From NCBI GenBank assembly GCA_002793075.1, contig PFPO01000046.1, positions 1 through 42,290 on the forward strand: a stretch of DNA of 42,290 nucleotides, in the 5' to 3' direction. How positions within the stretch are numbered: the stretch's first letter is position 1; each line of letters begins with the position of its first letter. The notes under the pieces were generated by a model. That model ran no database searches, had not been told where the DNA came from, and was given only the letters and a program-made list of their open reading frames with translations. The stretch is from Candidatus Komeilibacteria bacterium CG_4_10_14_0_2_um_filter_37_10. GTDB lineage: Bacteria > Patescibacteriota > Patescibacteriia > UBA1558. The position numbers were made by a program, and so were the translations under genes. Positions 1 to 42,290 of this stretch are shown here, one piece after another.

Positions 1-46
1 AGCAAGTCAGCATCGTGAAGATAAAAAAGAAAATCATGCGTTTCAT
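1..46 (-). CDS. Start of a lipoprotein-like gene (cut by window edge)
   Basis: Only the first 15 codons are inside the window, reading leftward from ATG at 46-44: MKRMIFFFIFTMLTC. A positively charged start, a hydrophobic run and then Leu-Thr-Cys look like a lipoprotein signal peptide with a lipobox-like end, so the product is probably exported and may be lipidated by the Lgt encoded at 17946. A good Shine-Dalgarno sequence (AGGAGA, 52-57) lies six bases before the ATG, and a near-consensus promoter lies at 142-170. The function of the mature protein cannot be seen. It could also be an ordinary signal-anchor protein whose Cys is coincidental. Confidence 0.55.
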   Translation of the reverse strand, partial: MKRMIFFFIFTMLTC

Positions 47-141
47 GAGGATCTCCTATAGTTTATGTTTATTTATTTGTTAATTTGCAAGTTATTGTCT
101 AGCCCAGAGGCTATGTTTTCTTATTTCCAGAATAGCACAAG

Positions 142-170
142 ATATTACACCGATCAAAGATTTTTGTCAA
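142..170 (-). promoter_or_regulatory. Sigma70-type promoter for the leftward gene at 46
   Basis: On the minus strand a perfect -35 TTGACA (170-165) is followed by a 17-base spacer and -10 TAATAT (147-142). Transcription would start near 135, giving a leader of about 90 bases before the ATG at 46. The palindromic repeat at 182-212 lies 11 bases upstream of the -35. Confidence 0.7.
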
Positions 171-181
171 GTCTTGGAGTT

Positions 182-212
182 CAACACCGGGAGTTGGCAA
201 CTCCTGGTGTTG
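182..212. promoter_or_regulatory. Two tandem 15-bp palindromes, operator-like
   Basis: CAACACCGGGAGTTG (182-196) and CAACTCCTGGTGTTG (198-212) each fit the palindrome CAACNCCNGGNGTTG and are spaced 16 bp start to start. The same motif with the same 16-bp spacing occurs at 8399-8429, and a single copy occurs at 21970. All three places lie next to a -35 box. The pair could also fold as one 15-bp hairpin, so an RNA or repeat-element role is possible. Confidence 0.5.
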
Positions 213-224
213 AATCTGCTGTCA

Positions 225-262
225 GATAGGGCATTGGGAATCGGGGGATCAGGTTAAGAGGG
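225..262. repeat. GGGAATCGG/GATCAGG minisatellite-like fragment
   Basis: The stretch contains GGGAATCGGGGGATCAGG. Similar text recurs at 560-610 and 33333-33362 between genes, and in-frame inside the giant gene at 24561-31100 (25940-26090, 26400-26570, 28520-28640). Confidence 0.4.
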
Positions 263-283
263 TGAAAGTTGAGTGCGTGTATT

Positions 284-530
284 AGTCGTTTGCCCGCCAA
301 AGGCGGGTCCGCCTCCTCGCCACGCTAGCGCTTTGGCGCAGCGGGCGGCGGAAGCTAACGCTCTGTGCTCTGGATTGCTTCACCCGCCTTTGGCGGGATT
401 CGCAATGACAGACGGCGGTGGATGTAGGAAACAATATTACGAATAAAAGAACAATACACGCTCAGACAAGCTGAGAGACTTCTCTCCCGCCTCTCGCGAG
501 AGGCGGGATCGAAGTGACAAATGGGTAATG
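284..530. repeat. Composite palindromic intergenic repeat, copy A
   Basis: No gene is seen here. Two modules are joined. The first (about 372-415), read on the minus strand, begins GTCATTGCGAATCCCGCC and ends GAAGCAATCC, with a GGCGGG-type hairpin between them. The second (416-530) contains GGTGGATGTAGGAAAC, the small hairpin CTCAGACAAGCTGAG, a CCCGCC...GGCGGG palindrome and GAAGTGACAAATGGG. Related copies lie at about 5936, 10547, 23698 and 33380. Both modules resemble the widespread GTCATTGCGA and GTCACTTCGA dispersed palindromes of bacterial genomes (recognised from memory, not searched). Confidence 0.7.
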
Positions 531-642
531 GCACGATAAGACATGCGGGTTTGAAGCTAGCGCTGGAATCAGGGCATAAGATAATCAGGGGATCAGGAAA
601 ACGGGTTAAAGAGAGGGCGTGACAAAAACGGGATGCGGATTG

Positions 643-671
643 TTGGCAAATGATGACTTTTTTAGTATAAT
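643..671 (+). promoter_or_regulatory. Promoter of the VirB6-like gene
   Basis: TTGGCA (643-648), a 17-base spacer and a perfect TATAAT (666-671) predict transcription from about 678. This lies inside the longer open frame that begins at 619, so the true start codon must be downstream; ATG 748 fits. Confidence 0.7.
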
Positions 672-710
672 ATTATTGTTCAGAACAATTAATTTTAAAC
701 ATCTGTCTAT

Positions 711-747
711 TTTGGCTTCAGCCAAATTTACGCGTCTAGTGAGACGC
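711..747 (+). promoter_or_regulatory. Two hairpins in the leader, the second touching the start codon
   Basis: TTTGGC-TTCA-GCCAAA (711-726) and GCGTCT-AGTG-AGACGC (732-747) are perfect 6-bp hairpins. The second ends at the base before ATG 748. There is no Shine-Dalgarno sequence, so the folded RNA may set or limit initiation. Confidence 0.5.
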
Positions 748-3700
748 ATGTTTTCTCAAAAAAGAAACCAAGTTATCTTGGCCAGTTTGTTATTACTGGT
801 CTTTTTAATCGTGCCGAATCTGGCTTATGCGGGCATTGGCGCCTTTGTAAATAGTATTGTTGGCTGGTTAGGTAGTTTATTATTGCAGTTTATTGGCATG
901 ATCATAACATTGGTTTTGGCTGTTTTAACCAACGTGGCATCATTCAATGATTTTATTTACGCACCAGCTGTAGTCACTGGCTGGGTGCTAGTTCGCGATG
1001 TTTGTAACATGTTTTTTATCGTGATGTTGTTGATTATTTCCATTGCCACGGTGCTGGGAATTGATAGTTATAGCTATAAAAATACTTTGAAGAAATTGAT
1101 TTATATGGCCGTGCTGATTAATTTTTCCAAAACGATCAGCGGTTTTTTGATTGATGTATCACAAGTGGTGATGTTGACTTTTGTGGCGGCTTTTCAGGAT
1201 ATGTTAGCTGTCGGTTTTATTGAAGCTTTCAAAATTAATAATATGTTGTCGCAGACAACAACGATTGATCCTAACTCTGGTGAAGAAACAGCCAGCGACA
1301 ATTTAACCATTTCTTTAGGTATTATTTTTTCAGTAGTGATTGCCTTCATCCTTTTGTTAGTATTGATTGCCATGACGGTCATGTTAGTTGTCAGAATTGT
1401 GACTTTATGGATCTTGATCGTCTTGTCGCCATTGGCTTATTTATTTTCCGCCATTCCCGGTAAATTTAGCGCGTATAGCAGCACTTGGTGGAAAAAATTT
1501 AGCGAACAGCTAGTCTTTGGACCAGCTTTAGCATTTTTTCTGTGGTTAACTTTATCAGTTGTGGCGCAGAGCGGAAATAATTTTTCTGATGCTAAGGACT
1601 ATGTGTCACAAACAGCAGGTAATGGAATTTTATCTAACACCAATTATATCTTGCAGTACATGATCGGTTTGGCGATGTTGATTATTGGCATGAATACTGC
1701 CAAGGAGATGGGCGGTGCTGCTGGTCAGATGGGCGGAAAAGCTTTTGCTGGGATGAAGGGCTTGTCGCAAAAGGGTGCGAAGATGCTAGGATCAGGCGCT
1801 AGTCGATTGGGTGAGGCCACGACTCGTGGCGGATTGAATTTAGCCAACAAAGTCGGTGGTGGATTTGCTGCTGGCGGAACTATGCAATTAGCCAAAACAG
1901 TTCTTAATGATCGTAAACAAATGAGAAAAGATAAGTCCGCTGCCAAGTGGACGGATCGTTTGGATAAGATGGGCTTCAAAGACAAAAGTTATCAAGCTTT
2001 GGGGGATATGGCTCAGAAGTGGGATGATAAGGGTCAAAGAATTAAAACAACTGCTTTGCGTGGTGGAACAAGCGGTGTAGCTGCTATGGCCGGCACAGCG
2101 GCATTAGGCGGCGGTGCATTATCAATAGCTGGTGCTTTTGCTGCCCCAGTAGCTGCTGGTTATGTAGCAACTAACGCTATTTTTGGTAAAAACAGTGCTT
2201 TCCGTGCGGCAGTCAATAAGAAAAACGCTGCCAGGAAAAACGCTGAAGATAAACGTAAAGAAGTTGGTAATGGAGTATTGAAAAATAGTGGATTGGTTTT
2301 TGATAAAGACAATGCTATTAAACCAGGAGCAGCTGGTGTCATGTATGGCGATGAAGATTTTACCAAACGAGATATGCCAACACAGGAGAAAGATTGGCAA
2401 AGAGAATATACTGCACGAGTTGATGATGTCAAAGGAGCAAAGAATTTATCGCAAGCTAAAGATAAGCAAATGACGTTAAATAGGTTTATTGAGGGTGCAG
2501 CGTGGCAAATGAAAACAAATCCAACTAAGTCAACCGCCTTAAAGGAAGCGTGGGATAATACCATTTCCAAAGATAGTAGGTATGTTGCCGATGAAAAATT
2601 AAGAGATATTGATGACGCCGATGATATTAAAGACGAATTCGGAAATGGTAAATTAAGTAGCAATACCAGTGTTGATGTTAGTAAGATAAAGACATCCAAA
2701 TCTGATTATCTGAAAGATAAAGATATTGAACGGGCCAATAATACTGCAGAGCAGCTAGCTAGTGGGGAAAACATTGAGGGTATAGTTGGTACGGAAGTGA
2801 AAAATAGCGCGGGTATTGGCGGCTGGAAGATTGAGAAGTTGGAGGCAGACAATGTTATTATCAGTAACGGCCAGGGCGTAACTGAGACAATGAAAAAAGA
2901 AGATTTTGTTCGGGAGAACGCCCCAGCTATGGCCGATAATTTTTATGGTAAAGAATACAATAAATTATCCGAGGTGGAAAAACAAGATATTTTATCACCA
3001 GCAGAATATGATAAATTTGCTAAGCAGCAACCACTTTCTTATGATGGTGTAACTATGGGTTCTTTGAAGAATGATCAAAGACCAGAAAATATTATTGCTG
3101 CTGTTAGTATGGATAAGCTCAATGAAAGAACAGGAATGAATTTGCAAGGAGTTGGTGCTCATTTGCGTGGTGAAGAAGCATTAGTAGCAGCCAGAGGTAT
3201 GAAAGGGATGATTAGTGAACAAAAAGAAGATTTACAAACAGCATCTACCAATAAAGACCTGGGGATAGCCTTAAGGAATTTTGGTATTACCGTACCGCAT
3301 GGTAAGGACGGTAAAGAAGTTGATCTCTTGCAGATGCGTGAACAAGCTCAAGAATTATATAATACTCCAGGCTCGGGCGAGGAAAAGATGAAGAAGGTAA
3401 CGGATTTAGAAAAGAAACAAGTTGCTTATGATAAAGTCCAAGCTAAACATGACGAGCATCAGCAGTATGAATACATGATCAATCAGGGTATGGATCTGGG
3501 CGCTGAAGGGCAAGCTCGTTATGAAGCAACTACGCTATCGGCTGAGGAGCAAGAAATTTTGAAGAGTGGTTCCTTAACGCCTGAGGAAAAGAAGGTGCTA
3601 GATAATGATCCGCGTAAAAATGTGATTTATCAGCAGTTAATCGGCGCCGATAATGCCGTCAAAACACTTTCCGATGAAGAATATGTGGCCAATAACGGTA

Positions 3701-4989
3701 TCTCCCTAAAGAATAAGGTTGCTAGCGGCGCAGTAACAGGCAAGGATACTACCTATCATGAATTTGGTCATGCCTTAATAGAAAAGAATGATCCGACAGG
3801 GCAGGTGCAAAAAGATTTTTGGAATAGCTTAACGCATGATGATCAAGCAAAGGCTAAGCAGCACATTGAGCAAACACGCGGTAAAGCTAACTTTGCTAAG
3901 ATGAACGAGCAAGACATTGCTAAGGAGTACTTTAATGATGCTTTGGTGAATGAAACCAAACCCGGTGGCCCGGCCACTGATCAACCGCGATTACCCGAAA
4001 GTATGAGGAAGAGAATTGAAGTAGGTACTAGTACTGTGCCAATGGCTGAAAAGGCCAAGAGTTTCTTGGAGCGACGAGCTGAAAAAAATGACTATAAGCA
4101 AGAACAAAAGAAGGCTAGTAATTATGACGCCGAGCAACATGAAAAAGAGAAAGCTAAATATTATGATAAGGTTGAGCAAATAAATAAAGTACGGTCGGAA
4201 CAACAGCAAACCAATGTGACAAGTGCTAAGAAAGTGACTGATTATAATGACAATAGTCGTGGTGCCTCGGCCATTGCCTCGGCCCTGCGAACTGACAAGA
4301 GTATCAATCCTAACGATTTGCTGGGCATTCAAGGATTAGAAAAGATTAAAGGAATATTGAAAAATAGCGGTGCTGTTAGTAATGATTTGAATTTAGAATC
4401 TGTCGCTCAAGAGTTACAAGAAAGCATTAAAGCCAAATCCGAGAGTGCCGGCGGTCAGCTGACTGGGCAAGATGCTTTTAAAGATCTGTTAAAGCAAAGT
4501 AGTGATTATGCAAAATTTGCCGCAGATGAGGTTAAAGTTAATCAACTGTCAAACCAGGATTATGATAAAGAGATTAGTAGTCTTTCAGCTAAGGCAGCTA
4601 AGGATAAAACAAAATTGGATAGTCAGGCGCAAATGAACAAAACTTTTCAGTCTCAACAGCAAACCGAATCGACAGCTGCCGAAGAAAAGAAAGAAACTAG
4701 GGCCAGCACCAAATCCGACACTAAGGGTAGTACCCCAGAGATTAATATTGATTTGAGTGGCACGGAAAAAGGACTTGAGGATATTAAAAATGCCACTAAG
4801 GATTTAGGTAAAGACACTACGGGCATGGGCAAGGACATAGCTGACAGTATTAGACGTGGCAGTGAGACAACGGCTAGAAGTCAGAATACGAGAAACTTTG
4901 TGGATTTTATGCGCGATAAGAAATTAAATAAGAAGATGGATCAAATCAATAAGAATAGTCAGACTGATAAAACGAAAGATAAAAAGTAA
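748..4989 (+). CDS. VirB6/TrbL-like membrane protein with large soluble tail containing HExxH
   Basis: The 1413-residue product starts with a hydrophobic export segment ending near PNLAYA. Several membrane segments follow over about residues 25-350, including a VRIVTLWILIVLSPLAY-type stretch and a GKFSAYSSTWWKKF loop typical of VirB6/TrbL-like channel proteins of type IV secretion systems in CPR bacteria. After an Ala/Gly-rich linker, the remaining ~1000 residues are charged and soluble. They contain YHEFGHAL (H1004-E1005-x-x-H1008), a zinc-metallopeptidase signature, and 52 residues later an acidic EYFNDAL (E1060) that could supply the third ligand. The C-terminus is low-complexity and Lys/Gln-rich. 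I chose ATG 748 rather than the upstream frame start at 619 because the promoter at 643-671 lies between them. Whether the tail is an active peptidase, and whether a full secretion system exists, cannot be seen from this window. Confidence 0.75.
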   Translation: MFSQKRNQVILASLLLLVFLIVPNLAYAGIGAFVNSIVGWLGSLLLQFIGMIITLVLAVLTNVASFNDFIYAPAVVTGWVLVRDVCNMFFIVMLLIISIATVLGIDSYSYKNTLKKLIYMAVLINFSKTISGFLIDVSQVVMLTFVAAFQDMLAVGFIEAFKINNMLSQTTTIDPNSGEETASDNLTISLGIIFSVVIAFILLLVLIAMTVMLVVRIVTLWILIVLSPLAYLFSAIPGKFSAYSSTWWKKFSEQLVFGPALAFFLWLTLSVVAQSGNNFSDAKDYVSQTAGNGILSNTNYILQYMIGLAMLIIGMNTAKEMGGAAGQMGGKAFAGMKGLSQKGAKMLGSGASRLGEATTRGGLNLANKVGGGFAAGGTMQLAKTVLNDRKQMRKDKSAAKWTDRLDKMGFKDKSYQALGDMAQKWDDKGQRIKTTALRGGTSGVAAMAGTAALGGGALSIAGAFAAPVAAGYVATNAIFGKNSAFRAAVNKKNAARKNAEDKRKEVGNGVLKNSGLVFDKDNAIKPGAAGVMYGDEDFTKRDMPTQEKDWQREYTARVDDVKGAKNLSQAKDKQMTLNRFIEGAAWQMKTNPTKSTALKEAWDNTISKDSRYVADEKLRDIDDADDIKDEFGNGKLSSNTSVDVSKIKTSKSDYLKDKDIERANNTAEQLASGENIEGIVGTEVKNSAGIGGWKIEKLEADNVIISNGQGVTETMKKEDFVRENAPAMADNFYGKEYNKLSEVEKQDILSPAEYDKFAKQQPLSYDGVTMGSLKNDQRPENIIAAVSMDKLNERTGMNLQGVGAHLRGEEALVAARGMKGMISEQKEDLQTASTNKDLGIALRNFGITVPHGKDGKEVDLLQMREQAQELYNTPGSGEEKMKKVTDLEKKQVAYDKVQAKHDEHQQYEYMINQGMDLGAEGQARYEATTLSAEEQEILKSGSLTPEEKKVLDNDPRKNVIYQQLIGADNAVKTLSDEEYVANNGISLKNKVASGAVTGKDTTYHEFGHALIEKNDPTGQVQKDFWNSLTHDDQAKAKQHIEQTRGKANFAKMNEQDIAKEYFNDALVNETKPGGPATDQPRLPESMRKRIEVGTSTVPMAEKAKSFLERRAEKNDYKQEQKKASNYDAEQHEKEKAKYYDKVEQINKVRSEQQQTNVTSAKKVTDYNDNSRGASAIASALRTDKSINPNDLLGIQGLEKIKGILKNSGAVSNDLNLESVAQELQESIKAKSESAGGQLTGQDAFKDLLKQSSDYAKFAADEVKVNQLSNQDYDKEISSLSAKAAKDKTKLDSQAQMNKTFQSQQQTESTAAEEKKETRASTKSDTKGSTPEINIDLSGTEKGLEDIKNATKDLGKDTTGMGKDIADSIRRGSETTARSQNTRNFVDFMRDKKLNKKMDQINKNSQTDKTKDKK

Positions 4990-5006
4990 TTCAGAGAACT
5001 AAGTTT

Positions 5007-5858
5007 ATGCAAGACCAAGAAGCAATTAAAAATTTTTTTAAGCAGCCAACGGTTAAATCAGCGCTGGTGCTTTTAACATTACGCTATCATTTGTCCGTAA
5101 CTGAATTGTTGCAGTTAATCCTCAGTGACACATTGGATTGGATGGAAGTTGCTGACTTTTTGCAAACAGAATATGGCGTTGCGCCAGTTGAAGCGCAAGA
5201 ATTGCAAGAAAAGATGAGAGAAAATTTCCAAGCTAACTTCTTATTGTTTCTTGAAGATCAGGACGAATTTTTAAATAATTATACTAATGAAGCAGTGGCG
5301 TCTGATGAACAGATAGAAAAAATGATTGTCGCTGAGGAACGAAAATTGAACAAAGAAAAATGGTTGAATTTTATCCAGAGTAGTGAATTCTCTAAAAACA
5401 TAGCTGATTTAGAACGAGCAGCTGGTCAAAATTGGCCGGCCATTTATGATTATTTATGGAGCAATTTGGGACTAAATAAAACGCCGGAAGTTATTATTAT
5501 TTTGTACTACTTAGCAAGTAAGGATAAATTATCTGCACTTTGGCAGGACGATCATCGTTTTCATGGTATTTTGCAAAAACAGCTTTCCTTTTCTTATAGT
5601 GCTGGTGTGGTCAGAAAGCTGATGCAGGAAAAAATTAACTGTCCAATTTTAGCGCAAGCACTCAGAATGGTTTTGGTAGATAAGTTAGAACTTAATAAGC
5701 ACGAAGGGGCAATGTTGGCGCTGTCGATTACTAATAGTTTGCCAATTAGTATTAAGAGACAATATGTACCAATGGTTTATTGGGATGAAACTGCTGGAGA
5801 GTGGCAATGGACTCAGTTTATTATTAATCAAGATGGTGGTGTAACTATCCAAACTTAG
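5007..5858 (+). CDS. Uncharacterised soluble helical protein
   Basis: This 283-residue protein starts 17 bases after the VirB6-like gene and is probably co-transcribed with it. It has no signal peptide or membrane segment and is mostly predicted helix, with a charged stretch around residues 85-120 that includes EQIEKMIVAEERKLNKEKW. I do not recognise a family. The C-terminal ~60 residues (about KRQYVPMVYWDETAGEWQW) look like a small beta-rich end. Its position suggests a cytoplasmic partner of the membrane protein, but that is inference. A terminator follows at 5889. Confidence 0.65.
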   Translation: MQDQEAIKNFFKQPTVKSALVLLTLRYHLSVTELLQLILSDTLDWMEVADFLQTEYGVAPVEAQELQEKMRENFQANFLLFLEDQDEFLNNYTNEAVASDEQIEKMIVAEERKLNKEKWLNFIQSSEFSKNIADLERAAGQNWPAIYDYLWSNLGLNKTPEVIIILYYLASKDKLSALWQDDHRFHGILQKQLSFSYSAGVVRKLMQEKINCPILAQALRMVLVDKLELNKHEGAMLALSITNSLPISIKRQYVPMVYWDETAGEWQWTQFIINQDGGVTIQT

Positions 5859-5888
5859 ATAAGCCAAGTTATTTATTTGTCATATTTA

Positions 5889-5914
5889 ACAAGTTTAGTA
5901 GACTCGTTTTTTTT
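5889..5914 (+). terminator. Intrinsic terminator after the 5007-5858 gene
   Basis: ACAAGTTT (5889-5896), a 3-base loop and AGACTCGT (5900-5907) form a stem with one mismatch, followed by a run of eight T. Confidence 0.55.
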
Positions 5915-5935
5915 ATATAATTCAGCAGTGTTAGT

Positions 5936-6411
5936 TAGGTAATGACAGACGTTTGTTGGGCTTAGCGCTCGGGCTCTGGCTACACAAAGCCTTTGTCACT
6001 TCGACGATCCAAGCCCCCCGTCCAGCCTTTCGCGAAAAGCTGGACAAGCGAAGGGCTGGAGAGGAGAAGTCTCTCGCGCATGCGAGAAAATGTTGTGTGC
6101 TTTCCCCGCCCCGTTTTACGGAGCGAGGTAGGTCACCAGCGATTGTTTGTAGTTGTCTGCATTGTACTGAATAACTAACGCTCACCACTCGCATCCTGCC
6201 TAGTGGCAGTCGCGAGAGATTTCTCCCCAGCCTTTCGCGAAAGGCTGGATCGAAATGATTAGACGGAACAGGCAAAAGGAAAAGGAGAAAAATATTATTA
6301 AATAACAATTGACACTGAATCGTCGAAGTGACAAATGGGACGTGGTTCATCCGCTTTGTCAAACGGGGCGGATTATCGTCTCTCGGTATATAGTTTTATA
6401 TTGTTCGACGA
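5936..6411. repeat. Composite palindromic intergenic repeat, copy B
   Basis: This gap between convergent genes holds repeat modules and no credible gene. It contains TTTGTCACTTCGACGATCC with nested AGCCTTTCGCGAAA palindromes, a degenerate middle (about 6080-6200), a second AGCCTTTCGCGAAAGGCT hairpin (about 6228-6250), and GAAGTGACAAATGGG near 6326. Its right end, read on the minus strand, is ATCGTCGAACAATATAAAAC...GAGACGATAATCCGCC. This starts at the T-tract of the efp terminator and matches copy D. Confidence 0.7.
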
Positions 6412-6450
6412 TAAAAAAACAGAGTTAGTATAAATAACCCTGCTTTTTTT
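6412..6450 (-). terminator. Terminator of the rpsF-ssb-rpsR-efp operon (bidirectional)
   Basis: On the minus strand CAGGGTTA and TAACTCTG (6442-6435 and 6427-6420) pair with one G-U, followed by T7. The plus strand also ends in seven T (6444-6450), so it can stop both directions. Confidence 0.7.
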
Positions 6451-6460
6451 GAATAATAAT

Positions 6461-7018
6461 TTAGACTCTTTCGCCGTATTCGCCAGTTTCGGTATTTACT
6501 CGGATGACATCGCCCTCGTTAATAAATAGCGGCGCTTTGATCTGGGCGCCAGATTCTAGGGTAATCATTTTAGATGCTGAGCCAGCCGTATCACCACGAA
6601 TGCCTGGTGGTGCTTCAGTAACTCTGAGCTCCACTTTGTTTGGTAGTTTGATTGATACCGGTCGATTATTAAAAATCATAGTATCAACAGTCAAACCGTC
6701 TTTTAAGAAGTTGGCCGCAAAACCGATTTCCTCGCTGGTCAATTCAAACTGTTCAAAACTTTCATTGTTCATAAAAAAATAAGTATCTTGATCGCGATAG
6801 AGAAAGTTAGCTTTTTGTCTTTGCAAGTCAGCTTCGTTGACGCGATCGCTACCACTGAAAGTTTTTTCTAGTACCTGACCGGTCATTAGATTTTTTAGTT
6901 TGGTGCGTAAGTTAGCTCCACCGCGTCCCACTTTGATGTGTTGCGTTAGGACCACTTGGTATGGCTGATTATTAATATCAACCATCACGCCCAGTTTTAT
7001 TTCGCTCATTGACAACAT
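6461..7018 (-). CDS. efp: Translation elongation factor P
   Basis: The 185-residue product has the standard three-domain EF-P length and ends in the expected NTETGEYGERV. EF-P binds between the ribosomal P and E sites and relieves stalling at proline runs. At the domain I loop tip, where many EF-Ps carry a modified Lys, this protein has GRGGA (Arg32 counted from MLSM). Arg at this site is known from rhamnosylated EF-Ps, but Arg-type loops also occur without that system and no modification enzyme is in the window. Two starts are possible, ATG 7018 or ATG 7009 (MSEIK). A TAAAAT box lies exactly six bases upstream of ATG 7018, which would make the mRNA leaderless. It is the last gene of the rpsF cluster, 57 bases after rpsR. 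Confidence 0.95.
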   Translation of the reverse strand: MLSMSEIKLGVMVDINNQPYQVVLTQHIKVGRGGANLRTKLKNLMTGQVLEKTFSGSDRVNEADLQRQKANFLYRDQDTYFFMNNESFEQFELTSEEIGFAANFLKDGLTVDTMIFNNRPVSIKLPNKVELRVTEAPPGIRGDTAGSASKMITLESGAQIKAPLFINEGDVIRVNTETGEYGERV

Positions 7019-7024
7019 AATAGT

Positions 7025-7030
7025 ATTTTA
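7025..7030 (-). promoter_or_regulatory. Candidate -10 box of efp, leaderless arrangement
   Basis: TAAAAT on the minus strand is followed by six bases and ATG 7018. The -35 region 17 bases upstream (TTACTA) is weak. The spacing equals that at pilD, smpB and the methyltransferase gene. Confidence 0.4.
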
Positions 7031-7075
7031 TCAGGAGTTAATAAAATTAGTAACTAACTAATAAGTAGTAAGTTG

Positions 7076-7315
7076 CTATTTTGAGGTATAGGGGAGTAAA
7101 GACAGATAGCGAGCTCTTTTCACGGCTTGCGCTAATTGTCTTTGATGAGGAGAGCAGACGCCACTACGTTGACGTGGGGCGATTTTGCCATAGGAAGATA
7201 AAAATTTTTGAATGATTTGAATATTTTTATAGTCAACCTCTTTGATAGCATTAGTACAAAAATAGCAGTATTTTTTAATTGGTTTAGCATTGTTGGCTTT
7301 GTTCATTGTTTTCAT
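7076..7315 (-). CDS. rpsR: 30S ribosomal protein S18
   Basis: The 79-residue protein carries KYCYFC near the N-terminus and the conserved GKIAPRQRSGVCSPHQRQLAQAVKRAR core of S18, which binds the 16S rRNA platform as a pair with S6. The two Cys of CYFC together with Cys and His of GVCSPHQ could form a zinc site, the C+ form of S18. The gene follows ssb by 15 bases, the classic rpsF-ssb-rpsR order. The start could be the first or second Met (MKTMNK); no strong Shine-Dalgarno sequence is visible. Confidence 0.95.
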   Translation of the reverse strand: MKTMNKANNAKPIKKYCYFCTNAIKEVDYKNIQIIQKFLSSYGKIAPRQRSGVCSPHQRQLAQAVKRARYLSLLPYTSK

Positions 7316-7330
7316 GATGGTGATGATAGT

Positions 7331-7756
7331 TTAAAAAGGTATGTCCTCAACATTGATTTCTTCGTCAAGGTTGTTATCGGCGGGCGCTGCTGGTTCTTCC
7401 TCAGTAGTAGCGCTACCAGCGCCACTGCCTTTGGAGTCGAGCATGATTAAATTTTCTAAGACAACTTCTGTGCGGTATTTTTTAACACCACTTTGATCTT
7501 CCCAACTTCTTGTTTGTAAGCGTCCTTCCACATAAAGACGACTGCCTTTATGTAAATACTTTTGACAAATTTCCGCTAATTTACGCCAGGCAATAACATT
7601 GTGAAATTCACTGCGCTCTTGGCGTTGGCCACTTTTGTCACTCCAAGAAAAATTGGTAGCAATAGAAAGATTGGCATTTTGTTCACCACTCGTTGTTGTT
7701 CTAATTTCTGGATCCCGAGTGAGACGGCCGATAATCATTACTTTGTTGAGGTCCAT
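7331..7756 (-). CDS. ssb: Single-stranded DNA-binding protein
   Basis: The 141-residue protein begins MDLNKVMIIGRLTRDPEIR and continues with the OB-fold signature WSDKSGQRQERSEFHNVIAW and KGSRLYVEGRLQTRSWED. The C-terminal third is a short acidic linker ending EINVEDIPF. This Asp-Ile-Pro-Phe tail is the conserved hook by which SSB recruits other replication and repair proteins. SSB coats single-stranded DNA during replication and repair. It is encoded between rpsF and rpsR as in most bacteria, 36 bases after the rpsF stop. Confidence 0.96.
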   Translation of the reverse strand: MDLNKVMIIGRLTRDPEIRTTTSGEQNANLSIATNFSWSDKSGQRQERSEFHNVIAWRKLAEICQKYLHKGSRLYVEGRLQTRSWEDQSGVKKYRTEVVLENLIMLDSKGSGAGSATTEEEPAAPADNNLDEEINVEDIPF

Positions 7757-7792
7757 AAGGATGAAATTAATTTGTTAGATGAAGTTTATTAG

Positions 7793-8245
7793 TTATTTGA
7801 TAAGATCATCAGATTCCAAAATGCGATCTAATTTCTCATCGAGGTCTTCTAAACTTACTTTTTGTGTTACCTTCTCCGGTTTGCTCTCTTCCTCAATTTC
7901 TTTATCAATGGAAGCTCGGGCTCGGTCTTGGTGTTCTTTTTCCTCGTTGGTTAACTCTTTTTTAATCGTTAACAAAAAGCGCAACACATTATTGTTGAGT
8001 TTTAATTGTTCATCGATTTTACTAACGAAGGAAGGCTCGACATTAAATTCCACCACTTCATAATAGCCGTGGCGAACTTTATTAATTAAGTAAGCTAACT
8101 TTTTTTTGCCTAACGATTGGCGGTCAGTGATCAGAGCGGAGTTTTTTTCCAAGAGATCAATAATCTCTTTTTTTGTTTGCTCATGCTCATTTTCTGGTAC
8201 TGCCGTAGAAATAATATAGGTTAGTTCGTAATGTTTTTTGTCCAT
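7793..8245 (-). CDS. rpsF: 30S ribosomal protein S6
   Basis: From ATG 8245 the product is 150 residues: KHYELTYIISTAVPENE opens the ferredoxin-like S6 fold, with LGKKKLAYLINKVRHGYYEVVEF as the second conserved block. A charged tail (KEIEEESKPEKV...) extends about 45 residues beyond the usual ~100-residue core. The open frame runs upstream to 8401, but those 52 codons do not resemble S6. GGTGAG stands ten bases before ATG 8245, so the shorter start is preferred. The upstream frame overlaps a structured leader. It is the first gene of the operon with ssb, rpsR and efp. Confidence 0.93.
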   Translation of the reverse strand: MDKKHYELTYIISTAVPENEHEQTKKEIIDLLEKNSALITDRQSLGKKKLAYLINKVRHGYYEVVEFNVEPSFVSKIDEQLKLNNNVLRFLLTIKKELTNEEKEHQDRARASIDKEIEEESKPEKVTQKVSLEDLDEKLDRILESDDLIK

Positions 8246-8358
8246 TTGATTTAATCTCACCTTGCAGCGACCAATTTTCCCACAAGGGCTATTGTGCCAA
8301 AGATTGCCCGTAGGCAAGCCAGATGGTTCAATAGCATGGATAAGATTATTTAATAAGT
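8246..8358 (-). promoter_or_regulatory. Structured 5' leader of rpsF
   Basis: Read on the minus strand, the leader carries TTGCC-TACG-GGCAA (8317-8304) and CACAA...TTGTG (8296-8281), and CTTGC can also pair with GCAAG just upstream of the GGTGAG ribosome site. S6:S18 autoregulatory leaders are known upstream of rpsF in many bacteria. I could not confirm the specific consensus here. Confidence 0.35.
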
Positions 8359-8364
8359 AGGCTG

Positions 8365-8393
8365 AGTTTAGCACGATAATTATCTTTTGGCAA
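8365..8393 (-). promoter_or_regulatory. Promoter of the rpsF operon
   Basis: TTGCCA (8393-8388), a 17-base spacer and TAAACT (8370-8365) on the minus strand. The tandem palindrome at 8399-8429 begins six bases upstream of the -35. Confidence 0.5.
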
Positions 8394-8398
8394 TGACT

Positions 8399-8429
8399 CA
8401 ACTCCCGGTGTTGGCAACTCCCGGTGTTG
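8399..8429. promoter_or_regulatory. Two tandem CAACTCCCGGTGTTG palindromes between divergent promoters
   Basis: Two identical 15-bp copies (8399-8413 and 8415-8429) are separated by one G, the same 16-bp spacing as at 182-212. They lie between the leftward rpsF promoter and the rightward pilM promoter (-35 at 8444), so one factor could control both. Confidence 0.55.
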
Positions 8430-8443
8430 AAAGTCCCATATTA

Positions 8444-8472
8444 TTGCGAGAAACTCCATTAAATTGTATAAT
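8444..8472 (+). promoter_or_regulatory. Promoter of pilM
   Basis: TTGCGA (8444-8449), a 17-base spacer and perfect TATAAT (8467-8472). Transcription would start about 42 bases before ATG 8521. Confidence 0.65.
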
Positions 8473-8520
8473 AAAGCAGTCCTAAGAACAAGAAAGACTA
8501 TTTTCTGACATTATAATATT

Positions 8521-9633
8521 ATGGGTTTATTTAGTAATTTGTTTAACAAAAAGATATCTTATTTGGGTATTGATATTGGACCAGCGCGGATTAAATTAAT
8601 TCAGTTGGGCTTTACCGGCAAGAGTGTTAACCTGGAATCTTTTGGTTATATTGATTTAGTTAATGATTTTATTCACGATGAAAGTGCGGAACAGCAACAA
8701 AAAGTTGTGCAAGCATTAAAGAGTTTAGTAACCCAAAGCCGAGCTAATTGTTCCACGGTCATCGCTTCCTTACCAACTTATGCTGCTTTTATTTCTGTGA
8801 TCAATATTCCCAAAGTCGCAGCAGAGGATATTCCCGCCGCTGTTGGTCGGGAGGTACAAAAATATATTCCCTGGCAGCTTGATCAAGTCGCCCTGAGTTG
8901 GCAAATAGCGCAGGAGCATTCGGTAGGGGTCAGCAAAATTAAAGATGTGAATATTGATAGTCGGGGTAAGTATAGTAAAATCGAAAGTAAACAAACGGAT
9001 TTTTATCGCATACTAGCAACGGCGATACCAAAGAATTTGATTAATCGTTATGCCGCAACTTTTCAAGCAGCTGGTTTGAAATTGGTAGAGATTGAAACTG
9101 AGGCTTTTGCTTTGTCTCGTAGCTTGACGTTAGCAGCTAACAAATTGACTATGGTTATTGACCTTGGCGCTTTAAGCTCGGATCTATATTTATTAGATGG
9201 TAATTTACCCGTTCTTAGTCGTAGTATTAATGTTGGTGGCACCACTATTACCAAATCCATCGCTGATAACCTGGGAGTTAGTTGGGATCAGGCAGAGCAA
9301 TTTAAAATTGATTTTGGTTTAAACAGTACCAATCAACAATCCTTACCACCAGCAGTAATGGAGACATTAAATCCTTTGATTACTGAGATAAAATACGTTT
9401 TAGATCTTTATCAAGGTCAGTCAGATAAAAAAATTGAACATATTTTATTAACCGGTGGCTCCGCTTATTTAGCCAATCTCACTGCCTATTTAATGGAGAT
9501 AGTTCCCTTGCCGGTATATGTAGCCAATCCCTGGGAAAAGATGATTTACCGGTCAGATCTGAAGGCGATACTGGAAAAAATGGGTCCGACGATGGCGGTA
9601 GCTGTCGGCTTAGCATTGAAAGACGGTCATTAA
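8521..9633 (+). CDS. pilM: Type IV pilus assembly protein PilM
   Basis: The 370-residue protein has the actin-like ATPase fold of PilM. YLGIDIGPARIKLIQL is the phosphate-1 loop, VIDLGALSSDLYLL the phosphate-2 loop, and LLTGGSAYLANLTAYL the adenosine motif near the C-terminus. PilM is the cytoplasmic platform protein that binds the PilN tail and links the pilus motor to the membrane complex. Length matches the family (~350). There is no signal or membrane segment. It is first in a tight run: its stop is followed after one base by the receiver-domain ATG. pilN and pilO are not adjacent, unlike the usual order. Confidence 0.9.
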   Translation: MGLFSNLFNKKISYLGIDIGPARIKLIQLGFTGKSVNLESFGYIDLVNDFIHDESAEQQQKVVQALKSLVTQSRANCSTVIASLPTYAAFISVINIPKVAAEDIPAAVGREVQKYIPWQLDQVALSWQIAQEHSVGVSKIKDVNIDSRGKYSKIESKQTDFYRILATAIPKNLINRYAATFQAAGLKLVEIETEAFALSRSLTLAANKLTMVIDLGALSSDLYLLDGNLPVLSRSINVGGTTITKSIADNLGVSWDQAEQFKIDFGLNSTNQQSLPPAVMETLNPLITEIKYVLDLYQGQSDKKIEHILLTGGSAYLANLTAYLMEIVPLPVYVANPWEKMIYRSDLKAILEKMGPTMAVAVGLALKDGH

Positions 9634-9634
9634 G

Positions 9635-10012
9635 ATGGTAAAAAATGCTAAGAAAAAAATTCTTTTGATTGAAGATGACGCTTTTTTGGCGAAGATGTAT
9701 CAAACCAAATTAACCAAGAGCGGCTATCAGGTTATAGTAGCTTTAGATGGTAAGAGTGGCTATCAAAAGATTGTCCGCCAGCGACCAGATTTAATACTGT
9801 TGGATTTAGTCTTGCCGGTTATGTCTGGTCAAGAGATTCTGATGAAAATTTGTCAGCAACCCGAGCTGCAAAAAATTCCGGTTTTGGTTTTAACCAATGT
9901 CAGTCAGCCAGAAGCAATTCGGGATGTCTGGCGGTATCAGGTAAAAGAGTATATGATTAAATCACAGCTTAATCCCAGTGATATTATCAAAATTATCAAT
10001 AATTATTTATAA
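9635..10012 (+). CDS. Single-domain response regulator (CheY-like)
   Basis: The 125-residue product is a receiver domain alone, with no output domain. All switch residues are present: acidic pocket E13-D14-D15, phospho-acceptor D57 (LILLDLVLP), T87 (VLTN) and K109 (YMIKS). It would be phosphorylated by a histidine kinase not seen here and act by protein binding. Its ATG begins one base after the pilM stop, so translation is probably coupled, suggesting control of pilus function, as with PilG/PilH-type regulators. The partner is unknown. Confidence 0.88.
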   Translation: MVKNAKKKILLIEDDAFLAKMYQTKLTKSGYQVIVALDGKSGYQKIVRQRPDLILLDLVLPVMSGQEILMKICQQPELQKIPVLVLTNVSQPEAIRDVWRYQVKEYMIKSQLNPSDIIKIINNYL

Positions 10013-10018
10013 AAAAAT

Positions 10019-10489
10019 ATGGAAGAAAAAAGATATTTTACTCTGCTGCAACTACTAATATTTATTACCTTGATTCTTGGTGTGGCTGTTATTTTTACTC
10101 TAACTCTTTTCTCGGCTTACAGTAAGAGTCGTGACGTTAAACGCGTTTCCGATATTCGCCAGATGCAAGCAGCTTTAAATATGTATTTCCTTGATGTCGG
10201 GCAATATCCTTTACAGTTGGCGGACAATTTTAATCTAAGTAGTGTTAAATTTTTGTCCACGGGCAACGAAGCAGGATTTGGCAACGAAGCAGTTGGTATG
10301 ACACTGATGTCACCACTACCATCTGATCCGAAAAATACCCGTTCCTATATTTATCGTTCCAGTGGTGATGGTTCGCGTTATTTTATTAAGTTTGTTTTGG
10401 AAAATAATAATGACGAATGGCAATGTCAAAAAGACAATTATTGTTATGCCAGTGAATTGGAGATTAGTGGTCAGCAACCCAGTTGGTAA
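10019..10489 (+). CDS. Pilin-like protein without a standard prepilin cleavage site
   Basis: This 156-residue protein has the pilin layout: a short charged leader, one N-terminal hydrophobic helix (residues 7-32) and the pseudopilin sequence YSKSRDVKRVSDIRQMQAAL followed by GQYP. The cleavage region is unusual. The family consensus is G|FTLIELL, but here it is Y6-F7-TLLQLL, with Tyr in place of the -1 Gly and Gln11 in place of the +5 Glu. It may therefore stay uncleaved as a membrane-anchored minor pilin-like protein. It starts six bases after the receiver gene and is followed by a strong terminator, closing the pilM transcription unit. Confidence 0.75.
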   Translation: MEEKRYFTLLQLLIFITLILGVAVIFTLTLFSAYSKSRDVKRVSDIRQMQAALNMYFLDVGQYPLQLADNFNLSSVKFLSTGNEAGFGNEAVGMTLMSPLPSDPKNTRSYIYRSSGDGSRYFIKFVLENNNDEWQCQKDNYCYASELEISGQQPSW

Positions 10490-10511
10490 GGGTTAGTATA
10501 AATTTTTGGGA

Positions 10512-10547
10512 AACAGCTCAGCGTTGGATAAACTTGAGCTGTTTTTT
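10512..10547 (+). terminator. Intrinsic terminator of the pilM operon
   Basis: AACAGCTCA (10512-10520) pairs with TGAGCTGTT (10535-10543), followed by T6. The sequence ATCGTCGAACAAT of repeat copy C begins exactly at the end of the T-run. Confidence 0.8.
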
Positions 10548-11045
10548 ATCGTCGAACAATACTCTGGTTTTCACCAGAGTGACAGTGATAAAAGTGAGAC
10601 GATAACAAGCGAATGTTGAGCCTGGTGCTCTGTGCTCTAGCCACCCAAAGCCTCAGTCATTTCGATCCAGCCTTTCGCGAAAGGCTGGGGAGAAATCCCT
10701 CGCGACTGCTACCCCGCTTCCGCTGAAGTTCCAGCGAGGCGAGCAGGCAGGATGCGAGTAATAAAAGTTAATACCCGCCCTATACGATGTACACTACTAC
10801 AAAAAATGATCGGCGATTTACTCCTTCAAAGAAAGCGATCCACTCCGCCGCTCGCTGCGCAAGCGCTAGCGTAGCGAGTCGTCGGTAGATGTAGGAAACG
10901 ATATTACTAAAGAAAGAACGTTGACCGCTCAGACAAGCTGAGAGACTCCTCTTCTCCAGCCCTTCGCTTGTCCAGCTTTTCGCGAAAGGCTGGACGGGGA
11001 GCTTGGATCGTCGAAGTGACAAATGGGTAGTGGCGTAGCTACCAG
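10547..11045. repeat. Composite palindromic intergenic repeat, copy C
   Basis: The gap between the pilin-like gene and pilD has no credible gene. It begins with ATCGTCGAACAAT at the terminator and closes that module with GAGACGATAA (10608-10617); a CTCTGG...CCAGAG hairpin is inserted inside it. Next come an AGCCTTTCGCGAAAGGCT hairpin, a GCGCAAGCGCTAGCG-rich stretch (about 10855-10880), and the core module 10881-11033 with GATGTAGGAAACG, CTCAGACAAGCTGAG and GAAGTGACAAATGGG. Confidence 0.7.
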
Positions 11046-11149
11046 GGAAGCGGATTGATAATGGTGTCAGGAAAAAAGAGTAATAATGCCGTGATTTGTA
11101 GTTTGAGAACAGCAAGAGATAACTACTTAAAAAAGACGGTGATAAATGT

Positions 11150-11155
11150 TATAAT
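11150..11155 (+). promoter_or_regulatory. -10 box of pilD, leaderless arrangement
   Basis: Perfect TATAAT is followed by six bases and ATG 11162, so the transcript probably starts at or next to the start codon. No clear -35 or Shine-Dalgarno sequence is visible. Confidence 0.5.
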
Positions 11156-11161
11156 AGCTTT

Positions 11162-11950
11162 ATGTTACTCAACATTTTTCTTTATTTTTTTCTGTTTATC
11201 CTCGGAGCATCACTGGGTAGTTTTATTAATGTTATAGTTAGTCGGACAGCTAAGGAAGAAAAAATTGTGAGTACCAAATCACACAGTGATTGTTGTGGTG
11301 TATTATTAAAACCATGGGAGTTAATTCCGATTTTCAGTTATCTATGGCAAAGAGGAAAATGTCGCTCTTGTCGGCACCGGATTAGCTCTGAACACTTAGT
11401 GGTAGAAACAGTAGTTGGTTTGCTTTTTATTATTGGCCTGTGGCAGATAGCCCAACCATTTTATTTAGCCAGTTATCAGGACTGGTTATACTTATTATAT
11501 TATTTGGCGGTAGTTGTTTTTTTGGTGATGATTTTTTTATATGATGCCAAATATCAATATATATTAGATCAATTTTCTTATCCCTTGATTGGTTTGGGCG
11601 TGTTGAACGTTATTATTTTTAGTGATCAATGGCAACTATCGTTGATGGCTGGTTTGATTGGAGGCGCTTGGTTTTATGGGCAATATTTACTATCGCGCGG
11701 ACAATGGGTGGGCGCCGGTGATATTTTTTTGGGTGTTGCCATGGGTTTATTATTGGGTTGGCCTTGGATTATTCTCGCTCTTATTTTGTCATATATTCTT
11801 GGTACCATTGTAGCTGTTTATTTATTAATTACTAAGCAAGTCAAGTTGCAATCCAAATTAGCTTTTGGTCCATTTCTAGTGATTGGTACTTGGCTGGTAC
11901 TCTTGTGGGGTGAGCAGATTTGGCAGCAGTATTTACAGTTATTTTTTTAG
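11162..11950 (+). CDS. pilD: Prepilin leader peptidase / N-methyltransferase
   Basis: This 262-residue polytopic membrane protein is an A24 aspartic peptidase that cleaves and methylates type IV prepilins. ASLGSFINVIVSR is the N-terminal signature. The cytoplasmic loop holds SDCCGVLLKPWELIP and RGKCRSCRHRIS; the first Cys pair is adjacent (CC) rather than the usual CxxC. The catalytic Asp residues lie in DAKYQYILDQF and in VGAGD (D187). About seven membrane segments follow the family pattern. It is first in a run with ligA three bases downstream. A pilin substrate with a normal cleavage site is not encoded in this window. Confidence 0.93.
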   Translation: MLLNIFLYFFLFILGASLGSFINVIVSRTAKEEKIVSTKSHSDCCGVLLKPWELIPIFSYLWQRGKCRSCRHRISSEHLVVETVVGLLFIIGLWQIAQPFYLASYQDWLYLLYYLAVVVFLVMIFLYDAKYQYILDQFSYPLIGLGVLNVIIFSDQWQLSLMAGLIGGAWFYGQYLLSRGQWVGAGDIFLGVAMGLLLGWPWIILALILSYILGTIVAVYLLITKQVKLQSKLAFGPFLVIGTWLVLLWGEQIWQQYLQLFF

Positions 11951-13969
<2,019 letters not shown>

Positions 13970-13973
13970 TAAT

Positions 13974-14002
13974 TTGGAGCAAAGCCTATTTAATGCTAAA
14001 AT
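13974..14002 (+). promoter_or_regulatory. Promoter of gatC-gatA
   Basis: TTGGAG (13974-13979), a 17-base spacer and TAAAAT (13997-14002), ending 17 bases before ATG 14020. Confidence 0.55.
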
Positions 14003-14019
14003 AGAAAAGTTATAAATAT

Positions 14020-14313
14020 ATGAGTTTGGATAAAAAACAACTAAAATATTTAGCAGAATTAGCTAAAATAAATATTACCCCAGCGGAAGAGGATCGACTA
14101 CTGAAGCAGCTGTCCAGTATTTTGGCTTACGTGCAATCATTGCAGGACATATCTTGTCCGGAGGAAATAGATCACTTTGCCGATCCCGTAAAAAATGTCA
14201 ATATTTGGCGTGCTGATCAGGTGGCACCGATCAGTGAAATCACCAGGCAAAAACTTTTAGCTTGTGCCGGTGAGGTAGAAAATAATTTAATCAGAACTAA
14301 ACCAGTTTTTTAG
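14020..14313 (+). CDS. gatC: Aspartyl/glutamyl-tRNA amidotransferase subunit C
   Basis: The 97-residue protein begins MSLDKKQLKYLAELAKINIT and has the GatC pattern with EEDRLLKQLSSILAYVQSLQ and a C-terminal CAGEVENNLIRTKPVF. GatC wraps around GatA and stabilises the GatCAB complex, which converts misacylated Glu-tRNA(Gln) or Asp-tRNA(Asn) to the amidated forms. Length is typical. gatA follows six bases downstream. gatB is not in the window. Confidence 0.94.
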   Translation: MSLDKKQLKYLAELAKINITPAEEDRLLKQLSSILAYVQSLQDISCPEEIDHFADPVKNVNIWRADQVAPISEITRQKLLACAGEVENNLIRTKPVF

Positions 14314-14319
14314 ACATTT

Positions 14320-15771
14320 ATGAGTTTAGAATATTTATCGATTAAAGATGTACAGAATGGGTTGCAACGCCGAGATTTTTCTTGTCGGGAGCTAGTTGAT
14401 TATTATTTAGCTAAAATCAATCAGCAGCAAGATTTGAATGCTTATTTAACGATTAATCAGCAGGTGCAGGAGCAGGCAACAGCCCTAGATCAAAAAATAG
14501 CTCATGGCGAGATTATTAAACCATTGACTGGAGTGCCGGTGGCCATTAAGGATATTATTGTCACTGCGGATTTAAAGACCACAGCTGGCTCTTTGATGTT
14601 ACAAAATTATATCCCACCATACGATGCAACTTTGGTCACTAAAATAAAACAGCGCGATGGATTAATTTTGGGTAAAGTCAATTGTGATGAGTTTGCCATG
14701 GGATCCTCTAATGAAAATAGTGCTTATGGACCAGTACGCAATCCGCACAACACGGACTATGTTCCTGGTGGCTCCTCGGGTGGCAGTGCTGCAGCGGTGG
14801 CTGCTGATTTGTGTGTTTATTCCATTGGTACTGATACCGGTGGTTCGGTTCGCCAACCAGCCAGCTTTTGCGGTGTCGTGGGTGTCAAGCCTACTTATGG
14901 TCGCGTTTCTCGCTATGGTTTGATTGCTATGACATCTTCTTTTGATCAAGCAGGACCTATTTGTCGGAGTGTTGCTGATGCTGCTTATGTTTTGGAAAGC
15001 ATTGCCGGACACGATGAACGCGATTCCACAACCACCGCTAAGGCCGTTGATTTGTACAGCACTAAGCTCAGTAACGAGATCAGTGGTTTGCGACTGGTTC
15101 TACCCAAACAGTTTTTGTCCGCTGGCTTGCATCCAGAAGTTCGTCAGAGTTTAGAATTAGCCATAAAATTATATGAAAGTATGGGCGTATCGGTGACGGA
15201 GATTGATTTACCGTTACTCGATAAGGTATTAGCCATTTACTATATTATTATGCCAGCTGAGGTGTCGGCTAATCTAGCTCGTTTTGATGGTATTCGTTTT
15301 GGTCAGACGGCAAGTGCTCAAAGTTTGTGGGAGGGATATAAGAATACACGTGCTGAGGGTTTTGGCAGTGAGGTGAAAAGAAGAAATTTAGTTGGCACCT
15401 ATGTTTTATCAGCTGGTTATTATGATGCTTATTATAAGAAAGCCTTGCGAGCTCAGCGTCAGTTAAAAATTATGATGGACCAAGTTTGGCAGCGTTACGA
15501 TGGTTTAATCGGACCAACGACACCAACTAGTGCTTTTCGTTTGGGTGAAAAAACAGACGATCCCTTAACCATGTATTTATCGGATATTTATACGGTGGGT
15601 GCTAATATTATCGGCGTGCCAGCTATTTCCTTGCCGATTGCTTGGGGCGCTAATGATTTACCGATTGGGCTGCAGCTAACAACTGAGCCATTTAGTGAGA
15701 GTAAAATGTTTTCTCTAGCTTGGCATCTGGAGCAAAAATTAGCTTTGAATTGGCAACCGAAAAATATTTAA
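14320..15771 (+). CDS. gatA: Aspartyl/glutamyl-tRNA amidotransferase subunit A
   Basis: The 483-residue amidase-signature protein shows the complete Ser-Ser-Lys triad: K77 in VAIKDI, S152 in PGGSSGGSAAAVAA and S176 in GTDTGGSVRQPA. These positions agree with characterised GatA proteins. It releases ammonia from glutamine and passes it to the GatB active site for tRNA-dependent amidation. It sits directly after gatC, as is common. Confidence 0.96.
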   Translation: MSLEYLSIKDVQNGLQRRDFSCRELVDYYLAKINQQQDLNAYLTINQQVQEQATALDQKIAHGEIIKPLTGVPVAIKDIIVTADLKTTAGSLMLQNYIPPYDATLVTKIKQRDGLILGKVNCDEFAMGSSNENSAYGPVRNPHNTDYVPGGSSGGSAAAVAADLCVYSIGTDTGGSVRQPASFCGVVGVKPTYGRVSRYGLIAMTSSFDQAGPICRSVADAAYVLESIAGHDERDSTTTAKAVDLYSTKLSNEISGLRLVLPKQFLSAGLHPEVRQSLELAIKLYESMGVSVTEIDLPLLDKVLAIYYIIMPAEVSANLARFDGIRFGQTASAQSLWEGYKNTRAEGFGSEVKRRNLVGTYVLSAGYYDAYYKKALRAQRQLKIMMDQVWQRYDGLIGPTTPTSAFRLGEKTDDPLTMYLSDIYTVGANIIGVPAISLPIAWGANDLPIGLQLTTEPFSESKMFSLAWHLEQKLALNWQPKNI

Positions 15772-15792
15772 TTATTATTAATCATATATTTT

Positions 15793-16413
15793 GTGGATAG
15801 TGCTTTAGCAACATACGGATATTTATTGTTCTATTTATTACTTGTTTTGGAAGGACAACCGATTTATTGGGCTGGTGGTTTTCTGCTGTCGCTCGGGGTG
15901 TTTAAACTCTGGCCATTGTTATTGGGTCCATTATTTATTTGGCTTGGTGATTATTTTTTTTATTGGCTAGGTCAGCGCTATGGCAGTGACTTTTTATTGA
16001 AGTATGGTAAATTTATTTTTCTTACTGAACGACGGGTTGATTATATTAAGAAACATTTTTTGAATCATAAGGGTAAAATGATTTTTTTTACCCAATTTAT
16101 CTATGGTATTGGTCATAATACGCTTCTGGTTTATGGTTTAACCAAAAAAAGTTATCGTGATATTTGGAAATACAATGTTATTGGCGCGATATTATCCTAT
16201 ACAATTTATCTGTTTTTGGGTTATTATTTAGGTGAGGGTTATGGTTACGCTAAGCAGTTATTGAAAGAAATCGCCGTCATTTTGCTTCTAGTTGTTTTTG
16301 TTAGTATCATTGGTGCTCAGGTTTGGTGGCGCGATAAAGATGAACGTACAGACAAAAAATTGGATCAGACGGCAAATAGCGATATGTCTTCATTAGACAA
16401 AACTAAAAATTAA
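15793..16413 (+). CDS. DedA-like membrane protein
   Basis: The 206-residue protein has the DedA (SNARE-associated, PF09335-type) layout: a short amphipathic start, LEGQPIYWAGGFLLSLG, WLGDYFFYWLGQRYG and two C-terminal membrane helices. DedA proteins are implicated in lipid flipping and membrane homeostasis. The region that normally reads FxGRFxPxxR is FTQFIYGIGHNTLLVYG, lacking the conserved Arg residues, so transport activity may differ. The start is a GTG at 15793; no ATG or Shine-Dalgarno sequence is nearby. The soluble C-terminal tail is charged and poorly conserved-looking. Confidence 0.72.
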   Translation: MDSALATYGYLLFYLLLVLEGQPIYWAGGFLLSLGVFKLWPLLLGPLFIWLGDYFFYWLGQRYGSDFLLKYGKFIFLTERRVDYIKKHFLNHKGKMIFFTQFIYGIGHNTLLVYGLTKKSYRDIWKYNVIGAILSYTIYLFLGYYLGEGYGYAKQLLKEIAVILLLVVFVSIIGAQVWWRDKDERTDKKLDQTANSDMSSLDKTKN

Positions 16414-16425
16414 AATATTTTCTTT

Positions 16426-17127
16426 ATGTATGACATGGGAAACAAAGAACGACCTTGGTACCGCGAGTGGTGGGGTCTTCTACTGATGATCCTTTTTGTT
16501 CTGTTAGTTTTGCTATTACTGGTTTTTGCCGTTACGATATTCAAAAGGGCAGCCGAGATTAATGATCGACGGCAAGAAGGAATTTTGATGATTAATAATC
16601 CAGCCCTGGCGGATAATGCTTATAGTCCAACACTAGGTAATAAAGAAGCGCCCATTCAAATAGTTGGTTTTATTGATTTTCAGTGTCATTTTTGTCGCCA
16701 AAGTTATCCGATCATCAGTAGCTTATTAGAACAATATGGCGATCAAGTTCGTTTTACTTTCCGTAATTTCCCATTACAAGACACACATCCGGAGGGTTAT
16801 GGCGCGGCTTTGGCGGCTACCTGCGCTGCTGAGCAAAATAAATTTTGGACTTTTCATGATGCGTTATTTAACAATCAAGACCGATTGAGCGATAGTACCT
16901 ATCAACAAATTGCTACTAATTTGAATTTAGATCTCACTAAATTTAATGATTGCGTCAGTAGTAAAAAAAATTCTTATCAGATCAAAAAGGACCTTTCCGA
17001 CGGATTAGAGCTTGGGGTTAAGGGAACACCGACTTTTTTTGTGAATGGCCAAATTGCCAGTGGTGTCATTACTTTGGAACAGTGGCAGTTAATCATTCAG
17101 GGTTTACTACTAAGCACCAAGCAATAA
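16426..17127 (+). CDS. DsbA-like thioredoxin-fold oxidoreductase, membrane anchored
   Basis: The 233-residue protein has an N-terminal anchor (about residues 13-39) and an extracellular DsbA-type domain with active site C87-H-F-C90 in DFQCHFCRQSYP, and the cis-Pro loop KGTPTFFVNGQ. Proteins of this kind form or isomerise disulfides in exported proteins. The CHFC centre differs from the CPFC/CPYC of the neighbouring paralogue and of many family members. It lies 12 bases after the DedA-like gene and is followed by a second DsbA-like gene and lgt, forming an envelope-protein maturation cluster. Confidence 0.88.
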   Translation: MYDMGNKERPWYREWWGLLLMILFVLLVLLLLVFAVTIFKRAAEINDRRQEGILMINNPALADNAYSPTLGNKEAPIQIVGFIDFQCHFCRQSYPIISSLLEQYGDQVRFTFRNFPLQDTHPEGYGAALAATCAAEQNKFWTFHDALFNNQDRLSDSTYQQIATNLNLDLTKFNDCVSSKKNSYQIKKDLSDGLELGVKGTPTFFVNGQIASGVITLEQWQLIIQGLLLSTKQ

Positions 17128-17131
17128 TATT

Positions 17132-17160
17132 TTGACCGCGCGGGTAATATATTATACAAT
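17132..17160 (+). promoter_or_regulatory. Promoter of the second DsbA-like gene and lgt
   Basis: TTGACC (17132-17137), a 17-base spacer and TACAAT (17155-17160); transcription from about 17167, twenty bases before ATG 17188. Confidence 0.6.
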
Positions 17161-17187
17161 TATGAAGTTAATTATTAATCGTAACAT

Positions 17188-17946
17188 ATGTTTAGTTTAA
17201 ACGACGATAAAAAAAGTAGTATTTTTAGCCAGCTGGCACCCAAAACTAGTTTTATCTTGGGTTTGATTGCTGGCGTTTTAGTGATGTTTGTTGTGGGCTT
17301 TTTTGTTTTATTAGGTTATGTCTTAAAGAATCAAGACACCTCCGGTATTGCTAATAACAATCAAGTTCAAGCTCAGCCAGGACAACCTAATAATGGCGAG
17401 GAACCAACTGGTCCCGTAAATTTGCGGCCAGTGCAAAAAAATGAAGTAGTCCGAGGCGGTAAAAACGCTAAGGTGGTGATGGTGGAATTTTCTGATTATG
17501 AATGCCCTTTCTGTGCCCGACATCACGAGACCATGTTACAAATCATGAATCAATATAAGGATCAAGTGGCTTGGGTTTTTCGACATTTTCCGCTAGATTC
17601 CATTCACCCACAAGCCAGACCTGCAGCTCTCGCTGCCGAATGCGCGAATGAACAGGATAAGTTCTGGGAATACTCCGACGCTATTTATAAGGATCAGGAT
17701 AAGCTATCTGGCGGTATTAGTTTTTTACAGCAAGTCGCTAAACAACTAAAGTTAAATGAAAGTAAATTTAATGATTGTTTAAGTAGTGCTAAGTACCAAA
17801 GCAAAGTTGATGCTGATTATCAGGAAGGTATCGCCAATGGCGTTAGTGGTACACCCGGTACTTTTATTGCCGGTCAGTTGATTAAAGGTGCAGTACCGTT
17901 TGAATCATTTAAACAAATAATTGATCAGGCTTTAAACGCTAACTAA
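17188..17946 (+). CDS. DsbA-like thioredoxin-fold oxidoreductase
   Basis: The 252-residue protein has one N-terminal membrane anchor (about 22-50), a Gln/Asn/Pro-rich linker (about 52-80) and a DsbA-like domain. The active site is C106-P-F-C109 in SDYECPFCARHHE, and the cis-Pro loop is SGTPGTFIAGQ. It should oxidise Cys pairs of exported proteins. It is a diverged paralogue of the gene just upstream and has its own promoter. Its stop codon overlaps the lgt start by one base (TAATG), so the two are translationally coupled. Confidence 0.9.
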   Translation: MFSLNDDKKSSIFSQLAPKTSFILGLIAGVLVMFVVGFFVLLGYVLKNQDTSGIANNNQVQAQPGQPNNGEEPTGPVNLRPVQKNEVVRGGKNAKVVMVEFSDYECPFCARHHETMLQIMNQYKDQVAWVFRHFPLDSIHPQARPAALAAECANEQDKFWEYSDAIYKDQDKLSGGISFLQQVAKQLKLNESKFNDCLSSAKYQSKVDADYQEGIANGVSGTPGTFIAGQLIKGAVPFESFKQIIDQALNAN

Positions 17947-18743
17947 TGACATTCTTTTGGTCTAATTTTATACCCAATCCAGTTCTTTTTGAGCTGGGTT
18001 GGTTTAAAATATATTGGTATGGTCTAATATTGGCGATCGCTATTTTAGTAGCTTACTATCTGATCCGCCGAGGTAAAACATTAGCACAGCAACGTGACAT
18101 TGATGATTTAGTTCTCTGGTTAGTGCTGGGTGGTTTATTCGGTGCTCGTATTTATGACGCTGTGGTATATTGGCCAGTTAGCTCTTTCAACTGGTTAGAA
18201 TTTTTTTCCCTGTGGCAACGAGGATTAGCCATTCATGGAGCAATCTTGGGCGGCGCAGTGACATTACTGGCTTGGTGTTTAGTTAATCGCAAAAGCTTTG
18301 GGCAATTAGCCGATCAATTGGTTATGGTCTTACCTTTGGCTCAAGCCATTGGCCGTTGGGGTAACTATTTTAATCAAGAGTTATTTGGTGCCCCCACTAG
18401 CTGGCCTTGGAAGATTTTTATTGAGCCGGTAAACAGACCGGCTGAATATCTCTATAGTAGTTATTTTCATCCTTTATTTCTCTATGAATCATTAGCTGAT
18501 TTAGCTTTATTCATTGTGCTTTATTTTAGTGGCAAAAAGTTTTTGCGGGTTGGCGTGTCCTTGTCAATTTATTTATTTGGCTATGGTGTAATCAGGTTTG
18601 TGATGGAGTTTTGGCGACTGGATCAGGTAGCTATTTATGGCGGTTTACGTTGGCCTCAATGGTTGAGTTTAATATTGATGTTGGGCGTGCTAATTTATTG
18701 GTTAGTTCAATTACTCTTGCCAAAGTTTAAAAAAAATGTATAA
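17946..18743 (+). CDS. lgt: Prolipoprotein diacylglyceryl transferase
   Basis: The 265-residue polytopic protein carries the Lgt hallmarks: YGLILAIAILVAYYLI, the conserved RGLAIHGAILGG histidine motif, and the signature GRWGNYFNQELFGAPTSWPW, with a final Glu/Arg-containing RFVMEFWR. Lgt transfers diacylglycerol from phosphatidylglycerol to the lipobox Cys of prolipoproteins. The lipoprotein-like start at the left edge of the window would be a plausible substrate. lspA is not in the window. Confidence 0.95.
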   Translation: MTFFWSNFIPNPVLFELGWFKIYWYGLILAIAILVAYYLIRRGKTLAQQRDIDDLVLWLVLGGLFGARIYDAVVYWPVSSFNWLEFFSLWQRGLAIHGAILGGAVTLLAWCLVNRKSFGQLADQLVMVLPLAQAIGRWGNYFNQELFGAPTSWPWKIFIEPVNRPAEYLYSSYFHPLFLYESLADLALFIVLYFSGKKFLRVGVSLSIYLFGYGVIRFVMEFWRLDQVAIYGGLRWPQWLSLILMLGVLIYWLVQLLLPKFKKNV

Positions 18744-18845
18744 TAGCGGGAGTTAATTTAAACAATATTTTTTAGTCTGGAGTTGTTAAAAGTAATTTAT
18801 TGTTTGTGACATAATGTTTTTTATCAATCGTTTATTTCATAACGT

Positions 18846-18922
18846 GGGGTGGTAGTTCAGCTGGTTAGAACGCCTGCCTGTCACGCAGGAGGTCGAGGGT
18901 TCGAGTCCCTTCCATCCCGCCA
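18846..18922 (+). tRNA. tRNA-Asp (GTC)
   Basis: A full cloverleaf of 77 bases including an encoded CCA. The acceptor stem GGGGTGG/CCATCCC has one G-U; the D stem is GTTC/GAAC; the anticodon stem CCTGC/GCAGG carries loop CTGTCAC (anticodon GTC); the T arm is GAGGG-TTCGAGT-CCCTT. Discriminator base is G, as expected for Asp. Confidence 0.97.
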
Positions 18923-18931
18923 CCACGTCAT

Positions 18932-19108
18932 CCCGCCTCTCGCGAGAAGCGGTATTCCTTTTAAAACATTCACTTTTATTCATCAAAGTACCTTTGATTC
19001 AGACCAAGTGAATGTTTTTATTTAATCATTTATAACAGCGGGATTCCTTTTAAAAATACACTTAACCTCATTCAGCCTTTGGCTGGATTCGGCCCAAGTG
19101 TATTTTTG
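18932..19108 (+). repeat. Tandem pair of similar compound hairpins downstream of tRNA-Asp
   Basis: Two units share GGxATTCCTTTTAAAA followed by a long stem with an inner hairpin, then ATTTATAAC. Unit 1: AAAACATTCACTT (18963-18975) pairs with AAGTGAATGTTTT (19006-19018), with inner stem ATCAAAG/CTTTGAT. Unit 2: AAAAATACACTT (19052-19063) pairs with AAGTGTATTTTT (19096-19107), with inner stem CAGCC/GGCTG. The outer stems differ but change on both sides. Each ends in T-runs, so they may act as terminators. A CCGCCTCTCGCGAGAAGCGG palindrome (18933-18952) sits just after the tRNA. No gene is seen from 18923 to 19239. Confidence 0.65.
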
Positions 19109-19139
19109 TTTGATTATTTATAACGGCTGGTTTGTTGTA

Positions 19140-19166
19140 TTGACAAATCACTCGCATTATTATAAT
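19140..19166 (+). promoter_or_regulatory. Candidate promoter of the pepD-like gene
   Basis: TTGACA (19140-19145) and TATAAT (19161-19166) are both consensus but only 15 bases apart, shorter than the 17 found at other promoters in this window. TAATGT at a 17-base spacing is an alternative -10. Confidence 0.5.
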
Positions 19167-19239
19167 GTCTTCTCAAAGTAGAATAGTTTTGTTCATTTAC
19201 AATTAATCATATTTCATTACAATATATAGGAGTAATACC

Positions 19240-20751
19240 TTGAAGGATATTAGAAAGAATAACTATGAGTTGGTAGGAGATTTGGGTAAACACCAGGTAT
19301 TGTGGCAGATGTTTGCTTATATCAGCGCCATTCCGCATGGATCGGGCAATGAAGCGACGTTGGCTAATTTTATAGTCAACTATGCCCAAAATTGTTTTTT
19401 GGTAAAATATGATCAGATGAATAACGTGGTTGTTTATCTACCAGCAACACCAGGTTGCGAAGAATGGCCATCAATTTGCCTGCAGGGTCATTTGGATATG
19501 GTTTGTGTGAAGTGAAAAGGTAGTGATCATAACTTTATTAATGATCCAATTGAATTTGTTTTACACGATCGTCTACTGCGAGCTAATGGTACTACGTTGG
19601 GAGCGGATAATGGTATTGGTGCAGCAGCAATGCTCGCTATCATCGCGGAACACCAAATAATCAAGCACGGACCACTGGAATTGCTTTTTACCACCAGTGA
19701 AGAAGTTGGTTTTGATGGTGCGAAGGCACTTGATCCGAGCTGGATTAAGAGTAGAAAGATTATTAATTTGGATTCGGAAGACGAGGGTGAATTTTTTATT
19801 GGTTGTGCCGGTGGTGGCCGCGTGAATGGAAGTTGGGATTTGGGTTATGTGAACCAACCGAAAAACCATCAGGAATATCGTTTGGAAATTACTAAGCTAG
19901 TAGGTGGTCACTCGGGGATGGAAATTGATTTAGGTTACGCCAATGCCATTAAGCTAATGGGGCGAATCTTGCAAGGGCTGCAATGTTTTGGTTTAAAGGT
20001 CAGTGCTCTCAACGGTGGTGACCAAATGAACGCCATACCTAGTGAGGCTGAAGCCTTAGTATTCTTACCAATAGATCAGGTTGATCAAGCGATGTTGATA
20101 TTTAATGGTTTAGTTACGGCAATGCGCCGGGAATATGGTCCGCTAGAACCAAATTTGCAGATCACTTTAGAAAAGATGGATTCCGATGATGGTGGAGTAA
20201 TACTTCCGAACGATCAAGAGAAAATACTGCAAATGATCGCTGCTTTACCGAACGGCGTCGTACGATTTGATCCTAATAAGCCAACCTTGGTGGAAACTTC
20301 CAATAATATTGGTATTCTCAAAACTGACATTGTTGCTGGTAGATATCAACTACTTATTACCGCTATGTATCGTAGCTCAATCGAATCCCAAATGGATTAT
20401 CTGGAGTCAGTAATTGGATCAGTGTTCCAGTTAGCCGATGGTAAATACGAAGCTCTGAATCGTTATCCGGCTTGGGAACCAAATTTTGGCACGCAGTTAC
20501 TTGCTTTAGCCCAAAGTGTTTATCAGAACCTTTATGACACCAGAGCGGAAGTAAAAACAGTTCATGCCGGGCTGGAATGTGCAGTCTGGTCAAGAATGTT
20601 TCCGGAAGCTGAGATCATTTCTTTTGATCCGACAATGCGTAAGGTACATTCACCAGATGAAGAAGTTGACATCGACTCCGTGGGAAGGTTTTATGACTTC
20701 CTGTTGGAATTATTGCAAAATACCGGACGATTCGTGATGCCAATGACATAA
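19240..20751 (+). pseudogene. pepD: PepD-like aminoacyl-histidine dipeptidase, interrupted by in-frame TGA
   Basis: Read through, the gene encodes about 503 residues, the size of M20-family PepD, a zinc dipeptidase releasing Xaa-His dipeptides in the cytoplasm. The metal-site motifs are all present: H84-L-D-M-V, GADNGIGAA, TSEEVGFDGA, LDSEDEGEFFIGCAGG, VHAGLECAVW and DPTMRKVHSPDE. A TGA at 19513-19515 (codon 92) splits it into 19240-19512 and a second open piece in the same frame (Met at 19597). There is no frameshift and no other stop. The start is TTG 19240 with AGGAG eight bases before it. It could be a young pseudogene, a sequencing error, or a gene rescued by readthrough. TGA ends intact genes nearby, so it is not a reassigned codon. 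Confidence 0.8.
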
Positions 20752-20853
20752 CAAGTTGTGTGGTGAGAAATAGAAAACGTCTAATAATCTTGAGTATTAA
20801 TATACTTGAGCTTATTTTATTTAAATTCAATAGTAATCAGGAGCATCTTGTTT

Positions 20854-20859
20854 TATAAT
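20854..20859 (+). promoter_or_regulatory. -10 box of the methyltransferase gene, leaderless arrangement
   Basis: TATAAT directly precedes ATG 20860 and lies exactly six bases before ATG 20866, matching the TATAAT-N6-ATG spacing at pilD and smpB. It supports 20866 as the used start. An AGGAG at 20839-20843 before an in-frame TTG (20848) is the competing reading. Confidence 0.4.
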
Positions 20860-20865
20860 ATGATT

Positions 20866-21447
20866 ATGGTAGTAGCTAATGATATTTATGACGAAAGGTT
20901 CTTTGTTAACTCTCAGCAAGTAGAGGGTGATTCTCCAGCTCAGGTAGTTAATATTCTACAACAATTATGGTCACCAAGATCAGTTATTGATATTGGTTGT
21001 GGTAATGGTTTATATTTAAAAGAGTGGTAGCGATTGAAAGTATCAGTAATGGGTGTTGATGGCGCCGAAGTTATCAATAAAATCAAGGACGTTCATCAAC
21101 AAATTATCATTCATGACCCGACCCAACCATTGAAATTAAAACAAACTTTTGATTTGGTAACTTGCATTGAGGTGGCCGAACACTTACCGGAAGAGAGCGC
21201 TGATACGTTAGTGGATTCACTTTGTCGATTGGCGCCGCGAATTTTTTTCACGGCCGCAGTACCAGGCCAAGGGCCTAGAAGTATTGGTCATATCAACGAG
21301 CAGCCTCATGAGTATTGGCAGAAAAAATTCGCGGACCACAACTTTTGTTATCACCCTCAACTCTCTCATCACCTGCGCCGTTTATTTAAACAGCAAGATG
21401 TCAGTTGGTGGGTAAGAAACAATACTATGGTTTTTGAAAAAAAGTAA
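20866..21447 (+). pseudogene. Class I SAM-dependent methyltransferase, interrupted by in-frame TAG
   Basis: Read through, the product has about 193 residues with the methyltransferase motif I DIGCGNG (42-48), GVDGAEV (motif II region) and FDLVTCIEVAEHLPEE (motif IV region), so it should bind S-adenosylmethionine; its substrate is unknown. A TAG at 21028-21030 (codon 55) falls in LKEW*RLKVSVMGVDG, where homologues commonly have Gln or a similar residue; CAG to TAG is one transition. Both flanks stay in the same frame without further stops. The upstream neighbour pepD is broken the same way by a different stop codon. TAG is the normal stop of several intact genes here. Confidence 0.75.
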
Positions 21448-21457
21448 TTAACAATCT

Positions 21458-21904
21458 ATGAATAAAGAATTAAAAACTTATTTACTAATGATGGTAGTGC
21501 TATTATTTTTTTGGATCTGCGGATCTATTGTTGATACTACTATTTGGGGACACAGCTCTTATCATACACCAGCGTGGTTCATCAGAAATTTGCAATTTTT
21601 TTGGCTCGTCGGTAGTCAGTTTTTGATGCCGTTTCTTTTGGTTTTAGTTTTAAAGCCAAGCTGGAATACAGTACTAGCCTTTTTTTCCGCCGGTTGTCTT
21701 GGTAGTTTATTTTGGGATTTGATTTATTTTAAATTAACTCGTAGTCAAGCACTCTATGATATGAATCGTTGGTTTGATCTTGGGGATACTGGTTTGGTTA
21801 TTAATATTACCGGTAGTTGGGTGTTAATATTTCACATTTTGCGATTAATAGTTGGTATTTTACTATTTTATTGGCTTTATCGAAGAATTAAGCAAGAAAA
21901 TTGA
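21458..21904 (+). CDS. Small four-helix membrane protein, unknown
   Basis: The 148-residue protein has four hydrophobic segments (about 8-25, 46-64, 72-88 and 117-140) separated by short loops containing WGHSSYHTPAWF and LYDMNRWFDLGDTG. I do not recognise a family. It starts ten bases after the methyltransferase stop and ends in a terminator whose stem contains its TGA stop codon. Confidence 0.7.
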   Translation: MNKELKTYLLMMVVLLFFWICGSIVDTTIWGHSSYHTPAWFIRNLQFFWLVGSQFLMPFLLVLVLKPSWNTVLAFFSAGCLGSLFWDLIYFKLTRSQALYDMNRWFDLGDTGLVINITGSWVLIFHILRLIVGILLFYWLYRRIKQEN

Positions 21905-21925
21905 CCCCAGGGGTCAATTTTTTTT
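21895..21925 (+). terminator. Intrinsic terminator overlapping the stop codon
   Basis: AAAATTGACCCC and GGGGTCAATTTT form a near-perfect stem with a very short loop, followed by T-rich sequence. The TGA stop of the 21458 gene (21902-21904) is inside the left arm. Confidence 0.75.
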
Positions 21926-21969
21926 CATTAAAATTGGCTAATATTAGTTATAGAAAACGGTTTTTTAGC

Positions 21970-21984
21970 CAACCCCTGGGGTTG
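21970..21984. promoter_or_regulatory. CAACCCCTGGGGTTG palindrome upstream of a promoter
   Basis: A single copy of the CAACNCCNGGNGTTG motif, ending seven bases before the -35 of the SPFH gene promoter. Compare the double copies at 182-212 and 8399-8429. Confidence 0.5.
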
Positions 21985-21990
21985 GTGCTA

Positions 21991-22019
21991 TTGACAAATT
22001 TCGTTAAATAGTGTACAAT
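21991..22019 (+). promoter_or_regulatory. Promoter of the SPFH-like gene
   Basis: TTGACA (21991-21996), a 17-base spacer and TACAAT (22014-22019). Transcription starts about 45 bases before ATG 22071. The open frame extends back to 22011, but that would place the start inside the promoter. Confidence 0.75.
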
Positions 22020-22070
22020 ACAATATTAATAAGTTTTTTGAAAATTAAATATAAATTAAAGGAGCGATCT

Positions 22071-22919
22071 ATGTTATTGGCAATAATGATTCTTGTTGTG
22101 GTTATTCTGGTTTCTATTTGGCTAGACAAATCCACTGTTACTATGACTGAGGGTCAGGCCTTAGTTATTAGTAAAAATGATAGTTATGAGACTGTGGAAT
22201 TTTATTCTGAAGATGATAGAATGAAGTTTCATCTCTATCCGGTTTATAAAATGCATCGATACGATATTGTTGGTGCGCATGAAATAATATTCGAAACTAT
22301 TGATTTACCAGAAATATATACGGCCAAGTCAACGACTCTTAAAAGGAACATGACTTTAACTGGCGCTAAGGTATCATTGGTATTTGTTGTTAATGAAAGC
22401 GATGCTATTTATAATGCCGAAGTTACCAAAAAATTACGCCGTATGTTTTTGCAAGGATTGATTCCTGACGTCGGTACAGTTTATCCCACCGCCACGGACT
22501 TGATTAAGCTGAAAAAAATAATTTTCTCAGTAGTTGATAAATGCGTGCGTCAAGTTTCTGCCGGTTCTGGTTTTGAAGATTTGATTGATCCAGCTAATAT
22601 TGACAAAATCGGTGTAGATATTCTTCAGGCTATTCGTAATAGTGATTTAATTCAGCGGTTAGGATTGGTTTTGGCTAGTGTTGTTTGGGCAAGACCTGAC
22701 TTGCCAGATGAATATTCCAAAGCATTATCGAGAGCTGCGGAAGCAGAAATAAACGCCGTTGCTAAGAAAGCTGAAGCTGACGCCTTAAAGGGTAATGAAG
22801 CAGCGGGACTAGTAATTGCTTTACAAACATCTGCTGATAAAGGAAATCCACTTTATATTGGTGACGGCGTCTTGCATATGACGGGTCTATCACAAAAAAT
22901 GAAAAAGAAAGAAAATTAG
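22071..22919 (+). CDS. SPFH (band 7)-like membrane-anchored protein
   Basis: From ATG 22071 (AAAGGAGCG ribosome site) the product has 282 residues: one N-terminal membrane anchor (1-19), a beta-rich region resembling the SPFH domain (about 25-115), a helical part, and an Ala/Glu/Lys-rich coiled segment (SRAAEAEINAVAKKAEADALKGNEAAG) like the C-terminal helix of stomatin/prohibitin-type proteins. Such proteins assemble into membrane rings that organise proteases and lipids. The assignment rests on overall pattern, not on a diagnostic motif. The membrane protein 11 bases downstream is a likely partner, in the way NfeD-like proteins pair with SPFH proteins, although it does not itself look like NfeD. 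Confidence 0.6.
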   Translation: MLLAIMILVVVILVSIWLDKSTVTMTEGQALVISKNDSYETVEFYSEDDRMKFHLYPVYKMHRYDIVGAHEIIFETIDLPEIYTAKSTTLKRNMTLTGAKVSLVFVVNESDAIYNAEVTKKLRRMFLQGLIPDVGTVYPTATDLIKLKKIIFSVVDKCVRQVSAGSGFEDLIDPANIDKIGVDILQAIRNSDLIQRLGLVLASVVWARPDLPDEYSKALSRAAEAEINAVAKKAEADALKGNEAAGLVIALQTSADKGNPLYIGDGVLHMTGLSQKMKKKEN

Positions 22920-22930
22920 GAGTAAGAGAG

Positions 22931-23653
22931 ATGATACAAGTTTTATTATCAGTATTTTTTTTAAGATGGTTACCAATCCTTGCTCTGATAGGTTATTTTG
23001 TTTACTATTTTGTGAGCAAAAAACCAGGATCAGTAACTGGTGTCTTAAGTAGTTGGTGGACAAAATACAAAGAGCATATAGTGTTAGCTTTTGGGTATTA
23101 TTTGTTTATTAACGCATTTATTGAGATAGCAGAGTATTGGTACCTGTGGACACTTGAGCATGTACCATTATTATTGTTAGGTATTTTAGCGGTAATAGCA
23201 GTGTCCGTTGTTCTGGGTTTGCCTTTGGCAAAAAAAGAATGGAGTAAAAGACCAGAGGTGATGTATTTGCAATTTCTAACCACCCTGCTAGGATTTTTCA
23301 TTCTTGGCAATTCAATTGTCTACCTTTTCAATAAAGAGGATAATCCATTAAGATGGGGTTATACCTACGGCGAAAGAACTGTTGCCAAAACCATCAAGAT
23401 TCCTGAATCGGCATTCGTTGTTGATTACATGACGCCGGTTGTTGGTACCGGAAAAGAGATATCAATTGGTGTGGTGCCAGCGAACCACAGGTTTATTATC
23501 GAGAATTACAATGTGGAATACACATTGCGGTATCCCGGTGGTACCCCTGAAGGATGGTCTTATGTTCATCCGACGGATGTGACATTCGCTGCCTCCCGCG
23601 AGATTTTTCTGACCGTACCTCGTGGTCAACAAATCATGTACAAAATATTTTGA
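22931..23653 (+). CDS. Membrane protein with C-terminal soluble domain, unknown
   Basis: The 240-residue protein has four hydrophobic segments (about 5-27, 39-60, 68-90 and 104-128) followed by a ~110-residue beta-rich domain (VAKTIKIPESAFVVDYMTPVVGTG onward). GGAG precedes the ATG. It is co-transcribed with the SPFH-like gene and ends in a strong terminator. I do not recognise a family; the C-terminal domain is probably extracytoplasmic. Confidence 0.65.
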   Translation: MIQVLLSVFFLRWLPILALIGYFVYYFVSKKPGSVTGVLSSWWTKYKEHIVLAFGYYLFINAFIEIAEYWYLWTLEHVPLLLLGILAVIAVSVVLGLPLAKKEWSKRPEVMYLQFLTTLLGFFILGNSIVYLFNKEDNPLRWGYTYGERTVAKTIKIPESAFVVDYMTPVVGTGKEISIGVVPANHRFIIENYNVEYTLRYPGGTPEGWSYVHPTDVTFAASREIFLTVPRGQQIMYKIF

Positions 23654-23658
23654 ATTAA

Positions 23659-23697
23659 ACCCTGTTGTTTCATAATGAAATGACAGGGTGTTTTTTT
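23659..23697 (+). terminator. Intrinsic terminator of the SPFH-like operon
   Basis: ACCCTGT (23659-23665) pairs with ACAGGGT (23683-23689), with an inner TTTCAT/ATGAAA stem, followed by T7. Repeat copy D begins with ATCGTCGAACAAT at the end of the T-run. Confidence 0.8.
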
Positions 23698-24015
23698 ATC
23701 GTCGAACAATAAAAATATATACCAGGAGACGATAATCCGCCCTTGGCGGGGCGGATCCTCGCCTACCTGCCAGGCAGGTAGGCAATGACAGGCAGGGTTT
23801 GAGTTAGCGCTGGGCGCTGGATTGCTTCTGGATTGCTTCACTCGCCTTTAGCGAGTTCGCAATGACAAACGTCGGTGGATGTAGGAGGCACTATTACTAA
23901 AGAAAGAACGATAGGCGCTCAGACAAGCTGAGAGACTTCTCCTCTCCAGCCCTTCGTGAAGGGCTTGGATCGTCGAAGTGACAAATGGGATGTGGCTTGC
24001 CCCGCCAGAGGCGGT
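23698..24015. repeat. Composite palindromic intergenic repeat, copy D
   Basis: The first module is ATCGTCGAACAATA...GAGACGATAATCCGCC, nearly identical to the inverted end of copy B. A CTGCCAGGCAGGTAGGC palindrome, a GTCATTGCGAA-type module (about 23827-23872) and the core module 23871-23994 follow. The remaining 24016-24221 is AT-rich with no gene; only a TATAAT at 24198-24203 stands out, 18 bases before ATG 24222. Confidence 0.7.
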
Positions 24016-24221
24016 GATTTACCCAGTTAAAAACGGTGGTTTACCTTGTTATTAAATTAAGTATTATTAATATCGTGCGAAATTTGAGTTAGCACTGATT
24101 ACTTAGTTATTATTTTTTGTAACGATGTATAGTTTAGTCATTATTGGTATTAGATTTTTTTAGTTTTATTAATGACAAAATTGTGTTAAAATATCACTAT
24201 AATAAATCGTAATTTTTTTCT

Positions 24222-24548
24222 ATGAACAATGATTTTTATTCTCAATTTGCTTGGGAATTGCTCAGCAAAGCCGAGCTTTTAACTAACGATCAAAAAGATG
24301 ATGAGGAGTTTGCTAACCGTTTAGCGCAAGAACTTGCTAAGCACATGTCGTTGCGTGTCGCTCAAGAGTTATCCAGTATTGATCTGGACGAGTATGTAAA
24401 AAAAGTATCAGCCAATGCTCCAGCTGCAGAATTGCATTCATTTTTGCAAACAAAAATTGTTGACTTTGATAGTCAGAGAGAAAAATGGTTAACAGATTTT
24501 AGTTATAATTTTTTAGAAAGAACAGCGCGGAGTAAGCAAGCGCTTTAA
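24222..24548 (+). CDS. Small helical protein, possibly DUF5663-like
   Basis: The 108-residue all-helical protein has the pattern EFANRLAQELAKHMSLRVAQEL...LHSFLQTKIVDFDSQREKWL, which resembles the small DUF5663-type proteins common in CPR genomes (recognised from memory). It has no signal or membrane segment. It starts the unit that includes the 2179-residue giant gene 12 bases downstream, so it may act with it. Confidence 0.6.
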   Translation: MNNDFYSQFAWELLSKAELLTNDQKDDEEFANRLAQELAKHMSLRVAQELSSIDLDEYVKKVSANAPAAELHSFLQTKIVDFDSQREKWLTDFSYNFLERTARSKQAL

Positions 24549-24560
24549 GCATTTACTAAT

Positions 24561-27500
24561 ATGCTATTAGGCAAAGAAGAAGTTTCTCCATATTCAAGTA
24601 GTTCAGTTGAGGTTAAAAAACAGACCGACGCAGAGAAAGAGCAGATAAAGAAAATAGCTGCTGATTTTTTATTAGCCACTGGAAATAGTAAATTATCGAT
24701 TGAGCAGAAAGCTTGGCTCGAGCAAGAAGTGGCCGGCGAGCAGAAAAAATATTTAGAGCAACTGGCGACAATAGATCAGGATATTGATTTATTGTCCCAA
24801 CAAGAAGCTGGTGGCTATGGATACAGTGAGTATAGTAGTGAGGAAGCTAAGAATATTATTAATTCATCAGTCCCACAGATAGTTGGCGCTTTTCAGCTCA
24901 AGGTTGAGGAGCTAGCTAGTACTGTGCATAATTTACAAAAACAGGAAGTAGCTTATCAAGAAAGAGGTGCATTGACGCATTTAGAAAGAGATCCCCAATA
25001 CCAAAGTTATTATCATTATTATTCACAAGAATTGCAGAAAGATCCGAAAAAATTTTTACAATCTGATAAGTTTAATTTTACTACCCAAAATTGGGACGGT
25101 TGGAGTTTACCCGACGATCTATTGCGCCAGGGAGTTAGCAATGTGCTAGTGAGTAAACAACGAGAATTAGAGCGGGGTATTAGTAATGGACAAGTAACAA
25201 AAGCAACAGAAAAATTAGCCATCCTGCAAGCAGTTAATGGCTGGCTGGATAGTTTAAAGCAATTAGCAGAGCGTCAAGAAATACTTAATGCTCCTGAGCG
25301 AAACAACGAAAGTTTAAAAACAATTGATCAAGACTGGCTACGTTTAGAGCAAAAATATCAGGAAACTAAGGAGTATGTGCATGATAAAGTGCTGGACCCA
25401 GAATATTTGCGGGAATTTGATGACGCCTTAGTTGAAGAGTATCAAATGGTTATCAGGAAGAAAGAAGAGAAGGTTAAAAAAATAAACAAATCTTGGCAAC
25501 AAGAAGCCAAAGAAATTCTTAACTCAACCCAGTTGCAAGAGCGTCAGCAGAAGTTAGTAACGGATGTCCAGTTATTATTTGCCGATTTTGCAGAATTTCT
25601 CGAAATACAAAGCAAGGCAGTTGATAGTGCTACGAAAAATATTGAACAAGGAAAATTAGCTCAAGCCTTTTCTGAACAAGTTCAGAGTAGTAAAACAGTA
25701 GACTCAATGATTTCTTGTTTGGAGTTTATTAATGACGAAGCTTTAAAGAACAAAGAGAAAATTATTCAAAAAATTAAATTTTTATTTGCTCCCGAACGTA
25801 TGATCGCTGAAGAGCTCGCACAAGTGGGTGAGGAGAAGTTACTGCGAGGTATTCCTAATGACTTTGGTATTCGTGAGCAGGTTTTGGATCTATTAAAAAA
25901 GAAAATTGGTTCTGGTGAAATTAAAGAAGGGGAAGAGCTGGTTATCGGGGAAGCGGGGAATCAGGAAATCAGGGAATCAGGTCATCAGGATATCGGGAAG
26001 TCAGAGGATCAGGAAATCAGGGAAACGGGTAATCAGGAAAGTAGTACGCTAGTGAATCAGGAAATCGAGGCAGCTGGTGATACAGCAGACAAGACGCAAA
26101 ATATGGAGCAGGTAATTGATCGAGAAGACAAAAATTATCAAGTATTAAGTTTAGTAATTGAGCAAGCAAAAATATTGATTGCCGAGAATCAAAAAAAATA
26201 TAGCAGTAGTGATTATTTTAACAAGAAAGATTTGCTAGCTAAGTTAGAAGCTATGAGTATGTCCAGAAAGCAGGCAGAGTGGGCTCTTAATCAGTTAAAG
26301 AGGCAAAGCATACTGGATGTGCAAGAGGTAGTAGGCAATAAGCCAGAGCAAAAATTTTATCGTTGGCGGTTAACTGGTCAGGAGTTAGTTAAACCCGTTA
26401 GAGAATCAGGGAGCCAGGAAATTGGGGAAACGGGAAATCAGGAAATCGGGAAATTAGAGGATCAAAATGTTGGGGAATCGGGAAAGCGGGAAAATAGTAC
26501 GCCAGAGAATCAGGAAATTGGGGTATCAGGAAAGCAGGAGACCAGGGAGTCTGGCAATCAGAGTAGTGAAGTGCCAGATAAAAATAACTCGGCCTTAGAA
26601 GTTGTGAAACCAGAACAACAAAATACTGCAGAAATACCGCCGGTTGCAGCAGTGGAATATCAAAAGTTTTTAGATTATCCGGAAGTGCAAGCCTTTTTGG
26701 AAAAGTTGCAATGGTCAGATTTAAGTGATCCAGTAAAATTAAGAAAAGAGCTGGAAACTGTTTTTAGTAATGTCAAATTATATGCGGAAACAACCAATGC
26801 GGAAAAATTCTCTGCTGGCTTTATTGATAAGTATTTAGAAAATATATATAGTCGAACCACTCTCTATTTACAACAAAAAGTGGCGGAACAAAAAAATCAA
26901 TCATCCAGTTTATCCAAATTTTTTAGTCGGGAAGGTAAAAAGTTTGGTTTAGGTGTGACTGGTGGCGCTGTTTATGCCAGTTGTCGTTTAGCTATTGCCG
27001 GTGCAGTTAGTGTCTTTACTACCGTGACTACCCCAATTTCATTAGTTATTGGCGGTCTAGCCGGCGGCGTTAACGCTGTAATTAACGATGCCACAAAAAA
27101 GATTTGGCACAAAGATCAGGCTCAGCAAATTTCTACTTTACTCAAAAAAGTAAAAAATAAAAATCAAGAATGGCCAGAGTTAAAACAGCAAATCACGGAT
27201 ACGCTTGGTGAATTATATTTACATGATTGTCGTTGGACAGAAGATTTAAGTAAAGTTTATGAAATAGACGAGGACTATCAGAGGTATTTAAATGAGCGGT
27301 TAAAAAATGGTGAGGTTAATTTGAAACCAGAGCAGTATGGTGTTCGTATTAGTGAAAAAGGCGACGAGCAATTATACGGCCTAGCGGCCATTAATATTGC
27401 CAAATTAGCACAATCATCTTGGCGCATAAATTTGGGTTATCAACAAGACAAAGATAGTCAAGTGAGAAAACAAAAAGATGCTCAAGAAAGACAAGATTTA

Positions 27501-30500
27501 TTAAAAACAATGATTGCCACCGGTGAATTGGAAGTTTATTTTACTTATCAGCTGGAGAAAACGATTAAGGAATTGAAAGTTAAAATCGGTACTGTACCAC
27601 CAGAGCAACAAGTTGATTTGGAAAAACAAATTGTACGTGACGCGCAATTAATGGTAGAAAATCAGATGAATGTTTTATTGGGCGATGTCATGACGCAAGA
27701 AAAGATAACAGGTTCTACGGATGGTGAGAAAAGTATTTTTCGGGACAGTTATTTAGCAAAGTTGTGGCAAGATGGTGAAAAATATCAGTCACTGGGTATG
27801 GTTAAGAAATTTGCTGGTGGTTTTGCCAGTGGTGCCGTTGCTGGCATGGCTTATTCCAATATTTATGCCGGTAGTATTTATGGTGCCTTGATGAAATTTA
27901 GAAGTACCATGCGCTCGGAACTATCACAGATGACCAGGCAGGAAATAATTAAAACTGCTGGCGAATTATACCAGAAGATAAATGGTGCTATTGGGAATAT
28001 TGAAAATTATAATCAGGAAGAAGTTAAAAATATTATTACTGAAACCAAAGCCCGTATCAAGCTACCAGACATCAAAGAGCACGAACGTATCTTATTAGAA
28101 AATGGTATTGATAAATTGCGTACTAAATTTGCGCGCTCGCAAGCACTAGGGCAAATAACACAAGAAACAACACTGAGCTTAGAGGCCATGGCCAAGAGTA
28201 TGGTTGGTGGCAAAGAAGAGCAAGACAAAATAGCTCGGGATTTATTAAAGAGAAATAAAAAAGCCGGCAACATTGTTCAGTTGTGTCAGAAATTTGGTCA
28301 ACTCTCAGCGGAAACTAAATTCAAATTGCTCGGTAAGGCATTAGTTGAGGGTATGAAGGGTGGCGCAGCCTTTGCTTTGGGCGGTGGTTTGGTTAGCTAT
28401 TTTGGTGGTGCTGTGGGTATTATGCCAGAAACCGGATTTGATCAGGTGGTGAACAGAACTATCAACGGCGCGTTTCTAAATTTATCAATAGTTGGCGGTC
28501 AACACAGTGGAAATGTTGAAAAGTCAGAGCATCAGGTTGCCGGGGAACCAGGAAATCAGGAGAGCGGGGAAGCAGGAGATCAGGGTATTGGGAAACCAGA
28601 GCGTCAGGAGATCGGAAAATCAGAAGATCAGGTTACTGGTGAATCAGCACCAAAGCATCAAGAAATGACTTTGGCGATTGGAAAAGACGGTAATTATCAA
28701 CACGGCGATCAGGGTTTTAGGCATTTGATGGTAGAGGCAGCACCGAAAGAAATATATCAAGATGGCGTAGTAGATGCTAAAGACGCTGCATATTTAGAGT
28801 ATATGTTGGCGGTAACCAGAGAATTAGCGCAGGGACACCCAGTAGCTGGCTTTGACCCGCAGGCGGTACAAGAATTTGTGACTTTTGATGGTAAAGAAAT
28901 ACATATTAGTGATTATCAAAAATTTGAAACTTTTATTCAAGGTGATTTATTTCATCGTGCGGAGAATGTTATTACCGACCGCAGCGATGTTTTTGCTTAT
29001 GTTGATGACACCAGTCAAAAGGTTTGGCGGAGTGCTTTTGCAGAAAAAGGTGCGAATATTGTGGTCGAGGACTTTTCTCAGGATGCCAGAGTTATTGCTG
29101 CTGAACAACGAGTTGATCAGCAAAATGAAGTAGTCCGAGATTATCAGCAGCACTTTAATCAAATACCACACCAAGGCAACATTGAGGTTGTGTCAGGATC
29201 GGGTAGTACGGAAGTTAAATTAGTAAATGGTCAGGAAGCTTATAATTTTAAAATAGAACACGGTGTGGTGACGGCTTTTAATGGACAAGAGTTACCCAGC
29301 TCCGTTAGTCGCACCGAAGATTTGGTGCAAGCTGTTAATCATAATTTATTGATTACTCATCAAATACCTGAGAATAAGATCGTAAGCTATCAGCAAGTAG
29401 CAGAAAAACTGGGAGTTATTAACCCCGGTCACGCTTTTGTTGATCCGGGCGATGCTAAATTATTACAGTACATTGAGGGAACAACGGCTTTCAAATCAGA
29501 ACAAACAGCACCCTATCAGCAAGCGGAAATTAGAGATTTGGCTAAGGATATTATTGTCACGGACGGTGATAAAGTATTGCAATACGTGGATAATACTACC
29601 AATCATTTCTCGGATCCAAAAACAGTAGCCGCTTTTTCGTTGGCGGAGCTGCGAGAGTTTGGCTCGGAGCACTCGGCAGAATTAACAAGCGCTGTTCGTG
29701 ATGGTGTGGTTGATCAAAATTTAACCCACGCACAATTGTTATTAAATTTACATCAGCAAAGCAGTGGTCAGTTATTAACCAACTCCATTGTCGATAGCAA
29801 TCCAGAGTCATTGCAATTGATGTTACATAATCAGGAAATAAATTTAAATCAAGCAGACAAAATTCAGCAACTAGAAAATAAAGTTACCAGTAGTTTGGAG
29901 TTGTCGGCTGATCAAGTATCGCAACAAGCTCTCTATGATTTACAAAAAGCCCATATTACCGTTGAGGTGCCAGCTAGTAATGAGATAAAGATTAATTTAC
30001 CTAGCGATCTAAACGCCCATGATTTACTGCCGAATGGCGGTGTATTAATCATGGAAAAAGTTGGTGGTGAATTGCAACTGCATCTGGAAACCAGCAGTAA
30101 TAAGTGGCTAGACTCAGAAACAAGTACATTTGTGCCAAAAGATTTTTGGCAGCAAGCGGATGAACAAACAATGATTAATCACTTTCACAATTTGGTAGGT
30201 AAAGAGATTATTCAGAATAAAATGGCCAGTGAATTAGAATTAGCCCGACAAGAACAAGGTATTTTTAGTATTTTGACTATTGATCTCGACGCGCGCTATG
30301 ATCGGGGATTTAATAAATTAAGCGCCGGCGATGTTTTAATAAGTCAAGAAAATTTTGTTCAAGGCATGAATGAATTCGGCCGGGCCAATAGTTTGCCAGT
30401 CACGGGCCAAGAAGATAATTTAATAGATCAGTATCAAATTATTCATAAGTATTTAACAGGGGGAAAAACAGAGTTGATTAACGAGAATATGAATAATTAT

Positions 30501-31100
30501 TTAACGCATCATCAGCCACAGCTCAGTGAGGATGTTAGGCATTATTTGGGTCGGATGGTTGGTGAGGTGTCGTCAGGCGTATTGCCAGAGTTAAAAAGTA
30601 ATGAACCAGTTTCAGAATTACCAAACCTGAAAGATATTATACCCACCGGCGAGTTACCAGATTTGCACCAAACCAATGATGTGAAAATAGGGGAGTTGCC
30701 GTTACTCAAAGAAGATGGTAGCGGTCAAAAAGAGGAAAAAACTACCACCATTAATGATGCTGACAAAAAAGCGACTATTCACGAGAGTAAAGAGGTGCAA
30801 GGTAATACGATTATTGAACGCTCATCAGTTGAGGCACAAATGAATGGTGCGGTTATTAGTAAATATTATAACGAAGTGCGGCACGACGTGCTCAGCAAAG
30901 AAATTGACTCTTTGGATGATTGGCGAGATAAATTTTCGGAAATCAAAAAAGAATATACGGGCAATGGTGAACTAACGCCCATGGAAAATAAATCTTTGGA
31001 ATTATCTTTCAAGAGTATTGAAAAAGGAGGTTCATTTGTCGAAGATAAAATCAGAATGGATGTAACAGCGATGTTGTCGCGGTGGAATAAAAAAGAGTAA
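24561..31100 (+). CDS. Giant 2179-residue protein with hydrophobic segments and QEIG-type repeats
   Basis: Family not recognised. The order is: Gln/Glu/Lys-rich coiled-coil region (1-450); octapeptide repeats of the form EI(R/G)E(S/T)GNQ (about 460-505); a winged-helix-like stretch (about 520-610); a second repeat block (about 613-670); a Gly/Ala-rich hydrophobic segment (about 792-850); coiled coil; further hydrophobic Gly-rich segments (about 1085-1115 and 1263-1290); a third repeat block (about 1320-1360); and a long soluble C-terminus with repeated FVDPGDAKLLQYI / VTDGDKVLQYVDNTT-type segments. There is no N-terminal signal peptide, so most of it may be cytoplasmic or anchored by the internal segments. 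It probably forms a structural or surface-associated complex; function unknown. A bidirectional terminator follows. Confidence 0.75.
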   Translation: MLLGKEEVSPYSSSSVEVKKQTDAEKEQIKKIAADFLLATGNSKLSIEQKAWLEQEVAGEQKKYLEQLATIDQDIDLLSQQEAGGYGYSEYSSEEAKNIINSSVPQIVGAFQLKVEELASTVHNLQKQEVAYQERGALTHLERDPQYQSYYHYYSQELQKDPKKFLQSDKFNFTTQNWDGWSLPDDLLRQGVSNVLVSKQRELERGISNGQVTKATEKLAILQAVNGWLDSLKQLAERQEILNAPERNNESLKTIDQDWLRLEQKYQETKEYVHDKVLDPEYLREFDDALVEEYQMVIRKKEEKVKKINKSWQQEAKEILNSTQLQERQQKLVTDVQLLFADFAEFLEIQSKAVDSATKNIEQGKLAQAFSEQVQSSKTVDSMISCLEFINDEALKNKEKIIQKIKFLFAPERMIAEELAQVGEEKLLRGIPNDFGIREQVLDLLKKKIGSGEIKEGEELVIGEAGNQEIRESGHQDIGKSEDQEIRETGNQESSTLVNQEIEAAGDTADKTQNMEQVIDREDKNYQVLSLVIEQAKILIAENQKKYSSSDYFNKKDLLAKLEAMSMSRKQAEWALNQLKRQSILDVQEVVGNKPEQKFYRWRLTGQELVKPVRESGSQEIGETGNQEIGKLEDQNVGESGKRENSTPENQEIGVSGKQETRESGNQSSEVPDKNNSALEVVKPEQQNTAEIPPVAAVEYQKFLDYPEVQAFLEKLQWSDLSDPVKLRKELETVFSNVKLYAETTNAEKFSAGFIDKYLENIYSRTTLYLQQKVAEQKNQSSSLSKFFSREGKKFGLGVTGGAVYASCRLAIAGAVSVFTTVTTPISLVIGGLAGGVNAVINDATKKIWHKDQAQQISTLLKKVKNKNQEWPELKQQITDTLGELYLHDCRWTEDLSKVYEIDEDYQRYLNERLKNGEVNLKPEQYGVRISEKGDEQLYGLAAINIAKLAQSSWRINLGYQQDKDSQVRKQKDAQERQDLLKTMIATGELEVYFTYQLEKTIKELKVKIGTVPPEQQVDLEKQIVRDAQLMVENQMNVLLGDVMTQEKITGSTDGEKSIFRDSYLAKLWQDGEKYQSLGMVKKFAGGFASGAVAGMAYSNIYAGSIYGALMKFRSTMRSELSQMTRQEIIKTAGELYQKINGAIGNIENYNQEEVKNIITETKARIKLPDIKEHERILLENGIDKLRTKFARSQALGQITQETTLSLEAMAKSMVGGKEEQDKIARDLLKRNKKAGNIVQLCQKFGQLSAETKFKLLGKALVEGMKGGAAFALGGGLVSYFGGAVGIMPETGFDQVVNRTINGAFLNLSIVGGQHSGNVEKSEHQVAGEPGNQESGEAGDQGIGKPERQEIGKSEDQVTGESAPKHQEMTLAIGKDGNYQHGDQGFRHLMVEAAPKEIYQDGVVDAKDAAYLEYMLAVTRELAQGHPVAGFDPQAVQEFVTFDGKEIHISDYQKFETFIQGDLFHRAENVITDRSDVFAYVDDTSQKVWRSAFAEKGANIVVEDFSQDARVIAAEQRVDQQNEVVRDYQQHFNQIPHQGNIEVVSGSGSTEVKLVNGQEAYNFKIEHGVVTAFNGQELPSSVSRTEDLVQAVNHNLLITHQIPENKIVSYQQVAEKLGVINPGHAFVDPGDAKLLQYIEGTTAFKSEQTAPYQQAEIRDLAKDIIVTDGDKVLQYVDNTTNHFSDPKTVAAFSLAELREFGSEHSAELTSAVRDGVVDQNLTHAQLLLNLHQQSSGQLLTNSIVDSNPESLQLMLHNQEINLNQADKIQQLENKVTSSLELSADQVSQQALYDLQKAHITVEVPASNEIKINLPSDLNAHDLLPNGGVLIMEKVGGELQLHLETSSNKWLDSETSTFVPKDFWQQADEQTMINHFHNLVGKEIIQNKMASELELARQEQGIFSILTIDLDARYDRGFNKLSAGDVLISQENFVQGMNEFGRANSLPVTGQEDNLIDQYQIIHKYLTGGKTELINENMNNYLTHHQPQLSEDVRHYLGRMVGEVSSGVLPELKSNEPVSELPNLKDIIPTGELPDLHQTNDVKIGELPLLKEDGSGQKEEKTTTINDADKKATIHESKEVQGNTIIERSSVEAQMNGAVISKYYNEVRHDVLSKEIDSLDDWRDKFSEIKKEYTGNGELTPMENKSLELSFKSIEKGGSFVEDKIRMDVTAMLSRWNKKE
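25940..26090 (+). repeat. 24-bp coding minisatellite, block 1 (blocks 2 and 3 at 26400-26570 and 28520-28640)
   Basis: In-frame 24-bp units such as GAAATCAGGGAATCAGG plus seven more bases encode EIRESGHQ-type octapeptides. The same GGGAATC/GATCAGG wording appears between genes at 225-262, 560-610 and 33333-33362. Confidence 0.6.
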
Positions 31101-31111
31101 TATTAGATAAA

Positions 31112-31141
31112 TAAACCCCATACCGTACGGTATGGGGTTTA
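31112..31141. terminator. Bidirectional terminator between convergent genes
   Basis: A perfect palindrome: TAAACCCCATACC and GGTATGGGGTTTA around GTAC. It lies between the giant gene (+) and rplT (-) and can serve both. Confidence 0.75.
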
Positions 31142-31152
31142 TGCTAATAGAT

Positions 31153-31497
31153 TTATTTGACTAAATCAACGATTGCTTTGAAAACCGCCGGATACTTAAT
31201 AGCTAGTTCACTTAAGACCTTGCGATCTAAGATAATATTATGTTTCTTCAGGGCGTCAATGAAGCGACTATAAGTTAAACCATACTCACGAACTGCAGCA
31301 TTCAAACGAACGTTCCAGAGAGCACGACTGACAGCTTTTTTCTGGCGACGAGCTCGAAGAGCATGGGCACCAGCTTTTTTAACGGCAGTTTTGGCTAAAC
31401 GAATGGTGCCTTTACGACTCCAACGATATCCTTTGACTGCTTTTCTTAGTTTTTTTCTTTTTTTAACATGAGTGACACCTCTTTTAACTCTAGGCAT
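31153..31497 (-). CDS. rplT: 50S ribosomal protein L20
   Basis: The 114-residue basic protein begins [26 protein letters not shown] and has the L20 core [28 protein letters not shown]20 binds 23S rRNA early in 50S assembly and in many bacteria represses its own infC-rpmI-rplT operon. It is last in that operon, 32 bases after rpmI. Length matches the family. Confidence 0.97.
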
Positions 31498-31529
31498 ATA
31501 GGATGTTAATTATTGATTATTAATAAAAT

Positions 31530-31727
31530 TTAGTAATTATGCGGCATGCCGGCAATAACTGCTCGACGATGAACTCCTGCTAAGTTAATATCCCGTCGCT
31601 TATTTCTCTTTTTTTTGCCTGTTTGACGGGCATTGAAGTGGTCTTGCGCACCAGCTCGTACCTTTATTTTTTTATTCTTGGTTACTTTAATCCTTTTAAC
31701 TAAAGCTTTTCTTGTTTTTAACTTCAT
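31530..31727 (-). CDS. rpmI: 50S ribosomal protein L35
   Basis: The 65-residue protein MKLKTRKALVKRIKVTKNKKI...RAGAQDHF...KKKRNKRRDINLAGVHRRAV is a standard L35. It lies between infC (59 bases upstream) and rplT, the conserved order of this ribosomal operon. Confidence 0.96.
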   Translation of the reverse strand: MKLKTRKALVKRIKVTKNKKIKVRAGAQDHFNARQTGKKKRNKRRDINLAGVHRRAVIAGMPHNY

Positions 31728-31786
31728 ATAGTTTAATTTATATTAGCGATAAATAAGATATTTTCTATAAAATTGGCGGGGAAAGG

Positions 31787-32299
31787 CTATTTTTTACTGA
31801 ATTGAGTGGAAATAGTCGGTCCTTTGCGTAATGTTGGCTGATCGATTTTAACAGCGATGGGCATAGTAGCGACAAAGTCTTCAACAATTTTTTTGGCTAG
31901 ATCACCATGTTCTTTTTCACGGCCCCGTAAGAAAAGCTCGACTCGGACAATATCACCGCGTTCAATAAACTTAGTGGCTTGTTTTTGTCTGGTTAAAATG
32001 TCGCCTTTGCCTATTTTGAAGGTTAGACGAATGTTTTTGAGCTCTACTTTTTTGGATTTTTGCCTGGCTGTTTGTTGTTGTCTGTTAATGGAGTATAAAT
32101 ACTGACCATAATCAAGTATTTTGCAAACAGGTGGCTGGGAAGTGGGATTAACCTCCACCAAATCCAGTCCCGCAGCAATAGCCATTTGTTGAGCCTCACT
32201 CAAAGCAAGGGATTTGTGAATTTGGTTTAGTTGATCGATCAAAAAGATCGGATCGCTTTTGATAGCACGATTAATCCGTAGATTTTTTGACGTGTTAAT
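31787..32299 (-). CDS. infC: Translation initiation factor IF-3, probable ATT start
   Basis: IF-3 keeps ribosomal subunits apart and checks the initiator tRNA. The frame contains GLDLVEVNPTSQPPVCKILDYGQY and the C-domain KNIRLTFKIGKGDILTRQKQA. No ATG exists near the N-terminus. The first conventional start is TTG 32242, but the frame upstream of it encodes KNLRINRAIKSDPIFLI, matching the conserved IF-3 N-terminus (RINRAI...). The best start is therefore ATT at 32299-32297, giving 170 residues. AUU starts are known for infC, where IF-3 itself discriminates against them for autoregulation. No Shine-Dalgarno sequence is evident. It follows the tmRNA gene by 83 bases with no terminator between. 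Confidence 0.85.
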   Translation of the reverse strand: MNTSKNLRINRAIKSDPIFLIDQLNQIHKSLALSEAQQMAIAAGLDLVEVNPTSQPPVCKILDYGQYLYSINRQQQTARQKSKKVELKNIRLTFKIGKGDILTRQKQATKFIERGDIVRVELFLRGREKEHGDLAKKIVEDFVATMPIAVKIDQPTLRKGPTISTQFSKK

Positions 32300-32382
32300 G
32301 TTTTTTGTAATTAATAATTAAATATCAAACTTTAATTTTATTGATCTAGGCGCCAGAAGATAAAATTGGCCATTGTTTTTTT

Positions 32383-32780
32383 TGGTGGAGATGGTGGGTA
32401 GTGCGCCCACGTGCGATTAATAGAGAATTTCTAGCGCTACAATCATAGTTTGTTAGTTTGTTTCTCGCAAAGGAAATTAACAAACAACTTATACCTTTGT
32501 AAGATCCTCAATTGTCTTAGTTCAGCCTCCTTGAGGAAAGAAGGATGAAAGCAACTCATCTTCATGACGCTTCCTAACCCCAACAATGAGCGATCAGGGG
32601 AAACGGTCGCGGCCAGTATTAGGCAGCAACGAAAGCCGGTTGCATCAAGTTAAAAGCTGATTTAACCTTAGCCAAGATATTGTTGGCATTTATATTTGTT
32701 GGCTATTTATTTAGGTGTGTTAGACCAAACACCGATTGCTCCGGAAATTCGATATTTAACCGGCGAATTAAAACATCCCC
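32383..32780 (-). ncRNA. ssrA: Transfer-messenger RNA (tmRNA)
   Basis: The minus strand begins GGGGATG (32780) and ends CATCTCC-A-CCA (32383), forming a 7-bp acceptor stem with one G-U. GAATTTC near the 5' end (32750-32744) pairs with GAAATTC near the 3' end (32431-32425) as the P2 helix. The tag frame opens with ANNILAKVK and ends AFVAA before TAA, about 22 residues. Length 398 bases. The T arm is GTGGG-CGCACTA-CCCAC: the loop lacks the usual TTCRANT. It lies directly after smpB on the same strand, the protein it works with to rescue stalled ribosomes. Confidence 0.93.
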
Positions 32781-32828
32781 GTATTAATATCTGTTACTAA
32801 ATAATAATTTAAAGTACAAAATTTGTGA

Positions 32829-33293
32829 TTAACGGGCAATAGATCGTTGAATATTGCGATCCAGCTCGCGTTTTTTGATCTTATCTCGCTTATCAAACTT
32901 GGTTAAACCTTGTGCTAAGCCGATTTCAATTTTGATCAATCTTTGCTTAGTATATACAGAAAGAGGTATTATTGTCAACCCGGGACTTGATAATTTTCCC
33001 GCCAAAGTAGATAGTTCTTTACGTTTTAGTAACAAGGATCTGGTTCTTTCTGGATTGTAGTTTCTTTGGGCGTAACCACTTTTTTGATAAGCGTTTATTT
33101 TACAACTCTTTAATACTAACTGTGGTTTATTATTATGATATTCTAAACTAATAAAACTACCAGTAAGATTAATCTGACCATTTTTTACGGATTTAACCTC
33201 TGGGCCTGTTAGTTTAATACCAGCTTCCCAGTGATCAATAATCTTGTAGTTAAACAATCCTTTTTTGTTAGTGGCGATTTGATAGTCGTGCAT
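32829..33293 (-). CDS. smpB: SsrA-binding protein SmpB
   Basis: The 154-residue protein has the SmpB OB-fold with ATNKKGLFNYKIIDHWEAGIKLTGPEVKSVKNGQINLTGSFISL and the C-terminal LAQGLTKFDKRDKIKKRELDRNIQRSIAR tail, which enters the mRNA channel. It delivers tmRNA to stalled ribosomes. Length matches the family. The gene sits 48 bases upstream of ssrA. A perfect TATAAT lies six bases before ATG 33293, suggesting a leaderless mRNA. Confidence 0.97.
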   Translation of the reverse strand: MHDYQIATNKKGLFNYKIIDHWEAGIKLTGPEVKSVKNGQINLTGSFISLEYHNNKPQLVLKSCKINAYQKSGYAQRNYNPERTRSLLLKRKELSTLAGKLSSPGLTIIPLSVYTKQRLIKIEIGLAQGLTKFDKRDKIKKRELDRNIQRSIAR

Positions 33294-33299
33294 ACGGTA

Positions 33300-33305
33300 A
33301 TTATA
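33300..33305 (-). promoter_or_regulatory. -10 box of smpB, leaderless arrangement
   Basis: TATAAT on the minus strand, then six bases (TACCGT), then ATG 33293. The -35 region is weak. Confidence 0.5.
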
Positions 33306-33332
33306 TAATTAAATGAGTGATAAGAGAAATAA

Positions 33333-33870
33333 GACCGGGTGATCAGGGAATCGGGTTAAGGATATGGTGACAGGAGGGGTTTGCCCGCCAAAGGCGGGTC
33401 TGCCTTCTCACCACGCTAGCGCTTTGGCGCAGCGGGTGGCGGATCGTTGTTCGCTCGCAATGACAGACGGGGTTTGAGTTAGTGCTGGGCTCTGGATACT
33501 GGATCAAGTCCGGTGTGACAGTGGGGTGAGTATTGTAATGGACATTTGAGCTAGCGCTGACAAACAAAGCATTGTCTTTCTGTCCGCCTTCTCACCACGC
33601 TAGCGCTTTGGCGCAGCGGGTGGCTGAAGCTAACGCTTGGGCTCTGGATTGCTTCACCCGCCTTTAGCGGGATTCGCAATGACAGACGACGGTGGATGTA
33701 GGAAACGACATTACTAAAGAAAGAACGTTAACCGCTCAGACAAGCTGAGAGACTTCTCTCCAGCCTTTCGCTTGTCCAGCCTTTCGCGAAAGGCTGGACG
33801 GAGGGCTGGATCGAAGTGACAAAAGGGTAGTGGACAGGCAATGACAGGCGTTGATTGAGGGGGAAACAGG
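33333..33870. repeat. Composite palindromic intergenic repeat, copy E
   Basis: The divergent gap between smpB and argS holds no credible gene. It opens with GTGATCAGGGAATCGGGTTA (minisatellite-like). Two CCACGCTAGCGCTTTGGCGC modules follow (about 33411-33445 and 33595-33630), then a GTCATTGCGAA-type module (33647-33689) and the core 33690-33833 with GATGTAGGAAACG, CTCAGACAAGCTGAG, AGCCTTTCGCGAAAGGCT and GAAGTGACAAAAGGG. Confidence 0.7.
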
Positions 33871-33916
33871 GAAATGGATAAGAAATGAATAAGTTTAAGC
33901 AATATAGTGAAACTAA

Positions 33917-33945
33917 TTGACCAGAAGGAGCAATTATTATATTCT
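33917..33945 (+). promoter_or_regulatory. Promoter of argS
   Basis: TTGACC (33917-33922), a 17-base spacer and TATTCT (33940-33945), ending 34 bases before ATG 33980. Confidence 0.55.
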
Positions 33946-33979
33946 AAAGCTAACATTTAGCCAAAATTAATCAACATTT

Positions 33980-35590
33980 ATGACTACCAAAGAAAAAATT
34001 CAAATAATTATCCAGCGGGCAGTGCAGAAAATATCATGGCCCCCAGATGTGTCATTAGAAATTAATTATCCCAGCAGTATTAACTTTGGTCATTACAGTT
34101 GTAATATTGCTATGATTTTGGCGCGTTCCTTAAAGAAGTCACCGCAAGAATTAGCTCAGGAGCTAAAGACCGAGTTATTAAAAGACCAGGAAGTGCTAAC
34201 GACGTTTAGTAAAGTAGAGGTTGCGGGACCCGGGTTTCTTAACTTTCACTTAAGTACTAGGTATTTAGAGCAGGAATTGTTAGCTATTAATAAGCAAAAA
34301 GCTAAATATGGCCAAAGTAAGTTAGCAAAAAAAGAAAAGGTAATGATTGAATTTATTTCTGCTAATCCTACAGGTCCTTTGACGCTAGCCAATGGCCGCG
34401 GTGGTTTTTGCGGTGATGTACTGGCCAATGTGCTGCAACGATGTGGCTACACTGTTAGTCGAGAGTATTATATTAACGACGCCGGCAACCAGATTGTTAC
34501 TCTCGGTAAGTCAGTATTGGCTGCGGCCAAGAAAATTCCTGATGATGAAAGCTATTATCACGGTGAGTATATTAAGGATTGGTTGCAGCAGCGGCAGTTA
34601 AAACTAGATAACTATCTCAATAAACCGGAGGAGTTAGGACAAAAGGTGGCTGAAGATATATTTACTCAATCAATCAAACCAGTAATTAGTTCCGGCATGA
34701 AGATTGCTTTTGATCGTTATTACTCAGAGTATCAAGAATTACATCAAAAAGATCAGATTAAAAAAGTATTAACTTTGTTAAAAAAGAGTGGTCATGTTTA
34801 TCAGTCGGAGCAGGCTTGGTGGTTTGCCAGTACCAAGTTTGGTGATGATAAGGATCGAGTACTATTAACCGCTGATGAGCGGCCAACATATTTTTTGGTT
34901 GATATCGCTTATCATCTGGATAAAGCGCAGCGGGGATTTAATAACATGATTGATATCTGGGGCGCTGATCACGCTGGCTATGTGGCTCGTCTGAAGTCAG
35001 CCGTGAAAGTTATCCAACCGCAAGTTCAGCTGGAAGTAATTATTATGCAATTAGTGCGACTAATATCCGGCGGTAAAGAGTTTAAGATGTCCAAACGGCA
35101 GGGTACTTACGTAACGATGGATTATTTGTTAAAGATTTTACCACTGGATGTTGTGCGTTGGTTTTTTGTTATGTATACGGCCAATACTCATTTTGATTTT
35201 AATCTTGATTTAGCCAAAGACAAGTCGGAGAAGAACCCAGTTTATTATGTCCAATATGCCCATGCTCGCATTAGCAGTATTATCCATAAAACCGCGAAGC
35301 TGAAAATTAATAAAACCAGTTTGTCCGATGCGGAAGCTGAGGGCCTTTATTTACTACTGCGCTGGCCAGAATTACTTAAAGAGATAGGGGTAACTTGGCA
35401 GTTGAATTTGATAACCTCTTACCTCTTAGAGCTGACAAAAAGTTTTCATCAATACTACCAAGCTTATCGGGTTATGGAAAACGATGAGGTGGCCAGTCAC
35501 AGACTGAATATCGTTAAAGGCTATCAAATAGTACTCGCTGACCTGCTAGCAACTTTGGGTATATCGGCGCCAGACAAAATGGAAAAATAA
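33980..35590 (+). CDS. argS: Arginyl-tRNA synthetase
   Basis: The 536-residue class I synthetase has an N-terminal Add-1 domain (SSINFGHYSCNIAMILAR), a Rossmann catalytic core, KMSKR (369-373, in FKMSKRQGTYVTMDYLL) and a C-terminal DALR anticodon domain (YVQYAHARISSI). The HIGH motif, usually PTGPLHVGHGRG, reads PTGPLTLANGRG: both catalytic His are replaced (TLAN, 135-138). All other core blocks, including REYYINDAGNQI and WGADHAGYVARL, are intact, so the enzyme is probably active and the substitution lineage-specific. It charges tRNA-Arg with arginine. Confidence 0.94.
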   Translation: MTTKEKIQIIIQRAVQKISWPPDVSLEINYPSSINFGHYSCNIAMILARSLKKSPQELAQELKTELLKDQEVLTTFSKVEVAGPGFLNFHLSTRYLEQELLAINKQKAKYGQSKLAKKEKVMIEFISANPTGPLTLANGRGGFCGDVLANVLQRCGYTVSREYYINDAGNQIVTLGKSVLAAAKKIPDDESYYHGEYIKDWLQQRQLKLDNYLNKPEELGQKVAEDIFTQSIKPVISSGMKIAFDRYYSEYQELHQKDQIKKVLTLLKKSGHVYQSEQAWWFASTKFGDDKDRVLLTADERPTYFLVDIAYHLDKAQRGFNNMIDIWGADHAGYVARLKSAVKVIQPQVQLEVIIMQLVRLISGGKEFKMSKRQGTYVTMDYLLKILPLDVVRWFFVMYTANTHFDFNLDLAKDKSEKNPVYYVQYAHARISSIIHKTAKLKINKTSLSDAEAEGLYLLLRWPELLKEIGVTWQLNLITSYLLELTKSFHQYYQAYRVMENDEVASHRLNIVKGYQIVLADLLATLGISAPDKMEK

Positions 35591-35668
35591 TCATCGGTGT
35601 GGATAACTGTATCATGATTCATTGTAGCCGATAGTTGAAAATGTTAATAAAGTTTGTTCTAATATAAT

Positions 35669-35727
35669 TATCGGATAGAGTAAATAGATCCGATATTAAG
35701 AAAATAGCGGGATTCTGCTATTTTTTT
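35669..35727 (+). terminator. Inverted repeat and intrinsic terminator after argS
   Basis: TATCGGAT (35669-35676) and ATCCGATA (35688-35695) form an inverted repeat. Next to it AAAATAGC (35701-35708) pairs with GCTATTTT (35717-35724), continuing into T-rich sequence, a typical terminator. Confidence 0.65.
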
Positions 35728-35751
35728 ATTTTATCCAATAATAATTAATCG

Positions 35752-35799
35752 ATATCGGTTCTTACCGATATTGCTACGGTGGCTGTTTTTTGCTATAAT
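35752..35799 (+). promoter_or_regulatory. Promoter of the giant surface gene with overlapping palindrome
   Basis: TTGCTA (35771-35776), a 17-base spacer and perfect TATAAT (35794-35799). The palindrome ATATCGGT-TCTT-ACCGATAT (35752-35771) reaches into the -35 box and shares TATCGG/CCGATA with the repeat at 35669-35695 and with the leader stem, so it may be an operator. Confidence 0.6.
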
Positions 35800-35805
35800 A
35801 TGATT

Positions 35806-35963
35806 AGATTGATATTGGATATTCTGATTGCTCAAAGGCCCTCGCAGCATGATAGAATATCCGATATCTCTGTATATAGCACCGCAAATATGCGGTGTAT
35901 ATCAGCGGATAATTCTTACCCTTTGATATACGCCTCATAAGGCAGAAGTAAAAGCTAGTCCCC
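35806..35963 (+). promoter_or_regulatory. Structured 5' leader, possible riboswitch or autoregulatory RNA
   Basis: A 15-bp stem, GATATTGGATATTCT (35811-35825) with AGAATATCCGATATC (35854-35868, one G-U), encloses a small hairpin whose loop has TCAAAGG (35832-35838). A second hairpin CACCGCA-AATA-TGCGGTG follows (35880-35897). CCTTTGA (35920-35926) can pair with the first loop over 7 bp as a pseudoknot, and GCCT-CATA-AGGC (35932-35943) lies near the start. I do not recognise a known riboswitch class. Confidence 0.5.
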
Positions 35964-38900
35964 ATGCCAAACAACCCGCAGTCACAAGTTGACCCGGTAG
36001 AGCGAGATATTGATGATAATTATTTATCACTCGCCCAAGCCAGCAAATATTGTAACTACTCGCAGGAGTATTTGTCTTTGCGCTGCCGACAAGGTAAATT
36101 AGTCGCTAAAAAGATTGGTCGTAACTGGTTTATTCACCGATCTTCACTGAGCAGCTATGTGGCTGAGAATGCCATTAGCTACAAGGGCAATAAGAAAGAC
36201 GAGCTATTTGCCGATCGCTTAGTTGATGACGCGATCAATACCGAGGTTGTAAATAAAATTAGTCAGCTTAATCATAGCTTACAAAGAACTACTTTCAGTT
36301 TAGCTAAAACAAACGAGATTTCTCATTTGGCTAAAACGCAAAGTAGTTTTTTTGATCTTTATAAAATTTTGACTAGCAAAATAGCTTGGCGAAAGGCAAT
36401 TGCCAGCTTTACACTTCTGACTTTACTTTCTTCTTCGCTGTATATCACACCAGCGGCGGCCGCCAGTTACAGCGAAGATCTTTCCAGTTTTGTTCGAGCC
36501 GCCAAAAAAGAAACTCAAGCTGTGGCTCAGACAGTCACAGCTTGGGGCAAAGCCAGCAAAGAGAAATTAGCTCAGTACCCGATTCTTAAACCAGTGATTG
36601 ATTTGGCGGGCGCTAAAAATAATTTACGCAGCACGATCGCTAACTGGCAAGGATCAGTAGCGGAAAAAAAGCAGGAACAAAAAAATACCGGTACTGTTGT
36701 CAATCAGCAAGCTTGGGAAATAGCTAAAAATAAAATTAATAGTTATTGGCAATTACTACAGCTGACCGGTGAAGGATCAGTAGTCGCCAAAGCAAGTCTC
36801 GACTTTAGTCAATTAGTAGCTACCGATACCCTCAGTAATGACGTTGCTGTATTTTATCAAAAGATAAAAAAGAACAACCTAGCACTAGCTGCGCAGACGC
36901 TGGATAATTTAAATTTTGCTTTTGCTGATTTGATTGATAGCTATCAGCAGTCAATGCAATTTCGTGTCGCGAGAATAGACAGTCTGACCAATCAATTCGC
37001 TACCGGTCCACGCGTAGCTGGCGTGACAGCAAACTCTGATGAAAATAACAAATTATCCGCAGCCTCTTTCTGGCGGAATATTTTTGGTGCGGTAGGACAA
37101 GATCTAAGAACTATTGGTACCACGATTCGCGTAGCGAAACAAAATCTAATTTACGGTTCTAATAAAGTGGTTTGGGATTTTCGTAATCTTTCTACCACTA
37201 CCCAAGATAATCTATCCCAAGCTGGCCAACGTTTGCAACGGGGACTGCAAATTTTGACACAGCATAGTTTTAGTAAGTTAGCTTCGCAACTGGAAACAAC
37301 CCGTTACCTAGCAAGTAATTTGAAAACCACTATCTTTGGTAGCAAGAAAGCAGCCAACCGTTTGGTGCTGGAACCGTATTTGGAAAATTTTGTTAACCCC
37401 GATGGCAATACTGCTACTTCGCAACAGCTGACTCAGTCGCTAGCTACTCAGCCAGGACTACTTGATCAATGGCTGAAAGATTTATCGTTAACCTTAAATC
37501 GCGTACCAGGATTGGCTGGCCGCGATGGCAAAGACGGACAACCTGGTAAGAATGGCAAAGATGGACAGCCCGGTAAAGATGGCAAGGACGCTCAACAAAT
37601 CGGATTGGATAGCAATAACCGTTGGACTGGCAGTAATATCTTCGAGAACCACGTTATGAACAATACGCAGAACGTTACTAACATTTTCAGTTCCAATATA
37701 TCTTCCGCTGCCGATCTAGTGATTAATAACAAACTAACCGTTGGTGATGGCGAGCCTAATGATCGATTAACCATTAATGCTAATTCTACTTTTAATGGCA
37801 ACGTAGTTATCAGTGGCGAATTGAACGCTACGAATTTGCATACACCATACAGCCACGTCATCACGGTAGCTAAGGGCGGTGGTGACTTCACAACTATCAA
37901 AGACGCTTTAAACAGCATTCATGATAATGTCAGTTCGGTAGTGGCGATTACTTCAGCTAATGGTCGCCTGTCGGATGTTACTTTTAGCAGTAGCCGATTA
38001 GTTGAAGATTATACTATTACCTTTACCTCGGGTACGGAATACTCAGTAGTTGGTTCTGTTTCTGGCGTTGAAGGAACTGGTACCTTGGGAACCGACTTTG
38101 TTTCTACTTCGGGTAAGCTGAGTATTCCCGCCAGTAATTTTGCGGGCAGTTGGTTGACAGGTGATGTCGCTACTATTTCTACCCAAGCTAGCCGTACACT
38201 CATTGTTGTGATGCCCGGCACTTATACGGAAGCTTCGCCATTGGTCATGAAAAGCTATGTGGACATTAAGGCCTATTCCTCAGACTGGCGTGATACTATT
38301 ATCAAAAATGGTTCAGATACTAATTTGATAACTGCTGCCGACGTCAGTAGTGTAGCGGGATGTACTTTGCAGCTAGTGGGGACTACTGCTTCTGCCCGCT
38401 CCCTTGTTGACGTTGGTAGTATGAACTTTTTATTAATTAACAATAAACTGCTTTACGAAGGCACAACCGCTGGTTATGGCGCTAGTATTACTACTGGCAC
38501 CTTAACTGTTGATGGTGGCGAGATGTCGAGCAGTGGCTTAGCACGGGCTATTTCTTTAACGGGTGCTGGGCAAGTAAATATTTGGAATAATAAATTATCA
38601 ACCACCACCGCAGATTTGTATGCTGACGCTGGTACGATTAATTCTTTTTATAACCGACTGGAGGGCAGTGGTAACAACGTGCAAGTAGCCAGCGGCGCTG
38701 TTATTAATTCCCAAAGTGATTATTTGGATAGCACCAAAATTGTTTCTACGGGTCGCTTTAATCGTTTAGGTCAAGCTAAAAACACTTTGGTAGTAAGTAC
38801 CGGACAAAATGGTGATTTTAATAGTATCACCGAAGCGTTGGCGGAAATTAATCGTCGAGCTGATGCTGCTGCGGCCAATCCCTACATCATCGAAGTATTA

Positions 38901-41537
38901 CCCGGAGTCTATAACGAGGCCATTACCCTGTTGCCTTATGTTGATGTGATTGGTGTTGGCGGTGAACTCACTACTAAAATTACGCAAGTTGATGCTGATG
39001 TGGTAACCGCCGCGAGCAATGCCAAACTGTCGGGATTCACTTTAGAAATAACAGCGGCCACAGCAGCTCGTTCACTGGTTAATATTGCGGCCACCTCACC
39101 AACAATTGACCAGATTAAATTGGTTTATAGTGGCGGTACTAGCGGTTATGGCTTTTATATCACCACGGGCTCACCACGAATCAGTAATGTTTTAGCGAGC
39201 GGCGCAGCACTAGCGCGCGGTATCTGGCAAAGCGGTAATGGCACAACCACTCTAGAACATTCAGCTATTACTTCAGCCACGGATGATATTTTAGCGGAAG
39301 GTGGTACGATCAATTCTTATTTCAATGTTTTGAATGGTAGTAATAATTTTAATATTGCCCTGGGCGCCACCCTTAATTCTGGTAATGATATTTTTGATAG
39401 CAGCAAAGTTAGCTCTAGTGGTACATTTGCTCGTTTAGGCGAACCAGCTAACACTATCTATGTAGCCAAAGGACAAGCCGCTCACTACAACACCATTACC
39501 GAAGCACTGAACGCCATTACTAGCGCGACGGTTACCAACCCCTATGTGATTAAAATATTCCCTGGCGTTTACAATGAAGCAGTGACACTCAAAGAGTATG
39601 TTGATGTGGTGGCCATTGGTGACGTCCATAGTATTATTATTAAACAAACTGATAACCCGGTAATAACTGGGTCTTCTAACAGCACATTAAAAGGTATGAC
39701 TCTGCAACTTGAGGGTGATACTACCGGTAAGGCGGTTGTGAGCTTGGGGACTAGCTCAACAGTGTTAGAAGATCTAGTTATCATCGGGACCAGCAATGTA
39801 TCTACTGGCATTGCGGTCAGTACTGGCTCGTCAACTATTGAGCGTACAAATATTTCCAGCGTTGCTTATGGCGTGAATCATTCCGGCGCCAGTGGACAGA
39901 CCACTCTGCGTAATAGCACGATCGTTGCCAGTACGGATGATATTTATATCAGTCAAGCCGGCGGTCAAGTACTATCTTATTTTAACCGGTTAAGCGGCAG
40001 TGGTAATCATTATCACACCATTGCCGGTACTACTTTAAAAGCAACCGGTGATATTACCACCACGACGACAGAAAATATTGTTAGTGGTACTACCGCGCCA
40101 GACTTTTTCCGTACCGGTCATATCATTCCATTGGAAAATAATATATTTGATTTGGGCGATGCGACGCATATTTGGCGCAGTGTTTATACAACGAACATAG
40201 TTTCACCTGGTGGTATTTTGGGAACAACGGCAGAAAATTTTGTTTTGAACACGGATAACGCTACCGCCGATAACGAAGCCATGAGTTTGGTTTTTGAAAG
40301 AGGAACGCTGACACCCAATGCTATATTGGGTTGGGATCAAATTAATGATCGTTTTACTTTTAATTATCCGATTAGAATAACTGATGGTGATGGCAGTGGT
40401 TCAACCTCGATTACTACGGACAGTATTAATTTGACGGTGGCCACGTATAATACCACCGGCGCTGCTGACCTCAACGTTATTTCAGCTAATGCTTTGAATT
40501 TAACTGGTGGAACTTCTCTGACAGCATTGGCAACAACCGGCGCTGCTAGTTTTGGCGCAGCAGCTGGCAATACAACTATCTCAGCCGGTGGCGCAACTTC
40601 CGACCTTACCTTAAACGCCGGCAGAAATCTCGATATGAACGCAGTTGGTAACATCACTGTGGATGGCGTTAACTACACGCTAACTACAACTGGTACAACT
40701 GGTGTAGATAGTACAGGCACGGTTACTGTGGATTCAGATACTAATGTTAATCTTGGTGGGCAGAAGATATCTTTAACAACAGATGGTGGCACCCTGGCTG
40801 ATGGGGAACTGGACTTTACCTCATCCGGGAACATCGACATTAACGCTAACGATACTATCTCTATTGATGGCACCACATTTAACATCACAACTACGGCTAA
40901 TTACTTAGCGACCATTGGTGGTAGTTATGGCGTTGATGCAGTTGGCGCCATTACGATGGACTCCGATTCCAATGTGGTAATTGGTGGTGCTGGTATCAGC
41001 ATGACTTCTGATGGTGGCATCTTAGCAATACAAGGCGATGGTGTTAGTCATTTGGATGTTATAAATACAGGCGGCGCCATTGATATGGACAGCGCTACTT
41101 TGACAGTAGATACAACTTCCAATATGTCTTTGAGTGCTGCTGATGGTTCAGTAACTGTTCAGGCCGGTGGTGCGACAAATGGTGATATGAATTTAACTGC
41201 TGCCGACGATTTCGTTCTTAATGTAACCGGTACCGGCAATATTGATTTTGGCGAGAATATTACTTTTGATGTGAATAACACGGGTACTTTTAGTTTAAAT
41301 ACCAACAATGGTGCTCTTTCCATCCAAGCAGGTGGATTAGTTAACGGCGATCTTAACCTGACAGCTGCCGATGCCCTGACTCTCACTTCTGCGGGCCTGA
41401 CTACCATGGATGTTAATGGTAATTTAGTCATCGACACTGAAGGCACAACCGCTATTACTTCGCTGGGTAACTATGGCTTAACAGTTAAGGGACCGGTACA
41501 TATATTGCCCAAACTACAAATGGTGCCTTTACCTTAA
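35964..41537 (+). CDS. Giant surface protein with N-terminal helix-turn-helix; frame broken near 41505
   Basis: The 1857-residue frame has, in order: an excisionase/MerR-like DNA-binding domain (19-67: YLSLAQASKYCNYSQEYLSL...GKLVAKKIGRNWFI); one hydrophobic segment (146-165) ending in PAAAAS; a helical region; a short collagen-like run of eight G-X-Y triplets (about 519-545); three beta-helix repeats each opening like VAKGGGDFTTIKDALNSI (about 631, 941 and 1166); a tail-fibre-like ENNIFDLGDATHIWRSVY (about 1390); then long Gly/Thr/Asp-rich beta repeats. A helix-turn-helix inside the cell joined through one membrane segment to an external adhesin-like part is the simplest reading. A frame change at about 41500-41505 ends the frame early at 41537; the repeat continues in another frame. 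Confidence 0.8.
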   Translation: MPNNPQSQVDPVERDIDDNYLSLAQASKYCNYSQEYLSLRCRQGKLVAKKIGRNWFIHRSSLSSYVAENAISYKGNKKDELFADRLVDDAINTEVVNKISQLNHSLQRTTFSLAKTNEISHLAKTQSSFFDLYKILTSKIAWRKAIASFTLLTLLSSSLYITPAAAASYSEDLSSFVRAAKKETQAVAQTVTAWGKASKEKLAQYPILKPVIDLAGAKNNLRSTIANWQGSVAEKKQEQKNTGTVVNQQAWEIAKNKINSYWQLLQLTGEGSVVAKASLDFSQLVATDTLSNDVAVFYQKIKKNNLALAAQTLDNLNFAFADLIDSYQQSMQFRVARIDSLTNQFATGPRVAGVTANSDENNKLSAASFWRNIFGAVGQDLRTIGTTIRVAKQNLIYGSNKVVWDFRNLSTTTQDNLSQAGQRLQRGLQILTQHSFSKLASQLETTRYLASNLKTTIFGSKKAANRLVLEPYLENFVNPDGNTATSQQLTQSLATQPGLLDQWLKDLSLTLNRVPGLAGRDGKDGQPGKNGKDGQPGKDGKDAQQIGLDSNNRWTGSNIFENHVMNNTQNVTNIFSSNISSAADLVINNKLTVGDGEPNDRLTINANSTFNGNVVISGELNATNLHTPYSHVITVAKGGGDFTTIKDALNSIHDNVSSVVAITSANGRLSDVTFSSSRLVEDYTITFTSGTEYSVVGSVSGVEGTGTLGTDFVSTSGKLSIPASNFAGSWLTGDVATISTQASRTLIVVMPGTYTEASPLVMKSYVDIKAYSSDWRDTIIKNGSDTNLITAADVSSVAGCTLQLVGTTASARSLVDVGSMNFLLINNKLLYEGTTAGYGASITTGTLTVDGGEMSSSGLARAISLTGAGQVNIWNNKLSTTTADLYADAGTINSFYNRLEGSGNNVQVASGAVINSQSDYLDSTKIVSTGRFNRLGQAKNTLVVSTGQNGDFNSITEALAEINRRADAAAANPYIIEVLPGVYNEAITLLPYVDVIGVGGELTTKITQVDADVVTAASNAKLSGFTLEITAATAARSLVNIAATSPTIDQIKLVYSGGTSGYGFYITTGSPRISNVLASGAALARGIWQSGNGTTTLEHSAITSATDDILAEGGTINSYFNVLNGSNNFNIALGATLNSGNDIFDSSKVSSSGTFARLGEPANTIYVAKGQAAHYNTITEALNAITSATVTNPYVIKIFPGVYNEAVTLKEYVDVVAIGDVHSIIIKQTDNPVITGSSNSTLKGMTLQLEGDTTGKAVVSLGTSSTVLEDLVIIGTSNVSTGIAVSTGSSTIERTNISSVAYGVNHSGASGQTTLRNSTIVASTDDIYISQAGGQVLSYFNRLSGSGNHYHTIAGTTLKATGDITTTTTENIVSGTTAPDFFRTGHIIPLENNIFDLGDATHIWRSVYTTNIVSPGGILGTTAENFVLNTDNATADNEAMSLVFERGTLTPNAILGWDQINDRFTFNYPIRITDGDGSGSTSITTDSINLTVATYNTTGAADLNVISANALNLTGGTSLTALATTGAASFGAAAGNTTISAGGATSDLTLNAGRNLDMNAVGNITVDGVNYTLTTTGTTGVDSTGTVTVDSDTNVNLGGQKISLTTDGGTLADGELDFTSSGNIDINANDTISIDGTTFNITTTANYLATIGGSYGVDAVGAITMDSDSNVVIGGAGISMTSDGGILAIQGDGVSHLDVINTGGAIDMDSATLTVDTTSNMSLSAADGSVTVQAGGATNGDMNLTAADDFVLNVTGTGNIDFGENITFDVNNTGTFSLNTNNGALSIQAGGLVNGDLNLTAADALTLTSAGLTTMDVNGNLVIDTEGTTAITSLGNYGLTVKGPVHILPKLQMVPLP

Positions 41538-42290
41538 CTGCTGGTGGCGCAACATCTGACCTTACCTTAAACGCGGGCCGTAATTTAGATTTCAACGCCG
41601 TTGGTAACATCACTGTGGATGGTGTGAACTACACCCTCACTACAACCGGTACCACTGGCATAGATAGTACGGGTACTGTCACGGTTGACTCAGACACTAA
41701 TGTTTCACTTGGCGGGCAGAAGATATCTTTAACAACAGATGGTGGCACCTTGGCTTCGGGGGAACTGGACTTTACCTCATCTGGGAACATCGACATTAAC
41801 GCTAACGATACTATTACTATTGATGGCACCACATTTAACATCACAACTACAGCTAATTACTTAGCGACAGTTACTGGCACCTATGATGTCGATGCGACCG
41901 GTGCCATTACCATGGACTCGGACGCATCTGCTACCCTATCTGGCGCTGGTGTTAACCTGCTCTCCGATGGCGCCCATACTCTTACTTTAACCTCAGCTCA
42001 AGACATCGATGTTAATGCTGCCACTAACTTTACCCTGGACACAACAGATGGCAGTATTGCTTTACAAGCCTCCGGTGCCGTAAATGGCGACATCTCTTTA
42101 ACAGCAGCAGATAACTTTGTCTTAAATGTGACCGGGACTGGTGACCTGGACTTTGGTGAGAGCACAACACTTAATGTCAATGGCACGGGCACCTTAGCTG
42201 TTAACACTAATGATGGCGCCATTACTATTCAATCTGGTGGCGCTGTTAACGGCGATCTTAATTTAACCGCAGCCGACGCTCTCACTTTAA
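41507..42290 (+). CDS. Continuation of the giant surface gene in the shifted frame (runs off window)
   Basis: From 41507 the frame reads AQTTNGAFTLTAGGATSDL and stays open to the window edge (784 bases, no stop). It repeats the preceding block almost word for word (ITVDGVNYTLTTTGTTG, GGQKISLTTDGGTLA, FTSSGNIDINANDT). No start codon or ribosome site fits, so it is the rest of the upstream gene, not a separate one. Equivalent bases of the two copies are 956 bp apart (40590 and 41546), which is 954 (318 codons) plus 2. An extra AT in the ATATAT at 41500-41505 would explain the shift. Confidence 0.75.

Follow-up and report, generated by a model that had tools for sequence, protein, structure and literature searches.

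The question raised by this locus is whether a short repeat that begins exactly where transcription terminators end has chosen that site. In the window, by which we mean the whole stretch of 42,290 nucleotides analysed, the initial annotation had seen such a repeat at the end of the T-run of three terminators, those of efp, of a pilin-like gene and of an SPFH operon, and had proposed either a mobile, non-coding element that prefers terminators or a functional RNA 3' extension. We confirm the observation, which is stronger than first given: it holds in three of three cases in the window and in five of five in the assembly (G000; 977,573 bases in 97 contigs, 95.5% complete). Whether most genomic copies lie away from terminators had been set beforehand as the refuting test; all five follow directly after the T-run of a hairpin terminator, in a single orientation. 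The features of the window are collected in Table 1.

Table 1. Terminators, copies of the element and adjoining repeat islands in the window (CM, covariance model).
Feature	Position	Strand	Description
efp terminator	6413..6444	-	hairpin about 6418-6444, T7 run 6413-6419
Element behind efp	6373..6414	-	42 bp, TTATCGTCGAACAAT...GAGACGATAA; CM score 66.1 bits
Mosaic island, other palindromic repeats	5983..6372	-	starts past right end of efp copy
Pilin-like gene terminator	10512..10547	+	hairpin 10512-10543, T6 run 10542-10547
Element behind pilin-like gene	10546..10605	+	60 bp; ends conserved, interior is a hairpin module
Mosaic repeat island	10606..11036	+	past right end of pilin-gene copy
SPFH operon terminator	23659..23697	+	hairpin 23659-23689, T7 run 23691-23697
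Element behind SPFH operon	23696..23735	+	40 bp; CM score 59.1 bits
Mosaic repeat island	23736..24020	+	past right end of SPFH copy

The sequence ATCGTCGAACAAT occurs exactly five times in the 978-kb assembly, against no occurrence of the reversed control pattern. Three of these exact copies are in the window (6400-6412 on the minus strand, 10548-10560 and 23698-23710 on the plus strand), and the other two are on contigs C21 and C35; at the pilin-like gene the start had originally been read one base early, at 10547, while site and orientation stand. With up to three mismatches the counts (30 forward, 30 reverse) equal those of the reversed control (31 and 34), so that only the exact copies stand out, and degenerate further copies were rejected. 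The full unit, TTATCGTCGAACAAT...GAGACGATAA, is present in all five copies and is larger than previously described, with lengths of 42 bp behind efp and on C21 and C35, 60 bp behind the pilin-like gene and 40 bp behind the SPFH operon. It is bounded in every copy by a perfect terminal inverted repeat (TIR) of 8 bp, TTATCGTC...GACGATAA, whose two arms are separated by 24-44 nt. The pattern TTATCGTCN{10,60}GACGATAA, which is palindromic and thus counts each copy once per strand, is matched by all five copies in the assembly and has no match in the control.

The ends of the element are conserved and its middle is variable. The initial 16 bases are invariant among the five copies, the motif GAACAAT is conserved inside the left end, and the right end is GAGACGATAA throughout, including the three window copies for which this closing sequence had been reported. 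In one copy the middle is non-homologous; the interior of the pilin-gene copy is formed by a CTCTGG-TTTT-CACCAGAG hairpin, to which a module of the mosaic islands is related. TA flanks the element on both sides; this TA could belong to the TIR or reflect a target duplication. In a covariance model built from the five copies, these score 50.8-67.6 bits, three of the same units on the opposite strand 17.3-17.9 bits, and the best match outside the five units 15.8 bits (306-kb sample); further copies by this route were rejected, the scores below the top being the other strand of known units, or noise. Like miniature inverted-repeat elements (MITEs), the five copies are dispersed, are bounded by terminal inverted repeats and lack coding capacity. 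A longer, autonomous element with the same ends was not found in the 95.5%-complete assembly, where the five left ends all close at 40-60 bp. There is no Rfam match at gathering level over the element in the window or in locus L165, and the rli40 match over the C35 copy, seen when the five loci were searched at E up to 1, is sub-threshold (18.2 bits against 100).

The T-runs upstream of the five copies are 6-7 nt long, and the 45 nt upstream fold with a minimum free energy of -12.1 to -20.8 kcal/mol. A strict terminator finder returned 52 sites in a 298-kb sample, including all four copies that the sample contains; the fifth copy, outside this sample, was folded separately and has its upstream hairpin. 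The C35 copy lay beyond one extracted stretch and was read from locus L036. Of 997 T5-9A sites in the same 298 kb, 125 have a hairpin upstream, a group that includes all four copies. When only intergenic T5-10A sites were considered, in a 275-kb sample with 29,627 intergenic bases, 39 of 160 had an upstream hairpin; the four copies of that sample belong to the 39, leaving 35 of 156 without them. The probability of five random intergenic, strand-correct placements is p~1e-16. Once a T-run followed by A is granted, the probability of five hairpin sites out of five is about 6e-4 to 9e-4, because only 39/160 of the intergenic T5-10A sites (35/156 without the element) have a hairpin.

The genes upstream of the copies are unrelated to one another: efp, for which three Pfam domains confirm the earlier label, the pilin-like gene, likewise confirmed (Pfam T2SSG), the SPFH operon, a tiny ORF and an unnamed ORF. 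The SPFH gene itself (22011-22919) scores 23.2 bits, just below the Pfam cut-off of 23.6, and no Pfam match was obtained for the last gene of the operon, the one in front of the terminator. For four copies an ORF stop codon stands 42-59 nt upstream. The C21 copy has no long ORF upstream but only one of 16 codons, read from the sequence; in locus L035 (1645-1595, minus strand) this ORF reads MKLYFGNNNNNNNNSC and has a terminator behind it, and at its start it resembles RNA-binding proteins. A promoter for the downstream gene was rejected, since a close downstream gene exists at the C21 copy only (tRNA-Asn); at the other copies the nearest same-strand ORF of at least 90 codons is more than 280 nt off, except for a TTG-started frame in the efp island.

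That the terminator stems differ, as noted before, is correct in general, with the exception that the stems at the pilin-like gene and on C35 have their basal 8 bp, AACAGCTC/GAGCTGTT, in common. In addition, TG precedes the T-run at four of the five element sites as compared with 5 of 61 other hairpin + T6-8A sites, a bias that was noticed post hoc and may mean either that such targets are preferred or that the repeat extends further to the left. Taken together, the shared basal stem and the TG bias suggest that the unit may extend into the terminator, which would weaken the description of the terminators as unrelated. The efp terminator also resembles the hairpins in front of both Y1 transposase genes and of a gene that we label, by assumption, ComF-like. 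These hairpins, CAGGGTTAT...TGTTTTTTTAT, directly precede the start codon of the three genes (T7ATG) and are found at about 1903 of L174 (minus), about 1428 of L175 (plus), about 3369 of L163 (minus) and 6442 of the window (minus), the last being the efp terminator itself; possibly they are terminators or attenuators that overlap the start codon.

A survey of 301 hairpin + T-run sites gave some second match, at E up to 0.05, for 98 of them; judged by eye, most of these matches are short or coding, and the few true repeats behind a hairpin and T-run (for example a tRNA-side family and an island module of L166/L170) carry the hairpin along with them. The terminator repeat is the sole sequence with 11-mers behind more than two hairpin + T-run sites in the 298-kb sample of G000 (4 of 298 sites), and no such 11-mer was found in samples of three other genomes, G001 (129 kb), G002 (161 kb) and G010 (200 kb). 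Lone 8-bp inverted repeats directly behind a hairpin and T-run do occur in these samples: one other in G000, two in G002, one in G001 and two in G010.

Several other repeats were observed along the way. Intergenic islands made of many palindromic modules, for example CCAGCCTTTCGCGAAAGGCTGG, GGATCGTCGAAGTGACAAATGGG and GGATTGCTTC...CGCAATGACA, are also present at window positions 170-620 and 33370-33860 and in loci L170, L171, L172 and L173; matches to one mosaic island are confined to seven contigs. A repeat family with hairpins AAAAATACACTTGG...AAGTGTATTTTTAAAAGGAAT, partly beside tRNA genes, lies at window 18990-19180 (minus), L156 1-260 (minus), L160 3860-4330 and L162 9180-9450 (minus); at gathering level Rfam recognizes nothing but tRNA there. 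Runs with a period of 8 bases (ATCAGGAA-like) lie in window 25936-28640, inside an ORF of 2179 aa (24561-31100), and similar units recur at 568-605. A tmRNA gene lies at 32383-32780 on the minus strand (Rfam RF00023, 107 bits).

Beyond this genome the element was sought at several distances. Its model, run over 144 genomes of the class, returned the five copies and then a tail of 31 matches at no more than 26.6 bits. The TIR pattern is present in 4 of 379 genomes of the phylum including G000, the other three having one match each, none behind a T-run, and the reversed control pattern matches five genomes; the left motif alone occurs once in G039, without the right end. Named genomes gave no match to the full motif and four loose look-alikes, with interiors of 9-14 bases and two of them nearly identical in sequence, to a pattern that itself demanded a T-run. 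In viral contigs there was no match to TTTTATCGTCGAACAAT and there were six to ATCGTCGAACAATATA, of which not one follows a T-run of at least five; similar patterns gave at least 101 matches in 80 viral stretches, and among the matches listed two are behind a T-run of at least five and none has a hairpin. Plasmids and phages yielded no match with the efp copy as query. The named-genome, viral, plasmid and phage collections may exclude this genome and very near ones, and we judge the similar patterns in viral, named and phylum genomes to be look-alikes. Behind efp, the repeat is absent within 130 nt in all 27 relatives of the order that were read, out of 31 with efp (L190, L196 and two other matches were left out), their flanks being too diverged to align. 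One of the relatives, L193, has T7-ATCATCAACAAAT behind the efp hairpin without the inverted end, which we take as a chance look-alike.

These properties can be compared with those of known systems. Bacterial MITEs such as NEMIS, RUP and ERIC are likewise short and non-coding, with terminal inverted repeats and a location near gene ends (PMC3733652). They are 70-300 bp long with TIRs of 15-30 bp, whereas the present repeat has 40-60 bp and 8 bp; it also differs in sitting behind terminators in one orientation. The literature searched holds no report of a MITE or REP choosing terminators. To our knowledge few mobile elements choose transcription terminators at all, group IIC introns being the case known to us. 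The latter insert at intrinsic terminators (PMC4424553). The repeat is similar in that its five positions are all directly behind intrinsic terminators, its insertion being presumed from this placement, but it is far too short. Its ends are, as we take it, not those of an intron, and Rfam gives no match to a group II intron, whether in the window, in another 262 kb of loci from this genome or in the five repeat loci; a group IIC intron was rejected, as no intron RNA was found and the ends are wrong.

Among the REPs, both the CGTC- and the GTAG-tagged types are described in PMC3733652. The former resemble the repeat as short palindromic intergenic sequences with CGTC, for which, according to that source, no dedicated transposase is known; in the same source they are recognized by a CCA tail and by a short stem-loop that carries an unpaired CGTC tag at one end. 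Here CGTC is instead paired in the TIR, there is neither a loop of 4-5 bases nor a CCA tail, and there are five copies; a CGTC REP was rejected because the tag is paired inside the inverted repeat. The initial annotation had suggested looking for a Y1 (RAYT) transposase of the kind associated with GTAG REPs, and the genome does have two Y1 genes, the second at 22.9 bits, just under the Pfam cut-off of 23, both beside REP-like palindromes. One gene adjoins palindromes of a CCAACCC type (contig C35) and the other has those of the AACACCGGGAGTTG family beside and inside it (contig C55). The terminator repeat differs from these palindromes, lacks the GTAG tag and flanks neither gene; the suggested link thus finds no support, and a GTAG/RAYT REP was rejected since the palindromes beside both Y1 genes belong to other families. 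The two genes with their palindromes (L175 1459-2052 and L174 1399-1872) represent two REP/RAYT-like systems within one small genome, and AACACCGGGAGTTG palindromes also occur at window 181-214 and 8398-8431.

Integron attC sites have conserved ends and a variable middle and lie at the 3' end of a gene in the orientation of the gene, with motifs GTTRRRY/RYYYAAC. The repeat shares the first set of features, but it reads GTTCGAC, a misfit to these motifs, and its genes are dispersed. No integron integrase was found, because the only tyrosine recombinase match in the genome is Xer-like; an attC site was rejected on both counts, integrase and boxes.

The reading that we favour, with middling confidence, is that of a miniature, non-autonomous element of 40-60 bp with an 8-bp TIR and a fixed-orientation preference for a hairpin followed by a T-run. 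The mobile, terminator-preferring non-coding element originally proposed is in this form the best-supported reading, although we infer the insertion of the copies from the arrangement of the sequence. The copies would have been inserted by an enzyme acting in trans, which would join the left end to the 3' side of the hairpin and T-run; such joining would resemble the terminator preference of group IIC introns, though the element is no such intron. It would be the hairpin that counts, and not the T-run alone. Insertion behind a terminator would be tolerated because transcription has already ended there, and additional palindromic repeats might then gather on the free right side, as is seen after four of the five copies. 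Candidates for the enzyme are the host Xer recombinase, a transposase that is lost or of another kind, and a Y1 transposase working away from its own palindromes.

Part of the placement pattern could be produced by selection against insertion elsewhere, and a reading that we consider unlikely, though worth serious attention, goes further in this direction: a loose T-rich or TA target would have received many insertions, and selection in a compact genome would have spared those behind terminators with no recognition of terminators at all. DNA outside ORFs of at least 100 aa is indeed only about 11% of the 275-kb sample, and a T-run followed by AT is present at 38 of 61 hairpin + T6-8A sites that lack the element, so that a TTAT target is often available at hairpin sites. 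The single orientation of all five copies is difficult to reconcile with mere survival, as is the small fraction of intergenic T5-10A sites with hairpins, from which the p-value of about 6e-4 to 9e-4 derives. It is quite improbable, in our estimate, that the repeat is simply the edge of the mosaic islands, spread by segmental duplication or gene conversion instead of inserting itself. An island follows four of the five copies, three copies share TCCGCC past their right end, three are on one contig, and on C35 a second, truncated copy follows in tandem; but no island stands behind the C21 copy, the repeat was not found in the other mosaic islands inspected, and on the left side the homology runs out at the T-run or immediately ahead of it, the terminators being different. 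Least probable is a functional 3' element, that is, a binding site for a protein or an RNA hairpin that selection maintains after terminators, for instance as a roadblock to read-through or a bidirectional signal. Fixed position and orientation, conserved ends and hairpin potential would suit such a role. The RNA 3' extension proposed earlier receives little support, since transcripts are expected to end at the T-run, before the repeat begins, and since the strand of the repeat folds weakly in four of the five copies (z -1.5 to -2.8, as compared with -4.1 for the pilin-gene copy); there is no covariation to test because the 8-bp stem never varies. Any functional role is further at odds with the presence of the repeat at only 4 of the 39 intergenic T5-10A sites that have a hairpin in the 275-kb sample, with the unrelated upstream genes and with its absence from the relatives read.

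An Xer attachment site appears improbable to us as well. According to this hypothesis the repeat is dif-like, with one good arm, a longer spacer and a degenerate second arm, and is spread or used via the single Xer-like recombinase of the host, a protein of 310 aa and the one PF00589 match in the genome. A 28-bp dif site is described in PMC3025954, and some insertion sequences target dif-like sites in fixed orientation (PMC10132070); the repeat may be analogous to such Xer-exploiting mobile elements. In G000 we recognized a putative site, TGGCGTCGTATAA-GATATA-TTGTGCGACGCCA (C73:35516-35547, locus L235), called dif-like from its 11-6-11 layout alone. Its arms are nearly palindromic (GCGTCGTATAA/GCGTCGCACAA), as are those of the dif-like sites of other genera of the class (L214, L218, L224, L233). 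A pattern built from three weak model matches and the element was applied to 35 genomes of the order; besides the G000 site it detected a similar one in G002 and only loose matches in the other five matching genomes. The left ends of the efp, C21 and C35 copies (CGTCGAACAATATA) are identical to the half-site CGTCGCACAATATA at 13 of 14 positions and those of the pilin-gene and SPFH copies at 11 of 12; one arm of the element is identical to the dif-like arm at 9 of 11. Element and dif-like site both hold CGTC in their outer 8-bp inverted repeat, and the element model caught dif-like sites in three other genera, among 19 of its 31 weak matches (19.6-21.4 bits). On the other hand, out of 20,000 dinucleotide shuffles the score was attained by 130 for efp, 128 for C21, 62 for C35, 117 for the pilin-gene copy and 795 for SPFH. 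Near-matching 14-mers number six in 298 kb, two being copies of the element and the rest lying at two unrelated places, while 20 shuffled dif-like sites gave 0-6 near-matches. Taking about two such places in 298 kb as background, we compute p ~2e-4 per 42-bp element, before possible comparisons are counted. Moreover the right arm has no match, the spacer, if the element is read as dif, is 12-32 bp instead of 6, the five copies are at terminators and none at dif, and the dif-like pattern was found in no viral contig. A connection of Xer sites with terminators is not known to us. The match of the left end to the genome's own dif-like half-site is a lead, suggestive only. A variant that unites it with the favoured element is in our opinion decidedly doubtful: a dif-mimicking miniature element whose left end copies the host dif arm, and which Xer would move into hairpin and T-run targets, perhaps by acting on the folded single strand of the element.

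If the resemblance to dif is real, the element would be linked with the one tyrosine recombinase that the genome was found to encode, and if such mimicry is true, terminators would be the integration platform of an Xer-dependent element. As for the terminator-choosing miniature element itself, a unit of 42 bp in a genome of ~1 Mb would, if true, represent a second, minimal way, after that of group IIC introns, to occupy the safest site that a compact genome offers, and an element that targets terminators could explain how islands of palindromic repeats begin there.

Follow-up and report, generated by a model that had tools for sequence, protein, structure and literature searches.

Patescibacteria are a very large and mostly uncultured group of organisms thought to live on other cells by way of their surface, and to our knowledge little is known about how that surface is controlled. 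Several described systems bring together some of the elements considered here. In ToxR and CadC the sensor ectodomain is small and the helix-turn-helix (HTH) domain belongs to a different family from the one at this locus, and RodZ combines an N-terminal HTH and one membrane helix with a domain outside the cell. Transmembrane transcription regulators (TTRs) such as ToxR and CadC are single-pass, one-component proteins that combine an HTH in the cytoplasm with a domain outside the cell and act on promoters while embedded in the membrane (PMC10269533, PMC6320335). The repeats bound by BldC are AATTCGGAC-like and vary in number, and the protein has been crystallised on CAATTCGGACAATTCGGACA (PMC5859096). 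Giant surface proteins of CPR bacteria, for example those of Vampirococcus lugosii, are very large membrane proteins thought to form a fibrous, host-contacting surface (PMC8080830); a search of the text of that paper for a helix-turn-helix returned no mention.

The protein joins a predicted HTH, a membrane segment and a fibrous region

The original prediction for the window (the whole stretch of DNA analysed, 42,290 nucleotides) was of a gene behind repeated TATCGG/CCGATA palindromes, whose product carries an N-terminal HTH, one membrane segment at residues 146-165 and an adhesin-like repeat region. All of these elements were recovered (Table 1), with the palindromes and the leader stem lying exactly where they had been placed. 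The 3' end of the gene had to be revised, since position 41537 is not the true end of the frame: the same repeats carry on in a different frame up to the contig end, which indicates a frameshift near 41490-41500, and the repeats are still running at position 42290, the last base of contig C46. The shift at 41490-41537 may be a real mutation, an assembly error or a programmed frameshift.

Table 1. Features of the surface-protein locus in window coordinates.
Feature	Position	Strand	Basis or remark
argS (arginyl-tRNA synthetase), upstream neighbour	33980..35590	+	Pfam, reading frames
DnaA-box consensus TTATCCACA	35598..35606	-	sequence
Inverted repeat of site, TATCGGAT-N11-ATCCGATA	35669..35695	.	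sequence
Terminator-like hairpin (intrinsic type) and T run after argS	35697..35728	+	sequence
Inverted repeat ATATCGGT-TCTT-ACCGATAT, abuts -35	35752..35771	.	sequence
Predicted promoter TTGCTA-17-TATAAT, TG before -10	35771..35799	+	consensus match only, 10/12
5' leader hairpin, arms are site copies	35811..35868	+	sequence, fold z -4.34
HTH-membrane-surface protein gene	35964..41537	+	nominal ORF end; real frame broken near 41490-41500
Winged HTH (HTH_17; Xis/BldC type), residues 20-70	36021..36173	+	Pfam, AF2, Foldseek
Single membrane / signal-anchor segment, residues 146-165	36399..36458	+	hydropathy
P-A-A-A-A-S, possible signal-peptidase I site, residues 163-168	36450..36467	+	sequence
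Collagen-like G-x-y stretch, residues 516-543	37509..37592	+	Pfam, sequence
Right-handed beta-helix domain, three repeats (37836-38759, 38760-39416, 39417-40040)	37836..40040	+	structure model, Foldseek
Repeat region continued in another frame	41538..42290	+	runs off contig end

The N-terminal domain was matched by Pfam to HTH_17 (residues 20-69, E 8e-6), scoring 33 bits in the genome scan (cut-off 27 bits) and 26.4 bits, just below it, for the whole protein; HTH_17 was the sole HTH matched, and RodZ's HTH_25 had no match in the protein. AF2 likewise modelled a winged HTH (pLDDT about 86-89), with the recognition helix at residues 34-42 and the beta wing at 48-58, while the remainder of the 250-residue model was of low confidence. 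The best full-domain Foldseek matches were Pukovnik Xis (4j2n, 1.3 A over 47 columns), RdfS and BldC-DNA, and RacA-DNA was also present among the structural matches, the E-values never falling below 0.001 because the query was mostly low-confidence. A search by sequence for relatives of solved structure returned no real ones.

In the outer region, the collagen-like stretch precedes beta-helix repeats of ~210-300 residues each. The second repeat was modelled with a pLDDT of 87.5 and was most similar to pectin methylesterase (E 4.5e-6); phage tailspikes also appeared among the matches, at lower rank. Judged by these fibrous domains, the outer part fits a surface fibre or adhesin with a putative adhesive role.

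Collagen-like, Ig-like (Big) and Peptidase_S74 matches, reminiscent of trimeric phage tail fibres, occur in the outer regions of relatives (L084, L080, L061, L024, L020); Big and Peptidase_S74 are above the cut-off in L084, and the collagen and F5/8C matches in other relatives are weaker. The window holds two other giant frames, at 24561-31100 and 619-4989 (2179 and 1456 aa), for which Pfam gave no match and whose starts have no TATCGG in the preceding 300 bp.

The architecture recurs across the phylum

Relatives of the N-terminal 250 residues were found in 10 of 35 genomes searched (a count that includes the window's own genome and three with short Fic-type frames), as well as in named Patescibacteria, Ca. 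Nealsonbacteria among them. The order of HTH, membrane segment and repeats, sought in CPR genomes, recurs across the phylum: the HTH profile was present in 52 of 380 genomes sampled phylum-wide and in 81 of 196 genomes of the order to which genome G356 belongs, and in each of 39 long frames the HTH is followed by a hydrophobic segment, which is strong (1.6 or more) in 34 and is joined by a second segment of that strength in only three. Each protein has one or two HTH copies, several relatives carrying a tandem pair. We found no description of this architecture in Patescibacteria in the open-access literature searched. A phage origin was rejected, no confirmed HTH relative having been found in viral contigs.

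Small HTH-membrane genes (about 127-360 aa) adjoin giant ones at several loci (L108, L084, L086, L089, L090; G420:C3, G486:C54, G522:C11), and the same HTH type stands at the C-terminus of proteins named Fic-like from their sequence (L026, L027, L028, L091, L092, L093). Within the window's order, a start context of TAGTCCC(C)-ATG or AAGCTTGTCAAT-ATG is kept (window 35950-35963; L020, L021, L022, L024), and an obvious Shine-Dalgarno sequence is absent before the start codon.

In the window protein, the most hydrophobic 19-residue stretch beyond the HTH spans residues 146-164 (hydropathy 1.38), and the flank charges of +3 inside and 0 outside agree with a single N-in segment. Most relatives have a stronger segment, and the one here could just as well be the core of a signal peptide before P163-AAAA-S168. 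Release of the HTH by signal peptidase, which had been proposed alongside tethering, is plausible only in some clades: A-x-A-like ends are seen behind the segment in the argS-linked clade of the window, G001, G010 and G016 (P-AAAA-S, S-AAA-E, P-QALA-Y and P-EAMA-H), and partly in family f4, but are absent in most others. In most relatives the segment is longer and looks uncleavable, so that cleavage is probably not how the family works in general. We therefore regard as rather doubtful a reading in which signal peptidase cuts after the segment, the surface part is freed or otherwise anchored, and an HTH-membrane stub or released HTH regulates, although the just moderately hydrophobic segments of the window and G010 and the stand-alone HTH-membrane genes beside giant ones speak for it along with the A-x-A-like ends. 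For the window's own clade, the cleavable signal-like segment leaves room for such a stub regulator.

A short DNA site is conserved at the gene

Upstream of the window gene, the last base of the second inverted repeat is the first base of the predicted -35 at 35771, and transcription would begin at about 35806. The terminator-like hairpin sits between the first and second palindromes, and together with the T run after argS suggests that the surface gene is transcribed separately. The leader stem (arms 35811-35825/35854-35868) holds a degenerate ATATTGGATA at 35812-35821 in arm 1 and ATATCGGATA at 35858-35867, on the - strand, in arm 2. Over the whole window, TATCGG is in weak excess (21 vs 13.2 expected, reached by 5 of 100 shuffles), and ATATCGGATA has a single copy in the whole genome, at this gene.

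Word counts in the upstream regions of relatives yielded the same site de novo. TATCGGAT/ATCCGATA emerged upstream of 23 of 49 genes vs 0.57 expected, and the core ATCCGA lay in 40 of the 49 regions vs 5.6 expected, ranking first among 180 words of equal composition (median 3). TATCGG was present in 30 of 31 upstream regions of a second set, drawn from G356's order, or 27 of 28 new ones, as L100, L102 and L105 appear to repeat L016, L018 and L017 of the first set. TATCGGAT reaches a density of 2.6/kb upstream vs 0.05/kb in ORFs, about 50-fold. It had been set down beforehand that palindromes not conserved upstream of orthologues would count against the original prediction; they are conserved there, and the prediction survived. 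The neighbours of the gene differ between groups (argS in G001, G010 and G016 as in the window, an ftsW/rodA-like gene in L016-L019), which indicates that the sites travel with the gene.

Pattern searches of whole genomes place the strict site ATATCGGATA at the gene in several groups. All copies in G000 (1), G001 (3) and the single-contig G010 (3) are upstream of it, the sole copies in G453 and G457 are at the locus, and G016 has 8 of its 11 copies there, with eight sites in the argS-gene gap and gene start. The strict 10-mers are mostly off-locus in G109, G056 and G356, and show no locus specificity in most of G356's order, where the site flanks vary. Searches for the gene in G006, G012 and G015 found none, and there every copy is inside an ORF; the other off-locus copies examined are also in coding frames, except one intergenic copy each in G056 and G356.

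The sites occur in both orientations (34/28), with recurring spacings of 10, 12 and 21-23 bp. Counted from predicted promoters and starts, and by permutation tests that ignore kinship, they concentrate at -5 to +25 (23 vs 8.1 permuted) and at -75 to -45 (16 vs 7.1 permuted) of the predicted start. It is very improbable that the repeated TATCGG acts in RNA, as a leader hairpin. The window leader does fold well and G001 has a similar arm pair, but some sites form direct repeats or lie ahead of the -35, and both orientations are found, all of which fits DNA better than RNA.

A DnaA box, TTATCCACA, also recurs upstream of the gene (L099-L128 and others), mostly in one orientation and with its centre some 49 bp ahead of the predicted start (18 at -54 to -44 vs 1.5 permuted); the window's own box is reversed and farther upstream than in relatives. 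This recurrence suggests DnaA-linked, perhaps cell-cycle-timed, expression. Anchoring of the replication origin, an idea prompted by the box, was rejected because in G010 the gene lies 3 kb into the contig, whereas dnaA is found at 207 kb and a cluster of four boxes at about 768 kb.

The HTH probably reads the site upstream of its own gene

Variation in the site follows variation in the HTH. Recognition helices of the SQEYL type pair with ATATCGGATA and those of the HQDYL type mostly with ATCTCGGATA, so that the variable base (ATA vs ATC) is C in 11 of 14 H-type but 1 of 20 S-type cases (Fisher p 1e-5, uncorrected for kinship). Sites are present at 20/20 genes with core HTHs, 13/15 with intermediate and 10/14 with divergent ones. 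Some of the small genes that encode a standalone HTH are preceded by them too, as is one Fic-HTH gene (L038/L092, with TTAATATCGGATAGG 16 bp ahead of its start), while most Fic-HTH genes are without them, and none was found at the genome's other HTH_17 gene. The DNA in the BldC crystal, CAATTCGGACAATTCGGACA, strikingly resembles the present site. On this evidence, the short word upstream is probably read by the protein's own HTH, though a different regulator could be the binder.

Whether relatives retain DNA-binding residues, a point on which the original prediction also depended, received a divided answer: the recognition helix is strongly conserved, but differs from BldC's known base contacts. 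When the recognition helices were aligned by hand, the base-contacting Lys26 and Arg30 of BldC fell on Glu35 and Leu39, so the reading code must differ from BldC's; this mismatch concerns BldC in particular and not the HTH_17 group at large. The same mismatch lends something to a view in which the HTH reads no DNA and is the RodZ-like, protein-binding cytoplasmic foot of an envelope protein, with the sites serving another regulator. The RodZ-like order of HTH, membrane segment and outside domain and the position of the gene after an ftsW/rodA-like gene in one group are in keeping with such a foot. We consider it decidedly unlikely, because site variants track HTH variants, sites fade as the HTH diverges, some standalone HTHs and a Fic-HTH have the site when the other HTH_17 gene does not, and the domain matches HTH_17 and not RodZ's HTH_25.

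A likely membrane-tethered autoregulator

Taken from sequence and structure models, the likely role of the protein is that of a membrane-tethered one-component autoregulator, with a surface fibre as its outer part and sites at its own promoter as its target. The giant surface protein would be single-pass, N-in/C-out, with a sequence-specific winged HTH of the Xis/BldC type as its cytoplasmic N-terminus. This HTH would bind sites of the form A(A/T)T(A/C)TCGGATA surrounding its own promoter, several copies perhaps cooperatively, as the repeated sites, the tandem HTHs and a possibly trimeric ectodomain suggest, and the protein would exert its effect on the promoter while in the membrane. With the sites at about -75 to -45 and -5 to +25 occupied, transcription would for the most part be repressed or tuned, the sign of control that we favour because sites lie just downstream of the -10, and the amount or engagement of the fibre would thereby feed back on its own synthesis. 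The conserved architecture, the locus-specific site and the tracking of site and HTH variants are strong comparative evidence for the membrane-tethered self-regulator of the original prediction, with self-binding, membrane retention and signalling as its putative properties. Against it stands the demand that a membrane-bound regulator must stay in contact with its own promoter.

Contact between membrane and gene is itself the core of a serious rival, in which the HTH is a DNA anchor and not a regulator, holding the gene or nucleoid at the membrane below the surface protein and thereby allowing transcription, translation and insertion of a very long product to happen in a single spot. Such a transertion-like arrangement has a precedent in the proposal made for Vibrio T3SS2 (PMC9977878). 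The single-pass protein with its giant ectodomain, the site clusters found at the gene alone in G000, G001 and G010, the eight sites at the G016 locus and the RacA-DNA structural match all suit an anchor. We nevertheless judge it unlikely, as anchoring alone would not require the sites to keep preferred positions with respect to the promoter, and the HTH-membrane module is also found in proteins of about 128-180 aa that lack a large ectodomain.

An extension of the autoregulator model, which we offer tentatively and believe only possible, is that the fibre is sensor and regulator at once, engagement of or pull on the ectodomain (for example by host contact) altering HTH occupancy at its own promoter, possibly with DnaA-set timing. 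If true, host-dependent bacteria would have a one-protein contact switch across the phylum.

Comparison with known systems

The pairing of regulator and site is phylum-wide and locus-specific, and is testable with a domain of roughly 80 residues and roughly 200 bp of DNA. Should the autoregulator model hold, one-component membrane regulators would extend to giant structural fibres as their outer part. By its domain order, the protein fits the TTR definition (PMC10269533): like TTRs, it has a DNA-binding domain and a membrane segment in one chain, predicted to lie N-in. In contrast to ToxR and CadC, it appears to expose a fibre or adhesin at the surface, encoded by frames that reach about 5,900 aa, and its conserved target is the very gene from which it is made. 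With BldC, Xis and RdfS it shares the predicted fold, and BldC's AATTCGGAC-like repeats are close to A(A/T)T(A/C)TCGGATA. Those are small soluble proteins, however, whereas here the HTH is fused to a membrane segment and a giant ectodomain, the sites are often inverted and the base-contacting residues differ. RodZ differs in its HTH family, and in the present gene a conserved DNA site accompanies the protein. The proteins of Vampirococcus lugosii are similar in being very large membrane proteins of the surface. What appears to be new is the combination of an Xis/BldC-type HTH, the protein's own promoter as conserved target and a giant surface-fibre ectodomain.
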